64,000 nucleotides of DNA, from the NCBI RefSeq assembly GCF_900105025.1, contig NZ_LT629759.1, forward strand, positions 434,001 to 498,000, read 5' to 3'. Positions 1 to 64,000 of the stretch are shown in pieces (the stretch's first letter is position 1; the number at the start of each line of letters is the position of its first letter). The stretch is from Parafannyhessea umbonata. GTDB taxonomy: Bacteria > Actinomycetota > Coriobacteriia > Coriobacteriales > Atopobiaceae. The notes under the pieces are model-generated. The model was not told where the DNA came from. It was given only the letters and a program-made list of their open reading frames with translations, and did not search any database. A program made the translations under genes and the position numbers.

Positions 1-215
1 AGAACCGCCGCACGGACGCCACGAACAACTTCGACATGCAGCGCGCGGACCAGATCCTCACGTCGCTCTGCAAGATGAAGGGCTACGTGCACGTAAGCTT
101 CCTCGACACGCTCCAGCTCGATTCAGAGGACTTCAACGCCGACGAGCTCCACCCCACGACGGCCGGCTCCCACAAGCTGTGGCAGGCGTTCAAGACGCAG
201 CTCGGCCTGGTGTAG
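1..215 (+). CDS. SGNH/GDSL-type hydrolase, C-terminal fragment
   Basis: The window opens inside this gene, so only about 70 C-terminal residues are visible. The reading frame runs from base 3 to a TAG at 213-215. The segment ADELHPTTAGSHKLW carries the Asp-x-x-His block (D-E-L-H) that supplies the catalytic Asp and His at the end of SGNH hydrolase domains, followed by the usual helix ending in LWQAF. This supports an esterase or acetylhydrolase of the SGNH fold. The substrate cannot be told because the catalytic Ser block and any signal peptide lie outside the window. No terminator is evident before the next gene. Confidence 0.6.
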   Translation, partial: NRRTDATNNFDMQRADQILTSLCKMKGYVHVSFLDTLQLDSEDFNADELHPTTAGSHKLWQAFKTQLGLV

Positions 216-290
216 CCCAAACGCGCCTTTCGTGCTTTTTGCACTTTTTGCAGCCTTTGCGAACGTGGCGGCCGGCAGGCGGCGCGTCCC

Positions 291-319
291 TTGCTCGCGT
301 GGGCGCTATCGAGTATCAT
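291..319 (+). promoter_or_regulatory. Predicted promoter of yebC
   Basis: TTGCTC at 291-296 and TATCAT at 314-319 are separated by exactly 17 bases, which fits a housekeeping sigma-70/SigA promoter. The expected start of transcription, near 326, leaves a short leader before the ATG at 355. This is prediction from sequence only. Confidence 0.6.
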
Positions 320-354
320 CTTTGTGTTTTTGCCAATACCAGAAGGAGTTGTGT

Positions 355-1152
355 ATGTCCGGACACTCTAAGTGGGCTACCACTAAGCACAAGAAGGCCG
401 CGATCGACGCGAAGCGTTCCGCGCTCTTCTCCAAGCACTCGCGTAACATCACCGTTGCTGCTCGTACCGGTGGCGACCCCAACCCGGACAACAACGCCTC
501 CCTCGCAGCGGCCGTCGCCCGCGCCCGCATGGTCTCCATGCCGAACGCCAAGATCAAGGCCGCGATCGACAAGGCCTTTGGCTCCGGCGCCGACGCCGCG
601 GTCTACAAGGAGGTCACGTACGAGGGCTACGGTCCCGCCGGCACCGCCTTCTACGTCGAGTGCCTGACGGACAACCTCAACCGCACCGCGGCCGACGTGC
701 GCTCCGCGTTCACGCACGCGGGCGGCAACCTGGGCACCGCGGGCTCCGTCTCGTTCCAGTTCACCCGCAAGGGCTCCATCGCCGTGGAGAAGGTCATCGT
801 CTCTGACGAGAAGAAGGTCGCCGACAAGGAGAACGCCGTCGACGAGGACGAGTTCATGATGGCCGTTGCCGAGGCCGGCGGCGAGGACTACGAGGACGCG
901 GGCGACCAGTGGATCGTCTACACCGCGTACGACAAGATGCAGGACGTCCAGAAGGCGCTCGAGGCCCAGGGCATCGAGTGCAAGGGCTCCGAGCTCACGA
1001 TGGTGCCGAACACCCCGACCAAGCTCGAGCTCGCTGACGCCAAGAAGGTGCAGCGCCTGATCGACCGCCTGGAGGAGCTGGACGACGTGCAGAACGTCTA
1101 CACCACCATGGAGGTCTCCGACGAGGTCGCGGCTCAGCTCGACGAGGACTAG
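355..1152 (+). CDS. yebC: YebC/PmpR family protein
   Basis: This 265-residue protein begins with the family signature MSGHSKWATTKHKK and keeps the YebC three-domain layout throughout. Family members are cytoplasmic. They were described as DNA-binding transcriptional regulators, and recent work links the family to ribosome function at difficult proline stretches. The ATG at 355 is preceded by AAGGAG with good spacing; the open frame continues upstream to 232 but only the 355 start matches the family. A Lys/Asp/Glu-rich segment around residues 145-165 (KVADKENAVDEDEF) looks like a small lineage-specific insertion compared with the usual 240-250 residues. The gene stands alone, with its own promoter upstream and a hairpin downstream. 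Confidence 0.93.
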   Translation: MSGHSKWATTKHKKAAIDAKRSALFSKHSRNITVAARTGGDPNPDNNASLAAAVARARMVSMPNAKIKAAIDKAFGSGADAAVYKEVTYEGYGPAGTAFYVECLTDNLNRTAADVRSAFTHAGGNLGTAGSVSFQFTRKGSIAVEKVIVSDEKKVADKENAVDEDEFMMAVAEAGGEDYEDAGDQWIVYTAYDKMQDVQKALEAQGIECKGSELTMVPNTPTKLELADAKKVQRLIDRLEELDDVQNVYTTMEVSDEVAAQLDED

Positions 1153-1177
1153 CACCAAAAGCCAACAGTGTTGCGCG

Positions 1178-1205
1178 CGCGGCGGCCCCCGGGTCGCCGC
1201 GTTTT
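1178..1205 (+). terminator. Rho-independent terminator after yebC
   Basis: CGCGGCG (1178-1184) pairs with CGCCGCG (1195-1201) and is followed immediately by TTTT. It lies 25 bases after the yebC stop codon. Confidence 0.6.
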
Positions 1206-1255
1206 GTGAAGGGGGAAGTCCGCGTCGTCGGACGCGCCCCGGCCAGGGAGGCAGC

Positions 1256-2296
1256 TTGAGGAAGCAGGACATGACGCAGGCACAGGCCGAGAAGATCCTC
1301 GACCTGCCGGAGCGCTACACGAAGTCCGATTTGAGGAAGCGCTTCATGAAGCTCGCCCAGCGCTACCACCCGGACAACGCCGCGACGAACGGCATCAGCC
1401 CCGAGGTGGCCCAGCGCAAGATGACGCAGGTGAACAAGGCGTACGGCCTGCTAAAGACCCTCTTCGAGGACGATGCCGCCGCGACGGTCCAACGCGACCT
1501 CGTGGGCGGCGACCCCGGCCGCTACGGCGTGGGCGTGCACTTTGACCCCATGGGCCAGCACGCGCGCCAGACGGCCGTGGACGACTCGCTGTTTTGGGAC
1601 GAGCACGGCAACCCCAGGAGCGCGGTGGCCGAGAAGGCCGCAAACGACGCGGTCGACGCGGCGCCAGGGACGCATCGCCTGCGTCGCTTCCTGCTTGGGC
1701 CCGTGTTCCTGCGGATGGTCTGCGTGGCCGCGCTCGCCCTTGTGTGGTGGAACGTGTTCCCGTGGGCGGGGGGCCGTGCGGCGGGATTCGACGCGGCGCG
1801 CCTCCAGACGCTTGCGGACTGGGTGCCGCTCCTGTGCGCAGCGGTGTATCCCACGTACTTCCTGGCGTACGAGGCGCTGACCGGGCACGTGTCCGGCGTC
1901 GTGCGCGAGGCCATAAACGGGGCGGTGTCGCTTGCGACGGGCGTACACGTGGAGGTCCGCAAGAGCGGCACGTACACCTCGGAGCTCACGAGCCTCATCC
2001 AGAAGCAGTGGTACGGCCCGCTCATCCTGCCGCTTGCGGCGTGGGTGGCGTCCCTTGGCCTGGCACAGGGCTCCGGCTGGCCGCGCTACGTCCTTCTCGC
2101 CCTGGGCGCGCTCATGGCGCTCGACGCCCTGCTCTCGACGTTTGGCATGGGCCTTGCGGACAGCGTCGCGCGCCATGCGGGCGACGCCGCGGAGAAGTGG
2201 TACGTGCAGGCGCGCATGTACATGCTGAAGCGCTGCGGCCAGTGGGGAAGCCCCGCTGGCGCGCGTGCGGGCGGGGCGCGGCACGGCAGGGCGTAG
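1256..2296 (+). CDS. J-domain (DnaJ-like) membrane protein
   Basis: Residues about 8-70 form a J domain with the essential His-Pro-Asp at 38-40 (QRYHPDN), so the protein should recruit and stimulate an Hsp70 such as DnaK. The Gly/Phe region, zinc centre and C-terminal substrate domains of true DnaJ are absent. Instead the second half has hydrophobic stretches near residues 145-165, 180-200 and 250-285, implying a membrane-tethered co-chaperone. The chosen TTG start has GGGAGG just upstream; an ATG five codons further in (1271) is an alternative behind GAGGAAG. The specific client or complex is unknown. A weak GC-rich hairpin followed by TTT (2301-2321) may end the transcript. Confidence 0.75.
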   Translation: MRKQDMTQAQAEKILDLPERYTKSDLRKRFMKLAQRYHPDNAATNGISPEVAQRKMTQVNKAYGLLKTLFEDDAAATVQRDLVGGDPGRYGVGVHFDPMGQHARQTAVDDSLFWDEHGNPRSAVAEKAANDAVDAAPGTHRLRRFLLGPVFLRMVCVAALALVWWNVFPWAGGRAAGFDAARLQTLADWVPLLCAAVYPTYFLAYEALTGHVSGVVREAINGAVSLATGVHVEVRKSGTYTSELTSLIQKQWYGPLILPLAAWVASLGLAQGSGWPRYVLLALGALMALDALLSTFGMGLADSVARHAGDAAEKWYVQARMYMLKRCGQWGSPAGARAGGARHGRA

Positions 2297-2300
2297 CCTG

Positions 2301-2321
2301 CGGCGCGCGCGGGCGCCGTTT
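2301..2321 (+). terminator. Possible terminator after the J-domain gene
   Basis: CGGCGC (2301-2306) pairs with GCGCCG (2313-2318) followed by only three T residues, so this is a weak candidate. Confidence 0.35.
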
Positions 2322-2466
2322 CGCCCTACGTACCCCATCTGCGCCGTTCTGGGGATATCATCGAGTTTCCGGGCGGCTCTTCTGCTGTAATATCATCGGT
2401 TACCGAAATACGGAGTTTGACTATCGCCGCCGCGGCGCCGTCAGCCGCGCGGACATGGAGGATCGA

Positions 2467-3585
2467 ATGCTAGAGGACGCCAGCTCGAAGGTCTCCGTCA
2501 TCGTCCCGATCTACAACGCGGGCAAGTTCCTGAGGCAGTGTCTGGACAGCATCTGCAACCAGACCCACCGCGAGCTCGAGATCATCCTGATCGACGACGG
2601 CTGCACGGACGGGTCGCCCGCCGTGATCGACGAGTACGCCGCCCGCGACCCTCGCGTGAGGGCCGTGCACAAGGAGAACGGCGGGTATGGCGCAGGCTGC
2701 AACCGCGGCCTCCAGATGGCCACGGGCAGGTGGGTCTCCATCGTCGAGCCGGACGACTACCTCGACCTGACGATGTACCAGGACATGCTGGACTTCGCCG
2801 CCACGTTCGAGGACCAGATAGACATCGTGAAGTGCCCGTGGACCGAGGTCGCGCGCTGGGATGACCCCGCGCGCACCAGCGCGCGCCCCTGCCAGCTCGC
2901 CTCGAGGATGGTCACGTGCGAGAAGCCGTTCACGATATCCGATCGTCCGATGCTCATCGCGACGCATCCCTCCATCTGGTCCGCCATCTATCGCACGGAC
3001 TTCATCAACGAGAAGGGCATCCGCTTCATCGAGTACCCCGGTGCGGGCTGGGCGGACAACCCCTTCCTGATCGAGACCATGTGCCAGGCGTCGTCCGTCG
3101 TCTACCTGAACGAGTGCTACTACAACTATCGCATCGACCTTCCGGGCAGCACGCGCAACCACAAGACGCCCGACCTCGTAACCAGGCCGTTCGACCGCTG
3201 GGTCACCATGCTCGACGTGATCAGGCGCCTGGGCATCACCGACCCCAAGGTACTCGCGGCGCACTACGACCGCGGCTTTACGTACGCGTACGGCGCCGAG
3301 TACGACGACGGCAAGGACAACCCGCTGGTCGTGGAGGGCGAGAAGCGTATCTTCGGCATGATGGACCCCGCCATAGTGGAGCGCATGTGCGAGCTTCCGC
3401 TCAACAGGCTCCGGCGCTACTGCGAGCTCACGGGTAGGCCCATGCCGGCGCACGCCGGGCTCGCCCGCGGCGCGTACCTGCTGGGCAGCACCAAGTCCAC
3501 CGTGGATGCCTTCGGCCTTGGTAAGGTCGTCTCCATGGTCGCCCGTCACGGCCTCATCACGGTGACGGACAAGATCAAGCGCTAA
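2467..3585 (+). CDS. Family 2 glycosyltransferase (GT2)
   Basis: This 372-residue protein has the GT-A start VSVIVPIYNAGKFLRQC, the nucleotide-binding IDDG near residue 43 and an acidic EPDD in the DxD position near residue 95, as in inverting GT2 enzymes that move a sugar from a nucleotide-sugar onto a glycan or lipid acceptor. Its C-terminal half contains IWSAIYRTDF, which recurs almost unchanged in the GT2 at 10843-11997, so the two belong to one subfamily. No membrane segment is obvious. The ATG at 2467 is chosen because GGAGG sits five bases upstream; an in-frame ATG at 2455 has no such site. It precedes the MBOAT/SGNH/adenylation/carrier genes and is probably co-transcribed with them, suggesting a role in making or decorating the polymer they modify. 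Donor and acceptor are unknown. Confidence 0.85.
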   Translation: MLEDASSKVSVIVPIYNAGKFLRQCLDSICNQTHRELEIILIDDGCTDGSPAVIDEYAARDPRVRAVHKENGGYGAGCNRGLQMATGRWVSIVEPDDYLDLTMYQDMLDFAATFEDQIDIVKCPWTEVARWDDPARTSARPCQLASRMVTCEKPFTISDRPMLIATHPSIWSAIYRTDFINEKGIRFIEYPGAGWADNPFLIETMCQASSVVYLNECYYNYRIDLPGSTRNHKTPDLVTRPFDRWVTMLDVIRRLGITDPKVLAAHYDRGFTYAYGAEYDDGKDNPLVVEGEKRIFGMMDPAIVERMCELPLNRLRRYCELTGRPMPAHAGLARGAYLLGSTKSTVDAFGLGKVVSMVARHGLITVTDKIKR

Positions 3586-3654
3586 CGTATCTGTCCCTCG
3601 AGGCGTCCCGGCAGGCCTGGAGTTGCCTCTTCGCCTAGGAGTTCGATCCCTGAC

Positions 3655-5244
3655 ATGGAGCTCTTCTCGCTCGCCTTTGTGATCTTCGTCGTGCTGGCCC
3701 TTGCTGCGTACTACGCGGTCGGGGCCATGCTCGGCAAGGGGCAGTGGGTCGTCCTGCTCGTGGCGAGCCTCGCGTTCTACTGCATCGCCGGGGGCGTGCA
3801 GGCACTGGGCTTCGTCCTGTTCGCATCCCTCGTGACGTGGGTGGCCGCGCGCTACCTTGGCGCGTGCGACGCGCGTTGCAAGGTGGCGCGCAAGGCGTGC
3901 GCGGACCGCGCGGAAAAGAAGCTCGTAAAGGCACGCTTCCTCAGGCGCAAGCGCGTGGCCCTCGTCGCGGCGCTCGTGCTCTGCCTTCTGGTGCTGGGCT
4001 ACGCCAAGTACTACAACGTCATCCTGTTCAACTTCGGGTTTGCCAGGAGCCCTCGATCCCTGGGCATCCTGCTTCCGCTGGGGATATCGTTCTTCACGTT
4101 CCAGTCGCTTGGCTACCTGATAGACGCGTACAACGGCCGCTTTTCCCCGCAGGAGAACTTCGCGAGGTACCTGCTCTTCGTGAGTTGGTTTCCCCAGCTC
4201 ATACAAGGCCCCATCAACAAGTACGAGCAGACCGGTCAGGCGCTGCTTCGCAGCCGTCGCATCCAGGACGTAGACTGCAGCCGCGCCGCGTTGAGGCTCG
4301 GCTACGGCGTCTTCAAGAAGGTCGCCATCGCGAACCTGCTGTTTCCCACCTACGACTCCATCTTTAGCGGCGTGAACGTACACACGCCCGGCAACGTCAT
4401 CGTGCTGGGAATCGTCGTCTACTCCGTCTACATGTACGCGGACTTCAGCGGCGGAATCGACATAGTCGAGGGCATTTCGGAGCTCTTCGGCATCCAGATG
4501 GCCCAGAACTTCAGGCAGCCGTACTTCAGCGTCTCGCTTTCCGACTTCTGGCGCAGGTGGCACATGTCGCTCGGCGCGTGGATGCGCGACTACCTGTTCT
4601 ACCCGTTCGCGCTGCTCTCCCCGCTGCAGCGCTTCGGGAAGTGGGCCACAAAGCACCTGGGACGCCATGCCGGCCGCACCCTTCCCGCGTGCATAGCCAA
4701 CATCGTCGTGTTCCTCTGCGTGGGACTCTGGCACGGGGCGGAGTGGCACTACGTGCTCTGGGGCCTGTACAACGGCGTCATCGTCGCGCTGGCGGACCTC
4801 CTTGCCCCCGCGTTCTCGTGGTGCGCGGACAGGCTGCGCATAGACCGCGGCTCCAGGGGCTTCCACGTCTTCGCCGTCGTTCGCACGTTCCTCGTGGTGC
4901 AGGTGGGGCGCTACTTCGACTGCATCGCCAACGTGACGGCCCTTGGCATCTGCCTGCGCAACACGCTGTTCAGCTTCAACTCCACGCCCCTTTCCACCGC
5001 GCTTGCGGCGCGCGGCATCCAGCGCGTTTCGACGCTGGGCTTTCCCAAGCTGACCATCCTGGCGTGCGTCATCGTGTTCGTCGTGAGCCTTCGCTACGAG
5101 ATGGGCCACGACGTCCGCGACGACCTCCTTGCGGCCCGCCTGCCGCTGCGGCTTCTCGTCTACGGCGCGTGCCTTGCCATCGTCACCCTCGCGCTCCCCA
5201 TGACCGTCACGAACGGAGGTGGATTCCTCTATGCGAACTTCTAG
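3655..5244 (+). CDS. MBOAT-family O-acyltransferase (DltB-like)
   Basis: This is a polytopic membrane protein of 529 residues from the membrane-bound O-acyltransferase family. Visible signatures are SLSDFWRRWHMSLGAWMRDY and, near residue 360, LWHGAEWHYVLWG, which contains the conserved catalytic-site His. In D-alanylation and alginate acetylation systems these proteins pass an acyl or aminoacyl group across the membrane to an extracellular acceptor. Immediate neighbours are an SGNH protein, an adenylation enzyme and a carrier protein, the same four functions as DltA-D, although here the order is B-D-A-C. AGGAG lies about 13 bases before the ATG, a weak site. The 3' end overlaps the next gene by 14 bases, pointing to translational coupling. 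The transferred group is not determined by this gene alone. Confidence 0.88.
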   Translation: MELFSLAFVIFVVLALAAYYAVGAMLGKGQWVVLLVASLAFYCIAGGVQALGFVLFASLVTWVAARYLGACDARCKVARKACADRAEKKLVKARFLRRKRVALVAALVLCLLVLGYAKYYNVILFNFGFARSPRSLGILLPLGISFFTFQSLGYLIDAYNGRFSPQENFARYLLFVSWFPQLIQGPINKYEQTGQALLRSRRIQDVDCSRAALRLGYGVFKKVAIANLLFPTYDSIFSGVNVHTPGNVIVLGIVVYSVYMYADFSGGIDIVEGISELFGIQMAQNFRQPYFSVSLSDFWRRWHMSLGAWMRDYLFYPFALLSPLQRFGKWATKHLGRHAGRTLPACIANIVVFLCVGLWHGAEWHYVLWGLYNGVIVALADLLAPAFSWCADRLRIDRGSRGFHVFAVVRTFLVVQVGRYFDCIANVTALGICLRNTLFSFNSTPLSTALAARGIQRVSTLGFPKLTILACVIVFVVSLRYEMGHDVRDDLLAARLPLRLLVYGACLAIVTLALPMTVTNGGGFLYANF

Positions 5245-6733
5245 GAAGGATGCCCCGACGTCTGCCGCCGATTGTCCCGCGGGCGAGAAGGACGCACGCG
5301 TCTCGCCCGCGGCCGAGTCACCGGCGCACGGAAGGCGCCGCCGCCTGCCCGGGTGGGCGGTACTTCTCGGCGTGGTAGCCGTCCTTCTGGGCGTGGACGT
5401 CGCGCTCAGCTACATGATGCTCACGTACGGCGCGGAGTCCGAGGCCATCTGGAGCTCGTATTACCAGGCGCGCGACCGGCGTATCGACACGGTGGTCGTC
5501 GGCTCCTCCTACGCGGCGCACGCGATCGACCCCGCGGCGCTCGACGCCTCGCTTGGCAGCAGCTCGTGGTCGCTTGCCATGCCCGCGCAGGACCCGCGCG
5601 GCTCGTACCAGGCCATCAAGGCCGCGATAGAGGACCACGGCATCCGCCGCGTGGTCTATGGCATCGGCGTCGACACCATGATCGAGGACCCCTGGCCAAA
5701 CGCCGCCGTAGTGAGCACGCTCGCCAAGATGCAGGGCGAGCCCCTCGGCCGCAAGGTGGAGGACGCGGCCTCGCTTGCAACCGACCCCGGCTTCCTCGCA
5801 AATCACAAGTCGCTCGGCGTCATGTTCCCCTGGACCATGGGTACCATCGGGTTCTCGCGCCCGGGCATACGTGCCAACCTCGACAGGCGCGCCTCGGGCA
5901 GGGACCCGCTTTCCGCCGCAGAGGGCACGCTCCCCGGGTGGAACTACCGGGGGCAGGGCTACGGCAACGCCGCGCTGGTGCTCGACCCAACCAACGTGGG
6001 ATCGTACTGGAACCCGCCCGCCAAGACCATGCACCACCTCAAGGTCAACGAGGACGACGTTCTGCGGATGCTCGAGCTCTGCCAACAACACGACGTGGAG
6101 TTCGACGTAGTCGTCGTGCCTCAGCCCTCGTTCTTCACGCTCGGCTACGGCGGCATGCTTTGCAAGGAGCGCGCCGCACTCGCGCGCCGCGTCAGGCGCG
6201 CCGGCGGCCGCTGGCTAGACTACTCCATGGCGCGGCCCGACCACTACCGTGCCCGCGACGACGAGTGGATGGACTTCGGCCACCTCAACTTTGCCGGCGC
6301 CACGCGCTTCTCGCGCGTGCTCGGCAGGGACGTTGCCCGCGTCGAGCGGGGCCCCGCGCGCCGGCAGGGCGAGAAGGACAACGGCCTCGGCTCGTCGTTC
6401 TTCCGCTACAGCCAGCTGGACGACATGCTCCATAGCTACGAGGGCCTCTCGGTCGTGACGCTCAGGGCGTCGGTGCTCACGGACGGCCACGTGCGCGCCA
6501 AGGCGACGCCGGTCGCCGCTCCGGGCACCAATGTCGAGTACCGCTTCCAGCTCCTGGACGGTTCGGGCGCGGTCCTGTCCCAGACGGGGTACTCCACAAG
6601 CCGCAAGGCGGAAATCAGCCTCCCCGGCTACCAGGTATACAAGGTGCGTGTGCTCGCAAGGCAGAAAGGCTCGGCCAAGCCGTTCGAGAGAACGGCGACG
6701 GTCGTCCTCAAGAGTGGGGAGTCCAACGAATGA
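5231..6733 (+). CDS. Membrane-anchored SGNH-like acyltransferase partner (DltD/AlgJ-like role)
   Basis: This 500-residue protein has a short cytoplasmic N-terminus, one membrane segment at about residues 38-58 and an extracellular domain. It shows a Ser block VVVGSSYAAH near residue 90 and an Asp-x-x-His block, MDFGHLNFAGA, near residue 347, the arrangement of SGNH-fold proteins that work with MBOAT transferases. GGAGGT lies ten bases before the ATG at 5231; a GTG at 5219 is possible but sits inside that site. It overlaps the MBOAT gene by 14 bases and shares ATGA with the following adenylation gene. By analogy with DltD it would hand the activated group to the wall polymer; that is inference. 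It contains two copies of the recurrent 13-base word discussed in the findings (5281 and 6367), both read as Gly-Glu-Lys-Asp. Confidence 0.75.
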   Translation: MRTSRKDAPTSAADCPAGEKDARVSPAAESPAHGRRRRLPGWAVLLGVVAVLLGVDVALSYMMLTYGAESEAIWSSYYQARDRRIDTVVVGSSYAAHAIDPAALDASLGSSSWSLAMPAQDPRGSYQAIKAAIEDHGIRRVVYGIGVDTMIEDPWPNAAVVSTLAKMQGEPLGRKVEDAASLATDPGFLANHKSLGVMFPWTMGTIGFSRPGIRANLDRRASGRDPLSAAEGTLPGWNYRGQGYGNAALVLDPTNVGSYWNPPAKTMHHLKVNEDDVLRMLELCQQHDVEFDVVVVPQPSFFTLGYGGMLCKERAALARRVRRAGGRWLDYSMARPDHYRARDDEWMDFGHLNFAGATRFSRVLGRDVARVERGPARRQGEKDNGLGSSFFRYSQLDDMLHSYEGLSVVTLRASVLTDGHVRAKATPVAAPGTNVEYRFQLLDGSGAVLSQTGYSTSRKAEISLPGYQVYKVRVLARQKGSAKPFERTATVVLKSGESNE

Positions 6734-8250
6734 CGAACGTTCTCGAATGGCTAGAGGCATCTGCCCTGCGCCTTCCCAACAAGCCTGCCGTGGCAGATCC
6801 CGCGGGCGCCATGACCTTTGCGGAGCTCCGTGCCGCGAGCGCCTCCGTTGGCACCTGGCTCGCCAGGCGCATGCGTCCACGCACCGCCGTCGCCCTCTAC
6901 CTCGAGAAGAGCCCGCTCGCGCTCGCGGGCATGCTCGGAGCGGTGTACGCGGGAGGGTTCTACTCCGTGCTGGACGTCCGCCAGACGCCAACGCGCCTGG
7001 CGTCCATATGCCAGAGCCTCCAGCCCGCCTGCATCCTCACGGACCGCGGCAACCTCGAGCGTGCGCACCAGCTGTTCGATGGCCTGGGATACCAGGTCGC
7101 ACCGCTCGAGGACGTCGCCTTGACCGCCACGGACGAGGACGCCCTTCTCGCCATCCGCGCCCAGTCGACGGACATCGACCCCCTGTACGTCAACTTTACC
7201 AGCGGCAGCACGGGCACGCCCAAGGGCGTCGTAGTCGGCCACCGCTCCGTCATTGACTTCATCCCCACGCTCGACCGCACCTTCGGTATAGGGGAGGACG
7301 ACGTCCTTGCCAACCAGGCGCCGTTCGACTTCGACGTTTCCGTCAAGGACATCTATTCGGGGCTCCTCCAGGGCGCGACGGTCCGCCTCGTCCCGCGTGA
7401 CTACTTCGTCAACCCCACGCAGCTCATGGACTACCTCTGCGACACCGGCGCCACCACGCTCATCTGGGCGGTCAGCGCCCTCTGCTTCATCTCCATCATG
7501 GGCGGGCTCGACTACCGCGTGCCCAAGTCCATCCGGCGCGTCATGTTCTCCGGCGAGGTCATGCCGCCAAAGCAACTGCGCGAGTGGCAGCGCCACCTGC
7601 CCGGCGCCCAGTACGTCAACCTCTATGGACCAACGGAGATCACTTGCAACTGCACGTACTTCGTGGTGGACCGCGTGTACAAAAAGGGCGAGGTCATCCC
7701 CATGGGCCAGCCGTTTCCCAACGAGAAGGTCTTCCTCCTTGGCCCGGACGATACCTTGGTCAGCGAGGCGGGCGTGGAGGGCGAGGTCTGTGTCAGCGGC
7801 ACCGCCCTCGGCCTTGGCTACCTCGGCGACCCCGATCGAACGGCCGAGGCGTTCGTGCAGAACCCGTTGAACGATCGCTGGCTCGAGCGAATCTACCGCA
7901 CGGGGGACCTTGCCACGTACGACGACGCGGGAAACCTCGTCTACGCCTCGCGGAAGGACCACCAGATCAAGCATCTAGGGCAGCGCATCGAGCTTGGCGA
8001 CATCGAGGCCGCGGCGCAGGCGGTCGAGGGCGTACAGCGTGCTTGCTGCCTCTACGACCATCGCCGCAAGCGCATTCACCTTGTGTACATGGGCGACGTG
8101 CCCAAAGAGGAGCTCTTCGGCGCCCTCAAGGTCGCCCTGCCACAATATATGGTCCCCAACAAGGTCCATCAGACGGAGCGGTTGCCCCTCACCAAGAACG
8201 GTAAAATCGACCGACGGGCGCTCGAAGAGGCGGTCGGCATCAAGCACTGA
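6730..8250 (+). CDS. AMP-forming adenylation enzyme (DltA-like carrier-protein ligase)
   Basis: This 506-residue adenylate-forming enzyme has the P-loop-like TSGSTGTPKG near residue 157, NLYGPTE near residue 299, YRTGDLA and a C-terminal LTKNGKIDRRALEE with the catalytic Lys near residue 492. It would activate an amino or other carboxylic acid with ATP and load it onto the phosphopantetheine of the carrier protein encoded next. Length and domain order match DltA. However, in the segment RRVMFSGEVMP the residue at 274 is Ser, whereas DltA enzymes have Cys there (Cys269 in the Bacillus enzyme), the residue linked to D-alanine selectivity. The substrate may therefore not be D-alanine. Start and upstream stop overlap as ATGA. 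Confidence 0.85.
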   Translation: MTNVLEWLEASALRLPNKPAVADPAGAMTFAELRAASASVGTWLARRMRPRTAVALYLEKSPLALAGMLGAVYAGGFYSVLDVRQTPTRLASICQSLQPACILTDRGNLERAHQLFDGLGYQVAPLEDVALTATDEDALLAIRAQSTDIDPLYVNFTSGSTGTPKGVVVGHRSVIDFIPTLDRTFGIGEDDVLANQAPFDFDVSVKDIYSGLLQGATVRLVPRDYFVNPTQLMDYLCDTGATTLIWAVSALCFISIMGGLDYRVPKSIRRVMFSGEVMPPKQLREWQRHLPGAQYVNLYGPTEITCNCTYFVVDRVYKKGEVIPMGQPFPNEKVFLLGPDDTLVSEAGVEGEVCVSGTALGLGYLGDPDRTAEAFVQNPLNDRWLERIYRTGDLATYDDAGNLVYASRKDHQIKHLGQRIELGDIEAAAQAVEGVQRACCLYDHRRKRIHLVYMGDVPKEELFGALKVALPQYMVPNKVHQTERLPLTKNGKIDRRALEEAVGIKH

Positions 8251-8349
8251 GCCCATCTGCCCTAGAATGCTCGTATACGGCATGCCCGCATTGCCATCGA
8301 CATTCCGTGAAATTAGCTCGCTCATCCATTCGAGAAGAACGGAGACACC

Positions 8350-8604
8350 ATGTCTGATAGCGTTACCAAGTCCGAGGTCATCGACATCCTCAAGGATATC
8401 GAGGAGGACGTCGACTACGATAACTGCACTGCGCTCTGGGACGAGCGCCACCTCGACTCCTTCGACGTGCTGCAGATCGTCTCGGCCTTCGACGATGAGT
8501 TCGACATCAAGATTCCCGCAAAGGAGATCGTCCCGGAGAACTTCAACAGCGCTCAGGGCCTTACTGACATGGTGAACCGTCTCCTTGCGGAGCAGGACGA
8601 GTAA
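8350..8604 (+). CDS. Acyl/aminoacyl carrier protein (DltC-like)
   Basis: This acidic 84-residue carrier protein has the 4'-phosphopantetheine attachment Ser at position 37 in the motif HLDSFDVLQ. It is the expected acceptor for the adenylation enzyme 99 bases upstream and would present the loaded group to the MBOAT protein at the membrane. The ATG is preceded by AACGGAG. The length fits DltC and primary-metabolism ACPs alike; the gene context favours the dlt-like role. No clear terminator follows. Confidence 0.85.
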   Translation: MSDSVTKSEVIDILKDIEEDVDYDNCTALWDERHLDSFDVLQIVSAFDDEFDIKIPAKEIVPENFNSAQGLTDMVNRLLAEQDE

Positions 8605-8684
8605 CTACCTATAGCTACCTGTGTGACGGGTATTTCCTGATCTAAGTCATCTATCCATCTCTTTGCCTATCTGAATGGTTCCAC

Positions 8685-10742
8685 ATGGTTTTCTACTACA
8701 CATATGCGATAGCTGCACTGGTCCTCGTGATTCCAGGTTATCTCATGCTTCGAAGCATGGGATTTGCCCGAACGTGGTCGATTGCGCTTTCACCGCTCGT
8801 GACCGCAAGCATGCTTGCGGTCCTTGGATGCGCGTTCTCCAGCATCGGAGTCTTTTGCAATGCCCCATTGCTTCTTTCGATGTCCTTAGTGATTGATGTC
8901 GTGTTGATTCTTGTCATGTGCACTTGGCGCAAGGGCGAGAAATGCTCGAGGGAGCTCGGCCTACCCAGTATCGACTGGAGGATTCTTCTCGCCTACGTTT
9001 TCGCGGGCCTACTTCTTGGTTACTATGTCTTCTACCGCAGTATTCCGGGTCCTAATGCTTTATTTCAGGACTGGGACTTTGGACATCACGTCAACGTGAC
9101 CCGCGCGATTATGGATTCGGGCAGGTTCTCCGTCTTTGGCACCGATGCATATATGACGGCAAAGGACATTGCTATCGCGCCCCTTGGGGTGGGAAAGGGC
9201 TTCTATCCGACGGGTATCTACTTCCTTTACGCAATCGTTTGCCAGGTGTCCGGCTCCGCGCTTGCGGTCTGCATCAATGCCGTCAACCTTGCGTTCTGCT
9301 GTTCCGTCTTTCCTCTCGGAGTTGCGGCTGTCATCTCACTGCTCTTTCCGGATGATCAAAGGATGCTTTCTGTGGGCGCTGTTGCATCCCTATGTCTCGT
9401 GGGGTGTCCGTGGAACTTCCTCGCGTTCGGACCACTCTTTCCAAACCTTGCCGGAATGGCGAGCGTCCCAGTTTACCTTTTGTTTTTCGTTTTCCTCATC
9501 TCCCCGCACGTCGAAGACTTTTCCGCCAGGACCGTACTAATACTCCTCTTCTTGCTGGTTACTATCGGAATCGGGTGCCTGCATCCCAACAGCCTGTTCA
9601 GCGCTGCGCTAGTTCTGATTCCCTATCTCTTCCATCGCCTCTGGGTGCGCGGAGACATAGAAGCCGGACATTCTCGCTGCCTGTCGGGGCATGTGCTTGC
9701 AGTCTGTTTTGCGGTGCTCTGCGGGGTACTGTGGTACGTGGCCTATAGGGTTCTATCCATAGCTTCTCCCGGTTTGACGAACTTTTACTGGGCACCTTTC
9801 GCGAGCATGTGGCAAGAAATCATTAACATTCTCACACAGTCGTATCTTGGTGGTTTCCCTGGCTTTGAGCAGACCATGGTGACAAATTTCATTCCCGCAT
9901 TCTTAGTAATTGTGGGAGCATATACGACCGTGCATGACAGGGACAGAAGATGGCTGTTCTTCTCCTACATCCTTGCCTGTCTCGTCTGCTTTGTCAGTGC
10001 TACAACGGACGGGAATTTAAGACATGTGCTCGCGGGCTTCTGGTACACGGATCCGGTACGTCTGGCAGCTACGGCATCTATGGCGGCTATTCCGTTGGCC
10101 GTTATTGGTGGAGCGCGGCTCGTCAAATCCGTTGAGGGTCTGGTTTGCAGGAGACGCAATCGCTCAGAGCAGTCAATGGTTGCCTGCGAAGGTTTGATAC
10201 TTCTCGCAATCGCTATGGTCATCTACATGCCCTCATTCGTTCTACCTGGCTACGCCCCGTTTCCTACGGCATTCGGAGGGTTCCGTCAGGGCGTACACAA
10301 TCGCTACTATGTGGAGTCGCCGCTTAGCAAGTCTGAAGATGACTTCCTCACGCATGTCAAGGAGATAACGGGCGATTCACTCGTTATCAACAACCCGTGG
10401 GATGGTAGTCACATCGCATACGGCCTCGCCGGCATAAGAACCTACTACAGGGAATTTACGGGCTTTGATGGCAATGGAGAGACCCCCGAAAGCAAGCTCA
10501 TACGGGAGCATCTCGACGAGTATGCTAGTAGGCCTGACGTGCAAGAGGCTGTTAAAAAGCTGAATGCGAAGTACGTATTGCTCCTCGACAAGCCCTCTGA
10601 GCGAGGAACCTACATCATGGGAACCAACCCCGACCCGAACCTTTTCAAGGGAATTAGGCGTACCGGTTCTTGGAGTCCCGCGTTTACTGAAATCCTTACT
10701 AGTGATGACGGCACTTTGCACTTGTATAAGATTTTACAGTAG
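8685..10742 (+). CDS. Large polytopic membrane protein, DUF6541-like
   Basis: This 685-residue protein has roughly a dozen hydrophobic segments in the first 500 residues and a soluble C-terminal domain (about 550-685). The layout resembles the large GT-C-like or DUF6541 membrane proteins found in actinobacterial polysaccharide loci. I recognise the type rather than a defined activity. A role as a polymerase or sugar transferase using a lipid-linked donor is possible but unproven. The start codon has only a weak upstream site (GAATGG). Base composition is visibly richer in A/T than the dlt-like genes before it and the rml genes after it, as in the two glycosyltransferases that follow, suggesting transfer as a block. 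Confidence 0.6.
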   Translation: MVFYYTYAIAALVLVIPGYLMLRSMGFARTWSIALSPLVTASMLAVLGCAFSSIGVFCNAPLLLSMSLVIDVVLILVMCTWRKGEKCSRELGLPSIDWRILLAYVFAGLLLGYYVFYRSIPGPNALFQDWDFGHHVNVTRAIMDSGRFSVFGTDAYMTAKDIAIAPLGVGKGFYPTGIYFLYAIVCQVSGSALAVCINAVNLAFCCSVFPLGVAAVISLLFPDDQRMLSVGAVASLCLVGCPWNFLAFGPLFPNLAGMASVPVYLLFFVFLISPHVEDFSARTVLILLFLLVTIGIGCLHPNSLFSAALVLIPYLFHRLWVRGDIEAGHSRCLSGHVLAVCFAVLCGVLWYVAYRVLSIASPGLTNFYWAPFASMWQEIINILTQSYLGGFPGFEQTMVTNFIPAFLVIVGAYTTVHDRDRRWLFFSYILACLVCFVSATTDGNLRHVLAGFWYTDPVRLAATASMAAIPLAVIGGARLVKSVEGLVCRRRNRSEQSMVACEGLILLAIAMVIYMPSFVLPGYAPFPTAFGGFRQGVHNRYYVESPLSKSEDDFLTHVKEITGDSLVINNPWDGSHIAYGLAGIRTYYREFTGFDGNGETPESKLIREHLDEYASRPDVQEAVKKLNAKYVLLLDKPSERGTYIMGTNPDPNLFKGIRRTGSWSPAFTEILTSDDGTLHLYKILQ

Positions 10743-10842
10743 GTCTTCCGCCTCTATTGCCTTTGCGAAGGGCGACTTATATGCGCTGATGATTCGTTGG
10801 CATATGTACAATTGGCATGACGTCTCATGGAAAGGGTTCAAA

Positions 10843-11997
10843 TTGTTTTCGAACAGCAACGTCGTGGTCTCTGTTCTCGTACCCATCTATAACGTTGAGC
10901 GATATCTCGACCAGTGCCTGTCCTCTCTTGTTGCCCAGAGCTTCAAGAATTTCGAGGTCATCTGCATAAATGATGGCTCGAAGGACGGGTCTCGTGACAT
11001 AATTCAGAGGTATCTCGACTCTGACGAGCGCTTTCGTGTAATCGACAAGGCCAACAGCGGCTATGGCGATTCCATGAACCAAGGGCTCGATGCGGCGCGA
11101 GGGAAGTACATCTCCATTCTTGAGTCAGATGACTTCCTTGACCCAGGGGCCTTAGAGTATATGGTCGAATCTGCGGAAGCGAATGGCCTCGACTTCTTCA
11201 AGTGCAACTTCTGGTTGTATTGGACCGATCCCCAGGCAGAGTACTCATACCGTAACAATATATATTTCTCGGCAATTAAGCCCGAGATGATTTCACTTGG
11301 AGTGCATGCGCCTCGCGTTTGCCCAGAGATTTTCTGGGCAAAGCCATCGATTTGGTCGGCTATCTACCGTCGTGACTTTCTTGAGGGGAACGACATCAGG
11401 TTCCTTCCCACTCCCGGTGCCTCGTACCAAGATTCCAGCTTCACCTTCAAGGTGCTCGCGTGTTCGGAGCGAGCAATGTATACGGGAAAAGCGTTCCTCC
11501 ACTATAGACAAGATAACGAATCTTCCTCTGTAAACTCAAAGGGCAAGGTCTTTTGCACATGTGACGAGCACGCCGAGATACAAAGGTTCCTCCAGGAGGA
11601 CAGGCCCGACCTTGCTGCCAGCCTCAACCCCATAAGGGCTCACGTGAAGTTCCTCAACTACATGTGGAACTACGATAGGTTGTCGGATAACCTGAAGGGT
11701 GAGTTCCTCGGCAGGTTTACACGTGAGATGCGCGATGAGATCGAGACTGGCTGCATCCCGGAAGGCGTTCTCAACGGCAAGTATCTCAAAGACCCCGATC
11801 TTGCTCCCTTCCAGTACTTTTCGAAGGAACAAGTACGAGAGGTTCTGGAGGTCGCCTATAATCCAAAGCTCTTTTCTGCCCGAAGGGCATCTCTCAATAG
11901 TCCGGATAAGGTTCAGACGCTTAAAAACTACTGGAATGCCGGTGGTGTCAGCTCGGTGGTCGAGTTAGTGAAGAGCAAGGCAAAGGGAGAGCTTTAG
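10843..11997 (+). CDS. Family 2 glycosyltransferase
   Basis: A GT-A domain is evident from VVSVLVPIYNVERYLDQC, ICINDGSKDGS and ESDDFLD. The later segment PSIWSAIYRRDF matches the GT2 at 2467-3585, so these are paralogues of one subfamily. The start is uncertain. TTG at 10843 has AAAGGG seven bases upstream and places the protein end where the family normally begins. ATG codons at 10789 and 10804 are in frame but have no ribosome binding site. The gene sits between the large membrane protein and another GT2 and shares their A/T-rich composition. It likely adds one sugar of a surface polysaccharide repeat unit; the sugar is unknown. Confidence 0.8.
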   Translation: MFSNSNVVVSVLVPIYNVERYLDQCLSSLVAQSFKNFEVICINDGSKDGSRDIIQRYLDSDERFRVIDKANSGYGDSMNQGLDAARGKYISILESDDFLDPGALEYMVESAEANGLDFFKCNFWLYWTDPQAEYSYRNNIYFSAIKPEMISLGVHAPRVCPEIFWAKPSIWSAIYRRDFLEGNDIRFLPTPGASYQDSSFTFKVLACSERAMYTGKAFLHYRQDNESSSVNSKGKVFCTCDEHAEIQRFLQEDRPDLAASLNPIRAHVKFLNYMWNYDRLSDNLKGEFLGRFTREMRDEIETGCIPEGVLNGKYLKDPDLAPFQYFSKEQVREVLEVAYNPKLFSARRASLNSPDKVQTLKNYWNAGGVSSVVELVKSKAKGEL

Positions 11998-11999
11998 CC

Positions 12000-13049
12000 A
12001 TGGCCCGGCTTTCCGTAATCGTCCCCGTATACAACGTCGAAGACTATATAGATAGATGTCTCGAGTCGCTCGTATGCCAGTCGCTGAGTGATATAGAGAT
12101 TCTCTGCGTCAACGATGGTTCTACTGACGAGTCTCCGGCTCATCTGCGTAAGTGGGTGGACCGAGATGAGAGAATACGCGTGGTGAGTAAGCCCAACGGG
12201 GGCTTGTCCTCTGCTCGAAACACAGGTATTGCTAAGGCTTCTGCCAAATACGTCTGCTTTGTCGATTCAGACGATCGTTTGTATGCAAATGCTTGCGAAG
12301 ACATCGTGGGGATGATGGATGAATCGAACGCTGACATCTTGACATTCGGCGCAACTTGCGTTCCGGGGGAAGCAGTCACCAGCTGGCTGTATGACGTATT
12401 GAGCCCGCGTAACATTACGTACAATAGCTTTGACCCAGATATCCTTTTTAAGGAGAGCTCGCGCCCCTTCGCGTGGAGGATGGCATGTAGAACGGACTTC
12501 CTAAGAAAGAACGATATCCACTTTGATGAGAAAGTTCGTTTCGGTGAAGACCAGGTTTTTTGCTTTGCAGTCTATCCAAGGGCTTCGAAAACCCGATTTA
12601 GCTCAAGGAAGCTCTATGAGTATCTTGCGGCTCGCCCTGGTTCTCTCATGGACCGAATGAACGCCGATGTGTATACAAAGATGCTGGAGCATGTCAACAT
12701 CGTGGACCACATCTTTTCAGACTGGAGCGAGCTCGGAATTCTCGACAGGTACTCGGAGCAGATGATGCGCTGGGCGATTGATTTCTGTCTCTACGAACTC
12801 ATCAGGGTGCCCCAAGACAAGTTCCTTGAGGTGACCGACAAGCTTGGCGCCGTACTTCGTTCGTATATTCCCCTTGGAGATGCGAGCCGAGTTGAGGATA
12901 AGGTCGATCGTGCATATCTGAAGAATCTCCTTCAGCCTGGTGACGCAAATCTTTATCGCCGGAAATGTAGTGCGATTGGGTTCTATGAAAGGCGCTTCCT
13001 CAAACGTTTCGTATATCGCTGGGCGCTAACTGATTGGTATCTTAAGTAG
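12000..13049 (+). CDS. Family 2 glycosyltransferase
   Basis: This 349-residue GT2 starts [17 protein letters not shown], with CVNDGSTDE near residue 40 and the metal-binding VDSDDR near residue 90. The segment FGEDQVF near residue 185 supplies the ED pair seen in many capsule and teichoic acid GT2 enzymes. The ATG lies two bases after the previous stop codon, so the two transferases are translationally coupled. The acceptor and donor are unknown; the rhamnose-precursor genes immediately downstream make dTDP-rhamnose a reasonable donor candidate for a transferase in this block, by context only. Confidence 0.85.
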
Positions 13050-13087
13050 ACGGAGCATATCAGATTCGATATTTGCGGAGGCAGTAC

Positions 13088-13990
13088 ATGAAGGGTATCA
13101 TCCTTGCAGGTGGAAGCGGCACCCGCCTTTATCCGCTTACCACGGTAACGAGCAAACAGCTTTTGCCCGTTTATGACAAGCCGATGATCTACTATCCGCT
13201 CTCGACGCTCATGCTTGCGGGCATCAGGGACATTCTGATTATCAGCACCCCAAAGGACCTGCCTAACTTCGAGCGTCTCCTTGGGGACGGCTCCGATTTC
13301 GGCGTGTCGCTCTCGTATGCGGAGCAGCCAGAGCCCAACGGCCTTGCGCAAGCCTTCGTGATCGGTGCCGACTTCGTTGCAGGGGAGGCCTGTGCTCTCG
13401 TCCTGGGAGACAACATCTTTTACGGCAACGGCTTCTCTCGTCACCTCCGTCGTGCGGTAGCGGCTGCGGAATCAGGCCGCGCAACGGTCTTTGGCTATCG
13501 CGTCGACGATCCGGAGCGTTTCGGAGTCGTCGAGTTCGACAAGGACTACAACGCCATTTCGATCGAGGAGAAACCTGCCCATCCAAAGAGCAACTATGCG
13601 GTAACGGGTCTCTACTTCTATGACTCGCGCGTCACGAGGCTTGCGGCCGAGGTTCGGCCCTCCGCACGCGGCGAGTACGAGATTACCGACCTCAATCGCA
13701 TGTATCTCGAGGATGGCTCGCTCGACGTCATAACCCTCGGCCGTGGGTATGCATGGCTCGACACGGGGACGATGGAATCGCTGTTCGAGGCATCCCAGTT
13801 CGTTCGTACGGTGGAGAAGGCGCAGGACCTCCCCGTATCCGTTCCCGAGGAAATTGCCTTCGAGAACGGCTGGATCTCTCGCGACCGCCTGCTCGATTGC
13901 GCGGACCGCTACGGTAAGAGCGACTACGGCAAGCACCTGCGCATCGTTGCCGAGGGGAAGATCGTTCCCGGCCGACGCTACGATGACTAG
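13088..13990 (+). CDS. rmlA: Glucose-1-phosphate thymidylyltransferase RmlA
   Basis: RmlA joins dTTP and glucose-1-phosphate to give dTDP-glucose, the first step to dTDP-L-rhamnose. The 300-residue protein has the nucleotidyltransferase signature [13 protein letters not shown] at residues 6-18, then [17 protein letters not shown] and [11 protein letters not shown], all typical of RmlA. The ATG is chosen over the in-frame TTG at 13073 because GGAGG lies seven bases upstream of it. Together with the next two genes it forms a complete pathway. Base composition returns here to the G/C-rich pattern of the chromosome. Confidence 0.95.
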
Positions 13991-14008
13991 TAGGAGACTG
14001 TGAGGCAT

Positions 14009-15484
14009 ATGGAATTCGAGAAGAACCTATCCGTTATCGAGACCGGCATTGCTGGGCTCAAGGTCGTCGAGCTTGCGGTGCACGGTGACAACCGCGGCTG
14101 GTTTAAGGAGAACTTCCAACGTGCGAAGATGTGCGCGTTGGGTATTCCTGACATCCGTTACGTCCAGAACAACGTGAGCTTCAACGCGAAGCGCGGCGTC
14201 ACGCGCGGCATCCACGCAGAGCCCTGGGACAAGTTCATCTCCGTTGCTACCGGCTCCGTATTTGGGGCATGGGTCGACCTTCGCGAGGGGAGCGAGACCT
14301 TCGGCCAGGTGTTTACGACCACGCTCGACCCATCCCGCGCGATTTTCGTACCCCGTGGAGTCGGCAATTCCTTCCAAGCCCTAGAGGATGGCACGGCATA
14401 CACGTATCTCGTCAACAGGCACTGGTCTGCAGAACTCAAGAAGACATATACCTTCGTAAACCTTGCCGATCCTACGCTCAACATAAAATGGCCGATTCCC
14501 CTTGCGGAGGCAGAGCTCTCGGAGGCGGATAAGAACCACCCCATGCTCGAAGACGTCGTTCCCATGAAGGCTCCGCGCGCGCTGGTCACCGGCTGCAACG
14601 GTCAGCTCGGCCGGGCCGTGCGGGCCCTCGCGGAGGAGACGGGCGTCATAGACACGTTCGACTTCTGCGACATCGATACCTTTGACCTCTCAAGGGCAGA
14701 GGACTACTCAAAGTACGACTGGGACCTCTACGGAACGGTCATCAATTGTGGTGCGTATACGGCAGTGGACAAGGCCGAGACCCCCGAGGGCAGGAAGGTC
14801 TGCTGGGCCGCAAACGCCACTGGTCCCGCACTCATGGCGCGGACCTGTGCCGAGCATGGCATTACCATGGTTCACGTGAGCTCCGACTACGTGTTCGACG
14901 GCACGCGGGAGGTACATGACGAGGACGAGGGCCTCGCGCCGCTCTCGGTGTACGGTCAGTCCAAGGCGGCCGGGGATCTTGCCGTCGAAGCGTGCCCTCG
15001 GCACTACATCGTTCGCTCCTCCTGGGTCATTGGAGACGGTCGCAACTTCGTGAAGACGATGGCCGCGCTCTCCGATCGCGTTGCGGACCCATCTGACTCG
15101 CTTGATGCCATCACTGTCGTGGATGACCAGTCTGGAAGGCTCACGTTCACGGACCAGATGGCCAAGGGCATCTTCCACCTCCTCGGCTACCGCGACGGAT
15201 TGGCGCCCGTCGACCCCGCCCCGTATGGCACGTACGACCTCACCGGTTCAGGAGCCACAAAGAGCTGGTGCCAGATTGCTTCAAAGGTGTTCGAGCTCAG
15301 GAATGGGAACGACGATGCGGTGCGACCCGTTTCCACGGAGAAGTACTACGCCAGCGCCGCCGGCCCCATCGCACCACGTCCCCGCTACTCGACCCTGGCG
15401 CTCGACAAGCTCTCCGCGACAGGCTTCACCCCCAGGGACTGGGAGCATCAGCTTGCGGAGTACGTTGCGACTCTGACCAGGTAG
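14009..15484 (+). CDS. Fused RmlC-RmlD: dTDP-4-dehydrorhamnose 3,5-epimerase / reductase
   Basis: One 491-residue chain carries two pathway steps. Residues about 10-185 are an RmlC-type cupin (HGDNRGWFKENFQR, NNVSFNAKRGVTRGIH), which epimerises dTDP-4-dehydro-6-deoxyglucose at C3 and C5. From about residue 190 an RmlD short-chain reductase follows, with the NAD(P)H motif VTGCNGQLGRAV, VSSDYVFDGT and the catalytic YGQSK, reducing the product to dTDP-L-rhamnose. Such fusions are known in coriobacteria and some other Gram-positives. The ATG at 14009 is favoured; a GTG at 14000 is also in frame. It lies 18 bases after rmlA. Confidence 0.92.
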   Translation: MEFEKNLSVIETGIAGLKVVELAVHGDNRGWFKENFQRAKMCALGIPDIRYVQNNVSFNAKRGVTRGIHAEPWDKFISVATGSVFGAWVDLREGSETFGQVFTTTLDPSRAIFVPRGVGNSFQALEDGTAYTYLVNRHWSAELKKTYTFVNLADPTLNIKWPIPLAEAELSEADKNHPMLEDVVPMKAPRALVTGCNGQLGRAVRALAEETGVIDTFDFCDIDTFDLSRAEDYSKYDWDLYGTVINCGAYTAVDKAETPEGRKVCWAANATGPALMARTCAEHGITMVHVSSDYVFDGTREVHDEDEGLAPLSVYGQSKAAGDLAVEACPRHYIVRSSWVIGDGRNFVKTMAALSDRVADPSDSLDAITVVDDQSGRLTFTDQMAKGIFHLLGYRDGLAPVDPAPYGTYDLTGSGATKSWCQIASKVFELRNGNDDAVRPVSTEKYYASAAGPIAPRPRYSTLALDKLSATGFTPRDWEHQLAEYVATLTR

Positions 15485-15512
15485 GAACAAGACAACTGAC
15501 AAGGAGCCCTAG

Positions 15513-16535
<1,023 letters not shown>

Positions 16536-16562
16536 GTCGTCCACGATTCTTCTCGCTTTAAC

Positions 16563-16605
16563 GTAAGCCCCAGCTCCGGTTGTTCCGAAGCTGGGGCTTA
16601 CTTTT
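16563..16605 (+). terminator. Rho-independent terminator of the rml operon
   Basis: A 13-base perfect stem (GTAAGCCCCAGCT at 16563-16575 with its complement at 16589-16601) is followed by TTTT. It sits between the convergent rmlB and the ChW/NlpC-like gene and probably serves mainly the plus-strand transcript. Confidence 0.85.
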
Positions 16606-16649
16606 GATTAGGTTCTTACCAAGAGACTGAGGCTTTACTTGTCGCAGGG

Positions 16650-18989
16650 TTAGGCAAGCCGCTTATCTCCGAGCCAACCCCACCTTGGCGTGACCGTCAC
16701 TCCGTAGTACGCTAACCAATCCTTTACGGCAATCTGACGGACGTAGCCGTAGACACTGTCCCTTATGAACCCGTCTCCGATGTAGATGCCGACGTGTCCG
16801 TAGACGGAACCAGCTCGCGTATGCGGGTGGGAGCTGACGGCAATGATCATTCCGATTTTGAGCTGTTTCGGGTCGGATGAATGACAATACCTGCGATAGA
16901 GGTCACACGCGTCGCCAGAATAGTATCCGTAACCGGCGTTCGCGACGACGTTTGAGACCCAGAGTGCGCAATAGCCACCAGGAGTTGCGGGCGTGCTGAA
17001 GGCAGAGTTGCGAACGCAGGCCTGAGCGCTGTTCATTGTGGCCGTGATCTGACCGTAATAGCTACTCTCGTCCACAAATGCGAAGGCGGTGCTGCCGGGT
17101 GCGTTGTTACCCTTGGGTACGAGTGTAATCTCGAACGCCTCTGCGGAAAGGTCGAGTCCCGAAGTGCCTGCGGAAGCGCCGTCCAATGCCCAGTCAAGCC
17201 AACCGATGTTGTGTGTGTGGACTCGATAGTACACGTCGAAGAAGCGGGCAAGCGTGCCGCCTAGGGAGATTCGTATCCCCTGGATGCTGTTTGCAACGGA
17301 CGAGTTCCCTGCGTCGGACCCATCTGATTGGGCGCCAACCCAACCAACATTGGCTAGATGGACCTGGTATGAGATATCTCCCGAGAATGAGTTGGTGCCT
17401 GCGTCCAGAGAGGCTCTCATCGCGATTATCGGCATGCTCTTGCCCGTTGAACCAGCGACGCCACCGTTAGACGCGTTTGACCACTCGCCGCTGGATTCCT
17501 GACCAGAATATGAAACTCCGGCAGCAGATACGTAACCGATGCCGGTACTCGGCTTGCTGGCGGCTGTCTTTCTGCACATGTACAGCTGAATTGCCTCAAT
17601 TCGCTTGGAAAGGTCGGTCGTGCCAGAAATGGAGTTTCGTTCTACACCACCAAGTACCCAGTCGAGCCAACCGTAGTTTGCGACATGTACGCGGTAGTAA
17701 AGGTCGTACTGCTTTGCAATATCTCCTTGTAGGCAGAACTGGACCGCTTCAACGCGCAAACCTCTGCCCGTGGTTCCCGAAACAGCCCCGTTTGCGACCC
17801 AGTTGCCCCAGCCGCTATTCTGGAGATAGGTGCGGTACTGTATCCCGCCATCGATGTCGTAGCCACTTCCAATGGTCGCAGAGATTGCCTCGATACGCTT
17901 CCCAACGCCCGTGGTCCCCGACGTTTGTCCATTGGTCGCGGTGGCGTTCTGCCAGCCGATATCCTGCACGTGGCTTGCGATGGAGATTCCGGCGTTGTCG
18001 ACAAACGAGCTGTCTCCGGTAGCGGGGGAGTCAGATGCGCCTTTCAGTTTGAGAAGGATCTGCAGGGCCTCAATCCGCTTTCCAAGGCCGACGGAGCCAG
18101 CTGCATCACCATTGCAGGTCCAGTCAAGCCATCCCCGGTCCTGGATGTGGACGCGATAGAAGATATCGTAGAACTGAGCATATTGGTCAAGAAGGCGAAT
18201 CCTAAGGGCCTCGATGGCACGTGACTTGCCCGTGGTGCCGGCGGTTTCGCCATCGCGACTCCAAGTTTTGTCCCAGCCTTGGTATGCAATGTGGGCCTTG
18301 TACTCGACCGCGTTCGAGATCTCTGCACCGTTGCTGTCGACAATCGAGATTCTGACAGCCTCGACACGCTTGCTTTCGCCTGTGGTGCCTGCCGTCGCAG
18401 GGGTAGGCTGGTTTGGGTCGGATGAGACTTCCTCCTGCCACCCCTTGTCCTGCACGTGAGCCTGGTAGCGGACGGAGGGCATCGAGTCCTTAGATTGCCC
18501 TTCTCCAATGTCCTGGCTTGTGGAATTCGAATCGGTTGTGTCGATAGGGGCGCTAGTATCGCTCAAATCTGTGCTTATGGACCCGGTCGAATTGTCTTCG
18601 GGGGATGTCCGCGTGTTGGGGATATCCTGGCTCTCGATCTTATCCGGGCTTCCGATCTGGTTGGACTGTCCCTCGGTTGTTGTGGTGCTGTTGCTGCTTT
18701 CTGCCGGCGTGGACTGTTGAGTCGCTGGGGGCTCCGTCGTCTGGAGCTGCGTCATCGGTTGCGATGTCGTTGCAGGCGCGCTGGTCTTAACTGCATCGGT
18801 TGTCGCGCTATCTGTATCCGATGCCATGGCGAGGGTTGGGGCAACCATTGTAGAGAGCGCGAAGGCTAGACCTGCGGTTACGGCGAGCGCGGAAAGCCTG
18901 GCGTTACGTCCAGAGAGCATGCCCTCTTTGGGGGAATTTGTGCAGGGTGCAAGATGCTTTGGCGAGTATTGTGACTTATACGTGACCAT
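16650..18989 (-). CDS. Secreted ChW-repeat protein with C-terminal NlpC/P60-like domain
   Basis: This 779-residue secreted protein has a long N-terminal signal peptide ending near TLAMA, a Ser/Thr/Gln-rich spacer (to about residue 165) and nine ChW repeats. These are units of about 50 residues with HVQxxGWQ, AGTTG and R(I/V)EA motifs, and they occur as three A-B-C triplets. The last 140 residues form a papain-like domain with Cys in YCALWVSN and His in YGHVGIYIG, as in NlpC/P60 or CHAP peptidoglycan hydrolases. The repeats are expected to bind the wall and position the cleaving domain. AGGAGG lies six bases before the ATG, fixing the start. The seventh repeat is degenerate. The gene is divergent from the other three ChW genes. 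The exact peptide bond cut is unknown. Confidence 0.85.
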   Translation of the reverse strand: MVTYKSQYSPKHLAPCTNSPKEGMLSGRNARLSALAVTAGLAFALSTMVAPTLAMASDTDSATTDAVKTSAPATTSQPMTQLQTTEPPATQQSTPAESSNSTTTTEGQSNQIGSPDKIESQDIPNTRTSPEDNSTGSISTDLSDTSAPIDTTDSNSTSQDIGEGQSKDSMPSVRYQAHVQDKGWQEEVSSDPNQPTPATAGTTGESKRVEAVRISIVDSNGAEISNAVEYKAHIAYQGWDKTWSRDGETAGTTGKSRAIEALRIRLLDQYAQFYDIFYRVHIQDRGWLDWTCNGDAAGSVGLGKRIEALQILLKLKGASDSPATGDSSFVDNAGISIASHVQDIGWQNATATNGQTSGTTGVGKRIEAISATIGSGYDIDGGIQYRTYLQNSGWGNWVANGAVSGTTGRGLRVEAVQFCLQGDIAKQYDLYYRVHVANYGWLDWVLGGVERNSISGTTDLSKRIEAIQLYMCRKTAASKPSTGIGYVSAAGVSYSGQESSGEWSNASNGGVAGSTGKSMPIIAMRASLDAGTNSFSGDISYQVHLANVGWVGAQSDGSDAGNSSVANSIQGIRISLGGTLARFFDVYYRVHTHNIGWLDWALDGASAGTSGLDLSAEAFEITLVPKGNNAPGSTAFAFVDESSYYGQITATMNSAQACVRNSAFSTPATPGGYCALWVSNVVANAGYGYYSGDACDLYRRYCHSSDPKQLKIGMIIAVSSHPHTRAGSVYGHVGIYIGDGFIRDSVYGYVRQIAVKDWLAYYGVTVTPRWGWLGDKRLA

Positions 18990-19412
18990 AGTTGCCTCCT
19001 ATCCTCTTGATCGCCTTCAGGCGACATTTGTCCTGCATTGCGGTCAACCGAATATCGGACATTGTTTCCGATGGTGGGGAACCATGTGATGCTTGCGCCT
19101 AGGGAACTCGACCTCATGCCGGAAAACAACGTTCCGTATCCGGTTATCAAGGTGCGGGAAAAATCGAAGTCGACCCGACTAACCCGTTGGAAAGTCCATA
19201 GCTGGCTCCAGCGAGAAATGCCTCGTCGTCAATGGGAACCTCAACTGTTTGAGAGGTGCCTTGCATGTCACGACACGGTAAAACGTGCGGACAACATACG
19301 ACTTGTTGCGAAAGAAACTAGCGAGCATCGGGTCCAATCTTAGCATTTAAGGTAAGATTGTGAATCTAGATGGAGACTTGAATTCTTTCTCAATGTCCGT
19401 TTGGAGGTACAG
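18990..19412. promoter_or_regulatory. Divergent intergenic region between two ChW-protein genes
   Basis: This 423-base stretch has no convincing gene. It must hold the promoters of both flanking wall-protein genes. Visible elements are a small hairpin just before the minus-strand ribosome binding site (TCGCCT/AGGCGA) and, near the plus-strand gene, a perfect inverted repeat CAATCTTA (19335-19342) and TAAGATTG (19353-19360), which could be an operator. No clear -35/-10 pair could be assigned with confidence. Confidence 0.5.
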
Positions 19413-21635
19413 ATGCGTACTCGATTTCAGGGCATGCTTGCGACGATCACATCTTTTGCTATGTGCATGGCCCTCGTTCCAACGCCCGCCCTTGCCGAAG
19501 CGTTGAACAGCTCTTCAGGAGACGGTGCGGCGCCATCGGAGCGGGAATTCGCTTCGTCTAGCATAAATCGGGATAGCACTGGGAGGAATGGTGAAGATTC
19601 GTCAAGTAACCAGGACTTGACAGGACAGGACGCTTCTGCTTCCAGAACAGACGTAAGCGCTTCTATCCAGGATGATGCCAGCGCGTCTTCTGAGCAGACA
19701 TCTACGCTGACGAACCAGGAGGACTCGTCGTCCTCAACCCCGACTGAATCCGATTCCCAGAGCGCCGCCAATGCAGACGAGCAGAAGCAAGAGCCCGATC
19801 TAACTTATGCGGCCCACGTCCAAAACATCGGCTGGCAGGCAAACGCGTCTGACGGCGAGGTTGTCGGTACGACGGGCAAAGGTCTGCGTATGGAAGCGCT
19901 GCGCCTCTCGCTTGGCAACATGACCGATGGTTCTTCCATCAGCGTAAGCGCACACGTCCAGAACATCGGATGGCAGGACTGGAAGAGCAGCGCCGACAGC
20001 GAGGACGGCTATGCGATCGCGGGTACAACTGGTAAAGGTTTGCGCGTTGAGGCAGTCAAGATCAAACTCGATGGCCCTGTCGCTTCCCGCTACGATGTCT
20101 GGTATCGCGTCCACGTTCAGGACAAGGGCTGGATGGGTTGGACCAATGATGGTTTGATGGCTGGCACCACGGGCTTGGGCAAGCGTATCGAGGCGGCCCA
20201 GGTGATGCTTGTCGAAAAGGGCGCGGACGTCCCGGGTTCGACCAGTGGGTCCTCCGAGACGGGCACAGAACAGCAGCCATCCGTTTCGTATCGCACGCAC
20301 GTGCAGAATATGGGATGGCAGGGCTGGTTCAGCGACGGCAAGACTGCCGGCACGACCGGTATGGGTCTTGCCGTGGAGGCGCTCGATGCGCGCCTTTTCG
20401 GCCTCAATGGCGCTGTGCAGGTTGATTCTCACGTGCAGGACCTTGGCTGGCAGGGCTACAGGCAGACTTCCGACAGCATCGTGTCTGGTACTACTGGCCA
20501 GTCCAAGAGGGTCGAGGCAATCAGGGCCAGGCTTACTGGCGAGGCCGCTCAAAAGCATGACCTATGGTATCGTGTGCACGTTAAGAACCTCGGCTGGCTT
20601 GGCTGGGCAAAGGCGGGGAGCGATTCCTCCGACGGAGCCATTGCCGGCACGACCGGTCTTGCCCTTCGCGTGGAGGCGGTGCAGTTCAAACTGACTGACA
20701 AGGGTGCCGCTGCACCTGGCGACACGAGCCGTCCGTACGTTGCGGCTCCGACCCTCACGTATCAGGCTCACGTGCAGAACATCGGCTGGCAGGGTTGGGT
20801 CGGTTCCGGTGCTGTCGCTGGTACCACGGGCAGGGGGCTCCGTGCTGAGGCTCTGTGTGCCAAAGTGTCTGGTGTGGGTCAGACGGGCGAGGTACAGATT
20901 AGCGCACACGTTCAGGACATCGGCTGGCAGAACTGGAAGTCCCAGGGGGATGTTGCCGGCACCATTGGCCAGGGTAGGCGTGTAGAGGCCATTCGCATTC
21001 AACTGACAGGTAGCATGGCCCAGACATGTGACGTGTGGTATCGAGTGCATATCGAGAGGCTCGGCTGGATGGGCTGGACCAGGAATGGCGGCTATGCCGG
21101 GTCCACTGGGTGCTCCGCTCGCATTGAGGCCGTCCAGATCATGGTGACACCGAAGGACTCCGTTGCGCCGGGGTCTACCTGGCTCTCGTACACCACGGAT
21201 CGAGGGCTCTTTATGGAAGACGCCGACATGTACTACCGTGCCCAGAATTATGGCAGCAGGACCAATTGGCTTCTCATGGTGAACTATGGCGCATGTAGGG
21301 TCGGCATTTTCATGCGCTCGGGTAGTGGCTGGAGCCTGTACGACTACATCATGTGCTCTGACGGCCAGTACAGCACGCCTACCGTCCATGGCGTCTTTAC
21401 CGTTGGCGCCAAAGGCTATTCGTTCAGCGGCGGCGACCATACGTGTTACTACTACACGCAGTTCTATGGCGACTACCTGTTCCACTCCGTTCTGTACCAT
21501 CGTGGAACTTATGGTGTCCTCGACGGCAGGCTTGGTATGCACATCTCGCAGGGTTGTGTGCGTCTTGACATCAACAAGGCGAAGTGGATTCACGACAACA
21601 TTCCGACAGGTACCACGGTGGTCGTCTACAACTAG
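19413..21635 (+). CDS. Secreted ChW-repeat protein with C-terminal L,D-transpeptidase (YkuD) domain
   Basis: This 740-residue protein starts with a signal peptide ending near PALAEA, then a Ser/Thr/Asp/Glu-rich spacer to about residue 125, then nine ChW repeats in three A-B-C triplets (about 130-590). The C-terminal 145 residues are a YkuD fold with the catalytic stretch GMHISQGCVRLD, where Cys is the nucleophile and the upstream His part of the active site. Such enzymes make 3-3 peptidoglycan cross-links or attach proteins to the wall. The ATG is chosen over the TTG at 19401 because GGAGG lies five bases before it. It is the first of three co-oriented ChW genes, and a long hairpin separates it from the next. 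Confidence 0.88.
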   Translation: MRTRFQGMLATITSFAMCMALVPTPALAEALNSSSGDGAAPSEREFASSSINRDSTGRNGEDSSSNQDLTGQDASASRTDVSASIQDDASASSEQTSTLTNQEDSSSSTPTESDSQSAANADEQKQEPDLTYAAHVQNIGWQANASDGEVVGTTGKGLRMEALRLSLGNMTDGSSISVSAHVQNIGWQDWKSSADSEDGYAIAGTTGKGLRVEAVKIKLDGPVASRYDVWYRVHVQDKGWMGWTNDGLMAGTTGLGKRIEAAQVMLVEKGADVPGSTSGSSETGTEQQPSVSYRTHVQNMGWQGWFSDGKTAGTTGMGLAVEALDARLFGLNGAVQVDSHVQDLGWQGYRQTSDSIVSGTTGQSKRVEAIRARLTGEAAQKHDLWYRVHVKNLGWLGWAKAGSDSSDGAIAGTTGLALRVEAVQFKLTDKGAAAPGDTSRPYVAAPTLTYQAHVQNIGWQGWVGSGAVAGTTGRGLRAEALCAKVSGVGQTGEVQISAHVQDIGWQNWKSQGDVAGTIGQGRRVEAIRIQLTGSMAQTCDVWYRVHIERLGWMGWTRNGGYAGSTGCSARIEAVQIMVTPKDSVAPGSTWLSYTTDRGLFMEDADMYYRAQNYGSRTNWLLMVNYGACRVGIFMRSGSGWSLYDYIMCSDGQYSTPTVHGVFTVGAKGYSFSGGDHTCYYYTQFYGDYLFHSVLYHRGTYGVLDGRLGMHISQGCVRLDINKAKWIHDNIPTGTTVVVYN

Positions 21636-21639
21636 CATT

Positions 21640-21674
21640 CGAGCGAGGGTGCAATAAACGTGCGCCCTCGCTCG
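21640..21674 (+). terminator. Intergenic hairpin between ChW genes (terminator or attenuator)
   Basis: CGAGCGAGGGTGCA (21640-21653) pairs with 21661-21674 over 14 positions with one G-T pair and a 7-base loop. No T-run follows, so it may be an mRNA-stabilising or partial-termination hairpin rather than a full terminator. Confidence 0.55.
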
Positions 21675-21708
21675 TAGCCTTTACCAGCATGGATATGAGG
21701 AGCACCAC

Positions 21709-23949
21709 ATGAAAAGGCACTTGGCAATCGTTGCCTGCGGAGCACTTCTGGTGCTCAGCTTGGGCCAGATCTCGGCATTCGCGGCGGATTCTACCACGAC
21801 GCAAGGTACTGCAGACTCAAGTTCGATGACAAACGGCCCTTCCGATGACGATAGCCCTAGCTCTGCGACATCTCCTGTAAGTACGAGCGAGAAGGGTGTG
21901 GCCTCCCCTGCAGAGGACATGGTTGCCGAGGGCATAGACGAGTCACGGTCTACGAGTTCTGGCGAGTCCATCTCCACAGGCGAGTCAGCGTCAGAGTCTG
22001 GCCAGCCCAGTTCCTCAGGCGATATCCAGAACGAGGGGCTTGTAAACTACAGGGCCCATGTCCAGAGCATCGGCTGGCAAGACTGGACCAGGGACGGGGG
22101 CCTAGCTGGTACGACGGGCAAGTCTCTACGCGTCGAGGCGTTCCAGCTCCGGCTGAAGAGTGCCTTATCGGGCTCCATCGAGTATTGCGCCCACGTCCAA
22201 AACGTTGGCTGGCAAAAGTGGTTCAAGGACGGAGAGATTGCGGGCACCTCTGGCGAAAGCCTACGTATCGAGGCGCTGTGCATCCGACTTACGGGTGACG
22301 CTGCCAAGGAGTATGACGTTCGTTATAAGGTTCATGTGCAGAACGAGGGTTGGACCGATTGGGTTTATGACGGCGATGTTGCTGGTACGGAGGGCAAGTC
22401 GCTTCGGATTGAGGCCGTCGAGGTTGAGCTGGTTAAGAAGCCTGAGGCTTCTGTCTCGGGCGCCGCGCACGTTCAGGACTACGGATGGATGCGAGCCGTC
22501 AGGGATGGCGCACAGATGGGTGTTGTGGGTCAGCAGAAAAGGCTAGAGGCTTTCAACCTCGAACTTTGCGGGACCATGTGCCCTGATGCCGGTGACAGTC
22601 ATATCGAGTATGCGGCGCATGTGCAGAATGTTGGTTGGCAACCGTATGTTTCGGACGGCGCAAATGCGGGTACCACGGGCGAGGGCCTTCGCGTTGAGGC
22701 AATCAAGATTCGGCTATCTGGCTCCATTTCGGAGAAGTACGACGTCTGGTATCGTGTCCACATTAAGGACTACGGCTGGCTCGCGTGGACCAAGGACGAT
22801 GGGGCTGCAGGTACGACTGGACTTTCAAAGCGCGTTGAGGCTATACAGGTGGAGCTTCGCGCGAAGAATGCTGATGCACCCAAGAACGATGGCCAATGGC
22901 CATTGGCCACGTTTGGCGCCGCTGACGTCAGCTACCGCACTCACGTCCAGAACATCGGCTGGCAGGATTGGCAGTCTAACGGAAGTCTGAGCGGAACAAC
23001 GGGTAGGAGCCTCCGCGTCGAGGCGTTCGAGGCAAACGTGAAGGCCGAAGGAATCACGGGCGGCATTAGCTATTGCACACACGTTCAGGACAAGGGCTGG
23101 ACGGATTCCGTATCGGATGGTGTGGTTTCTGGTACTGTTGGCTCTTCCAAGCGCGTCGAGGCTCTCAAGGTCTGGCTGACGGGCGACATGGCCAAATACT
23201 ATGACGTCTGGTACCGCGCCTATGTGCAAGAGTACGGATGGCTTGGCTGGACATGCGACGGCGCAATCGCTGGCTCCACGGGCATTGAATACAGGGTCGA
23301 GGCGATAGAGGTGCAGGTGCTCGCCAAGGGTTCCGATGCGCCTGGGTCGACGTCGAGCCCGTATGTGACGCAGCCTGTGAGGCGAGTGTACTTCCACAAC
23401 ATCAATGCCGTGGGCCAACCAAACGGCTTCTTCTGCGGCCCGACGTCCGGCTACATGGTCCTCAGCAACGTTGGCGCATGGCGTTCAAATTCTGGGACGC
23501 CGCTATCTATAGAGAACGTTGCCTCGTACATGCGCACGAGGTCGTACGGCTACACGAGCTTTGCCGACCGCATGTTCGAGAAGGGAATGAATGACTGGCT
23601 TGGAAGGAATGTGTACACCACATATCACACGCCAAGCTATGCCACGGTGAGGTCCTCGGTCTTGAAGTCGTATTCGACGGGATATGCGACGTGCGTGGAC
23701 GAGCAGGAGCGTAGGGGCGGCCCTCACTTCAACGGGCACGGAAACACGACCTTCTCGCACATCATGGTGGTCGACGGATACAACGAGGCAACGGATCAGG
23801 TCTACTTCGCAGACCCGGCTTGCTCGCTCTACGCAGGCGCGTCACCTCATTTCTGGTATCCCAGCCTGCGTACGTTCACGAACACCTACCTGGCACAGGA
23901 GTACATCCGCGACGGCAGGCAGCACATCGGCATCTACACCTCGAGGTAA
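21709..23949 (+). CDS. Secreted ChW-repeat protein with C-terminal C39-like cysteine peptidase domain
   Basis: This 746-residue protein has a signal peptide (cleavage near SAFAA), an acidic Ser/Thr-rich spacer and nine ChW repeats in three triplets; the fourth repeat is shortened. The last 190 residues look like a peptidase_C39_2 domain, with the Cys in NGFFCGPTSGY and the His in FSHIMVVDGYN followed by VYFADPA. In this family the papain-like fold can cleave peptides or act on wall or pilus proteins; the target here is unknown. AGGAG lies eight bases before the ATG. It follows the L,D-transpeptidase gene and precedes a membrane-anchored protein by 11 bases, so these are probably one transcript. 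Confidence 0.83.
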   Translation: MKRHLAIVACGALLVLSLGQISAFAADSTTTQGTADSSSMTNGPSDDDSPSSATSPVSTSEKGVASPAEDMVAEGIDESRSTSSGESISTGESASESGQPSSSGDIQNEGLVNYRAHVQSIGWQDWTRDGGLAGTTGKSLRVEAFQLRLKSALSGSIEYCAHVQNVGWQKWFKDGEIAGTSGESLRIEALCIRLTGDAAKEYDVRYKVHVQNEGWTDWVYDGDVAGTEGKSLRIEAVEVELVKKPEASVSGAAHVQDYGWMRAVRDGAQMGVVGQQKRLEAFNLELCGTMCPDAGDSHIEYAAHVQNVGWQPYVSDGANAGTTGEGLRVEAIKIRLSGSISEKYDVWYRVHIKDYGWLAWTKDDGAAGTTGLSKRVEAIQVELRAKNADAPKNDGQWPLATFGAADVSYRTHVQNIGWQDWQSNGSLSGTTGRSLRVEAFEANVKAEGITGGISYCTHVQDKGWTDSVSDGVVSGTVGSSKRVEALKVWLTGDMAKYYDVWYRAYVQEYGWLGWTCDGAIAGSTGIEYRVEAIEVQVLAKGSDAPGSTSSPYVTQPVRRVYFHNINAVGQPNGFFCGPTSGYMVLSNVGAWRSNSGTPLSIENVASYMRTRSYGYTSFADRMFEKGMNDWLGRNVYTTYHTPSYATVRSSVLKSYSTGYATCVDEQERRGGPHFNGHGNTTFSHIMVVDGYNEATDQVYFADPACSLYAGASPHFWYPSLRTFTNTYLAQEYIRDGRQHIGIYTSR

Positions 23950-23960
23950 GGCGATAGAAC

Positions 23961-25319
23961 ATGGCGAATCACTTCAGGCGAGAGACTGGGGCAGAAGGCG
24001 TTGCGAACGGTTCCTCGTCTGCAGGGAAGCTTGGCGCGAGAAAAGCAGCCATCGTAATCGGGCTATCCCTGTTGGTTCTGGCGCTGCTGGGCATCGTGCT
24101 ATTCGTGCTTTGGACAAGGACAAATGGGGAGCCGAAGGAATCGGGTTCCAAGGGTGAGGCCGAGGTCGAGACGGTAAGTCCCAAAACCGATGATGGCAAC
24201 TCGTCGGGAGGGCCTGCGGGGAACGGGCTCCCGTTCAGCCTGACGGGGGTGAGTTCGAACGCGCCAATCGTGAAGGTGAAGGAGGGTGAGGCAAAGGCAT
24301 CGCTTGCCGACGAATGGACGTTCGGTGGCGACTACCGCGAGATTGGGTCGTTCCCGATAGATGGCTCCACCGTGTTTGGCTCGTTTACGGACGACCCAGA
24401 CAACCTCCTTTCCTACACGCCTGCGCTGATTGGCACTTCTGGTACCAAGAGACTGGGTAGTGCCTCCGCTGTCTCTGGAGACGGATACTTTGAGCCCCAG
24501 GACGGTACGGGCAATTCCAAGCAGGTCGTCTGGCGTTCTGCGCGCGTGAACGACTCGAACGCGTTTGGGGTGGATGACTGGCAGATCAGTCGCTGGAGCG
24601 CGAAGGACAACGAGGTGCGCGTACTTGCGAGTGCGGAGGGCATCAACGGCCGCAAGGATACGCCAGGCATCGTTGGCGAGGTTGTCCCTACGGCAAACGA
24701 CGACTACGCGTTCTTCGCGTCCAACGTGCTGTCTGGCGACTCCTCGTGGGAGTGTGACGTTATTGCGATGCCCGTGAACGGTGGAGAGGTGCAGGGACTG
24801 GGAGAGGGGAGCTTTCCTGCCGCGGTCTCTGGCGGTGTCTTGTTCGCGACGTCTAGGGTGTCTGACGGCCACTATGCGAAGGTGCGCAGTGCGAGAAACG
24901 GCTCACTGACCGCCGCGAAGACGAGGTTTACTGTAAAGAGCGGCTCTGATCAGTGGGGCGTGACGGGTGTGTGGGCGTCCGGCAACTACAGGGCCGTGTC
25001 CTTCTCACCCGCGAGCGCGTCTAGCCAGACGTATGTGGGGCTCTGGTCCGGTGACTTCGATAAGCCAGTCGTCTGGCTTGCGATACCCTCGGGAAGTGTA
25101 GTCGCCTCGATGAACGACAGATGGTTCGTGTGGGGGAGCGGATCCCAGGGCGAAAATGCCGGGATGTACGCGTATCGCTGGTCGGACGGGAAGACGTTGT
25201 ACCTAGGAACTGCGAAGGGCTATTCGAGGCCGTCGATTTCGCAGGACGGTGATGTTGTCATGGTGCCGGAGACCGACGGAAACAAAGCAGCACGGTATCA
25301 TGTGGGAAAACTCGACTGA
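23961..25319 (+). CDS. Single-pass membrane protein with large extracellular domain, unknown function
   Basis: This 452-residue protein is not recognised. It has a basic cytoplasmic tail, one membrane segment at about residues 30-52 (IVIGLSLLVLALLGIVLFVL), an Asp/Glu/Ser-rich linker and a 370-residue extracellular part rich in beta-type strands. Loosely periodic Trp/Gly/Asp patterns (VVWRSARVND, ISRWSAKDNEV, VVWLAIPSGS) suggest a beta-propeller, which is inference only. No catalytic motif was found. It sits 11 bases after the C39-like ChW gene and 61 bases before the GH25 ChW gene, so it may act with them, for example as a sensor or assembly factor at the wall. Confidence 0.6.
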   Translation: MANHFRRETGAEGVANGSSSAGKLGARKAAIVIGLSLLVLALLGIVLFVLWTRTNGEPKESGSKGEAEVETVSPKTDDGNSSGGPAGNGLPFSLTGVSSNAPIVKVKEGEAKASLADEWTFGGDYREIGSFPIDGSTVFGSFTDDPDNLLSYTPALIGTSGTKRLGSASAVSGDGYFEPQDGTGNSKQVVWRSARVNDSNAFGVDDWQISRWSAKDNEVRVLASAEGINGRKDTPGIVGEVVPTANDDYAFFASNVLSGDSSWECDVIAMPVNGGEVQGLGEGSFPAAVSGGVLFATSRVSDGHYAKVRSARNGSLTAAKTRFTVKSGSDQWGVTGVWASGNYRAVSFSPASASSQTYVGLWSGDFDKPVVWLAIPSGSVVASMNDRWFVWGSGSQGENAGMYAYRWSDGKTLYLGTAKGYSRPSISQDGDVVMVPETDGNKAARYHVGKLD

Positions 25320-25380
25320 CGTCCGCAACGGCCCGAGCGTGTGGCCGCATTGACGTCTTGGACGCGAAGGGGGACGCTTC

Positions 25381-28167
25381 ATGCGGGGCATGGCAAGAGG
25401 ACGTTTAGAATCGCTTTCGATTGCGACGTTGGTATCTACTTTGTTGGCGATGGCATGCGTTTTGTGCGCCGTTAGCGCCTACGGCGAGGAGACGCCTTCT
25501 GCTTCCGCGCACGACGCTGCGGACATCACCTTCAAGTTGGGGAAGGGCGTGCCGGCTACCGATGCGGCGAACGAAGAGCTGGGGTGGCGGAAGGTTGCAA
25601 CCGTAGCGAGCGCTTCGGAATTGGCTGCGGTTGGAGACGATGCTGCCGAGCCGGACGGTACATCCTTCTCGTACGTTGAGCTTGGCGGGGAAGATCGCGA
25701 CAAGATAGAGGTAAGCGTCAAGGCTGGAGACTCGAACTGGTCCGACTGGACGAAGGGCGACTCCGAGCAGGAGCAGGTGTCTGACGGAAAAGTGCCGATG
25801 CAGTGCGTGCGCCTGAGGCTTGCCTCGGATGACGTGAGTGAGTATGCGATTGCCTATAGGGTGCACGTCGCAGGCAGCGGATGGCTTGGGTGGTGCGCGG
25901 ACGGGGAGGTCGCCGGGTGCGAGACGGACGGTACGGTGGTAGACGACCTCGAGGTTGTCTTCGTGAAGAGGGGCGAGGGGAACGAGCTTGCCATGTTCCT
26001 CTCTGGGCAGGACAAGGCGGCCTACGTTGGTTCCGATAACGCTGGAGGCGCTACGGAGGCCAATCGGGAGAACGCGGCGGATTCCGAAGATTCTTCGACG
26101 AGCGCGGGACTGCCCGCTGCTAGGCCGTCTGCGTCGAGTGCTGTGACGGCGTCGGTTAGCTATCGTGCGCATGTACAGAATATAGGTTGGCAGTCGTACG
26201 TCTCGGACGGAGAGACCGCAGGTACCACCAGCCGTGGGTTGAGGGTCGAGGCGCTCTCGCTTGGGGTGGCAGGTGTGAGTGGCGGCATACGATACCGTGC
26301 TCACGTCCAGAACATAGGCTGGCAGGGCTGGCATGCGGACGGCGAAGATTGCGGCACGACGGGCAGGGGGCTTCGCGTAGAGGCGTTGCAGATCGAGCTG
26401 ACGGGTGCCGCGTCAGCCAACTACGACGTCTACTATCGCACCCACGTGCAGAACGTCGGCTGGACCTCCTGGTCGAAGAATGGCGCGACGTCGGGAACGA
26501 CCGGCATGGGTCTTCGCGTCGAGGCGGTTCAGGTTCTCCTGGTTAAGCACGGGCAGGCGATTCCCACGGGGGATGGCGCTGCATATTCGAAGTTCGCCAA
26601 TAGAACGTATTCGAGCCCGACCATTCGGTACCAAACTCATGTCCAAAGCGTTGGTTGGCAGGCGGAGACCAATGACGGAAACATGGCCGGGACTCAAGGA
26701 CGGTCCCTGAGGCTCGAGGCGCTGAGGGTGAGTGTCGCGGGCGTCAGTGGGGGAATTCAATACAGGGCGCATGTCCAGAACATAGGATGGCAGAGCTGGG
26801 AGAACGACGGTTCCATTGCTGGTACCGAAGGCCAAGGCCTGAGGATGGAGGCGCTGGAAGTCCAGCTTACCGGAGATGTCGCTTCGAGCTATGACGTGTA
26901 CTACAGGGTGCATGTTTCGGACATTGGCTGGATGGCTTGGGCGAAAAATGGTGAGACAGCTGGTACCGTAGGGCTCGGAAGGCGCGTCGAGGCGGTCCAG
27001 ATGAAGCTTGTGAAGAAGGGCTCGCCTGCACCGTCTGGCGAAGACGAGAAGGCTTCCTACCCATCCATCTACGCACCGGAAATTACCTATGCGACGAGCT
27101 CTGTCGGGGGTGACTGGCAGGCTACGGTCAAGGACGCTGAAGTCTCTGGCACAACGGGAAAGTCGCTCTCTATCGGTCGACTCCGTGCACAGCTCTCCTC
27201 TCCCTCTTCCTATGGCGGCATCAATTACCAGGTATCGACGGATGGCACAGACTGGTCCGATGTCGTATCGGATGGAGTCGATGCCGGCGTGTCGGGCTCT
27301 GCGCTAAAGGCTGTTCGCCTCTCGCTGACAGGTGCTGCAGCAAAGTATTGCGATGTGTGGTACTGCGTACACGTCTCTAACATCGGATGGCTTGGCTGGA
27401 CGAGAAATGGTTGTGATGCCGGTACGGAAATCAGCTCGGATTCCATAGAGGCGATTCAGGTCGTCGTCAAGCTGAAGAGCTCATCAGCACCGGGCTCTAC
27501 GGTCAAGCCCTTTGCCTACCAGGATCTTTTGAACGGAATCGACATCGCTTCTCACCAAGCCGGAATCGATGTAGCTGGCGTGTCGGCGGACTTCGTATTC
27601 GTCAAGGCGACGCAGGGCACCTGGTACAAGAATCAGCTTCCCTCAAAGGGATACGATTACGCCGCCTGGGCAGACAAGATACTTGCAAGTGGGAAGCTCC
27701 TCGGCTTCTATCACTACGCCGAGGGTGGGGATCCAGTGAAGGAGGCCGAGTACTTCTACGATGCCATCAAAGCCTACAAGGGAAGAGCCGTGGTGGCTCT
27801 CGATTGGGAGGAGCAGGAGAACAAACTCTTTGGCACCGGCTTTGACGTGCAGTGGTGCAAGAGGTTCCTGGATAGGATTGCAGAGCTTATGGAAGCGAAG
27901 CCCCTCATATACATGAGCAAGAGCACCACAAGAATGTACGACTGGGGCTCTGTTGCCACTAGCTATCCATTATGGGTTGCCCAGTATGCAAGCAACAACA
28001 CTACGGGATATCAATCGAACCCGTGGACAGATAGCTATTCATTTGGCGCTTGGGCAAAGCCCCTCGTCTTCCAGTATTCCGCCACCGGAAGGGTCAGCGG
28101 ATACGAGGGAGACCTCGACTTAGACCTTTTCTACGGCTCTCGGAACTCTTGGGTTGCGCTTCAGTAG
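25381..28167 (+). CDS. Secreted ChW-repeat protein with C-terminal GH25 lysozyme domain
   Basis: This 928-residue protein has a signal peptide ending near SAYGEE, then about 680 residues of ChW repeats in four triplets. The first and last triplets are degenerate, with several lost HVQ and GTTG motifs. The final 210 residues are a glycoside hydrolase family 25 muramidase: it begins GIDIASHQ, carries the catalytic Asp/Glu in VVALDWEE and ends with YEGDLDLDLFYG. It should cut the MurNAc-GlcNAc glycan backbone. GGGGGA precedes the ATG. It closes the wall-protein cluster and, with the NlpC-like, L,D-transpeptidase and C39-like proteins, gives four catalytic ends on one wall-binding scaffold. Confidence 0.9.
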   Translation: MRGMARGRLESLSIATLVSTLLAMACVLCAVSAYGEETPSASAHDAADITFKLGKGVPATDAANEELGWRKVATVASASELAAVGDDAAEPDGTSFSYVELGGEDRDKIEVSVKAGDSNWSDWTKGDSEQEQVSDGKVPMQCVRLRLASDDVSEYAIAYRVHVAGSGWLGWCADGEVAGCETDGTVVDDLEVVFVKRGEGNELAMFLSGQDKAAYVGSDNAGGATEANRENAADSEDSSTSAGLPAARPSASSAVTASVSYRAHVQNIGWQSYVSDGETAGTTSRGLRVEALSLGVAGVSGGIRYRAHVQNIGWQGWHADGEDCGTTGRGLRVEALQIELTGAASANYDVYYRTHVQNVGWTSWSKNGATSGTTGMGLRVEAVQVLLVKHGQAIPTGDGAAYSKFANRTYSSPTIRYQTHVQSVGWQAETNDGNMAGTQGRSLRLEALRVSVAGVSGGIQYRAHVQNIGWQSWENDGSIAGTEGQGLRMEALEVQLTGDVASSYDVYYRVHVSDIGWMAWAKNGETAGTVGLGRRVEAVQMKLVKKGSPAPSGEDEKASYPSIYAPEITYATSSVGGDWQATVKDAEVSGTTGKSLSIGRLRAQLSSPSSYGGINYQVSTDGTDWSDVVSDGVDAGVSGSALKAVRLSLTGAAAKYCDVWYCVHVSNIGWLGWTRNGCDAGTEISSDSIEAIQVVVKLKSSSAPGSTVKPFAYQDLLNGIDIASHQAGIDVAGVSADFVFVKATQGTWYKNQLPSKGYDYAAWADKILASGKLLGFYHYAEGGDPVKEAEYFYDAIKAYKGRAVVALDWEEQENKLFGTGFDVQWCKRFLDRIAELMEAKPLIYMSKSTTRMYDWGSVATSYPLWVAQYASNNTTGYQSNPWTDSYSFGAWAKPLVFQYSATGRVSGYEGDLDLDLFYGSRNSWVALQ

Positions 28168-28297
28168 CTCCCGTGATGCGTTTCTCACTATATGTATGAT
28201 ATTCATGTCAGACATTCGGGATGCTAGAGGCACGTCGCGTTAACTTGGCCATCGAGATTGATTCAAGGCCGAGATAGGCTTTTGGAAAAGGAGAAAA

Positions 28298-29317
28298 ATG
28301 GGAAGGCGTCATATATATGCCTATGATTTTATTAGAGCCATCGCGATTATCATGGTCGTCGCGGTTCATTGTATTCCGGGCAGGGCGGAAACATCAGCTG
28401 CTCATTTTTACAACACTCTGTTTCAAGCAGCATTATTCCCTTGCAATGTCCTGTTCTTTATCCTGAGTGGACTTTTGAATATTCATGCAGACTACGAGTC
28501 ACGCTACTTGGACTACGCTTTACGAAAGCTTCGCTCAATCCTCCTGCCCACACTTGTATTCATGTTTATTAATACCGTTGTCGATATGGTGGGGCTGCCA
28601 GGCGCCGACTTTGTAACAATTGCAAAGCAGTTCTTGACCAACTCTTTTTCCAGTTACTCAGACAGTATTTTTTGGTTCGTCATGGCAATCTTTGCCATGA
28701 TTCTTGTAGCGCCTTTCTTTGCAAATTCGTTTGAACGGATGAAACGGGATGCTTGTCGCTTCTTTTCCGCACTATTCTTGGTTTTTTCTGCGCTCAATCT
28801 AGTTGGCTTCTATCTTGGTATAGGTTTCGGTTGGTCGTGGCCAACGAGCATGTTCTTCGTCGTTTTCCTTCTCGGTCCTTCTATTGGACATATAAAGATA
28901 AAACACCCTGCTGTTCCGTGGGCTATTTTTTGCGCCTGCGTCGCAGTGTCAACTCTGCTTATTATGGGTGGATTGCCTCATCATCCCGCGGATGATAATA
29001 CACCTTTCTATTTTCTTGCTGGAGGAGCTCTGTTTCTTTGTCTTCGCCAGATGGGGGAAAGGCTTAAGCCAAATCGCTTTATATCGGTCATTTCCAAGTA
29101 CTCCTTTGATATCTATATGTGTCACATAATGCTGCTTCCTCACATGCCTGATTTTTTACTGATGACAACCAGGCCTCTCGCTCACATAGCGCTTACCGCT
29201 TCGGTTTTAGTGGCGTCGCTTATCGTTTCGATAGTTGCAGAATATCTGGTGATTAAACCTTTGCAGAATCTGGTTAGTCACATCCAAAATGGTCTGAGCT
29301 CATCCGCTGAGAGCTAA
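28298..29317 (+). CDS. Acyltransferase 3 family membrane protein
   Basis: This 339-residue protein with about ten membrane segments starts YAYDFIRAIAIIMVVAVHC, the usual first helix of acyltransferase-3 enzymes with the conserved Arg and His. Family members O-acetylate or otherwise acylate peptidoglycan, polysaccharides or lipids. No SGNH partner domain is attached. AAAAGGAG precedes the ATG. Its base composition is the most A/T-rich in the window, unlike the flanking genes, which suggests acquisition from another genome. The substrate is unknown. Confidence 0.82.
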   Translation: MGRRHIYAYDFIRAIAIIMVVAVHCIPGRAETSAAHFYNTLFQAALFPCNVLFFILSGLLNIHADYESRYLDYALRKLRSILLPTLVFMFINTVVDMVGLPGADFVTIAKQFLTNSFSSYSDSIFWFVMAIFAMILVAPFFANSFERMKRDACRFFSALFLVFSALNLVGFYLGIGFGWSWPTSMFFVVFLLGPSIGHIKIKHPAVPWAIFCACVAVSTLLIMGGLPHHPADDNTPFYFLAGGALFLCLRQMGERLKPNRFISVISKYSFDIYMCHIMLLPHMPDFLLMTTRPLAHIALTASVLVASLIVSIVAEYLVIKPLQNLVSHIQNGLSSSAES

Positions 29318-29590
29318 TCAGTCCAGCACTTTGTCGTAATCAAAAACTAAACCAGCAGAGGACCGACAACTTTCGAATGTGACTGACGATTTACAAAAGG
29401 ATTGTATGTAAGTTTATACAAAGTGGTTTGCTGCAGGACATGCAGGGTGGCATTAGGAATTCTGAGTGTACGAGGACGAGACTTCGATAGCCGTCGCGCC
29501 ACAACGGGGTTGGCTTGCGCGCGTCGCATTGGGGTATCCTACTAGGAAGCGACTCGATTGGCCGGGTGGCGTACGTGCGGAAGGTGTCTT
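29318..29590 (+). promoter_or_regulatory. Leader region before the amaP operon
   Basis: No gene is evident. A perfect inverted repeat TTGTAT (29402-29407) and ATACAA (29416-29421) is visible. A possible -10 TATCCT at 29535-29540 lies before amaP, but the best -35 (TTGGCT) is 19 bases away, so the promoter is uncertain. Confidence 0.35.
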
Positions 29591-30466
29591 ATGGGATTCT
29601 TCAAGCGGCTCTGCCTGTTTGTGTTTGGCCTGGCCGGACTTCTGGCCCTTGCGGCTCTGGTCCTGCCATGGTTTGGCCCGTGGACCAGCGAGGCCACGGC
29701 GCTTTTGGGGGTTGACGAGTACTACATCGCCGTGGAGGCGCTGGTGCTGGTGACGGCCCTGGGCTGTCTGATCTGCCTGCTGAGGTCCATCTTCAAGCGC
29801 AACCGCAAGACCATCATCGTGGCGAAGGAGGGCGGCGACCAGATCACCGTGACGCGCGACGCCATTGCGTCGCAGGCGACGCACGTTATCGAGGAAGACG
29901 GAACCTACACCGCAAAGCGCGTGAGCGTCTGGGCCAAGAAGCGCGGGCACGTCCGCGTGGCCGCCCGCGTCCAGCCGCAGATGACGGTGGACACCGTGGC
30001 GGCGGGCAGGGACCTGCACGACCGTCTGGTCGCGGGGCTCACGACCGTGTGCGGCGACAACGTGGACAGCGTTGACCTAGAGTTCCTTAACGCCGCGGAG
30101 TACGCGCCGACCTCGGCTCATGCCGGTGACTACGCGTTCTCTGCGAGCGACCTTGCTGCCGGCCCCTCGAGCATCGTGGACCGCCCGGTCGTGACCGCGG
30201 CGGCCGATTCGAGCGATGACGACTCTGCCGAGGTCGCGACGGCCGCGGCGGATGTGCCGGCGGAAGACGCGAAAGCCAAGGATCCGACGGCCGAGGGCGA
30301 TGACGTGGATACGGCGTCCGACGAGGCACCGACGGCATCGGCATCGGCCTCCGTCGCGGATGATGCGAAACCAAACGACGACGCGCCAGAAGTCGAGGGA
30401 TCCGAGATAACGGTTCCCATGGCCCGCTATGCCGGCAAGGACAGCGAGACCACGGGGGAGGAGTAG
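29591..30466 (+). CDS. amaP: Alkaline shock response membrane anchor protein AmaP
   Basis: This 291-residue protein has two N-terminal membrane segments (about residues 8-28 and 46-65), a basic loop and then a domain resembling Asp23 (ITVTRDAIASQATHVIEEDG...VAARVQPQMTVD). In Staphylococcus AmaP tethers Asp23 to the membrane. The last 90 residues are a low-complexity Ala/Asp/Glu tail. The ATG at 29591 has GGAAGGTG five bases upstream and is preferred to longer versions. It is followed within 3 bases by a DUF2273 gene and then by an Asp23 gene, the classical amaP-DUF2273-asp23 arrangement. Confidence 0.85.
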   Translation: MGFFKRLCLFVFGLAGLLALAALVLPWFGPWTSEATALLGVDEYYIAVEALVLVTALGCLICLLRSIFKRNRKTIIVAKEGGDQITVTRDAIASQATHVIEEDGTYTAKRVSVWAKKRGHVRVAARVQPQMTVDTVAAGRDLHDRLVAGLTTVCGDNVDSVDLEFLNAAEYAPTSAHAGDYAFSASDLAAGPSSIVDRPVVTAAADSSDDDSAEVATAAADVPAEDAKAKDPTAEGDDVDTASDEAPTASASASVADDAKPNDDAPEVEGSEITVPMARYAGKDSETTGEE

Positions 30467-30469
30467 GGC

Positions 30470-30829
30470 ATGACGGACACCAAGCCAAGGCTCACGATAG
30501 AGGGCGAGAAGGACGAGCGTTCCAAGGGGGCGGCAGCGGACGCCGGTGCCGCCAACGGCGGGGCCAGCGGCAAGGGGGGCAATCCCTTCTCGCATGCGCG
30601 CGAGGCGACCGCGGCATGGCTTTCGGGCAACTTTCCCGGCCACGAGAACGCCGTGTTTGGCGGCATCTGCGGCCTGATCGTTGCGGTGCTGGTGTTTGCC
30701 ATCGGCTTCCTGCGGACGCTCTTCGTGCTGCTGTGCGTGCTTGTGGGCGTGGCCATTGGGCAGTACCTGGACGGTAACCCGACCGTGGTGAAGGCCGTCC
30801 GCAAGTTCTTTGGCAACGGCGGCGAGTAG
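30470..30829 (+). CDS. DUF2273 small membrane protein
   Basis: This 119-residue protein has a charged, low-complexity N-terminus and two close hydrophobic segments (about 62-80 and 82-100), ending IGQYLDGNPTVVKAVRKFF, which fits DUF2273 proteins encoded beside AmaP and Asp23. Its function is not established; it is probably part of the Asp23 membrane complex. GGAGG lies at the end of amaP. Near residue 11 it carries the recurrent Gly-Glu-Lys-Asp word (30502-30514). Confidence 0.82.
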   Translation: MTDTKPRLTIEGEKDERSKGAAADAGAANGGASGKGGNPFSHAREATAAWLSGNFPGHENAVFGGICGLIVAVLVFAIGFLRTLFVLLCVLVGVAIGQYLDGNPTVVKAVRKFFGNGGE

Positions 30830-30893
30830 CGAAGACCATGGCCGGCGCGCGCCGGCGACCGATACGGAACGACCCGTCCAAGAGGAGAGGGCA

Positions 30894-31577
30894 ATGTCCA
30901 ACAAGAGGAATTCCAGGAAGTTTGGCGAGGCGAAGCCTGTGGAGGACGCCGCCGTGGCCGACTACGAGACGATCGACGACGCGACTGCGGACGCTGCGGC
31001 CGCGGATGCCACGGCCGCAGACGACGGCTCTGCGGCGGCACCGGATGCCGGCGAGGAGCCCGAGACCATCGTGGCGAGCGTGGAGGCGAGCCAGGACGCC
31101 GCCCAGGAGCAGGCGGAGGCCGCCGCGGAGGAGGACCTGGACGGCGAGGACTCGCTCACGTTCAGCAACGGCGTGATCGAGAAGATCGTGGCCATCGCGA
31201 TGCACGACGTGCCGGGCGTCATTGGCATGAAGGGCGGCTGGCTCAACCGCGTGCAGGACGTGATTGGCGTGAGCGACTCGCGCAAGGGCGTGAGCGTCGA
31301 GGTGACGCCGGACGCGTCCGTGCGCGTGAACATCAGCGTGCTTATTGAGTACGGCGCGTATGCCCCGCAGGTGTTCGAGGACGTGAAGAAGGCCGTCGTG
31401 AAGAACGTCACGGGCATGACGGGGCTTTCCGTCGCGGGCGTGAACCTGCGCATCGAGGACGTGCTGACGGCCGACGAGGTTGCCGCTCGCAACAAGGCCG
31501 AGAAGGTCGCCGAGGACAAGGCCCTGGCGGAGGCCGCCGAGGCCGCGACCGAGGCCGGCGACGGGGCGGCGGAGTAG
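30894..31577 (+). CDS. Asp23/Gls24 family envelope stress protein
   Basis: This 227-residue protein has an Ala/Asp/Glu-rich N-terminal 85 residues, then the Asp23 domain (about 88-195) with FSNGVIEKIVAIAMHDVPGV and VRVNISVLIEYGAYAPQVFE, and a Glu/Ala/Lys coiled tail. Asp23 proteins form a layer on the inner face of the membrane and respond to cell-envelope stress. AGAGGAGAGG precedes the ATG at 30894. It follows AmaP and DUF2273 and precedes murT by two bases, linking stress-layer and peptidoglycan-amidation genes in one transcript. Confidence 0.9.
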   Translation: MSNKRNSRKFGEAKPVEDAAVADYETIDDATADAAAADATAADDGSAAAPDAGEEPETIVASVEASQDAAQEQAEAAAEEDLDGEDSLTFSNGVIEKIVAIAMHDVPGVIGMKGGWLNRVQDVIGVSDSRKGVSVEVTPDASVRVNISVLIEYGAYAPQVFEDVKKAVVKNVTGMTGLSVAGVNLRIEDVLTADEVAARNKAEKVAEDKALAEAAEAATEAGDGAAE

Positions 31578-31579
31578 CC

Positions 31580-32929
31580 GTGGGGGCAAGGTCGGCCATT
31601 GCGGTAGGTGCGGGACGACTGGTCCACTGGGGGCTGAGCAGCGTGCTTCATCGCAGCGCGTCGCAGCTGCCGGGACGCATAGCCCTGGGCATCGACTCCA
31701 GCCTGATGGGCGAGCTCTCGCACAAGCTGCGCAAGGGCGCCATCGTGGTATGCGGTACGAACGGCAAGACCACCACGAACAACGTGCTGGCGTCCTCCAT
31801 CGAGGCTGCCGGCAGCACCGTGCTGTGCAACCGCGCGGGCGCGAACATGGCTGCGGGCGTGACGTCTGCACTTCTCCCCGGGAAGCGTGCGGACTGGGCC
31901 GTGATGGAGGCGGACGAGCTTTCCACGGTGCACATACTGCCGAACCTGCACCCGCGCTACCTGGTGCTGCTGAACCTGTTTCGCGACCAGCTGGACCGTG
32001 CGGGAGAGATCGACCACGTGCAGGACACGATCGTGCGGGCGCTGGGGTCGTCCCCGGAGACGACGCTGCTTGTGTGCGGCGACGACCCGCTGAGCATGGG
32101 CGTGGCGCGGCGCGCGGCGCAGGCGGGCACCAAGGTGCTCGCGTTTGGCGTGGACGAGGACCTGCACCTGCCGGCGGACCGCGTGCCGGAGGCGCGCTTC
32201 TGCCAGGTGTGCGGCGCCGAGCTTGAGTACGAGTGGCGCTCGTACGCGCAGCTGGGCAAGTTCCGCTGCCCGAACGGCGACTTCGAGCGCCCGGAGCTTG
32301 ACTTCAGGGCGACGGGCGTGCGCGTTGACCGCACCGGCGTGTCGTTTGACGTCGAGGGCCTAGGGCTGGACGGCAAGGTCCACCTGAGGGCGGGCTTTGG
32401 CGGCGTGTACATGGCGTACAACCTGCTGGCCGCGTTTGCCGCGGCATCTCTTGCGGGCGTGACGGGCGAGCAGTTCCAGCGGACGCTCGATGGCTACCAC
32501 CCGGAAAACGGGCGCCTGCAGCACTTTGAGGTGGGCGGTCGCGAGGTGGTGCTGAACCTTGCGAAGAACCCCACCGGCTTCAACCAGAACATATCGCTCC
32601 TGCTTGCGGACGACCGCGAGAAGGCGGCGTACTTCGTGATAAACGACGACTTCAACGACGGCAAGGACATCAGCTGGATCTGGGACGTTGACTTCGAGCG
32701 GCTGGCTGCGGAGCACATCCGCGTGGTCTGCGGCGGGCACCGCGCGAACGACGTGCAGGTGCGCCTGAAGTACGCCGGCATCAAGGCTGACATCGCGGGC
32801 AGCGTGGGCGACGCGCTGGGCCGCGTAAGCGACATGGGGCTGGCGTGCCCGCTGTACGTGCTCACGAACTACAGCGCGCTCTGGCCGGCGAAGGCCGAGC
32901 TCGAGAGGATGGGTGAGCGTCATGACTAG
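31580..32929 (+). CDS. murT: Lipid II isoglutaminyl synthase subunit MurT
   Basis: MurT is the Mur-ligase-like subunit that, with GatD, amidates the alpha-carboxyl of D-glutamate in lipid II. The 449-residue protein has the ATP-binding VVCGTNGKTTTNN near residue 58, a Mur-ligase central domain and the C-terminal MurT-type domain. In the zinc-ribbon insertion only three Cys are present: CQVC near residue 208 and one in FRCPNGDFERP near 229. Where homologues have a fourth Cys this protein has Gly-Asp, so the metal site may use Asp or be lost. The start is GTG, two bases after the Asp23 stop. The gene overlaps gatD by eight bases. Confidence 0.92.
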   Translation: MGARSAIAVGAGRLVHWGLSSVLHRSASQLPGRIALGIDSSLMGELSHKLRKGAIVVCGTNGKTTTNNVLASSIEAAGSTVLCNRAGANMAAGVTSALLPGKRADWAVMEADELSTVHILPNLHPRYLVLLNLFRDQLDRAGEIDHVQDTIVRALGSSPETTLLVCGDDPLSMGVARRAAQAGTKVLAFGVDEDLHLPADRVPEARFCQVCGAELEYEWRSYAQLGKFRCPNGDFERPELDFRATGVRVDRTGVSFDVEGLGLDGKVHLRAGFGGVYMAYNLLAAFAAASLAGVTGEQFQRTLDGYHPENGRLQHFEVGGREVVLNLAKNPTGFNQNISLLLADDREKAAYFVINDDFNDGKDISWIWDVDFERLAAEHIRVVCGGHRANDVQVRLKYAGIKADIAGSVGDALGRVSDMGLACPLYVLTNYSALWPAKAELERMGERHD

Positions 32930-33668
32930 CGGCAGGACCCTGCGAATCGCCCACCTGTACCCGGAGCTCTTGAACCTGTACGGCGACTCGGGAAACATAC
33001 TCGTCCTCAAGAGCCGCATGGCCTGGCGCGGCATAGAGCCGCAGGTGATGGAGGTCCACGTGGACGACCGCCCGTCCTTCTCGGGCGTGGACATCGTCTT
33101 CATTGGCGGAGGCTCGGACCGCGAGCAGAAGATCGTGTGCGACAAACTTCTGGCGGAGCAGGCGGAGCTGAAGGCGTACGTGGAGGACGGCGGCGTGCTG
33201 GGCGCCGTCTGCGGAGGCTACCAGCTGCTGGGCGAGAGCTACCTCATGGGGGACGAGAAGGTCCCGGGGCTCGAGCTCGTGGACCTGTACACGGACCGGG
33301 GCGAGCCCCGGCTGATAGGCAACATCGCGGTGGAGAGCCGCATTAGCCCGCAGCCCATCGTGGGTTACGAGAACCACGGCGGCCGCACGCACCTGGGGCC
33401 GGGCGTGGAGCCGATGGGCAAGGTGCTGTACGGCCACGGGAACGACGGCGAGTCCGGCTACGAGGGCTGCCTGTACAAGAACGTCGTGGGCACGTACGTG
33501 CACGGGCCGCTCCTGCCCAAGAACCCGGGCGTCGCGGATTACCTGATAGCGCGCGCACTGCAGAGGAAGTATGGTAGTGGTGAGCTGGAGCCCCTGGACG
33601 ACGCGGAGGAGCTTGCGGCCAACAAGGTAATGTACGACCGCCTGATGGCGGGCGAGGTAGAGGAGTGA
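32922..33668 (+). CDS. gatD: Lipid II isoglutaminyl synthase glutaminase subunit GatD
   Basis: GatD is a class I glutamine amidotransferase that supplies ammonia to MurT. The roughly 248-residue protein starts LRIAHLYPELLNLYGD, has the nucleophilic Cys in LGAVCGGYQLLG and the catalytic His in GTYVHGPLLPKNP. It overlaps murT, as expected for a two-subunit enzyme made in equal amounts. A GTG at 32913 could add three residues; the ATG is preferred by comparison with the family. It ends next to the PfkB gene. Confidence 0.9.
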   Translation: MTSGRTLRIAHLYPELLNLYGDSGNILVLKSRMAWRGIEPQVMEVHVDDRPSFSGVDIVFIGGGSDREQKIVCDKLLAEQAELKAYVEDGGVLGAVCGGYQLLGESYLMGDEKVPGLELVDLYTDRGEPRLIGNIAVESRISPQPIVGYENHGGRTHLGPGVEPMGKVLYGHGNDGESGYEGCLYKNVVGTYVHGPLLPKNPGVADYLIARALQRKYGSGELEPLDDAEELAANKVMYDRLMAGEVEE

Positions 33669-33670
33669 GC

Positions 33671-34597
33671 ATGGAGAAGGTCATCGTCTTCGGTAGCTTG
33701 AGCATGGACATGTCCGTTAAGTGTCGCGCCATTCCGCACAGGGGAGAGACCGCCGTGGGCAGCGACTTCCTGACCACGCCCGGCGGCATGGGCGGAAACC
33801 AGGCCGTGATGTGCTCCAGGATGGGCGCGGACACGTTCATGGTGGGCAAGGTGGGAGACGACGCCTATGGCCGCGAGCTCATGGCGTCGCTCGCGCGGCA
33901 CGGCGTGATCTGCTCGAACGTGAGCCTCTCTGCGGACGAGCACACGGGAATCGGCCTGGTGATGCGCGGCGAGGGTGACAACCGCGCCGTGTACGACCCG
34001 GGCGCGAACGCCACCATCACGTACAAGGAGGTGCGCGCCGCCATCCACGGCCTTGCGGGCAAGGACAACGTCTTCTTGTGCCAGCTGGGCTGCGATCTCG
34101 AGGCCACGATGCAGTCCATCCTGTGCGCTAAGCGCAATGGGCTGTTCACCATCCTGAACGCGACGCCGGCGCGCAGCATCCCGGAGGAGGTGTACCAGGC
34201 GCTGGACGTCCTGTGCATCAACGAGGGCGAGTGCGAGTTCCTGAGCGGCATCAGCTGCATGGACGACGCCTCGCGCGAGAAGGCGCTGCGCTTCTTCGAG
34301 CGTCGCGGCGTGGAGCACACCGTCATCACGCTTGGCCGTCGCGGATCGGTCACGCTGGTGGACGACAAGATGGTCAAAGTGCCATGCTTCTCCGTCGAGA
34401 CCGTGGACACCACGGGCGCGGGCGACGCGTACGTGGGCGAGCTGGCGGCCCACCTCTGCTTTGGCGGCGACATCCAGGAGAGCATGGTGTACGCCTCCGC
34501 CGCCGCGGCCCTCTGCGTGACGAAGGTGGGCGCGCAGGCCGCGATGCCCACGTTCGCGGAGGTGGAGAAGTTCATGAAGGCCTACAAGGGCGAGTAG
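33671..34597 (+). CDS. PfkB-family carbohydrate kinase (ribokinase-like)
   Basis: This 308-residue sugar kinase has the N-terminal signature GGMGGNQAVMCSRMGA near residue 38 and the C-terminal catalytic signature DTTGAGDAYVGELA near residue 248, with the general-base Asp in GAGD. The overall pattern is closest to ribokinases, which phosphorylate ribose at O5 with ATP, but substrate assignment within PfkB is unreliable from sequence alone. AGGAG lies five bases before the ATG and overlaps the end of gatD. It appears to be an add-on to the envelope operon rather than part of lipid II amidation. Confidence 0.85.
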   Translation: MEKVIVFGSLSMDMSVKCRAIPHRGETAVGSDFLTTPGGMGGNQAVMCSRMGADTFMVGKVGDDAYGRELMASLARHGVICSNVSLSADEHTGIGLVMRGEGDNRAVYDPGANATITYKEVRAAIHGLAGKDNVFLCQLGCDLEATMQSILCAKRNGLFTILNATPARSIPEEVYQALDVLCINEGECEFLSGISCMDDASREKALRFFERRGVEHTVITLGRRGSVTLVDDKMVKVPCFSVETVDTTGAGDAYVGELAAHLCFGGDIQESMVYASAAAALCVTKVGAQAAMPTFAEVEKFMKAYKGE

Positions 34598-34630
34598 CCG
34601 CCCTTCTCGCGCGGACGCGACGGTCTTGGC

Positions 34631-35665
34631 TTGACGGGCAGGCGGACAATCGACTGGTTTGAGTGGGCGAGGGCCTTGGGGGCCCTCGCCATCGTCGCAT
34701 TGCACGCGATGCGCGCGACTGAGCTGGCGCCCGGGCTTGCCGCCGCGCATCCGACGCTTTTTTGGGTCGAGGGCATCGTGCAGATTCCGCTTGCCCGCTG
34801 GGCGGTGCCGGTGTTCTTCATGATGTCCGGCGCACTGATACTGGACCCTGGGCGAGAAATGCCCCTTCGCAAGGTGGGACGCTACATCTGGCGGATGGCG
34901 TTCGTCCTGCTGACGGTTGGGTTTGCGTTCTGTCTGATGGAGACCGTCGCTAAGAACCCTGGCCCTGCGGGTACGTATGCGCTGACGCCGCCCATGGTGG
35001 GGGCGTCCCTCATGCACCTTCTGGAGGGGAGGTCCTGGGACCACCTGTGGTACCTGTACGCGCTCATCGGGCTGTACCTGCTCACGCCCGTGCTGCGGCC
35101 GTTTGCGCGGGATGCCAGCCGTCGCGAGCTTGAGCTTGCCGTGCTCTTGGCGTGGGCGCTGCTTGCGCTGGTGCCTGCGGCGAACCTTGTGCTGGGCGTG
35201 AGGCTGTACCGCTTTGTGACGCTGGACGCGTCCGTCGCGTACTACCTCGCGGGCTACTATGCCTACAACTACCTTGAGCTTGACTGGCGCGTCGTGGCGG
35301 CCGGCCTTGCGTCGCTCGTGCTCGCGTGCCTGCCAAACGCGCTGTCCGTGGGCTCCCTTGCGGGCGTGCTGTCGCTTCCCCAGTATGGCGTTGTCATGCC
35401 GTACGCGCTGCTCGTGTTCCTGCTGCTGCGCAGGATGCTCGACGTGCCGATGGAGCGCCATCCCGTGGCCCGTGCGCTTGCGAGGGACAGCTTTGGCATC
35501 TACCTGATGCACCCGCTCTTTGGCCACCTGGCTGTTTGGTTTTTAGACTACCAGGCGCTTTCCGTCCCCGCACTGCAGGCGGGCATCTTTGTGGTGGGCG
35601 TGTTGGGATCCGTCGCGCTTACCCGCGCGCTGAGGCTGCTGCCGGGGTTTAGGGACAAGATCTAG
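34631..35665 (+). CDS. Acyltransferase 3 family membrane protein
   Basis: This 344-residue protein with about ten membrane segments has the first-helix signature IDWFEWARALGALAIVALHA (Arg and His conserved) and ends with DSFGIYLMHPLFGHL, typical of acyltransferase-3 enzymes that acylate envelope glycans. The only plausible start is a TTG at 34631, with no strong ribosome binding site. Unlike the acyltransferase at 28298-29317 it has the G/C-rich composition of the surrounding chromosome. The substrate is unknown. Confidence 0.78.
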   Translation: MTGRRTIDWFEWARALGALAIVALHAMRATELAPGLAAAHPTLFWVEGIVQIPLARWAVPVFFMMSGALILDPGREMPLRKVGRYIWRMAFVLLTVGFAFCLMETVAKNPGPAGTYALTPPMVGASLMHLLEGRSWDHLWYLYALIGLYLLTPVLRPFARDASRRELELAVLLAWALLALVPAANLVLGVRLYRFVTLDASVAYYLAGYYAYNYLELDWRVVAAGLASLVLACLPNALSVGSLAGVLSLPQYGVVMPYALLVFLLLRRMLDVPMERHPVARALARDSFGIYLMHPLFGHLAVWFLDYQALSVPALQAGIFVVGVLGSVALTRALRLLPGFRDKI

Positions 35666-35731
35666 GGTTGGCACTCCGCGTGCGGCTATGGTTGCCGTGA
35701 CGCCACCATGCCTGAGCGCCGTGGTTTGGGG

Positions 35732-35823
35732 TTTGAGGTACGTCAATCTCGTTTTTTAGGGAATCAATTGTTCGTAATTTAGGGAACGAACCGTTCGCTA
35801 TTTGAGGAACGAGCTTTTCGGGA
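35732..35823 (+). repeat. Four tandem 23-bp repeats upstream of the Fic gene
   Basis: Four directly adjacent 23-base copies start at 35732, 35755, 35778 and 35801. Each begins TTTGAGG or TTTAGGG, continues with (A/T)A(C/T) and, in three of the four, has a TTCG box near the end. The third copy contains CGAACCGTTCG, a near-palindrome. There are no spacers, so this is an iteron or operator array rather than CRISPR. Confidence 0.75.
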
Positions 35824-35911
35824 GATCTAGAATGGGTGATTCTCGGGGCGCTGGCTCCGTGTTTGCATTTGGCTAGGAAAACGTTAAATACGGAGTCAGC
35901 GCTCTTCTCAT

Positions 35912-35940
35912 ATTTGTAAAAAATGCCGATTTGTACAAAT
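35912..35940 (+). promoter_or_regulatory. Palindromic operator candidate upstream of the Fic gene
   Basis: A perfect 12-base palindrome ATTTGTACAAAT at 35929-35940 is preceded by a half-site ATTTGTA at 35912-35918. A possible -10 TATAGT lies downstream at 35967-35972. It may bind the winged-helix end of the Fic protein; that is inference. Confidence 0.5.
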
Positions 35941-36005
35941 AAGAATGCAGACGAAAATTCCTAAGTTATAGTTTAGGGCAATATCTATGCTTTAGGAGGC
36001 GCGAT

Positions 36006-37232
36006 ATGGCATACAAATCGCTCATGAAGCTGTTCTACATGGATGCGAGCAGCGACAGGTTTGCCAACAACGAGCGCCTGGCCGCGGAGCGCTTGGGCGC
36101 GGATTCCACGTTCAGGACGGGAATGCACACTGCCACGGGCGAGCTCTTCATCGCGCTTCCGCACGAGCTCTCCGTCCTCAGCGAGCAGGTGCTTCGCAAG
36201 GAGCGCGTCGTGCAAAGCCTGCAGACGGCCATCCCCCCAATCGCGCGCGGCGCGCTGGTGCGCAGCCTCGTTATTGACGAGGTCGTGGGCACAAACGACT
36301 TGGAGGGTATCCGTAGCACGCGCAAGCAGATAAACGAGCTTCTGGAGTCGTCGCCCGCGTCCGAGCACGTGGGCCAGAAGAGGTTTCGCGAGCTCGCGAA
36401 GCTGTACCTGGGGCTCTCGGGCGGCAACGCCATGCCGCCGGGATCCCCCGAGGACATTCGTGCGATATACGACCAAGTCATGGCGGGGGAGGACCTTGAC
36501 AAGAACGCGCCGGACGGCAGACTCTTCAGGCGGTCCGGCGTGGAGGTCATCGGCAAGAGGGGAAACCCGATCCACGAGGGCGCCCAGACCGAGGCCGAGA
36601 TTGTGGCGGGTCTTGGCAACATGCTTGCGTTCACGGCCTCGCCGGATGTGCCGCAGCTGTACTCTGCCTTCGCCTCGCACTTCATGTTCGAGTACATCCA
36701 CCCGTTCTACGATGGGAACGGGCGGACTGGCCGCTATCTGCTCGCGCTGTACCTGAGCGAGCCCCTTTCGGCGCTCACCTCGCTTTCCCTTTCGCGTGAG
36801 ATTGCGGAAAACAGGAGCCCCTACTACAAGGCCTTCCAGGACGCAGAGGCTCCCATGAACCACGGCGAGCTCACACCGTTCGTGATCCAGATGCTCGAGT
36901 ACGTTTCGGGTGCCCAAGACCGCCTGATCGCGGACCTGGGGGAGAAGAGCCAGAGGCTTGACAAGTGCAACGACCTCTTGGGCCGTGCGGTCGCGGACCT
37001 CGGCCTGACCGAGAGGGAGAGTGAGCTTATGTATCTCCTGGTTCAGCACGACCTCTTCGCTGCGTTCCCAGCCATCCAGTTGGATGAGGCGACGGCGTAT
37101 ATGCGCATGGGACGCCAGTCCACGCGGAAACACCTTGGGTCTCTGGTGGAGAAGGGCCTGGTGAGCCAAGTTGGTGGCCGTCCCTTGCGCTTCGAGCTGA
37201 GCGCGGACGGCAGGCGACTACTCGAGGGATGA
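36006..37232 (+). CDS. Fic-domain AMPylator with N-terminal inhibitory motif and C-terminal winged helix
   Basis: This 408-residue class II Fic protein has the inhibitory helix motif (S/T)xxxE(G/N), seen as GTNDLEGI near residue 98, which would block the ATP site in cis. The Fic motif HPFYDGNGRTGR lies near residue 233 with all catalytic residues present. The C-terminal 90 residues resemble a winged-helix DNA-binding domain (RQSTRKHLGSLVEKGLVSQV). Fic enzymes transfer AMP or another nucleotide part to protein hydroxyls. AGGAGG precedes the ATG. The upstream gap holds four 23-bp repeats and a palindrome, plausible autoregulatory targets. The target protein is unknown. Confidence 0.88.
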   Translation: MAYKSLMKLFYMDASSDRFANNERLAAERLGADSTFRTGMHTATGELFIALPHELSVLSEQVLRKERVVQSLQTAIPPIARGALVRSLVIDEVVGTNDLEGIRSTRKQINELLESSPASEHVGQKRFRELAKLYLGLSGGNAMPPGSPEDIRAIYDQVMAGEDLDKNAPDGRLFRRSGVEVIGKRGNPIHEGAQTEAEIVAGLGNMLAFTASPDVPQLYSAFASHFMFEYIHPFYDGNGRTGRYLLALYLSEPLSALTSLSLSREIAENRSPYYKAFQDAEAPMNHGELTPFVIQMLEYVSGAQDRLIADLGEKSQRLDKCNDLLGRAVADLGLTERESELMYLLVQHDLFAAFPAIQLDEATAYMRMGRQSTRKHLGSLVEKGLVSQVGGRPLRFELSADGRRLLEG

Positions 37233-37318
37233 CGCGATGCCGCCAGCCGGTCGATTGCGACGACTGGCGGCAAACTACCTGCGGCCGCGACCGCCTGCGC
37301 CCGACAACTACCTGCCAG

Positions 37319-38539
37319 CTACCTGCCAGAGAGCGCCTTCGAGAACGACGTGTCGGATTTTCTCGCCCACGCGACGTAGACGACGACGCTCGCGACGCAG
37401 GCAAGCGACATGATGGACCACATGGCGGAGTATCCCGTGCCCGTGATGAGCGCGCCCGCGACGCCGCCGCCCAGGCCGTAGCCGATGTCGTACCCGCACA
37501 GGAACGTGGAGTTTGCCGAGCCGCGCGTCTGGCTCGTTGCGGTGTGCACCGCCATGGACTGCAGCGACGGCTCGAGCCCGCCAAACGCGTAGCCGGCAAG
37601 CATGGCGGAGGCCACGTACGTCACGACGTTGGGCGCCAGCGCCAGCAGCAGAAACGCCACGAGCATGGCGGCGTTGCACGTGTAGACAAAGAACGCCTCG
37701 CCGCGCTGGTCCACAAGCTTGCCCAGCGTGACGCGCACCAGAAGCAGCATCGCGGACATCACCAGGAAGTAGATCGAGCCGGACGGCAGCGACCTCTGTG
37801 CCGCGAAGATCGCGACGAAGTTCTCTAGCGCGCCAAACGTGAACATGAACACGAGCATGGTGACCGTGGCGGGCAGCGAGTCTTGGTTGATGATGGTGCG
37901 CAGGTCAAGGCGCTTCTTGGGGACGTTCGGCCGGGGTGCCCGCACGAGCGAGAAGAGCACGAGGCCAACTGCGGCGATCGCGGCTGCCGTGGCATAGAGC
38001 GCCTTGAACCCCAGGCCCTCCATGAGCGAAAGGCCCAGGGCAGGCGCGATGGCGGACGCCAGCGCCGTCGCCATGCCAAAGTATCCCATGCCCTCCGCAA
38101 AGCGCGGGCGGCAGATCACGTCTGACGCCACGGTCGCGGTGGTCGAGTTAGAGAACGAGAGCCCCACGCCGTGCAGCATGCGGATCGCGATGGCCGCGCT
38201 GAGCACGGGTACGAACACGTAGCCCAAGGGCGCCAGCCCCATGAGCACGAGACCTGCCACGAGAGCGGCCCGTCTTACACCGTTGTCCAGCCACCAACCA
38301 ACAAACGGCCTTATGACCACTGCGACCAGGGAAAACGCCGCGGCGCACATGCCGGCGGCCGCCTCCGTGCCGCCTAGGCTCTTGATGTAGAACGGGAAGG
38401 TGGAGAGGCTCATTATGTGGTTGGTGAACACGCACAGGTTCACGAGGATGATGAGGACGAGGTCGCGCGTCCAGAGCCGTGCGGGCGCGGCGCCTGTCTT
38501 GGTGGGCGCGGCGGTTGGCGAATTTGCAGAGTTGTGCAA
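37319..38539 (-). CDS. Major facilitator superfamily (MFS) transporter
   Basis: This 406-residue protein with twelve predicted membrane segments starts MHNSANSPTAAPTKTG after a TTG codon. The loop after segment 2 reads RPFVGWWLDNGVRR, the MFS motif-A position. TTG at 38539 is preferred because GGAGGG lies seven bases upstream; the frame stays open to 38629 but without a start signal. The layout is that of drug or small-molecule efflux carriers, but the substrate cannot be told. A TATAAT box on the same strand (38668-38673) may be its promoter. It is convergent with the Fic gene. Confidence 0.85.
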   Translation of the reverse strand: MHNSANSPTAAPTKTGAAPARLWTRDLVLIILVNLCVFTNHIMSLSTFPFYIKSLGGTEAAAGMCAAAFSLVAVVIRPFVGWWLDNGVRRAALVAGLVLMGLAPLGYVFVPVLSAAIAIRMLHGVGLSFSNSTTATVASDVICRPRFAEGMGYFGMATALASAIAPALGLSLMEGLGFKALYATAAAIAAVGLVLFSLVRAPRPNVPKKRLDLRTIINQDSLPATVTMLVFMFTFGALENFVAIFAAQRSLPSGSIYFLVMSAMLLLVRVTLGKLVDQRGEAFFVYTCNAAMLVAFLLLALAPNVVTYVASAMLAGYAFGGLEPSLQSMAVHTATSQTRGSANSTFLCGYDIGYGLGGGVAGALITGTGYSAMWSIMSLACVASVVVYVAWARKSDTSFSKALSGR

Positions 38540-38667
38540 GAAAATCCCTCCAGACGAATCGAAGTGACCGTCCAGCAGGGACCGTGCGCAACGTGCGTGG
38601 GCGTCAAGGCTGGGCGGCGTGGCCATCAATTGGACTTACGCCGCGGGGCAGCTCATTGACGGTTGCG

Positions 38668-38673
38668 ATTATA
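38668..38673 (-). promoter_or_regulatory. Predicted -10 box for the MFS gene
   Basis: A consensus TATAAT on the minus strand lies about 125 bases before the TTG start. The matching -35 is poor, so only the -10 is claimed. Confidence 0.45.
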
Positions 38674-38798
38674 GCCCAGGGGCGCGCGAACGTCCGCCCG
38701 GAGGGAAATCGCCACGACGGCGCTGCCGGTGCAGCCGGCAAGCCCCTGGTGGGCGCATCTTTTGGGGTGCCTGATCAGGCGGTCGAACGGTAAATTTT

Positions 38799-38896
38799 CG
38801 CAAATCGCCATTTTTGGCCGTTTGAGACGTCGCAAACAGCCAAATTTGGTCGTTTCCGAAATCTCAAACAGCCCCAAATCTGGCCGTTTGAGATGA
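38799..38896. repeat. Three tandem 32-34 bp palindromes (REP-like array)
   Basis: Three adjacent units (38799-38830, 38831-38862, 38863-38896) each read TC(G/T)CAAA followed by GCC, a 6-8 base A/T-rich centre and GG(C/T)CGTTT with GA. The left and right arms are reverse complements, so every unit is a palindrome and the six half-sites alternate in direction. The array lies in the divergent gap between the MFS and ABC-F genes. Confidence 0.8.
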
Positions 38897-38957
38897 AGGG
38901 CGCTTCTGCCAATCAGGTCGCCAACAGAAACAAAGGACGTTCGCGGCCGTGGCCTTG

Positions 38958-38966
38958 TGATAGAAT
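38958..38966 (+). promoter_or_regulatory. Predicted extended -10 promoter of the ABC-F gene
   Basis: TGATAGAAT contains an extended -10 (TG-n-TAGAAT). Transcription would begin near 38973 and give a leader of about 230 bases before the coding start. Confidence 0.5.
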
Positions 38967-38982
38967 CGCCTCGCTCGTGAAG

Positions 38983-39202
38983 TTGCCGGCGCCTTTGGCA
39001 AGCGCCGGTCAGGAGGGGAGAAGAGCTTGCTCATCTAGCGATGCCCGCATCGGGCGCCCAAACACGTATTGGATTGGCAACGCCGGTCCGCTGGGTGCCG
39101 CGCATCGCGCACAGCCGCTCTCCTTGGAATGCACGTCCTTCTCGCCCGCGTTGGGCGGGGGGCGTTGCGCCTGCGCCCGGCGGTCGGCCTCGTGAGGAGG
39201 CC
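38983..39202 (+). promoter_or_regulatory. Structured leader of the ABC-F gene (possible attenuator)
   Basis: CCGGCGC (38986-38992) can pair with GCGCCGG (39002-39008), while the overlapping TTGCC (38983-38987) can pair with GGCAA (38997-39001), so two exclusive hairpins are possible. AGGAGGGG follows (39011-39018), placed ahead of a minute frame TTG CTC ATC TAG (39026-39037). Finally GGCCT (39186-39190) can pair with AGGCC (39198-39202) and mask the ribosome binding site of the ABC-F gene. This is the pattern of translation-dependent attenuation, but it is not proven. The gap 38540-39206 contains no other gene. Confidence 0.45.
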
Positions 39203-39206
39203 TACC

Positions 39207-40763
39207 TTGCAGATGAATCTCACCAACATTGGCTATACGTACCCTGGCGCGGCCGAGCCCGTGCTCTCTGGCATTACCCTTGCGCTCACGCCGGGGTGGT
39301 GTGGCATCGTGGGCGACAACGGCTGCGGCAAGACCACGCTCGCGCGCGTGGTGTGCAGTCAGCTTGCTCCAAGCGAGGGCACGCTCACGCATGGCCTGGT
39401 GTGCGCGATGTGCGAGCAGGACGCGAACATGGCGCCTGCGCGCCTGGCTGAGTTCGCGTGCGACTACGCCTCGGACGCCGTGCGCCTGCGTGCGCGCCTG
39501 GGCGTGCAGGACGACTGGCCGTGGCGCTTTGACGAGCTTTCCGGCGGCCAGCACAAGCGCCTTCAGGTGGCCGTGGCGCTGTGGGAGCACCCTGACCTGC
39601 TGGTGATGGACGAGCCTACCAACCACGTGGACGCGCCCACGCGCCGTGCGATCATGGGCGCACTTGCGGAGTTTCACGGCATCGGCCTTCTGATCTCTCA
39701 CGACCGCGAGCTGCTGGACGCTCTGTGCCGGCGCTGCCTGTTCATGGGGCCGCGTAGCGCCGTCATACGTCCGGGCACGTGGAGCGAGGGTGCAGCGCAA
39801 GAGGAGCGCGAGCGAGCAGAGGCCTCCCATGCCCGCGACGTCGCACGGACGGAGGCTGCGCGCATACGTCGAGAGGCGGAACGCCGCCGCCAGCGGGCGG
39901 AGCAGTCCGCGGCGCGCCGGAGCCTTCGCGGCGTGGACCCCCGGGACCATGACACGCGCGAGAAGATCGGGCGCGCCGTGGTCACGGGCAAGGACGGGGT
40001 CGCAGGTCGGTCCCGCGCCGTGGCGGCGGCGCGCCTGGAGCGCGCGGAGCGCGCGGCCGAGGCGACGTTTGTGGAGCGGCGCTACGACGGCAGCGTGTGG
40101 ATGGACGTGCAACCCAGTGCGCGCAAGGTGCTGTTTCGTGCTGCGGCGGGTGCGCTCCCGCTTGACGGTGGTGCATCTGCCGGCGCGTATGCTGCCGGCG
40201 CTCGGGAAGATTGCGCGGCGACCGGCGAGACGGGTCCCGTGTTGCGCGTGCCCGCACTGACCATTGGCAACACGGAGCACACGGCCCTTGTGGGCGCAAA
40301 CGGCAGCGGAAAGACGACGCTCGTGCGCCAAGTGATGGAGCGCCTCGGCCCCGATGTGCCGTGCTGCTACGTGCCGCAGGAGCCTACGGAGGCGGAGCGC
40401 CGCAGCGCGCTTGTACGGCTGGGCGCGCTCTTGCCAGACGAGCGTGGCTTCGTGCTCGGCATCGTGGCGCGACTGAACTCCGACCCGGCGCGCCTGCTCG
40501 AGGGCGGGGAGCCGAGCCCCGGTGAGCTGCGCAAACTGATGCTCGCGCTTGGCATGCTGGACAAGCCGGCGCTCATCGTGATGGACGAGCCCACGAACCA
40601 CCTGGACCTGCACTCCACACAGGCGCTCCAAGAGCTGCTCGCGGGATTTCCGGGTGCACTGCTGCTTGTGTCGCACGACGCGGCGCTGCTGGACGCGACG
40701 ACGAGCACCCGCTGGGAGATTGAGCGCACGGGGGAGGGCGACGCCGTGCTGCGCGTTAGGTAG
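39207..40763 (+). CDS. ABC-F family ATPase (ribosome-associated / antibiotic-resistance type)
   Basis: This 518-residue protein has two ABC domains in one chain and no membrane segments, the ABC-F layout. Domain 1 has Walker A GDNGCGKTT, signature LSGGQHKRLQVA and Walker B LLVMDEPTNH. Domain 2 has GANGSGKTT, PSPGELRKLMLA and LIVMDEPTNH. The linker (about residues 190-300) is a long charged Arg/Glu helix, as in the interdomain arm that enters the ribosome. ABC-F proteins relieve stalled or drug-bound ribosomes. The TTG at 39207 has GAGGAGG six bases upstream; ATG at 39213 is the alternative. The structured leader suggests inducible expression. Confidence 0.88.
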   Translation: MQMNLTNIGYTYPGAAEPVLSGITLALTPGWCGIVGDNGCGKTTLARVVCSQLAPSEGTLTHGLVCAMCEQDANMAPARLAEFACDYASDAVRLRARLGVQDDWPWRFDELSGGQHKRLQVAVALWEHPDLLVMDEPTNHVDAPTRRAIMGALAEFHGIGLLISHDRELLDALCRRCLFMGPRSAVIRPGTWSEGAAQEERERAEASHARDVARTEAARIRREAERRRQRAEQSAARRSLRGVDPRDHDTREKIGRAVVTGKDGVAGRSRAVAAARLERAERAAEATFVERRYDGSVWMDVQPSARKVLFRAAAGALPLDGGASAGAYAAGAREDCAATGETGPVLRVPALTIGNTEHTALVGANGSGKTTLVRQVMERLGPDVPCCYVPQEPTEAERRSALVRLGALLPDERGFVLGIVARLNSDPARLLEGGEPSPGELRKLMLALGMLDKPALIVMDEPTNHLDLHSTQALQELLAGFPGALLLVSHDAALLDATTSTRWEIERTGEGDAVLRVR

Positions 40764-40875
40764 GTGCGGTTGGCATGCCCTAGCGGCCGGGACGGCTGTT
40801 CTTCTCGCGTAGGAAGACGGCCACCTTACGTGTTCCGATAGACTTGTATAAGTTGTAAATTGCTGGTGTGCTCGC

Positions 40876-41456
40876 ATGAATCGTATCGAGGGCTCGACCC
40901 TGACGCATGACCAGACGGTTCAGATTTTGACAGGGCAACGTTCTCGGGCACTGCGGCGGTGGACGACATCGTGGAGGCGCGAAACCGCTTTCGTGCGTTC
41001 GACCATGTTCTGGATACCTGGGGCGAGCCTTTGAGCCCAGACTATCTGCGCGCAATGCATCGCATTCTAAAGAGCGGCACCGCGGATGCCGCGAATCCTG
41101 TCATGTCTGTTGGGGAGTTCAAGAAGTTCTCCAACGTTATAGGAGGAGCCGTCTCTGACGTCGAGACTGCCTCGCCGGAGGACGTCCCCCACCTGGTGGG
41201 CGACCTCATTGATTCCTACGAGGGCAAGTCCGTGCGCCAGTTTGAGGACATCGTTCGCTTCCATAGGGAGTTGGAGCGAATACACCCGTTTTCCGACGGA
41301 AACGGTCGTGTGGGAAGACTCGTGATGTTTAAGGAATGCCTGAGGGCGGGCATCGCGCCGTTCATCATTACCGAGGCCACGTATATGCCGATGGCGAAGG
41401 AGTTCATGCGCGTGCTGCGCGACACCCGCCGTTTTCCCGAGCGCCACGAGCCGTGA
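40876..41456 (+). pseudogene. Fic-family protein, frameshifted
   Basis: An ATG at 40876 opens a frame reading MNRIEGSTLTHDQTVQI, the usual start of the inhibitory-helix region of Fic proteins (IEG), but the frame is lost at the T-run 40925-40928. The reading frame one base shifted continues DRATFSGTAAVDDIVEARN and then an intact Fic domain with HPFSDGNGRVGR. One missing base in the T-run restores a single protein of roughly 190 residues. The downstream frame alone could start at GTG 40959. No good ribosome binding site is visible and the usual N-terminal residues before IEG are missing. It is probably a decayed gene, or a sequencing error if the base is restored on re-reading. Confidence 0.65.
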
Positions 41457-41507
41457 TGATGACGCGACGTGGTGTCGCGGCCGAGGGTGATGAGTGCTAC
41501 CATAGCT

Positions 41508-41607
41508 AAACGACAGGGGAGCTGGCGCACGCCGGCTGAGAATGGGCCCAACGCGGCCCTGACCCAATAACCTGATCCGGGTAATGCCGGCGTAGGGACC
41601 AGAGCAC
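41508..41607 (+). promoter_or_regulatory. TPP riboswitch (THI element)
   Basis: The conserved thi-box bases are all present: CGACAGGGGAGC at the 5' side, GCCGGCTGAGAATGGG, then CCCAATAACCTGATCCGGGT and GCCGGCGTAGGGA. This RNA binds thiamine pyrophosphate. A hairpin with a T-run follows directly, so binding should end transcription early. It controls the four uptake genes downstream, which supports their thiamine-related role. Confidence 0.95.
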
Positions 41608-41617
41608 CGCATGTTCG

Positions 41618-41647
41618 GGCACCTACGGATACGTGGGTGCCTTTTTT
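41618..41647 (+). terminator. Expression-platform terminator of the TPP riboswitch
   Basis: GGCACCTACG (41618-41627) pairs with CGTGGGTGCC (41632-41641) and is followed by six T residues. It is the switch between read-through and termination. Confidence 0.85.
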
Positions 41648-41668
41648 GGCGCCCGGAAGGGAGGGCGC

Positions 41669-42007
41669 ATGAACTGTTCCGTCGCGATTCAGTTTCTGCC
41701 CATGGACGCCACGACCGACGACGAGACCTGCTCCGCGGTCGACCAGGTGATCGCCTACATCGACTCGACGGGGCTGGACTACTTCGTCGGCCCGTTCGAG
41801 ACCGCGATCGAGGGCGACTACGACGCCTGCATGGAGTGCCTGAAGAACTGCCAGCTCGTGGCCGCGAAGGCCGGCTGTCGCCACATGATGACGTACGCGA
41901 AGATCGACTACCGCCCCGACGGCGACGTGATGTCGACCGACCATAAGATCGGCAAGTACCACCCCACCGACAGCGAGTTCTCGCACGCGAAGCCCGAGGT
42001 GGCGTAG
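41669..42007 (+). CDS. Thiamine-binding protein (YkoF/MTH1187 superfamily)
   Basis: This 112-residue protein is a single ferredoxin-like domain of the thiamine-binding (YkoF/MTH1187, PF01910) superfamily. Cues are the N-terminal strand NCSVAIQFLPM, the segment YIDSTGLDYFVGPFETAIEG and the closing strand MTYAKIDYRPDGD. Such small cytoplasmic proteins bind thiamine or its pyrimidine part and are often encoded with transporters. GGGAGGG lies shortly before the ATG. It is the first gene after the TPP riboswitch and touches the permease gene with no spacer. Confidence 0.85.
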   Translation: MNCSVAIQFLPMDATTDDETCSAVDQVIAYIDSTGLDYFVGPFETAIEGDYDACMECLKNCQLVAAKAGCRHMMTYAKIDYRPDGDVMSTDHKIGKYHPTDSEFSHAKPEVA

Positions 42008-42946
42008 GTGCAGCCCGACTCCGGCGAGCCCACGGCGCAGGCCTGCGCCCGGCCCAAGACGCCTGCAAGCAAGCCCCAGCCTGTGGCTACGGGGACGCCC
42101 ACGGGCGAGAAGGACGGCGCTCCTTTGCAGGAAGGCGTGGCGGAAGGCGGGCGTGCCCGTGTCCGCGAGCGCCGGGAGCGGCGCGCTCGCATGCGCAGGG
42201 TCGCGGTACCCACGCTGACGGTGGCGTGCATCCTTGCGCTGTGGCAGGCGGTGGTGGCGTTTGGCATCGTGCCCAACTTCCTGCTGCCCAGCCCCGTGCA
42301 GGTGGTGTACGCGCTGGTGGCCGACGCGTCGCTTCTGGCGATGCACTCCGCGGCGACGTTGACGGAGGCCGCGCTCGGCCTGGTCATCGGCACGGGCGTG
42401 GGCTTTGTGGTCGCGGTTTTGATGGACCGCTTCCAGACCGTGAGCCTGGCGCTCGACCCCATCGTCACGGTGAGCCAGACCATCCCGACCGTGGCCATCG
42501 CGCCGCTTTTGGTGCTGTGGTTTGGCTACGGCCTTGCGCCGAAGGTGGTGCTGGTGGTCATCTCCACGTTCTTTCCCATCACGGTGAGCCTGGTGGGGGG
42601 ATTTCGCTCCGTCGACCCGGACCTGATAGACCTCATGCGCACCATGCGGGCCTCGCGCTGGCAGATCTTCTGGAAGGTGAAGATGCCGGCCGCGCTCGAC
42701 CAGTTCTTCAGTGGGCTGCGCATAAGCGCCACCTATGCCATCGTGGGCGCGGTCATCGCGGAGTGGCTCGGCGGGTTCAGCGGGCTGGGCGTCTACATGA
42801 CGCGCGTCCGCAAGTCGTTTGCATACGACCGCATGTTCGCGGTCATCATACTGATCTCTGTTCTGTCGCTGGCCCTCATGGGGCTGGTCGACTGGCTCCA
42901 GCGCATCGCGATGCCCTGGAAGCGTGCCGAAAGGAAGGAAGACTGA
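42008..42946 (+). CDS. ABC transporter permease, thiamine/precursor type (ThiX-like)
   Basis: This 312-residue inner-membrane protein has a disordered N-terminal 60 residues (including a Gly-Glu-Lys-Asp word at 42103), then six membrane segments and the EAA-type loop MRASRWQIFWKVKMPAAL that contacts the ATPase. It belongs to the BPD-type permeases of the SsuC/TauC/ThiX group. The start is GTG directly after the previous TAG. It overlaps the binding-protein gene (TGATG). Riboswitch control and neighbours indicate uptake of thiamine or its pyrimidine precursor. Confidence 0.88.
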   Translation: MQPDSGEPTAQACARPKTPASKPQPVATGTPTGEKDGAPLQEGVAEGGRARVRERRERRARMRRVAVPTLTVACILALWQAVVAFGIVPNFLLPSPVQVVYALVADASLLAMHSAATLTEAALGLVIGTGVGFVVAVLMDRFQTVSLALDPIVTVSQTIPTVAIAPLLVLWFGYGLAPKVVLVVISTFFPITVSLVGGFRSVDPDLIDLMRTMRASRWQIFWKVKMPAALDQFFSGLRISATYAIVGAVIAEWLGGFSGLGVYMTRVRKSFAYDRMFAVIILISVLSLALMGLVDWLQRIAMPWKRAERKED

Positions 42947-44082
42947 TGTCTTACAAGCAGCGTGCCAACCAGATGCGCGGCGCTTCTCGCCCATACACGT
43001 TTGCGGAGCACAAGGCGGCGTTCGAGCGCGACATGAGCCGTCGCAACTTCATCAAGGGCGCCGGCGCGCTTGCCGCAGCGGCGACGCTTGCCGGCTGCGG
43101 CGCGTACAAGGGCGCCTCGGGCGACGCGTCCGCGAGCGCGGGGGAGGACTCGAGCGCGAAGTCCGCGCCGAAGTCCGCGCGCAAGATCACGTTCTGCCTG
43201 GACTACACCCCCAACACCAACCACACGGGCATCTACGTGGCGCAGGCGAAGGGCTACTTCAAGGACGAGGGCCTCACGGTCAAGGTGGTACAGCCCGCGG
43301 ACGGCACGGCAGAGGCCATGATCGGCTCTGGCCAGGCGCAGTTGGGCGTGAGCTACCAGGACTACATCGCCAACGCGCTGAGCTCGAAGAATCCCGTGGC
43401 CATAGAGGCCGTGGCCGCCATCATCCAGCACAACACGTCTGGCATCATGAGCCGCAAGGCCGACGGCATCACCTCTGCGAAGAAGATGGAGGGCCACACG
43501 TACGCCACGTGGAGCATGCCCGTGGAGCAGGCCACCATCAAGCAGGTGATGGAGTCCGACGGCGGCGACTTCGACAAGCTGAAGATGGTGCCCTACGAAG
43601 TGGACGACGAGGTCGCGGGCCTGAAGGCCAACATGTTCGACTGCGTGTGGGTATACGAGGGCTGGGCCGTGCAGAACGCAAAGGTCCAGCACTACGACGT
43701 GAACTACTTCAGCTTCGTGGACATGGACAAGGTGTTCGACTTCTACACCCCGGTCATCGCGGCGAACGACGACTTCGCGAAGAAGTACCCCGACGTGGTG
43801 AAGGCGTTCGTGCGCGCCGCGAAGCGCGGCTACGAGTATGCCATCAAGCACCCGAAGGATGCGGGCGACATCCTGCTGGACGCCGCGCCGGAGCTTTCGG
43901 GCGACCTGGTGCAGGCATCCGCGAAGTACCTGGCAGACCAGTACCAGGCAGACGCGAAGAGTTGGGGCGTGATTGACAAGTCGCGCTGGGACGCGTACTT
44001 CGAGTGGCTGAACGACAAGAACCTGGTCGAGAACAAGCTGGACGTGAATGCCGGCTGGACCATGGACTATCTGGAGGCATAG
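42946..44082 (+). CDS. Twin-arginine lipoprotein substrate-binding protein (ThiY/NMT1-like)
   Basis: This 378-residue binding protein has an unusual N-terminus: MSRRNFIKGAGALAAAA is a twin-arginine signal and is followed by the lipobox LAGC, so it is likely exported folded and then lipid-anchored. The mature part follows the NMT1/THI5-like layout, with LDYTPNTNHTGIYVAQAKGY and the pocket segment VWVYEGWAV. It would capture the pyrimidine precursor (HMP or formylamino-HMP) or thiamine for the ThiX-like permease. It overlaps its neighbours on both sides by one base. The TPP riboswitch upstream supports the assignment. Confidence 0.88.
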   Translation: MSYKQRANQMRGASRPYTFAEHKAAFERDMSRRNFIKGAGALAAAATLAGCGAYKGASGDASASAGEDSSAKSAPKSARKITFCLDYTPNTNHTGIYVAQAKGYFKDEGLTVKVVQPADGTAEAMIGSGQAQLGVSYQDYIANALSSKNPVAIEAVAAIIQHNTSGIMSRKADGITSAKKMEGHTYATWSMPVEQATIKQVMESDGGDFDKLKMVPYEVDDEVAGLKANMFDCVWVYEGWAVQNAKVQHYDVNYFSFVDMDKVFDFYTPVIAANDDFAKKYPDVVKAFVRAAKRGYEYAIKHPKDAGDILLDAAPELSGDLVQASAKYLADQYQADAKSWGVIDKSRWDAYFEWLNDKNLVENKLDVNAGWTMDYLEA

Positions 44083-44927
44083 TGACCACTGCTGTGGGCA
44101 ACGGCGCCCCGGCAAAGGGGGCGCCTACGGGCGAGAAGGACGCGGCCGGCGCGCTTGGGGGCGCACCGGCGCTGGAGGCGCGCCACCTGACTCTGAGCTG
44201 GGACGAGGGCGAGCACGTGGTGGCACGGGACGTCTGCCTTGCGGTGGGCGCCGGCGAGGTGGTCTGTCTGGTGGGCCGCTCCGGCTGCGGCAAGACGACC
44301 ATCCTGCACGCGCTTTCCGGCCTCACCCAGCCGCTGGAGGGGCGCGTGCTTCTGCACGGGGAGGACGTGACCGGCCGTCCGGGGCGCGTGAGCTACATGC
44401 TGCAGAAGGACCTGCTGCTGCCAAGCAAGCGGATTCTGGACAACGTGTGCCTGCCGCTGGTGATCGCGGGCACGCCGGCGCGCGAGGCCCGCGCGAAGGC
44501 GGAGCCGCTGTTCGAGCGCTTTGGGCTCTCGGGCACGGAGCGCATGTGGCCGAGCGAGCTTTCCGGCGGCATGCGCCAGCGCGCGGCTTTCCTTCGCACG
44601 TACCTAATGGGAAACGACGTGACGCTCCTGGACGAGCCGTTCAGCGCGCTTGACGCACTGACGCGCGCGGACATGCGCAGCTGGTACTGCGGCATGTCGC
44701 GAGAGCTGGGCATGGCGTCGCTTGCGATTACGCACGACGTGGACGAGGCCGTGACCATGGCGGACCGCATCTACGTGCTGCGCGGCGACCCGCGCTCCGG
44801 CGTGCCCAGCGCCATCGCGGCGGAGGTGGCGGTGCCGCGCCCCGCGGGTGACGCCTCCGCCGCGGAGTTTGCCCTCACCCCGGCGTTTCTGGACTGCAAG
44901 CGAGAAGTGCTGGGCCTCTTGGGCTGA
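44082..44927 (+). CDS. ABC transporter ATP-binding protein, thiamine/precursor type (ThiZ-like)
   Basis: This 281-residue ATPase has Walker A VGRSGCGKTT, Q-loop YMLQKDLLLP, signature LSGGMRQRAAFLRTYL and Walker B LLDEPFSALD, then ITHDVDEA. It is of the SsuB/TauB/ThiZ type that pairs with the permease two genes upstream. The GTG start shares one base with the previous stop, and GGAGG lies just upstream. The N-terminal 20 residues are a non-conserved linker containing the Gly-Glu-Lys-Asp word (44129). It ends the riboswitch operon. Confidence 0.88.
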   Translation: MTTAVGNGAPAKGAPTGEKDAAGALGGAPALEARHLTLSWDEGEHVVARDVCLAVGAGEVVCLVGRSGCGKTTILHALSGLTQPLEGRVLLHGEDVTGRPGRVSYMLQKDLLLPSKRILDNVCLPLVIAGTPAREARAKAEPLFERFGLSGTERMWPSELSGGMRQRAAFLRTYLMGNDVTLLDEPFSALDALTRADMRSWYCGMSRELGMASLAITHDVDEAVTMADRIYVLRGDPRSGVPSAIAAEVAVPRPAGDASAAEFALTPAFLDCKREVLGLLG

Positions 44928-44944
44928 GCACGCACCCCAAAAGT

Positions 44945-44976
44945 GCACCCCGCATGCCATGTGGCGTGCGGGGTGC
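44945..44976 (+). terminator. Hairpin between convergent thiamine-transport and LTA-synthase-like genes
   Basis: A 14-base stem (44945-44958 with 44963-44976, one G-T pair) and a 4-base loop lie 18 bases after the plus-strand stop. There is no T-run; it may still end transcription from both sides. Confidence 0.5.
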
Positions 44977-45068
44977 GTTGCGTGCGGTGCGTTGAGCGTG
45001 GGGCGATCGGGCAAGCGAGCTCCCTGGGTACACGGGGCGCGCGCATGCGCCGGCCGGCGTTCTTCTCG

Positions 45069-47504
45069 CTAGTGCCTTACCTTGGAGCCAAACTCCAGGT
45101 ACTGCACCATGTCGAGGTTGCGGTAGGCCTTCGTTGCCGCGGAGTCGCCGCTGACGGAGGAATCCGTGAGCTCGGTGGACGATTCGCGCCACGTGCCGTT
45201 GGTGTCCGAGTAGCCCATCAGGGTGAGGAACGGCATCTGGAGCATGGTCTGGAGGTTCGCCTTCTGGTGGTTGCTCAGCGGCGCGCCGATGAGCTCCATC
45301 AGGTAGCTGCTGAGGTAGCTGATGCTCATCTCCTTGTTGGTGCTCTTGGCGGGCGTGCCGGCGACGTCGTAGTTTGCCCAGATGAAGTACTGCGTCTTGA
45401 AGGCGCGCAGCTGGTGCGCAAGCGAGCCCTTGTCCTCGTTGGGATACACGGAGTCGTTGAGGTAGTTCGAGCTGATGTTGGGCTGGTGGTCGCCGTAGAA
45501 CACGAGCACGACAGGCTTGTCCAGCTGACGCAGGGCCTGGATGAACGCCTTCAGGTCCTCGTCGGACGCCTTGATGCACGAGACGTACTCGTTGAACTCG
45601 GCGTTCTCGTATGCGCTCACGTTCTTGAGCTGGTAGTTGGTGAGGCGGTCCGCCGGGATGTTGTTCTTGTCATAGCCCGTGTGGTTCTGCATGGTGATGT
45701 CCGTGATGAACATGGGCTTGTCGGAGTTCTGGATCAGCTCGAGGATCTTCTGGTACGTGGCGAGGTCGGTCACGCCGTTGTGGAACACGGGCGCGCCCTG
45801 GAAGTCGTTGATGTCCAGGAACTGGTCGAAGCCCAGCTGCGGGTACACCTTGTCTCGGTTCCAGTTGGAAGCGATGTTGGGGTGGATGGCGACCGTGCCG
45901 TAGCCGATGCCCTTGAACTGCTTGGCCAGGCTGTTGACCTTAGAGAAGTTGTACAGGTTGTACGGGTACTTGCCCGTGCCCACGTACGCCATGGAGTTGC
46001 CCGTGAGGAACTCGAACTCCGAGTTGCACGTGCCGCCGCCTACGACGGAGACGTTCAGCACGCCGCGCGCGAGGGTGTCGCTCATGGAGTTGAAGTACTC
46101 GGGGCCGGTGTAGCCGGTGTAGCCGATGTCGTAGAACTTGGAGAGGTCTGAGAACGTCTCGTTTTGCACGAAGATGACGCTCGGCTTTACCTGGTCAAAC
46201 TGCGCCTTCGCGCGCGCGTACGTCTTTGCGGAATCGGAGGAGTCGTACTGCTTGGCGAGCTTCTTCTCGATGCCCTTGGCCTTCTGCTGCGAGTAGCCGC
46301 GCGGCACCTCGATGGGCATGCCGTACCACATGCTGAAGAAGCTGGTAAGGAAGCCGTGGTCGGAGTACGCAACGACCGGCTGCCAGAACTTCGTGCCAAG
46401 GAACTGCGTCCACGCGTACGCGGCATGGGTGGTGCCCCATGCGCCAAAGGCGCAGGCGCAGGCGAGAAGAACGTTCAGCACGACGCCGAGGGCCCTGTGC
46501 CCGCCGCGGTGCGAAGGCGCGGCTGCGGCGGGGGCTGCGTTCTTCTCGTCCGTGGCGTCGGGCTCGGCCGCGGCGTAATCGTCGGCATCGGCGGGGGAGT
46601 CCAGGCCGACGGCGGAGCGCCTCACGACGGGGCTGATGCGCTGGAGCGCGAGGAAGCACAGGTCAAGGGCGATGGCGCCCAGAAGCACCGTGCCGCCGAA
46701 GTCGAACTTGAGGCCGTCTGACACGGCGGCCGCGGTGCCGAGCGCGTAGATGTCGCCGGCCTGGATGACGGAGCCCTTCAGCACCACGACGAAGTACTCC
46801 ACGATGCCGAGGACGTAAAGCGCGATTGCCACGGCGATGGCGCCCCAGCTGCGGCGCTGGAACAGGAAGTACATCGCACCCATGGCAAGAAGGATCATGG
46901 CCCAGTCGATCAGGCGGCTGAGGAAGTTCATCCACACAAGGTTGACGTGCCAGCAGATTTCGAGCGAGACGAACGCGAAGAACGCGGCGACGGCCAGGCG
47001 CACGAGGTCGGTCTTCGCCCACGGCGCGAGGGTGCCGCGCAGCCAGGCGCGCACGGCGGACGGATTCTTGCCGGAGGCCTCGCCCGCGGAGCGGCGCTCG
47101 TCGCGGCGGGCCTTGCGGACGCGCGCGGCGGGCGCGCTCAGGAAGCCGGGGACCTTCGCCTTGTGCGGGCGGGAGTCCCACGGCGCGTACGCGCTCACGA
47201 AGTCGAGCGCCGTGCGCAGGAACGTCTTGCCGTTCTCGCGGTGGAGCGTCGCCATGGCGCAGATGATGGTGGCCGCGGCAAGCAGGAACGGCGCGAGCGG
47301 ACTGCCCTTGTAGTAGTCCAACAGGCACAGCACCCCAAACGCGACGGGGATGATGGCGAACGAGAGGCACCACGCATACGTGCGGGCGGAGAGCCTTTTG
47401 TAGCCCTCGGTCTTGCTGAGACGGTGCCAGCGCACGCAGAGCCAGACCACCACGGCGGCGGTCGCAAACGCCACGACGGCAAACAGGATGTTCAGTGCAG
47501 ACAT
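45069..47504 (-). CDS. LTA-synthase-like sulfatase-fold membrane phosphoglycerol transferase
   Basis: This 811-residue protein has a membrane part with several segments in the first 270 residues and a large extracellular sulfatase-type domain. The nucleophile motif is GGGTCNSEFEFLTGNS near residue 490, where the Thr corresponds to the catalytic Thr of LtaS. Further metal-site segments are QNETFSD and VLVFYGDHQPN. Such enzymes polymerise or transfer glycerol-phosphate from phosphatidylglycerol onto envelope glycolipids or polymers. GGAGA precedes the ATG. A second enzyme of the same type lies at 51810-54122; here the cytoplasmic loops are longer. Confidence 0.87.
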   Translation of the reverse strand: MSALNILFAVVAFATAAVVVWLCVRWHRLSKTEGYKRLSARTYAWCLSFAIIPVAFGVLCLLDYYKGSPLAPFLLAAATIICAMATLHRENGKTFLRTALDFVSAYAPWDSRPHKAKVPGFLSAPAARVRKARRDERRSAGEASGKNPSAVRAWLRGTLAPWAKTDLVRLAVAAFFAFVSLEICWHVNLVWMNFLSRLIDWAMILLAMGAMYFLFQRRSWGAIAVAIALYVLGIVEYFVVVLKGSVIQAGDIYALGTAAAVSDGLKFDFGGTVLLGAIALDLCFLALQRISPVVRRSAVGLDSPADADDYAAAEPDATDEKNAAPAAAAPSHRGGHRALGVVLNVLLACACAFGAWGTTHAAYAWTQFLGTKFWQPVVAYSDHGFLTSFFSMWYGMPIEVPRGYSQQKAKGIEKKLAKQYDSSDSAKTYARAKAQFDQVKPSVIFVQNETFSDLSKFYDIGYTGYTGPEYFNSMSDTLARGVLNVSVVGGGTCNSEFEFLTGNSMAYVGTGKYPYNLYNFSKVNSLAKQFKGIGYGTVAIHPNIASNWNRDKVYPQLGFDQFLDINDFQGAPVFHNGVTDLATYQKILELIQNSDKPMFITDITMQNHTGYDKNNIPADRLTNYQLKNVSAYENAEFNEYVSCIKASDEDLKAFIQALRQLDKPVVLVFYGDHQPNISSNYLNDSVYPNEDKGSLAHQLRAFKTQYFIWANYDVAGTPAKSTNKEMSISYLSSYLMELIGAPLSNHQKANLQTMLQMPFLTLMGYSDTNGTWRESSTELTDSSVSGDSAATKAYRNLDMVQYLEFGSKVRH

Positions 47505-47674
47505 AATTCTCCGTAGACGTCAAGTAAACAGATAGGCCCGAGTATAGGAGGGCGGCGTGTGGCGATTGCGCGCCTGGCGGGATAAACAGACAATTGATAG
47601 GAAACCTGCGGGTCAGCGGGCGTGGGCGACCCACGCCGGCGGCCAGGGTAGCGCCCCGACCGCTGGCCCGGGCG

Positions 47675-49087
47675 CTACCTGAGGCCCAGGAACGCCTTGT
47701 AGCCGCGATAGGCCTCGTACACGTCCGCCTTGCTCGTGGCCTCCCACGGCGCGTGCATGCTCAGCACGGGCACGCCGCAGTCGATTACGTCCATGCCGTA
47801 CTCGGCCAGGATGTAGGCGATCGTGCCACCTCCGCCTGCGTCCACCTTGCCAAGCTCCGCCGTCTGGAAGTGCACGCCGGCATCGCCCATGCAGCGGCGG
47901 ATGAGCGCGACGTACTCCGCGTCCGCGTCGTTGGAGCCCGCCTTGCCGCGGCTGCCGGTGTACTTGTTGAACGTGAGACCGTGGCCCAGGTAGCAGGAGT
48001 TCTTCGGCTCGAACACGGATGCGTAGCTCGGGTCGTACGCGGCGCTCACGTCGGAGCTCAGCATGCGCGACCTACGCAGGCAGCGCCTGAGCGCAAGCGG
48101 GCCGCGCTCGCCGGCCAGGTCCAGAATCTCGGCCATGGCGTCCTCGAAGAAGCGGCTGGTCATGCCCGTGGCGCCGACCGACCCGATCTCTTCCTTGTCC
48201 ACCAGGATCGTGACGGCGGTGCGCGACGGCGCCTTGCACTCGAGCTGCGCCACGAGGCTGGGATAGGCGCACGAGCTGTCGTCCTGCCCGTAGCCCAGAA
48301 TGAGCGAGCGATCAAGGCCAAGGTCGCGCGCCGGTCCCGCCGGCACGACCTCGAGCTCCGCGGACAGCAGGTCCTCCTCGTCGATGCCCAGCTCGCGGGC
48401 GAGAAGATCGAGCACCGCGGCCTTGACGGGAGACTTCGCGGCATCTCCCTCGTCCTTCTTGCCCGCGTCGGCCTCGACCTTCACGGGGCGGTTGCCGACG
48501 ATCACGTCCAGAAGCTCGCCCTCGATCACGTCGGACGCCGTCTTGGCAAGCTGGTCCTTCGACAGGTGGATGAGCAGGTCGGATACGCAGAACACCGGGT
48601 CGTCCGCGGACTCGCCCACGCACACGTCCACCGTGGAGCCGTCCTTCTTGCACACGACGCCGTGGATGGCAAGCGGGATGGCCACCCACTGGTACTTCTT
48701 GATGCCGCCGTAGTAGTGGGTGTCAAGCGTGACGAGCTCGTTCTTCTCGTCCAGCGGGTTCTGCTTCACGTCAAGGCGCGGCGAGTCGATGTGGGCGCCC
48801 AGGATGTTGAGGCCGTCTTCCAGGGGCTCGGTGCCAAGCTGCACCAAAAGAACGCCCTTGCCGTGGTTGGAAGCGTACACCTTGTCGCCGGCCTTCAGCG
48901 CGACGCCCTGGGCCACCAGCTCCTTAAGGTCGCGGTAGCCTGCCGCGCGTGCCCGCTCGATGGAGGCGGCGCACACCTCGCGCTCGGTCTTGTTGTCGGA
49001 TATGAAGCGCTTGTAGCCCTCGCACACGCGGTCGAGGTCTGCAAGCTGCTCCTGCGTGTAGTCGAGCCAGGCATTCGGTCGTTCCAT
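47675..49087 (-). CDS. M18 family aminopeptidase
   Basis: This 470-residue cytoplasmic zinc aminopeptidase has the metal-binding blocks LGAHIDSPRLDVKQN, DKEEIGSVGATGMTS and VLSMHAPWEATSKAD, which identify the M18 (aspartyl aminopeptidase/aminopeptidase I) family. It removes N-terminal residues from peptides. ATG at 49087 is preferred to one five codons earlier because AAAGGAA precedes it. It stands between two unrelated minus-strand genes. A hairpin overlaps its stop codon (47647-47679) but has no T-run. Confidence 0.9.
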   Translation of the reverse strand: MERPNAWLDYTQEQLADLDRVCEGYKRFISDNKTEREVCAASIERARAAGYRDLKELVAQGVALKAGDKVYASNHGKGVLLVQLGTEPLEDGLNILGAHIDSPRLDVKQNPLDEKNELVTLDTHYYGGIKKYQWVAIPLAIHGVVCKKDGSTVDVCVGESADDPVFCVSDLLIHLSKDQLAKTASDVIEGELLDVIVGNRPVKVEADAGKKDEGDAAKSPVKAAVLDLLARELGIDEEDLLSAELEVVPAGPARDLGLDRSLILGYGQDDSSCAYPSLVAQLECKAPSRTAVTILVDKEEIGSVGATGMTSRFFEDAMAEILDLAGERGPLALRRCLRRSRMLSSDVSAAYDPSYASVFEPKNSCYLGHGLTFNKYTGSRGKAGSNDADAEYVALIRRCMGDAGVHFQTAELGKVDAGGGGTIAYILAEYGMDVIDCGVPVLSMHAPWEATSKADVYEAYRGYKAFLGLR

Positions 49088-49219
49088 GTGGTTCCTTTCC
49101 ATACGTCGGGCGCCCCCAAAGGCGCCCGATGCCGACGGCTGTCCATGCGTGCCGACGGCCGCTTACCTATGTGACTAATGCGACTATATCGAAAGTGCGA
49201 TCAGTTTCCGATTGTGCCG

Positions 49220-50371
49220 CTAGTTTCCGCCCGTGGTCGTCGTGGTGGCCCCGGTCGCGCCGGAGGTGCCAGACGTGGTGGTGCCGGAAGTGCCCTTGGA
49301 GTCCGTCGTCCCTGCGTCGGAGTCTCCCGTGGCTCCGGAGTTGCCGTTCGTACCGGTATTGCCCGAGGTAGTGCCGCTCGTGCCTGTGCCGGAGTCGCCT
49401 GTGCCGGAATTGGAGGTGCCGCTCGCGTTGCCGCCGGAAGCGGTGCCGCTCGTGCCGGAGGAGGCGTTGCCGGAGGTGCCGTCCGTCGTGGTGCCGGAGG
49501 AGTCCTTCGCGCCGTCCGTGGTGCCGGACGGCGTACCCGAGGACTTGCCGTCCTGCTTCGAGCCGTCCGCGGTGCCCTTCGTCTGCTGTGATTTCGTGCC
49601 CTTGCCCTTCGCGGCGCCGTCGTCCTGAGACTGCTGGTCGTCCTGGCTCTGGCTGCTCGTCGCCACGATGGGCTCCGTGCTGCCGATGCCCTGCCCCGAC
49701 GTTGCGAGGTTCACGATGAGCGCGTACACCAGGACTGCGGCGACGGCCGCGACCGCCATCACGATGGCCATGCGCTTGCGCACGAGCGCGCCCTTGCGGC
49801 TCTGCGCCGCGTCGCGCACGCTCTGGGGTGCGATGGGCGTGCCGGAGTCTGCCACGCCGGCCTCGCTCGCGGCGTCGTCCAGGCTCACGGGCTTCGCCCA
49901 CGCCTGCGTGGTGCCGGAGCTTGCGCGCAGGTCGCGCGTGGCGCCGTACGCGCCGTTCGTGGTGGGCGCCTGGTCCGAAAGGTCCTTCAGCTTCTGCGCG
50001 GATGCGCTGAGCATGCCCTTGTACACCTGAGACGCGATGGTGGTTGCCGCCGCGGCGACGCCCACGCCGATGATGGATCCCGCGAGTCCGATCTTGGACT
50101 GCAGCGCAAACGACGTGACGGCCGCGAGCGCGCTTGCGATGACGGCCGATCCCGAGAACTCGCTCAGGACGCCCCTCTTCTGCGGCTCGTCCGCGTCCTG
50201 CGATGCCTGACCCGATTGCGCCTGGACCCGCCCGTACGGCTGGTGTGTCTGGTACTGCCGTGTGTACTGGCTTGCGCCTTGGGACTGTCCTGTCTGTCGC
50301 GTCCCATAGACGGAGGTCCTGCCCTGGGACACGGTCTGGTCGCCCTGGCGACCCTGCTGATCGAATGCCAC
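49220..50371 (-). CDS. Membrane protein with Ser/Gly/Thr-rich C-terminal tail, unknown function
   Basis: This 383-residue protein is not recognised. It has a Gln-rich N-terminus (about 1-60), a hydrophobic Ala/Gly-rich region (about 72-112), a charged middle and a membrane segment near residues 205-222 (MAIVMAVAAVAAVLVYALIV). The last 155 residues are low-complexity Gly/Thr/Ser/Asp (runs like GTSGTASGGNASGTS), probably extracellular and possibly glycosylated. The tail probably expands and contracts by slippage. No sortase or lipid anchor is visible. It is divergent from the aldolase gene. Confidence 0.6.
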   Translation of the reverse strand: MAFDQQGRQGDQTVSQGRTSVYGTRQTGQSQGASQYTRQYQTHQPYGRVQAQSGQASQDADEPQKRGVLSEFSGSAVIASALAAVTSFALQSKIGLAGSIIGVGVAAAATTIASQVYKGMLSASAQKLKDLSDQAPTTNGAYGATRDLRASSGTTQAWAKPVSLDDAASEAGVADSGTPIAPQSVRDAAQSRKGALVRKRMAIVMAVAAVAAVLVYALIVNLATSGQGIGSTEPIVATSSQSQDDQQSQDDGAAKGKGTKSQQTKGTADGSKQDGKSSGTPSGTTDGAKDSSGTTTDGTSGNASSGTSGTASGGNASGTSNSGTGDSGTGTSGTTSGNTGTNGNSGATGDSDAGTTDSKGTSGTTTSGTSGATGATTTTTGGN

Positions 50372-50776
50372 TTAGGAAGTCTCCTTCTTGCTGCCGACCG
50401 CGTTGCGTGGAGTCCGGGCAGGCTCGGCAACGGGTGCCTGCCTAGCTCTTGGATACCCGACTATAGGCATCGCCCGCGTCGCGGGCCAAACTTCACGAAT
50501 ACCATGCAAGCCTGCACCGGCCATGCAGGATGGCCCGGTGTGCCGTCGCGTCGCCTGGCCCGCGGCGGCTGGCCTGCGAGGAAGGTGGGTCCGCGTGGGC
50601 GAGAAGGGCCCGGCCACGGGGCCCGGCACTTCTCGCCAAATGCATTCGAATCAGCGTCAACCGGGTGCGCCTACCACCAAAATCTGCATACGGCGCCGTG
50701 CCGGGCGCCACGCGGACGCAATTTCGCGTTACTATGTCCTAAGTGGGAACGTCCATCACGTCATATGGAGGTACAC
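50372..50776. promoter_or_regulatory. Divergent intergenic region upstream of fructose-bisphosphate aldolase
   Basis: This 405-base gap has no convincing gene. It contains an inverted repeat, GGCGAGAAG (50598-50606) with CTTCTCGCC (50629-50637), whose arms are the core of the window-wide recurrent word. A possible -10 TACTAT lies at 50730-50735 for the aldolase gene, with a poor -35. Confidence 0.5.
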
Positions 50777-51649
50777 ATGCTCGTCAACGCTGCACCCATG
50801 CTCAAGGCCGCAAAGGCCGGCCACTACGGAATCGCGGCATTCAACACCAACGACCTCGAGTGGACCCGCTCCATCCTCACCGCGGCTGAGGAGACCCAGT
50901 CCCCCGTCATCATCCAGTGCACCTCGGGCGCTGCCAAGTGGCAGAAGGGCTTCAAGGTCGTGTCCGACGTCGTGCACGACATGGTCGAGTCCATGAACAT
51001 TACCGTCCCCGTCGCCCTGCACCTTGACCACGGCTCCTACGAGGACTGCTTCAAGTGCATCGACGCAGGCTTCACCTCCATCATGTACGACGGCTCGCAC
51101 GAGCCCGAGTTCGAGACCAACATCGAGCGCACCAAGGAGCTCGTGAAGCTGGCCCACCAGAAGGGCCTCTCCATCGAGGCCGAGGTTGGCGGCATCGGCG
51201 GCACCGAGGACGGCGTCACTGCCGAGGGCGAGCTTGCCGACCCCGCGCAGTGCGAGGCCATCGCCAACCTGGGCGTCGACTTCTTGGCCTGCGGCATCGG
51301 CAACATCCATGGCCCGTACCCCGCGGACTGGAAGGGCCTGAACTTTGACCAGCTCGCCGCCATCCAGGAGAAGACCGGCGACCTGCCGCTCGTACTGCAC
51401 GGTGGTTCTGGCATCCCCAAGGAGCAGGTGCTGAAGGCCGTCTCCCTGGGCGTCGCCAAGATCAACATCAACACCGAGCTCCAGCTCTCCTTCCACTCCG
51501 CGATGCGCAAGTACGTCGAGAGCGGCAAGGACCTCGAGGGCAAGAACTACGACCCGCGCAAGTTCCTGAAGCCGGGCTTCGACGCCATCACCGAGACCGC
51601 CAAGGGCCTCATCATGGACTTTGGCTCCAACGACAAGGGCTGGGCGTAG
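50777..51649 (+). CDS. fba: Class II fructose-bisphosphate aldolase
   Basis: This 290-residue metal-dependent aldolase cleaves fructose-1,6-bisphosphate to dihydroxyacetone phosphate and glyceraldehyde-3-phosphate in glycolysis. Zinc-site and active-site blocks are visible: HLDHGSYEDCFKCIDAGF, CGIGNIHGPYP and VLHGGSGIPKEQ, with the phosphate-binding INTELQLSF. The length is normal for the short class II form. The ATG is chosen because GGAGG lies five bases upstream. It is transcribed alone and followed by a strong terminator. Confidence 0.95.
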   Translation: MLVNAAPMLKAAKAGHYGIAAFNTNDLEWTRSILTAAEETQSPVIIQCTSGAAKWQKGFKVVSDVVHDMVESMNITVPVALHLDHGSYEDCFKCIDAGFTSIMYDGSHEPEFETNIERTKELVKLAHQKGLSIEAEVGGIGGTEDGVTAEGELADPAQCEAIANLGVDFLACGIGNIHGPYPADWKGLNFDQLAAIQEKTGDLPLVLHGGSGIPKEQVLKAVSLGVAKININTELQLSFHSAMRKYVESGKDLEGKNYDPRKFLKPGFDAITETAKGLIMDFGSNDKGWA

Positions 51650-51721
51650 CGCAACTTCCGCCTCGGCGGGTACTGCGTTTGTAAAGAGTCTTTGCGTTCC
51701 TAAAGATTCCTTTACACTTCT

Positions 51722-51751
51722 AAGGGGTCAGCCTCCGGGCTGGCCCCTTTT
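51722..51751 (+). terminator. Rho-independent terminator after fba
   Basis: AAGGGGTCAGCC (51722-51733) pairs with 51738-51749 (one G-T pair) around a 4-base loop and runs into TTTT. Confidence 0.85.
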
Positions 51752-51809
51752 CGTCTACCTTGCCGTCCGGGCCGCGCCGTCCGGGCGGTCCGCGCGTTAG
51801 GAACCACCC

Positions 51810-54122
51810 TTGATCGCAAACGACCCCGGAACCTCCTCCCTTCCAACCAGCCTCTCCGCCACCGTCTTCTCGAGCGTGCTGCTCGTCGTCGCCTACTCCG
51901 TCGCGGACGTGCTCGTGCGCACAAACCGGAGGCGTCGCCTCATGGGCGAGGCGGCACGCCACGACGGCCAGCGCGGCTACGTCCGCACGCTCGTGAGCGT
52001 GCTCGAGCCCAGCGTCGTGGCGTGGACCGTCGTCCCCATCGCGCTTCTGGCCACGCTGCAGTCCATGGTGAGCCAGGGCCTGTTCACGGGCGGGAACTCC
52101 GTCGACCGGCTGCCTGCCGTCACGTTTGCGGGCATCGCGCTCCTGCTCGTGCGAAACCGGCTCGCGGCGCTCGCCTCGGCCTGGGCGGCGCGTACGGACG
52201 CGCGCTCCGCGGGCGAGAAGGACGCGGACGCCTCGGACGAAGACTCGCTGCGGCGGCTCGACGGTGCCGGCGCCGCGAGGTTTCTGCGCTCTAACCTGAG
52301 GGCGCTGCACGCCGGCGCCACCGTCGTCATCCTGGTCGCCATCTCCATCCTGAGCGCGCTTGCCATCGAGATCCCGTCGAACGATGCCATCGAATCCCTT
52401 GCGGCGCGCTACTTCCTGCTGGAGGCCGCCATCGTCCTGCTTGTGGTGGTGACGGCGTACTTCCTCTCGCTTGGCCATGGTGCGGGCCCCGCGATCGTCG
52501 CGGTCGCGTGCCTGGTCATCGGCATAGCCGAGTACTTCGTCATCCTGTTCAGGAACTCCGCCATCACGTTTTCCGACCTTCACGCGCTCGGCACCGCGGC
52601 GGAGGTGAGCTCCGGCTACACGTTCACCCTCACGGACGACGTGGCGGTCGCGGCGACGTACGCCATGGTCGCGTACGTGCTCGCCGGCTACCTGGTGCCA
52701 TGGGCGCCCGCGCGTCGCGACGTGCCGTGGTGGCGCCGCCGCTGCGCCACGAACCTGGCGACCGGTGCCGTGGCGTGCGCCGCCACGCTCGCGCTGGTGC
52801 TCGTGCCCAACTACCGCACCGCGTTTGGCGTGAACATAAACTACTGGGACAGCGTGGCCAGCTACAAGCAGTACGGCTTCCTGCCCTCGTTCGTGATGGG
52901 CGTGCGCGAGGCCCAGATCAGGCGCCCCGCGGACTATCGCGAATCCCGCGCGAAGAGGCTCGAGAAGAGCTACGCCGCCAAGTTCGATGCCCAGAACAAC
53001 ACGGACGCCCGCAAGGCCGCGGAGCAGCAGTTTGCCCAGGCCAAGCCCACGGTCATAGCCGTGATGAACGAGTCCTTCTCGGACATGTCCGTGTTCGAGG
53101 ACATAAAGGCCGCCGGCTACGACGGGCCGCAGTACCTCAAATACGGTCTCACGGACTCGCTGCAGCAGGGCGCGCTCGACGTGTCCGTGCGCGGCGGCGG
53201 CACGTGCAACAGCGAGTTTGAGTTCCTGACGGGCATATCCATGGGCTTCGTGCCGGCAAACGTCTTCCCGTACCAGACGTACAGCCTCGGCCGAGTGGAC
53301 AACCTCGCGCGGCAGTTCAAGGCCCTGGGGTACAAGACCGTGGCGCTGCACCCCAACCTGGGCACGAACTGGAACCGCAACATGGCCTACCGCGAGCTGG
53401 GCTTCGACCGCTTCCTAGACATCGACTCCTTCCCGAGGGACGCGCCCACGCTCCACGCGGGGGTGCGCGACTCCGTCACGTACGACAAGGTGCTCGACCT
53501 TGTGGAGAAGGGCGACGGCCCGCAGTTCATACTCGACGTCACCATGCAGAACCACGGCGGCTACAACCTGCGCAACACGCCGGCGGACATCCTGACGGGC
53601 TACAACGTGGAGGGCGCGGGCAACAACGACGACCTGAACGAGTACCTCTCGGTCATTGGCGCGTCCGACGAGGACCTGCGCGCGTTCGTGGAGCGCCTGC
53701 GCAACATTGGCAAGCCCGTCGTGCTCGTGTTCTTTGGCGACCACCAGCCCGGCATCTCGCCGGCGTACAACGACGCGTCGTACCCGGGCGAGGAGGAGCC
53801 AGGCCACTCGGCGCGCACGTACCAGACGCGCTACGTGATCTGGGCAAACTACGACGTCGCGGGACGCGACCAGTTTGCGGCCGACGCGACGGTCTCCGCG
53901 TCCAACCTCGGCGCGACCCTGATGAACGCCATCGGCGCGCCGCTCAGCCGCTACCAGAAGGCCGAGCTCTTCTCGACCACCGTCGTTCCGCAGGTCAGCT
54001 CGCTGGGCTACCAGGCGCCCGACGGCACGTGGCATGCGATGTCCGACGCCCAGGGCCCCCAGGAGAAGGACCTTGCGGACCTGCGCACCATGTTCTACTA
54101 CGAGTTTGGCTCGCGCGTGTAG
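51810..54122 (+). CDS. LTA-synthase-like sulfatase-fold membrane phosphoglycerol transferase
   Basis: This 770-residue paralogue of the enzyme at 45069-47504 has N-terminal membrane segments over about 320 residues, then a sulfatase-fold domain with the catalytic-Thr motif GGGTCNSEFEFLTG near residue 465, preceded by VMNESFSDMSV and followed by VLVFFGDHQPG. It likely transfers glycerol-phosphate units outside the membrane. The start is TTG with AGGAA eight bases upstream. A cytoplasmic loop near residue 137 holds the Gly-Glu-Lys-Asp word (52211). Two such enzymes in 9 kb suggest separate roles, such as primase and polymerase; that is inference. Confidence 0.87.
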   Translation: MIANDPGTSSLPTSLSATVFSSVLLVVAYSVADVLVRTNRRRRLMGEAARHDGQRGYVRTLVSVLEPSVVAWTVVPIALLATLQSMVSQGLFTGGNSVDRLPAVTFAGIALLLVRNRLAALASAWAARTDARSAGEKDADASDEDSLRRLDGAGAARFLRSNLRALHAGATVVILVAISILSALAIEIPSNDAIESLAARYFLLEAAIVLLVVVTAYFLSLGHGAGPAIVAVACLVIGIAEYFVILFRNSAITFSDLHALGTAAEVSSGYTFTLTDDVAVAATYAMVAYVLAGYLVPWAPARRDVPWWRRRCATNLATGAVACAATLALVLVPNYRTAFGVNINYWDSVASYKQYGFLPSFVMGVREAQIRRPADYRESRAKRLEKSYAAKFDAQNNTDARKAAEQQFAQAKPTVIAVMNESFSDMSVFEDIKAAGYDGPQYLKYGLTDSLQQGALDVSVRGGGTCNSEFEFLTGISMGFVPANVFPYQTYSLGRVDNLARQFKALGYKTVALHPNLGTNWNRNMAYRELGFDRFLDIDSFPRDAPTLHAGVRDSVTYDKVLDLVEKGDGPQFILDVTMQNHGGYNLRNTPADILTGYNVEGAGNNDDLNEYLSVIGASDEDLRAFVERLRNIGKPVVLVFFGDHQPGISPAYNDASYPGEEEPGHSARTYQTRYVIWANYDVAGRDQFAADATVSASNLGATLMNAIGAPLSRYQKAELFSTTVVPQVSSLGYQAPDGTWHAMSDAQGPQEKDLADLRTMFYYEFGSRV

Positions 54123-54259
54123 GCGCCGGCCGCGCCGCACGCCGAATCGCGTCCGCCCGGGGGCCCTCCGTCTTCCATACTGAAGGCGGGGGAGCCCCCG
54201 CGCCCGTGCGTCGTGCCGTGGCGGGAGGCCGCCTCACGGCCACGACCTGGGAGGATGCG

Positions 54260-55177
54260 ATGTTCTGTCCAAGCTGCGGGAAGAGCGTTCCCGACGGAGC
54301 GAAGTTCTGCACGAACTGCGGCCGCGACCTGACGGCGCCCGCACCGACCGCGCCGGATGCGCCGGATGCGCCGGCGGCACCCACGCCCACGCCGGCGAAG
54401 AGGCCGACACCAAGGTGGCTCATTGCGCTCGTGGCCGTGCTTGCCGTTGCCGTGGTGGGCGTTGGCTCGTACGCGCTGACGCGCGCGGTCACGGGGCCGG
54501 GCGCGGGCGCGTCGCAGGCGGCGCAGAATAAGGCCGACGGCGGCAAGAAGTCCGCAAAGCCCACGGACGGAGCGAAGGCTGATGCGGGCCAGTCCGACGC
54601 CTCCGACACGTCTGGCGCGGACAACGCGGGCTCTGGCGCGAACTCTGGCGCGGGCGAGAAGGACGGCGGTGCCGGCGGCAACGCTGTCACGGGCGACGCG
54701 TCCTACGTGGTCCGTGCGGAAGGCTATCAGTTTGCGCTGCCGAACTATTGGCGCGGCAAGGTGGACGTGGTCGTGGACGAGGACGAGGTGGAGGTCTATC
54801 CCAAGGGATACGCGCCGGCCGCAGGAGACGACCACGACAAGGGGGCGCTGGCGTCGCTCGAGCTGGAGGACGGGACTGAGCCCGACGTCGCCGGCGACAT
54901 TGGCAACTTCCTGGTGTACAGCCAGACCCTGGGCGGCCAGCACGTAGAGGTGTGGGCCACGAACTGGCCGTGGCTCGTGGCGAGCGGCAACGCCGGCGAC
55001 ACCGGGGTCTCGAGCACCAGCGAGCTTCGTGCGCTCGTGGACCTGTCCACCGGCGGCTCGCTCACCTACGACGACGCGGTGAGGCGCGGCGAGGGAGACG
55101 ACCTCGTAGGCATGGGAGCGCACGACTACCTTTCGGCCGTGCCCTGGGACATAAAGGCCGTGGGCGCGGGCGCCTAG
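54260..55177 (+). CDS. Zinc-ribbon membrane protein with extracellular domain
   Basis: This 305-residue protein starts with a zinc ribbon with two Cys-x-x-Cys pairs (CPSCGKSVPDGAKFCTNCG). A Pro/Ala linker, one membrane segment (about residues 55-75), an Ala/Gly/Asp-rich stretch carrying the Gly-Glu-Lys-Asp word (54652) and an extracellular domain of about 150 residues follow (YQFALPNYWRGKVDVVVDED). Its function is unknown. GGGAGG precedes the ATG. Its stop codon overlaps the stop of the convergent Rrf2 gene by four bases. Confidence 0.7.
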   Translation: MFCPSCGKSVPDGAKFCTNCGRDLTAPAPTAPDAPDAPAAPTPTPAKRPTPRWLIALVAVLAVAVVGVGSYALTRAVTGPGAGASQAAQNKADGGKKSAKPTDGAKADAGQSDASDTSGADNAGSGANSGAGEKDGGAGGNAVTGDASYVVRAEGYQFALPNYWRGKVDVVVDEDEVEVYPKGYAPAAGDDHDKGALASLELEDGTEPDVAGDIGNFLVYSQTLGGQHVEVWATNWPWLVASGNAGDTGVSSTSELRALVDLSTGGSLTYDDAVRRGEGDDLVGMGAHDYLSAVPWDIKAVGAGA

Positions 55178-55635
55178 GACGTGGCGCCGGGCCCGTGGGG
55201 CTCCTCGCCCGTGGTGCCTCGCTCGCGCATCTGGTCCACGATGTCCTGCAGCGTCTTGCTGTCGAGGTAGGATGCCGTGACCTTGCCCAGGTCGCGCCAC
55301 ATGGTGACCGTGGGGCACGTCTCGAACTGCGGGCAGATGCGGTCGTTTGTGCAGTCCAGGCAGTCGACGGGCGCGAGCGAGCCCTCCGCGGCGCGCAGGA
55401 TGGCGCCGAGCGTGTACTGGCCGGGGTCGCGCGTGAGGCGATATCCGCCGCCCTTGCCGCGCAGGCTCTCCACGAAGCCCGCCTTGTGCATGAGCGAGAC
55501 TACCTGCTCGAGGTACTTGCGCGATATGCCCTGGCGCTTGGCGACGTCGCCGAGCGAGACCCAGCCGGGGTGCGTCGCGAGGTCGCCCATGATGCGCAGG
55601 GCATAGCGTCCCTTTGTGGAGAACATGGAGGCCAT
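55174..55635 (-). CDS. Rrf2-family Fe-S regulator (IscR-like) of the suf operon
   Basis: This 153-residue protein has a winged helix (FSTKGRYALRIMGDLA to LRGKGGGYRLTRDP) and a Cys cluster CTNDRICPQFETC, with the C-x5-C-x5-C spacing of the IscR iron-sulfur ligands. An extra Cys precedes it (VDCLDC). It should sense Fe-S status and adjust suf transcription. ATG at 55635 is five bases after the sufU stop, behind AGGAG. As the last gene of the operon it is in position for feedback control; the sufC promoter has a candidate inverted repeat. Confidence 0.88.
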   Translation of the reverse strand: MASMFSTKGRYALRIMGDLATHPGWVSLGDVAKRQGISRKYLEQVVSLMHKAGFVESLRGKGGGYRLTRDPGQYTLGAILRAAEGSLAPVDCLDCTNDRICPQFETCPTVTMWRDLGKVTASYLDSKTLQDIVDQMRERGTTGEEPHGPGATS

Positions 55636-55640
55636 GGCGA

Positions 55641-56150
55641 CTACTCCTGCCCGTCGTGGGTGTGGGGCGGCATGACGCAGCTTGCCGTGGCGGTGGAGCC
55701 GGGCTTGTCCGATCCGTTCTGGAGCATCTCCTCGAGCGTGCGCCACGCGAGCTCCGCGCACTTCACGCGCGCAGGCATGTGGCTCACGTCCTTGAGGGAG
55801 GCCGCCTCGTCCAGGGCGGCGAGCTTGGAGTCGTCCGTCTCCTCGCCGCGGACCATGCGGCCGAAGAGCCGGCAGAGCTCGATTGCCTCCTGTGGCGTCT
55901 TGTCGACCATGAGGTCGCTCATCATGTCGGCCGAGGCCTGGCTCACGGCACAGCCGTGGCCCTGGTACGCGGCCTCCTCGATGCGGCCGTCGTCCCCGAT
56001 GCGCACGGAGAACGTGAGCTCGTCGCCGCAGGAGGGGTTCACGCCGTGGTGCGTGAGGGTGGGGTCGTCCATCTGGTACTTGTAGTCTGGGTGAGCCACG
56101 TGGTCCATGAACTGGGCGTTGTAGAGGCTAGCCGGAGTAGAGCGGTCCAT
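55641..56150 (-). CDS. sufU: SufU-type iron-sulfur assembly / sulfur-transfer protein
   Basis: This 169-residue IscU-fold protein has the three conserved Cys in NPSCGDELTFSV, GHGCAVSQASADMM and ARVKCAELAW, and the Gram-positive-type insertion between the second and third. In Gram-positive bacteria SufU is a zinc protein that takes sulfur from SufS. It directly follows sufS (one base between) and precedes the regulator gene. The C-terminal tail holds an extra Cys (TASCVMPPH). Confidence 0.92.
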   Translation of the reverse strand: MDRSTPASLYNAQFMDHVAHPDYKYQMDDPTLTHHGVNPSCGDELTFSVRIGDDGRIEEAAYQGHGCAVSQASADMMSDLMVDKTPQEAIELCRLFGRMVRGEETDDSKLAALDEAASLKDVSHMPARVKCAELAWRTLEEMLQNGSDKPGSTATASCVMPPHTHDGQE

Positions 56151-56151
56151 G

Positions 56152-57438
56152 TTACGCCTTTCCCGTGACGGCGCCGCCGAAGAGAGACCAGACCCTGTCC
56201 AGCCCCTCGACGAGCCTGTCGACGTCCTGCTTGTCGTTATAGAAGGCCACGCTGGCGCGGCACGTGGCGCCGTTCTCCACCTTGAGGTAGCTGAGCAGCG
56301 GCTGCGCGCAGTGGTGGCCGGCGCGGATGCAGACCTGCGACATGTCCAGGATGGACGCAACGTCGTGCGGGTGCACGCCGCGCACGTTGAACGCCACCGC
56401 GCCCACGTGGCGGCTGCCGTCCGCCGGGCCGATGAGGTCGACGTAGGGCAGCGCCGCCAGCGAGTCGCACAGGTAGGTCGCGAGCTCGCGCTCGCGGCGC
56501 TCCAGCGCGCCCATGCCGTGGCCGGTGAGGTAGTCGATCGCGACGCCCGTCGCGAACGAGCCGGCCGCGTCCTGAGTGCCGGCCTCGAACTTCTGGGGCA
56601 CCGGCGCCCAGATGGCATCCGTCTCGGTCACGGCGTCGATCATCTCGCCGCCCGTGAGGAACGGCGGCATGGCGTCGAGCACCTCCGGCTTTCCCCACAG
56701 CACGCCGATGCCCATGGGGCCGCCGAGCTTGTGCGCCGAGAAGGCCAGGAGGTCGCAGTCGAGGTCCCGCACGTCGACCGCGATGTGGGGGACGGACTGC
56801 GCGCCGTCGACCACCATGTACGCGCCGACCTCGTGCGCACGGCGCGCGATGGCCTTGACGTCGTTCTGGACGCCGAGGACGTTGGAGACCTGCGTGACGG
56901 ACACGATCTTGGTGTGCGGACCGATCTTGGCTGCGACCTCCTCCGGCGTGATGCGGTAGTCGTCGTCCAGGCGCAGGTAGGTGAGCTTTGCGCCCGTCTG
57001 CCTACACAGCTGCTGCCACGGGATGAGGTTGGAGTGGTGCTCCATGATGCTGATGACGACCTCGTCGTCTGGTCCGAGCACGACCTTGGGGCCAAGGGTC
57101 CTCGCGACGAGGTTCAGCGACTCGGACGCGTTGCGCGTGAAGACGATCTGACTGCCCTGGGGGTTGCCCTTCTCGTCCACCGCACCGATGAAGCGCGCGA
57201 TCTTGTTGCGGGCCTCGTCGATTGCGGACGTCGCCTCGACTGAGAGGCGGTACAGGCCGCGCAGCGGGTTTGCGTTCATGGTGGTGTAGAACTCGCGCAT
57301 GGCGTCGAGCACGGCCTCTGGGCGCTGCGCCGTAGCCGCGCTGTCAAGGAACGTGAGGTCTGGGTTCTGGGAGAGGAGCGGGAAGTCTGCCTTGTAGGGG
57401 CTCTTCTCGATGTCCTCGAGCTGCTGCTCGCTAAGCAT
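56152..57438 (-). CDS. sufS: Cysteine desulfurase SufS
   Basis: This 428-residue class V aminotransferase-fold enzyme draws sulfur from L-cysteine, using PLP on the Lys in FSAHKLGGPMG and a persulfide on the Cys in RAGHHCAQPLL. These are group II (SufS) features. ATG at 57438 has GGGAGG at a proper distance, while the ATG three codons earlier abuts that site. It overlaps sufD by eight bases. Confidence 0.95.
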   Translation of the reverse strand: MLSEQQLEDIEKSPYKADFPLLSQNPDLTFLDSAATAQRPEAVLDAMREFYTTMNANPLRGLYRLSVEATSAIDEARNKIARFIGAVDEKGNPQGSQIVFTRNASESLNLVARTLGPKVVLGPDDEVVISIMEHHSNLIPWQQLCRQTGAKLTYLRLDDDYRITPEEVAAKIGPHTKIVSVTQVSNVLGVQNDVKAIARRAHEVGAYMVVDGAQSVPHIAVDVRDLDCDLLAFSAHKLGGPMGIGVLWGKPEVLDAMPPFLTGGEMIDAVTETDAIWAPVPQKFEAGTQDAAGSFATGVAIDYLTGHGMGALERRERELATYLCDSLAALPYVDLIGPADGSRHVGAVAFNVRGVHPHDVASILDMSQVCIRAGHHCAQPLLSYLKVENGATCRASVAFYNDKQDVDRLVEGLDRVWSLFGGAVTGKA

Positions 57439-58582
57439 TGCGTGCATCCTCCCTGGTGGTTGGTGCTGTTTGATCGGCGTCTGCGGGAAGCTCGATGCCG
57501 AGGGTGTCGAGGAGGTCGCGTGCGACCTCCTGGCCGAGGACGGCTGCGGCGCGGTCGAAGACGGCCTTGCGGGCGAGCGGGTGGGCGGCCTCGATGAGGG
57601 CGTCGTCGAACAGGGCGCGGACGAAGAGGCCCTGCGCCTGCTCGCGCGAGAGGCCGCGACCCATGAGGTAGTCCATCTGCTGGGGGTCGACGGAGCCGAT
57701 GGTGGCGCCGTGGTTGCCCTGGACGTCGTCCTCGTCGCACAGGATAACGGGCATGGTCTTGTTGACGATGTCGTCGCCGTTCACGAGCACGGACTCTATC
57801 TCGTTGCCCTTGGAGCCGGAGCCGCCGTGGACGAGGTCGATCGTGGCGCGCAGGGTCTTGTGGGCGGCGTCGTTCAGGATGCCGGACTCGCGCATGTCCG
57901 CGCGGCCGTTCTTGCCGGCCATGCGCACGACGTGGTTGATGTCGAGCATCTGGGTGCCCTGGCCGAGGTAGTGGCTCTGGAGGTCGACGCGGGCGTTGTC
58001 ACCTTCGAGCGCGCAGCAGATGCCTGCGGCCGTGGTGCCTGCGCCGAGGAAGAACTGGCGGACCTCGACCGTTGCGCCCTCGTCCGCGGAGATGCCGACT
58101 GACTCGAGGTGCTGGTGGGCGTCGCCTTCCGCGACGACCTCGACGAGCCTGAGGTGCGCGCCGGCCTCGACGACGATCCTGACGAGGGCGGCGGAGGTGC
58201 GCTTGGCGTCGTCCGCGCCGCGTGCGACCACGACGACGGTGGCGTCGGCGTCGTGGCGGACCATGACGCCGGTGTCGCTGACGACGCCCGCGTTGGAGTC
58301 CACGTCCACGACGATGGGGGCGTGGTTCTTCTCGCCCGCCCTGACTTCGACGTAGGTGGCGTCGGCGGCCTGGGAGGTGACCCAGTCCGTCACCTTGGCT
58401 CCCATGCCGGTCTCGACCCTGTCGAACAGGCGGGGGAGCGCGAAGTAGACGTCGCCCTTGCGCGAGAGCCTGGGGACTGTGAGGGTGATGTCGTTGGTCT
58501 TGAGGTAGTTCCAGGTCTGCGCGGGCGGCGTGTTGACGCGCTCGAGGGTGACCATGGGCTCCGTCTTGGCGTTGTCTGCCAT
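57431..58582 (-). CDS. sufD: Fe-S scaffold subunit SufD
   Basis: This 383-residue right-handed beta-helix protein of the SufB/SufD family is the partner of SufB and SufC in cluster assembly. Typical late segments are NHGATIGSVDPQQMDYLMGRG and REQAQGLFVRALFDDAL. It overlaps sufS at its 3' end and shares bases with the sufB stop at its 5' end, so translation is coupled. A Gly-Glu-Lys-Asn variant of the recurrent word occurs near residue 83. Confidence 0.93.
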   Translation of the reverse strand: MADNAKTEPMVTLERVNTPPAQTWNYLKTNDITLTVPRLSRKGDVYFALPRLFDRVETGMGAKVTDWVTSQAADATYVEVRAGEKNHAPIVVDVDSNAGVVSDTGVMVRHDADATVVVVARGADDAKRTSAALVRIVVEAGAHLRLVEVVAEGDAHQHLESVGISADEGATVEVRQFFLGAGTTAAGICCALEGDNARVDLQSHYLGQGTQMLDINHVVRMAGKNGRADMRESGILNDAAHKTLRATIDLVHGGSGSKGNEIESVLVNGDDIVNKTMPVILCDEDDVQGNHGATIGSVDPQQMDYLMGRGLSREQAQGLFVRALFDDALIEAAHPLARKAVFDRAAAVLGQEVARDLLDTLGIELPADADQTAPTTREDARNA

Positions 58583-60003
58583 TAGCCGATCGCCCCTTCC
58601 ATCTCTATCTTGATGAGGTTGTTCATCTCGACGGCATACTCGAGCGGGAGCTCCTTGGAGACCGGGTCGGCGAAGCCGTTGACGACCATGGTCCTGGCCT
58701 CGGCCTCGGAGCAGCCGCGGCTCATGAGGTAGAGGACCGTGTCGTCGGAGATGCGCCCGATGGTGGCCTCGTGGCCGACCTGGGCGGTGTTGTTGCGGAT
58801 GTCCATCTGCGGGATGGTGTCGGAGCGGCTGATGTCGTCGAGCATGAGCGACGAGCAGCTGACCGTGGCGCGGGCGTTCTGGGCGTCCTTGCCGACGAAG
58901 ACCGACGAGCGGAACGTGTTGACGCCGCCGTCCTTGGAGATGGACTTTGCGTCGGCGGAGACGTTGGTGTCCTTGCCGAGCAGGATGAACTTGCAGCCGG
59001 TGTCGAGGTCCTGCGTGGCGCCGGAGAACGTGATGCCCGTGTACTCGCAGCTGGCGCGGTCGCCCTTGAGGATCGTGGTGGGGTAGAGGTAGCTGACGTG
59101 GCTGCCGAAGCTACCCGAGACCCACTCCATCTTGGAGTCGGCGCCGACGGTGGCGCGCTTGGTGTTGAGGTTGTACATGTTCTTGGACCAGTTCTCGATC
59201 GTGGAGTAGCGCAGGCGTGCATGGTCCTTCACGAAGAGCTCCACGGCACCGGCGTGGAGGTTGGCCTCGTAGTACTTGGGGGCGGAGCAGCCCTCGATGA
59301 AGTGCAGGTCGGCGCCGGGTTCGACGATGATGAGCGTGTGCTCGAACTGGCCGGCTCCCTGCGCGTTGAGGCGGAAGTAGCTCTGCAGCGGGTAGTCCAG
59401 GTGCACGTCCTTGGGAACGTACACGAACGAACCGCCGGACCACACGGCGTAGTGCAGCGCAGCGAACTTGTGGTCGGTGGGAGGGATGAGCGTGCCGAAG
59501 TACTCGTGCACGACGGGCTCCCACTTGGGGTCGTGGATGGCGTCCTCGATCGTGGTGTAGACGACGCCCTGCTTGGCGACCTCCTCGCGCATGTTGTGGT
59601 ACACGATCTCGGAGTCGTACTGCGCGCCGACGCCCGCGAGGGACTCGCGCTCCGCCTCGGGGATGCCGAGGCGCTCGAACGTGTCCTTGATGTCAGCCGG
59701 GACGTCGTTCCAGTCCTTGGCCTGCTTCGTCTTGGGACTGACGTACGTGGAGATGTGGTCCATGTCGAGGCCGGCGATGCTGGGTCCCCAGTTGGGGGCC
59801 ATCTGCTTGTCCTGGTAGATCTCGAGCGCCTTCAGGCGCATGTCGAGCATCCACTGGGGCTCGTCCTTCTTGGCGCTGATGGAGCGCACGATGTCGGGCG
59901 TGAGGCCATCGGCATAGCGCTCGTATCCCTCCTCCGACTTCACGAAGTCATAGAGGGAACGGTCGACATCCTCGACCTCGGTCCTCTTGTTCTTCTCGGC
60001 CAT
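58582..60003 (-). CDS. sufB: Fe-S scaffold subunit SufB
   Basis: This 473-residue core scaffold of the SUF system has the family stretches FVYVPKDVHLDYPLQSYF and GADLHFIEGCSAPKYYEA and the C-terminal GHEATIGRISDDTVLYLMSR. ATG at 60003 with GAGG eight bases upstream is preferred to the longer open frame. It lies two bases after the sufC stop. Confidence 0.95.
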   Translation of the reverse strand: MAEKNKRTEVEDVDRSLYDFVKSEEGYERYADGLTPDIVRSISAKKDEPQWMLDMRLKALEIYQDKQMAPNWGPSIAGLDMDHISTYVSPKTKQAKDWNDVPADIKDTFERLGIPEAERESLAGVGAQYDSEIVYHNMREEVAKQGVVYTTIEDAIHDPKWEPVVHEYFGTLIPPTDHKFAALHYAVWSGGSFVYVPKDVHLDYPLQSYFRLNAQGAGQFEHTLIIVEPGADLHFIEGCSAPKYYEANLHAGAVELFVKDHARLRYSTIENWSKNMYNLNTKRATVGADSKMEWVSGSFGSHVSYLYPTTILKGDRASCEYTGITFSGATQDLDTGCKFILLGKDTNVSADAKSISKDGGVNTFRSSVFVGKDAQNARATVSCSSLMLDDISRSDTIPQMDIRNNTAQVGHEATIGRISDDTVLYLMSRGCSEAEARTMVVNGFADPVSKELPLEYAVEMNNLIKIEMEGAIG

Positions 60004-60005
60004 TG

Positions 60006-60773
60006 CTACGCCTCGGCCTTCTGGCTGGTGGACGCCTGCTCGAAGCGGGCGAAGCCGTTTCGGTCGATGTCGTCGATGAGTGACGCGGGGCCCTCGGCGA
60101 CGAGGTGACCCTTGACCATCACGTGGGTGCGGTCGACGTCGAGCTTCTCGAGGATGCGGGTGTTGTGCGTGATCATGAGCAGCGCGCCGTCGCACTCCTT
60201 GCGGTAGGCCTCGATGCCACGGCTGACCACGGAGAGGGCGTCGACGTCCAGGCCGGAGTCGGTCTCGTCGAGGATGGCGAGCTTCGGCTGGAGGAGAAGG
60301 AGCTGGAGCATCTCGACCTTCTTCTTCTCGCCGCCGGAGAAGCCGACGTTGAGCTCGCGCGTGAGGAAGCCCTGGTCCATGTCGAGCTGGTCGCAGATTT
60401 CGCCGACGCGCTCGCGGAACTTGCGCGCGGTGGTCTTGAGCTCGGGGCGCATCTGGGTGATGGTGCGCAGGAAGCTGTACAGGGGGACGCCGGGGACCTC
60501 GACGGGTGCCTGGTAGCTGAGGAAGATGCCGGCGAGCGAGCGCTTGTCGGGGGTCTTGTCGGTGATGTCCTCGCCGTCGAAGGAGATGGTGCCGCCGGTC
60601 ACCTTGTATACGGGGTCGCCCATGATCACGTGGCCGAGTGTCGACTTGCCGGCGCCGTTTGGCCCCATGAGGACGTGGGTCTCGCCCGCGCCTACGGAAA
60701 GGTCGATGCCATGGAGGATGGGCTTCTCGTCCGTACCTGCGGAAAGCCCTGAGATAGTGAGTAACTGTGACAT
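60006..60773 (-). CDS. sufC: SUF system ATPase SufC
   Basis: This 255-residue ABC-type ATPase drives SufBCD. Walker A MGPNGAGKST, signature FSGGEKKKVEMLQ and Walker B LAILDETDSGLD are those of SufC. ATG at 60773 has GAGAGG five bases upstream; the frame is open to 60914 but the extra residues are not family-like and overlap the promoter. It is the first gene of the operon. Confidence 0.95.
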   Translation of the reverse strand: MSQLLTISGLSAGTDEKPILHGIDLSVGAGETHVLMGPNGAGKSTLGHVIMGDPVYKVTGGTISFDGEDITDKTPDKRSLAGIFLSYQAPVEVPGVPLYSFLRTITQMRPELKTTARKFRERVGEICDQLDMDQGFLTRELNVGFSGGEKKKVEMLQLLLLQPKLAILDETDSGLDVDALSVVSRGIEAYRKECDGALLMITHNTRILEKLDVDRTHVMVKGHLVAEGPASLIDDIDRNGFARFEQASTSQKAEA

Positions 60774-60848
60774 GACGCCTCTCTCTGTTTCGGGAAGTTC
60801 CGAATCGTCTGTGCCGGGGCGGTCGCGTGTCTTCGTGGCGGTCTCGGC

Positions 60849-60901
60849 GTAAATCCTACTTACGAAGGGGGATTTTACCCCGAGGCACGTGGTGTTTTCA
60901 A
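60849..60901 (-). promoter_or_regulatory. Predicted suf operon promoter and operator candidate
   Basis: On the minus strand TTGAAA (60896-60901) and TAAAAT (60872-60877) are 18 bases apart. The -10 is part of an imperfect inverted repeat, GTAAAATCC / GGATTTAC (60870-60878 and 60849-60856), which could be the target of the Rrf2 regulator. Confidence 0.55.
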
Positions 60902-62205
60902 TCGTTTGGGTCATGTTTTTCTGCAGCCACAGCTAATTCATGGCGTGACGGTGGGAATTTTAGGCCTGAACGGGGATTGTGCTGCGAACGGACTAAAGGG
61001 CACGTCGCACATCCGGGACTTTCTCGCGTGATTCCGCGGCCTCGCGTCGGGTGTGTGCGGGGACTTTTCGGATGGGGTACACACCCGCACTCAGCTCACG
61101 CAGCTTTACGAGATCGCCACTGGTGTGTAACGGGGGCGTGGGGCGAGATCACGCACCCGGCTCCAGCCCGCGTGGTCCCGCAAGATCGCTCCAGGTGTGT
61201 TGCGGTAAGAGGGACCTGCTGCCAGGAACGAGGGGATGTGTTGCGTGAAATGCAAGAAAATCCCGGGTGTGCGACATGATACATTGGTTCAATTACGTAT
61301 ACCAGCAGGCAGATTTGATGAGTCGCGAGTCATCCGACTATGTTTCGGGTACACACCCGGCAGTTTCTGCCATAGGACACCCTCTCGCGCAACACACCCG
61401 CGCTGAGCTTACGCGGGTGTGCAGAATCACCCCTGGTGCGTGAGGCGGCGCCAAGGGCGCGGGTACACACCAGGCCCCAGTTTTCGGATGACTGCAAACT
61501 TTCCCGGGTGTGTGCAGGGGCCGCGCGGCGGCGGGTACACACCTTCGCCCAGTTCGCGCGATTCCGCAGGCTCGTCCCTGGTGCGTTGCGAGAAGAGGGG
61601 TCAATCGCCAGGAACAGGCAGGTGTGTTGCGCAAAATGCCAGATATTCTTGGGTGTGTTACATGCTCCATTAATTCAATCGCGCATGATTGCGGGCAGAC
61701 GGGCTGCAGTACTGCCCCGTTGGCTACAGCTCTGGTACACATCAGGCGCCTTCTGCCATGGGACGCCCTCTCGCGCAACACACCCGCCCCGTGTTTGCGC
61801 GGATGCGCAAACTCATTCCCGGTGCGTGTGGCAGCGGCAAAGCTACGGGTACACATCGGGACTCCTTTGCGAAATCCTGTCATTTCACCCCTGGTGTGTG
61901 GCAGCCCCAGGCAAGTGGGTACGCACCTTCGGCGAGTGTGCCTATCCCACAGGGTCGATGGGACGTGCAGGGACGTCCGACCTGCGGATGCGCACCCTGC
62001 GCAATCTTCGAAGGCTGTGACCTCGTCTCAGGAGTCCCCTGGCACGTTAAATCGTTACGCGGATCGAGTCTCGGGAGCGGGGGGTGCGTCTTTGTCGTGC
62101 GGCACCTGGACGAGAGACGTTGTCGGCGCACGCGCACCTATATTTGTGCGCGGTGCGTCTGCGTGCGGCGTGCGCTTCTTCTGCGCTATGCGAGCTGGCG
62201 AATGC
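60902..62205. other. Gene-free stretch between sufC and the nuclease-like gene
   Basis: About 1.3 kb holds no gene I can support. The suf promoter lies at its left edge, the hairpin repeat array occupies most of it, and the last 250 bases show nothing recognisable. Confidence 0.6.
61005..61960. repeat. Array of degenerate hairpin repeats (GGTGTGT ... ACACACC)
   Basis: Many copies of GGGTGTGTGC or GGTGCGTG are each followed some 20-40 bases later by GGGTACACACC or a close variant, so they can fold into hairpins; examples are 61049-61085, 61435-61470 and 61507-61544. Several neighbouring units are about 72 bases apart. On top of this, a block is duplicated at a distance of 386-388 bases: CCAGGAAC at 61222 and 61608, and CTCTCGCGCAACACACCC at 61382 and 61770. 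The open frames through it are made of the same repeats in all frames and have no ribosome binding sites, so I treat the stretch as non-coding. Confidence 0.7.
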
Positions 62206-63255
62206 TTAATCTAGCCGCAGCGGGGGCACCGCCCATGGGGCGCTTTTCCAGACGACCTCTCCCGATTTCATTATTTGCGACCGGTGGGGGAGAATCCTGT
62301 TCAAGAAGGCGTTCCTCTTTTCGCTTATGGCCGGAGTGCTCTTTCGCAGGCGATACCCAATCGCCCGTGCGATGTCCATCACCAGGCGGTTTCTTAGGGA
62401 GCTGGTTACCACTTGCGTAATGGTCACGTTAAACAGGGTGCAGCCTTCGCTCCTCAGGACATACTCCCGCGTCACGTCACGGTCGACGTCCTTGTGATAC
62501 GCCTGCCCAAGGTATTCCACCGCAACGTTTGACTTTGGGTAAAAAAGGTCAACCACATAGTAGGGCGTCCCCGCAATCTCGGATGACCCTGCCGAAAGGT
62601 CGACTATCTGGTTGAGCATGGGTTTCGGAAGCCCGTATCCTCCCATCCTCCTGCTGACGGACAGCAGCATGGCGGTCGAAGTTTCCATGGGCGATCTCGA
62701 TCCCTCGTGCACCCACCTCAGCGCCCTGCGCGCCTTCGAGGCGTTCTTCACGTTCCTAAACTGAGCGAGGAACCCATACAGCCGCTTGATCGTCGTCAAC
62801 TGCGGTCGCCTGACAAATCCCGTCGGCCCCTCGTAGGGGTAATAGCAGCCGCACAGGCTGCACCCCAGGATTGCGAGCTCCATCTCGTCGAGGCTGTTCG
62901 CCATCTGCAGGAATGCGAACTCCGGGGTCGATAGGTATACTCCCTCATCCAGCCTGATGACGGCATTCTCCGGTAGCGCACGGCCCCAAGAGTGCCGCAC
63001 GCAGACGTCGTTCTTCCTTCTGCTGGCCCCCTTCGGAACGAGTACGTCCAGAGGCCTGACGCGCCCCTCTTCCCATTCGGCCAGAGCGCATATCTTCGGG
63101 AGGAGCGCCCGCGTCTCCGCGATGATGCCACTAGTGCGGCCAATCCCAAATGTTGGCTTCGGGCCAGCGCCCCCACGTCCGCCCGCGACGAGCGGCCAAA
63201 TGCCAGGGCTGCACATCAGCCACAGAGCCGTTCTATGTGAGATGTAGATACTCAT
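62206..63255 (-). CDS. Protein with C-terminal PD-(D/E)xK / DUF559-like nuclease fold, AbiEi-like N-terminus
   Basis: This 349-residue protein has no assigned name. The N-terminal half (ISHRTALWL, RPLDVLVPKG, STPEFAFLQMA) resembles coriobacterial proteins with an AbiEi-like layout. The C-terminal part reads VVDLFYPKSNVAVEYLGQAY followed by HKDVDRDVTREYVLRSEG and FNVTITQV, which follows the D...E-x-x-G...H pattern of Vsr/DUF559 endonuclease folds. The usual last residue of the catalytic core is not clearly present, so activity is uncertain. Start at ATG 63255 has no ribosome binding site; GTG 63297 is possible. It lies directly beside the hairpin repeat array. Confidence 0.6.
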   Translation of the reverse strand: MSIYISHRTALWLMCSPGIWPLVAGGRGGAGPKPTFGIGRTSGIIAETRALLPKICALAEWEEGRVRPLDVLVPKGASRRKNDVCVRHSWGRALPENAVIRLDEGVYLSTPEFAFLQMANSLDEMELAILGCSLCGCYYPYEGPTGFVRRPQLTTIKRLYGFLAQFRNVKNASKARRALRWVHEGSRSPMETSTAMLLSVSRRMGGYGLPKPMLNQIVDLSAGSSEIAGTPYYVVDLFYPKSNVAVEYLGQAYHKDVDRDVTREYVLRSEGCTLFNVTITQVVTSSLRNRLVMDIARAIGYRLRKSTPAISEKRNAFLNRILPHRSQIMKSGEVVWKSAPWAVPPLRLD

Positions 63256-63589
63256 GCGCGCATGATGCCACGCGGCGCTTGCAGATGGCTCGCGCACAGC
63301 TTTCCGTTAGCTGCGGTATCTGGCACCTTTCGTTGCGGTCCTATCGTTTTCGCAGGTAAACGCCATGGGCGAGAAGGACGTCCATTCGCGCTTGCCCCCT
63401 TGCGCCCCCAGCTCGGCAACCGTCCTCCGCAGGAACAACACGAAGCCCACCGCACTCGCGTGCCCGGCGCCCGCACGCACCTGTCGCCCTTGCGCGTTGC
63501 CCCACCCATTAACATCTGTGTCGCGTTTGCCCGGGCGCGCCGCCGCGGCCGGCGCGTCTGCTAGGATTTCCCTGTCGAGGCGCCGAGCC
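63256..63589. other. Intergenic region before the symporter-like gene
   Basis: No gene is supported here. It contains one exact copy of the recurrent word GGGCGAGAAGGAC (63367-63379) and, near the next gene, a possible extended -10 (TGCTAGGAT, 63559-63567) with no good -35. Confidence 0.4.
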
Positions 63590-64000
63590 ATGTCCGGCGC
63601 TACCAAGGCGGGGGAGAAGGCCATCTTGGACGCTTGGCACTCGTTCGGAAAGTTCATCGGCGCCCACATGGCGCCCATCGCGGTTGCATGCGTCGTCGCG
63701 GCGTGCGCGTTTCCCGCGCAGCTTTCCCACCTCGCACCCGCGGTCCCGTGGCTGTTCGCGCTCGTGTCGTTCCAGGGCGCGCTCACCAATGGGCTCCGCA
63801 ACCTCGTCCAGGCCGTCAGGCGGCCCGTCCCCATGCTGCTCACGGTTGCCTTTGCGTCCGTTGTGATGCCGGTTGTCGCGTTTTTGCTGGCCAGGGCCCT
63901 GTTTGGCAGCAACGTGCACCTCGTGACCGGCATCGTGCTCGAGTACAGCGTCCCCGTCGCGGCAATCTCCACCATGTGGATCTCCATGTACGGAGGCAAC
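63590..64000 (+). CDS. Bile acid:sodium symporter-like membrane protein, N-terminal part
   Basis: The window ends inside this gene, with 137 residues visible. After a short cytoplasmic start there are hydrophobic segments at about residues 28-45, 52-66, 81-100 and 112-130. The stretches QGALTNGLRNLVQAVRRPVP and GIVLEYSVPVAAISTMW fit the bile acid:sodium symporter (SBF) fold seen in many bacteria. The bacterial substrate may be a pantothenate-like or other small acid and cannot be told. GAGG lies nine bases before the ATG. Confidence 0.65.
   Translation, partial: MSGATKAGEKAILDAWHSFGKFIGAHMAPIAVACVVAACAFPAQLSHLAPAVPWLFALVSFQGALTNGLRNLVQAVRRPVPMLLTVAFASVVMPVVAFLLARALFGSNVHLVTGIVLEYSVPVAAISTMWISMYGGN

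What the first reader, a model, noticed from the sequence alone, without database searches (positions are those of the whole stretch)
16650..28167. Four ChW wall proteins sharing a three-repeat super-unit but carrying four different catalytic ends
The NlpC/P60-like, L,D-transpeptidase, C39-like and GH25 proteins all have a signal peptide, a Ser/Thr/Asp-rich spacer and ChW repeats. The repeats are not independent. They run in A-B-C triplets, where B is linked to C by a segment like A..YDVWYRVH and C ends with a KG..(A)PGS linker. Three triplets are present in three of the proteins and four, partly degenerate, in the GH25 protein. This suggests modular exchange of catalytic domains on one wall-binding scaffold, giving a toolkit that cuts glycan, cuts peptide, cross-links and processes protein.
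Basis: partly seen in the sequence, partly recalled or inferred. Interest (0 to 1): 0.8.

Follow-up and report, generated by a model that had tools for sequence, protein, structure and literature searches.

The report
Wall enzymes sharing one house anchor
Four secreted bacterial enzymes share a wall-binding anchor whose repeats come in threes and are predicted to fold as one unit; related bacteria carry relatives of these enzymes on other anchors, but most genomes examined keep to one main anchor type.

Summary
Four secreted proteins (window 16650-28167) carry 9-11 ChW repeats in A-B-C triplets plus NlpC/P60-fold, L,D-transpeptidase (LDT), C39-like and GH25 ends, and hold all ChW hits of the genome. 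The triplet is general: 99 of 106 complete ChW frames elsewhere have a repeat number divisible by three. It was already suggested by Sullivan 2007 (read second-hand). One triplet models as a single all-beta domain (pLDDT 96, pTM 0.89) with no convincing solved match; phage lysin models carry it. A/B/C typing is partly confirmed: C is distinct, A and B weakly so. No recent shuffling: 12 of 12 triplets best match their orthologous place in a sister species. Over longer times anchors are exchanged: relatives of the C39 domain sit on ChW, ricin-B, DUF5648 or choline-type anchors, with a membrane-anchored partner gene beside them in 6 of 8 genomes. Across the family, LDT and NlpC proteins share anchor type in 33 of 33 genomes where both carry one of four anchors, and the LDT anchor is the genome's most numerous in 28 of 28. 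Best reading: one house anchor per lineage, switched as a set. Binding and ligand are untested.

The parts
16650..18989 (-). ChW protein 1 (P0001): signal peptide (by eye), Ser/Thr/Asp-rich spacer, 9 ChW repeats, NlpC/P60-fold domain (about residues 645-779)
18051..18473 (-). P0001 triplet 1
17589..17987 (-). P0001 triplet 2
17121..17516 (-). P0001 triplet 3 (A degenerate)
19401..21635 (+). ChW protein 2 (P0002): signal peptide (by eye), spacer, 9 ChW repeats, YkuD L,D-transpeptidase domain with HISQGCVR motif (its name as a catalytic motif is recalled)
19800..20210 (+). P0002 triplet 1
20283..20675 (+). P0002 triplet 2
20748..21188 (+). P0002 triplet 3 as modelled (core 20754-21146): one all-beta domain, pLDDT 96.2, pTM 0.89
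21709..23949 (+). ChW protein 3 (P0003): signal peptide (by eye), spacer, 9 ChW repeats, C39-like domain with conserved C, H, D
22042..22431 (+). P0003 triplet 1
22453..22857 (+). P0003 triplet 2
22927..23319 (+). P0003 triplet 3
23961..25319 (+). P0005: membrane-anchored protein (membrane stretch by eye) of unknown fold; partner gene of the C39 domain, directly downstream of it in 6 of 6 genomes found to have it, on ChW and other anchors
25381..28167 (+). ChW protein 4 (P0004): signal peptide (by eye), 11 recognisable ChW repeats (B0-C0 plus three triplets), GH25 domain
25705..25962 (+). P0004 degenerate N-terminal B0-C0
26155..26541 (+). P0004 triplet 1
26623..27009 (+). P0004 triplet 2
27082..27468 (+). 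P0004 triplet 3 (A and B degenerate)

Best explanation
These are four secreted wall-remodelling enzymes held at the cell wall by ChW triplet domains. Three repeats (A, B, C) fold together into one compact all-beta domain, and each protein carries three or more such domains as beads before its catalytic end (repeat order and spacing shown; fold predicted). The catalytic ends act on nearby wall material: muramidase (GH25), DL-endopeptidase (NlpC/P60), L,D-transpeptidase, and a C39-like cysteine protease (inferred from family and motifs). The protease works with a membrane-anchored partner, P0005 (linkage shown, function inferred). In this bacterial family a genome has one main anchor type (ChW, ricin-B beta-trefoil, choline-binding type or DUF5648) used on several enzymes alike, and lineages have switched the anchor under the set (matching shown for LDT and NlpC, and for C39 with LDT in 4 genomes). 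The likely reason is that the anchor must fit the wall polymer or cross-bridge of that lineage (inferred). The ligand of ChW here is unknown.
For: Repeat number divisible by three in 99 of 106 complete frames, with median gaps A-B 46, B-C 47, C-A 59. Triplet model pLDDT 96.2, pTM 0.89, five models at 95.2-96.2. Five viral protein models match over the whole triplet (TM by query 0.72-0.78, E 5e-12 to 5e-6), three of them named lysin, endolysin or lysozyme. Sister species G002 has the same genes in the same order. C39 and P0005 co-occur: P0005 in 6 (E up to 1e-10) and C39 in 8 (E up to 1e-20) of 347 genomes, all 6 adjacent (Fisher p 1e-11, which is generous because five of the six genomes supplied the query profiles). 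C39 on four anchors. LDT/NlpC anchor match: 19 of 19 classified neighbour pairs (0 of 100,000 shuffles) and 14 of 14 classified pairs not found together; collapsed to 13 genus-anchor combinations, p 1.4e-6. C39 and LDT share the anchor in 4 of 4 genomes with both classified (G000, G002, G049, G091). LDT anchor is the most numerous of four anchor families in 28 of 28 genomes. Surface binding by ChW-type lysin parts: passages in PMC6700490 and PMC10610939.
Against: No binding or activity was tested, and the ligand is unknown. PMC6700490 found its ChW anchor (annotated by manual alignment, no Pfam hit) absent from the wall fraction released by lysozyme/mutanolysin, so the target may not be peptidoglycan. 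LicD, a choline-transfer family (recalled), does not follow the choline-type anchor (6 of 9 choline genomes against 6 of 8 ChW genomes). The house-anchor rule is not absolute: 12 of 28 genomes hold a minor second family, and G001, of the window's genus, has both ricin-B and ChW. 28 of 50 NlpC frames looked at carry none of the four anchors, so the match speaks only of those that do. Of the 14 pairs not found together, 12 lie on different contigs, where the true distance is unknown. The LDT hits of G001, G049 and G057 are weak (35-39% identity) and may be paralogues. Anchor counts use different repeat units.
Confidence: 0.7

Rival explanations
1. Matched anchors are a by-product of local events (tandem duplication, gene conversion between neighbours, or transfer of the gene pair as one block), with no selection for a shared ligand.
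For: Many LDT and NlpC genes are neighbours (20 regions). LDT domains do not follow genus strictly (25 changes for 22 genera), so whole genes move. 12 of the 14 pairs not found together are on separate contigs of unknown distance, some at contig ends.
Against: 14 of 14 classified pairs not found together match too, one about 1 Mb and one 55 kb apart on one contig (G065, G068). The rule covers dozens of anchor domains in most of the genomes. No sign of gene conversion in the window: 0 of 36 repeats is closer to a paralogue than to its orthologue.
Confidence: 0.2
2. ChW triplets here are mainly spacers or stalks that place the enzyme, and wall binding is done otherwise.
For: Some repeats have lost the H..GW signature (P0001 A3, P0004 A3 and B3). 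The ligand is given as not known in a 2018 review.
Against: ChW-type parts of phage lysins bind bacterial surfaces. Key aromatic and glycine positions are 90% or more conserved across 137 triplets. The anchors found in its place in other genomes are mostly lectin or wall-binding types.
Confidence: 0.12
3. Each repeat binds on its own, and threes are an accident of duplication history.
For: A and B are hardly distinguishable in the core, and a tree of single repeats is unresolved.
Against: 99 of 106 frames have multiples of three; the triplet models as one domain; phage lysin models match over the whole triplet.
Confidence: 0.05

Closest known systems
ChW proteins of Clostridium acetobutylicum (PF07538; Nolling 2001, Sullivan 2007, as cited in PMC5817068, passages read)
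   Same: Same repeat family; triplet association and surface role already suggested; multi-repeat surface proteins
   Different: Other class of bacteria; here the triplet spacing is measured across many loci, the triplet is modelled as one domain, and the anchor is matched between enzymes of a genome
ChW-type binding domains of lactococcal and lactobacillus phage endolysins (AM12, CL1) and the Lc-Lys domain for amidated D-Asp cross-bridges (PMC6700490, PMC10610939, PMC4033162, passages read)
   Same: Wall-binding part of a peptidoglycan hydrolase. PMC10610939 labels the CL1 domain ChW, and says that an L. casei prophage lysin domain with ChW binds peptidoglycan
   Different: Phage lysins with short binding parts; whether the window's triplets bind such a cross-bridge is untested, and no sequence of these lysins was compared here
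NlpC/P60 (C40) peptidases, YkuD L,D-transpeptidases, GH25 muramidases, Peptidase_C39_2
   Same: Catalytic ends of the four proteins. A 2019 review lists ChW with GH25, NlpC/P60 and the YkuD transpeptidase family (PMC6403190, passages)
   Different: The NlpC/P60-fold end scores no NLPC_P60 Pfam hit; the C39-like end travels with P0005, a partner with no Pfam family
Species-wide wall anchors such as choline-binding proteins of pneumococcus, CWB2 proteins of Clostridioides and SLH proteins of Bacillus (recalled, no call)
   Same: One anchor type used by many surface proteins of one species
   Different: Here relatives of the same enzymes are seen on four anchor types inside one family, matched within each genome

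Membership tests
ChW repeat proteins (PF07538) | ChW repeats above the Pfam cut-off | tested here: met
   300-462 bits against a cut-off of 22 in all four
ChW repeat proteins (PF07538) | Repeats in arrays (triplets) | tested here: met
   arrays of 9-11 repeats in triplets
ChW repeat proteins (PF07538) | Secreted | tested here: inconclusive
   signal-like N-terminal stretches read by eye; no predictor was run
ChW repeat proteins (PF07538) | Binds the cell wall | not testable with these tools
   no binding assay
NlpC/P60 peptidase (P0001 end) | Pfam NLPC_P60 match | tested here: inconclusive
   no NLPC_P60 hit; sub-threshold CHAP hit, E 0.0025, 18.7 of 26 bits
NlpC/P60 peptidase (P0001 end) | Papain-like NlpC/P60 fold | tested here: met
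   model pLDDT 68, pTM 0.74; VIA Z 12.6 to 6bim (rmsd 3.0, 116 aligned); the 50 rows shown are mostly NlpC/P60, with some endolysins and Tse1 amidases; Foldseek prob 1.0 but E 2.5e-3 at best
NlpC/P60 peptidase (P0001 end) | Conserved Cys and His | tested here: met
   C51 and H109 of the domain invariant in 4 of 4 rows
YkuD L,D-transpeptidase (P0002 end) | Pfam YkuD and the Cys motif | tested here: met
   38.8 bits, cut-off 23.4; HISQGCVR present
GH25 (P0004 end) | Pfam GH25 and an acidic DxE motif | tested here: met
   92 bits, cut-off 27; DWE at residue 808
Peptidase_C39_2 (P0003 end) | Pfam match and C, H, D residues | tested here: met
   32 bits, cut-off 24; C18, H126, D144 of the domain invariant in 4 of 4
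Known lectin folds (beta-trefoil, beta-prism) for the triplet | Structural match to a solved example | tested here: inconclusive
   best Foldseek E 0.27, best VIA Z 3.4; weak or missing matches do not exclude a fold

The most novel reading that the evidence does not exclude
Each lineage of this family has one house wall anchor, and its wall enzymes switch anchor together when the wall ligand changes. The ChW triplet is one of several interchangeable anchors and has a pseudo-threefold beta fold not yet seen in any solved structure. The enzymes keep their catalytic ends and their partners (C39 with P0005) while the anchor beneath them is replaced.
Probability: 0.5. Interest if true: 0.8.

Novelty: new variant of a known kind. 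Interest (0 to 1): 0.6.

Why it matters
ChW was described in 2001 and a 2018 review still lists its ligand as not known; later work on phage lysins points to peptidoglycan, but the matter is open. Treating the triplet as the binding domain gives the right construct for binding and structural work. The matched-anchor pattern offers natural experiments: sister species with related enzymes on different anchors can be compared for wall chemistry, so the ligand of each anchor becomes a testable question. It also bears on the choice of binding parts for species-targeted lysins.

Tried and rejected
Tree of single repeats: 33 columns, 1 of 33 inner branches starred, no type forms a clade; C alone is clearly less scattered than shuffles (10 of 500 as low), all types together in 12 of 200. 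Not usable as proof either way. Protein effect on repeat identity: 269, 23, 215 and 37 of 2000 shuffles as large in the four settings, so weak rather than absent. Recent shuffling or gene conversion in the window: rejected. Within-protein triplet similarity (46.6%) does not exceed between-protein (46.0%), so the triplets are old.

P0005 as a ChW-specific gene: rejected, since it occurs in genomes without ChW. P0005 has no Pfam family at E 10 in the window copy and one weak PDB hit (E 0.029). I suspect a beta-propeller from recall only. LicD as marker of the choline-type anchor: no correlation.

No solved structure found for ChW: phmmer of two whole proteins gave one chance-level hit, a profile search of the triplet alignment at E up to 10 gave none, and Foldseek and VIA on the triplet model gave nothing convincing. 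This does not show that the fold is new. Phage collections: two phage records match the triplet. One viral scan with a single triplet found none, one with P0003 found five loci, of which three hold 12 repeats, one 4 and one, cut, 3.

Not in print, as far as searched; among the rows listed (titles and abstract starts) I saw no paper on anchor matching or on a ChW structure. Only open-licence papers are held. Passages, not whole papers, were seen of PMC5817068, PMC6403190, PMC6700490, PMC8051824, PMC10610939, PMC5071367 and PMC4033162. Sullivan 2007, Nolling 2001 and Regulski 2013 were not seen.

Limits of the counts; 106 complete frames of the 123 distinct frames with two or more repeats; 17 edge frames were left out; the loci came from one scan with P0003 capped at 80; the repeat model was built from window repeats. 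A1 holds 125 of 243 locus triplets plus 12 window ones. Searches scanned 65 tails of 120 aa or more and 59 heads of 220 aa or more, out of 123 frames; 347 genomes drawn from a larger order; the two query profiles were built from genomes already known to have the pair, so only G091, G276 and G360 are independent finds (C39 in 3, P0005 in 1 of them); all 80 LDT genomes were covered, with 2-6 kb on each side where the contig allowed; of 84 LDT frames 11 had none of the four anchors, several of them cut at an edge. Of 20 regions with both genes, G061 was left out of the 19 because its NlpC frame shows no anchor: it is interrupted, and ChW frames lie directly before it; 50 NlpC frames in 49 loci; 22 carry one of the four anchors, 28 do not. 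The 19 extra loci were frames over 500 aa in LDT genomes (18), plus G140, whose LDT could not be classified; they were picked from a listing that was itself cut, so not exhaustive. Of 18 non-ChW NlpC frames scanned by Pfam 15 are CC_PcsB coiled-coil types; I set such frames aside as a separate kind of NlpC protein, but the other unanchored frames were not explained. Anchors were called with models built from single sequences (except ChW), E up to 1e-5; other anchors (CWB2, SLH) occur too, 1 each of 16. The 28 genomes were chosen by me from the 33 pair genomes plus G049, G001 and G004; eight g48 genomes were left out. In G099 and G007 the anchor counts are small (7 to 5, 9 to 2) and, as everywhere, include the LDT and NlpC proteins themselves. 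ChW counts stop at 50 scored candidates. The LDT tree is a quick one with long-branch warnings.
Full report
What is there. Four large frames between 16650 and 28167 encode proteins with a signal-like start, a Ser/Thr/Asp-rich spacer, an array of ChW repeats and a C-terminal domain. Pfam gives ChW in all four, YkuD in the second, Peptidase_C39_2 in the third and GH25 in the fourth. The first has no catalytic Pfam domain at E 0.001 and a sub-threshold CHAP hit. The genome's 35 ChW hits all lie in these four genes. A fifth gene, P0005 (23961-25319), lies between the C39 and GH25 genes; it has an N-terminal membrane stretch (by eye) and no Pfam family.

Triplets. The 38 recognisable repeats follow A-B-C order throughout, with one A missing at the start of the GH25 protein. 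The B-to-C link D[VIL]xYR is near-universal, while the APGS link marks chiefly the junction to the catalytic domain (5 of 13 C repeats, all four last ones included). Same-type repeats of different proteins are more alike than different-type ones (44.5 against 41.2% in the core, 0 of 10,000 shuffles as large), and the protein effect is weak. The effect is clearest for C; an A repeat's nearest relative in another protein is a B in 7 of 12 cases. A tree of single repeats is unresolved.

The triplet is general. In 75 loci, mostly labelled Firmicutes groups and Coriobacteriia, 99 of 106 complete frames have a multiple of three repeats, with median gaps of 46, 47 and 59. Most of the seven exceptions show a gap the size of one or two missed repeats. 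A position-specific profile trained without the window assigns 26 of 36 window repeats correctly, chance being 12. A triplet with 137 aligned sequences models as one all-beta domain at pLDDT 96.2 and pTM 0.89, with strands recurring in the three repeats. No solved structure matches convincingly by fold (best E 0.27, best Z 3.4) or by profile. Five viral protein models match over the whole triplet with TM 0.72-0.78; three are named lysin, endolysin or lysozyme. A review passage credits Sullivan 2007 with the suggestion that ChW domains associate in triplets and says the ligand is not known (PMC5817068, passage). The triplet as such is therefore not new; its one-domain reading is a prediction made here.

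History in this lineage. A sister species of the same genus (G002) has the same cluster in the same order, P0005 included, with the same flanking genes on the GH25 side; its contig ends on the other side. All 12 triplets and 35 of 36 repeats best match the orthologous place; no repeat is closer to a paralogue in its own genome. N-terminal spacers have diverged most (32-55% identity), repeats less (68-86%), catalytic domains least (81-91%). There was no recent shuffling.

Exchange over longer times. ChW arrays elsewhere carry many enzymes: among 65 tails GH25 15, YkuD 10, amidase_3 4, NlpC/P60 4, CHAP 3 and others; 59 heads include cellulase, subtilase and transglutaminase families. Conversely, P0005 occurs in genomes without any ChW hit, and there it lies directly downstream of the same C39 domain on another anchor: ricin-B repeats in G049, DUF5648 plus glucosaminidase in G112; in G013 and G360 the anchor lies beyond the stretch or contig held. 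Among 347 genomes of the order, the C39 domain is found in 8 and P0005 in 6, all 6 next to C39. Five of these six supplied the query profiles, so the Fisher value is generous. Of the two without P0005, G091 has ChW and G276 choline-binding repeats. So the enzyme and its partner look like the stable unit, and the anchor is exchanged.

House anchor. The LDT domain occurs in 80 of 140 family genomes, and an NlpC domain relative in 138 of 140. I looked at all 80 LDT loci (two loci and the window). Of 84 LDT frames, 24 are on ChW, 24 on choline-type repeats, 12 on DUF5648, 4 on DUF5648 with choline-type repeats, 9 on ricin-B, and 11 on none of these or cut. Where LDT and NlpC genes lie together (20 regions), 19 can be classified on both and 19 match: 8 ChW, 6 choline-type, 4 ricin-B, 1 DUF5648. 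Where they were not found together, 14 of 14 classifiable pairs match; one is about 1 Mb and one 55 kb apart, and 12 are on separate contigs of unknown distance. Together this is 33 of 33 genomes; collapsed to 13 genus-anchor combinations the chance is 1.4e-6. The match concerns NlpC frames that carry one of the four anchors: 28 of the 50 frames do not, many of them coiled-coil CC_PcsB types. C39 and LDT share the anchor in 4 of 4 genomes. In 28 chosen genomes the LDT anchor is always the most numerous of the four families; 16 have only that one, and the top family's share is 0.58 at the least. Different house anchors occur inside genera g1 (the window's own), g9 and g49. On a quick tree of 70 LDT domains the anchor label needs 15 changes, fewer than any of 200 shuffles (mean 38), so it is inherited but repeatedly replaced; well-supported branches force fewer changes, and some LDT hits may be paralogues.

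Mechanism. I take the triplet as the wall-binding domain and the anchor type as a fit to the lineage's wall. Shown: repeat anatomy, orthology with G002, linkage, anchor matching. Predicted: fold. Inferred: binding, ligand, enzyme activities, reason for matching. The neighbourhood contains wall and polysaccharide genes: MBOAT and an AMP-binding ligase, glycosyltransferase 2, rhamnose synthesis genes, an acyltransferase, and MurT with a glutamine amidotransferase. This fits, but does not show, a locus of wall chemistry. One attempted link, LicD with the choline-type anchor, failed. ChW-type domains of phage lysins bind bacterial surfaces (PMC6700490, PMC10610939, passages). A related L. [quoted passage not shown] relation stated in PMC10610939), but one ChW anchor was not found in the wall fraction released by lysozyme and mutanolysin, so the ligand is open.

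Verdict. The four proteins taken singly are members of a known kind. What a specialist may find surprising is the matching of anchors across enzymes within a genome and their replacement as a set; that is why I rate it a variant. The organism's name is not known to me; from the relatives found it is probably a member of the Coriobacteriia (inference).

Noticed in passing
window 23961-25319 and L103, L120, L121, L122, L135: P0005-like proteins form a family without a Pfam model that follows the C39-like domain on several anchors; the G360 copy has a lipoprotein-like start (by eye)
   Followed up: partly
genus g48 genomes G079-G094: All 16 genomes of one related genus in that search hold many ChW repeats (30 to 50 scored matches each, the cap being 50; candidates up to 277), a large expansion
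   Followed up: no
L105:8742-11336: G002 has a fifth nine-repeat ChW protein beside yebC, at the far edge of the same locus; the window's genome has none there or elsewhere; its C-terminal domain was not identified
   Followed up: partly
L072, L094: ChW proteins on contigs labelled Candidatus Saccharibacteria; binning errors not excluded
   Followed up: no
L211:13025-15376: In G061 the ChW-NlpC gene is interrupted in the assembly held (repeats and catalytic domain in separate frames)
   Followed up: no
window 3655-16535 and 28298-33668: ChW genes lie between polysaccharide, D-alanylation-like and rhamnose genes on one side and acyltransferase and MurT/amidotransferase genes on the other; G+C drops from about 65% to 50-61% between 8 and 30 kb
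   Followed up: partly
G004:C5:32009-32359, G012:C8:2983-3354, G047:C37:5204-5563 and G046:C30:3790-4134: Four NlpC-domain frames in related genomes contain one in-frame TAG
   Followed up: no
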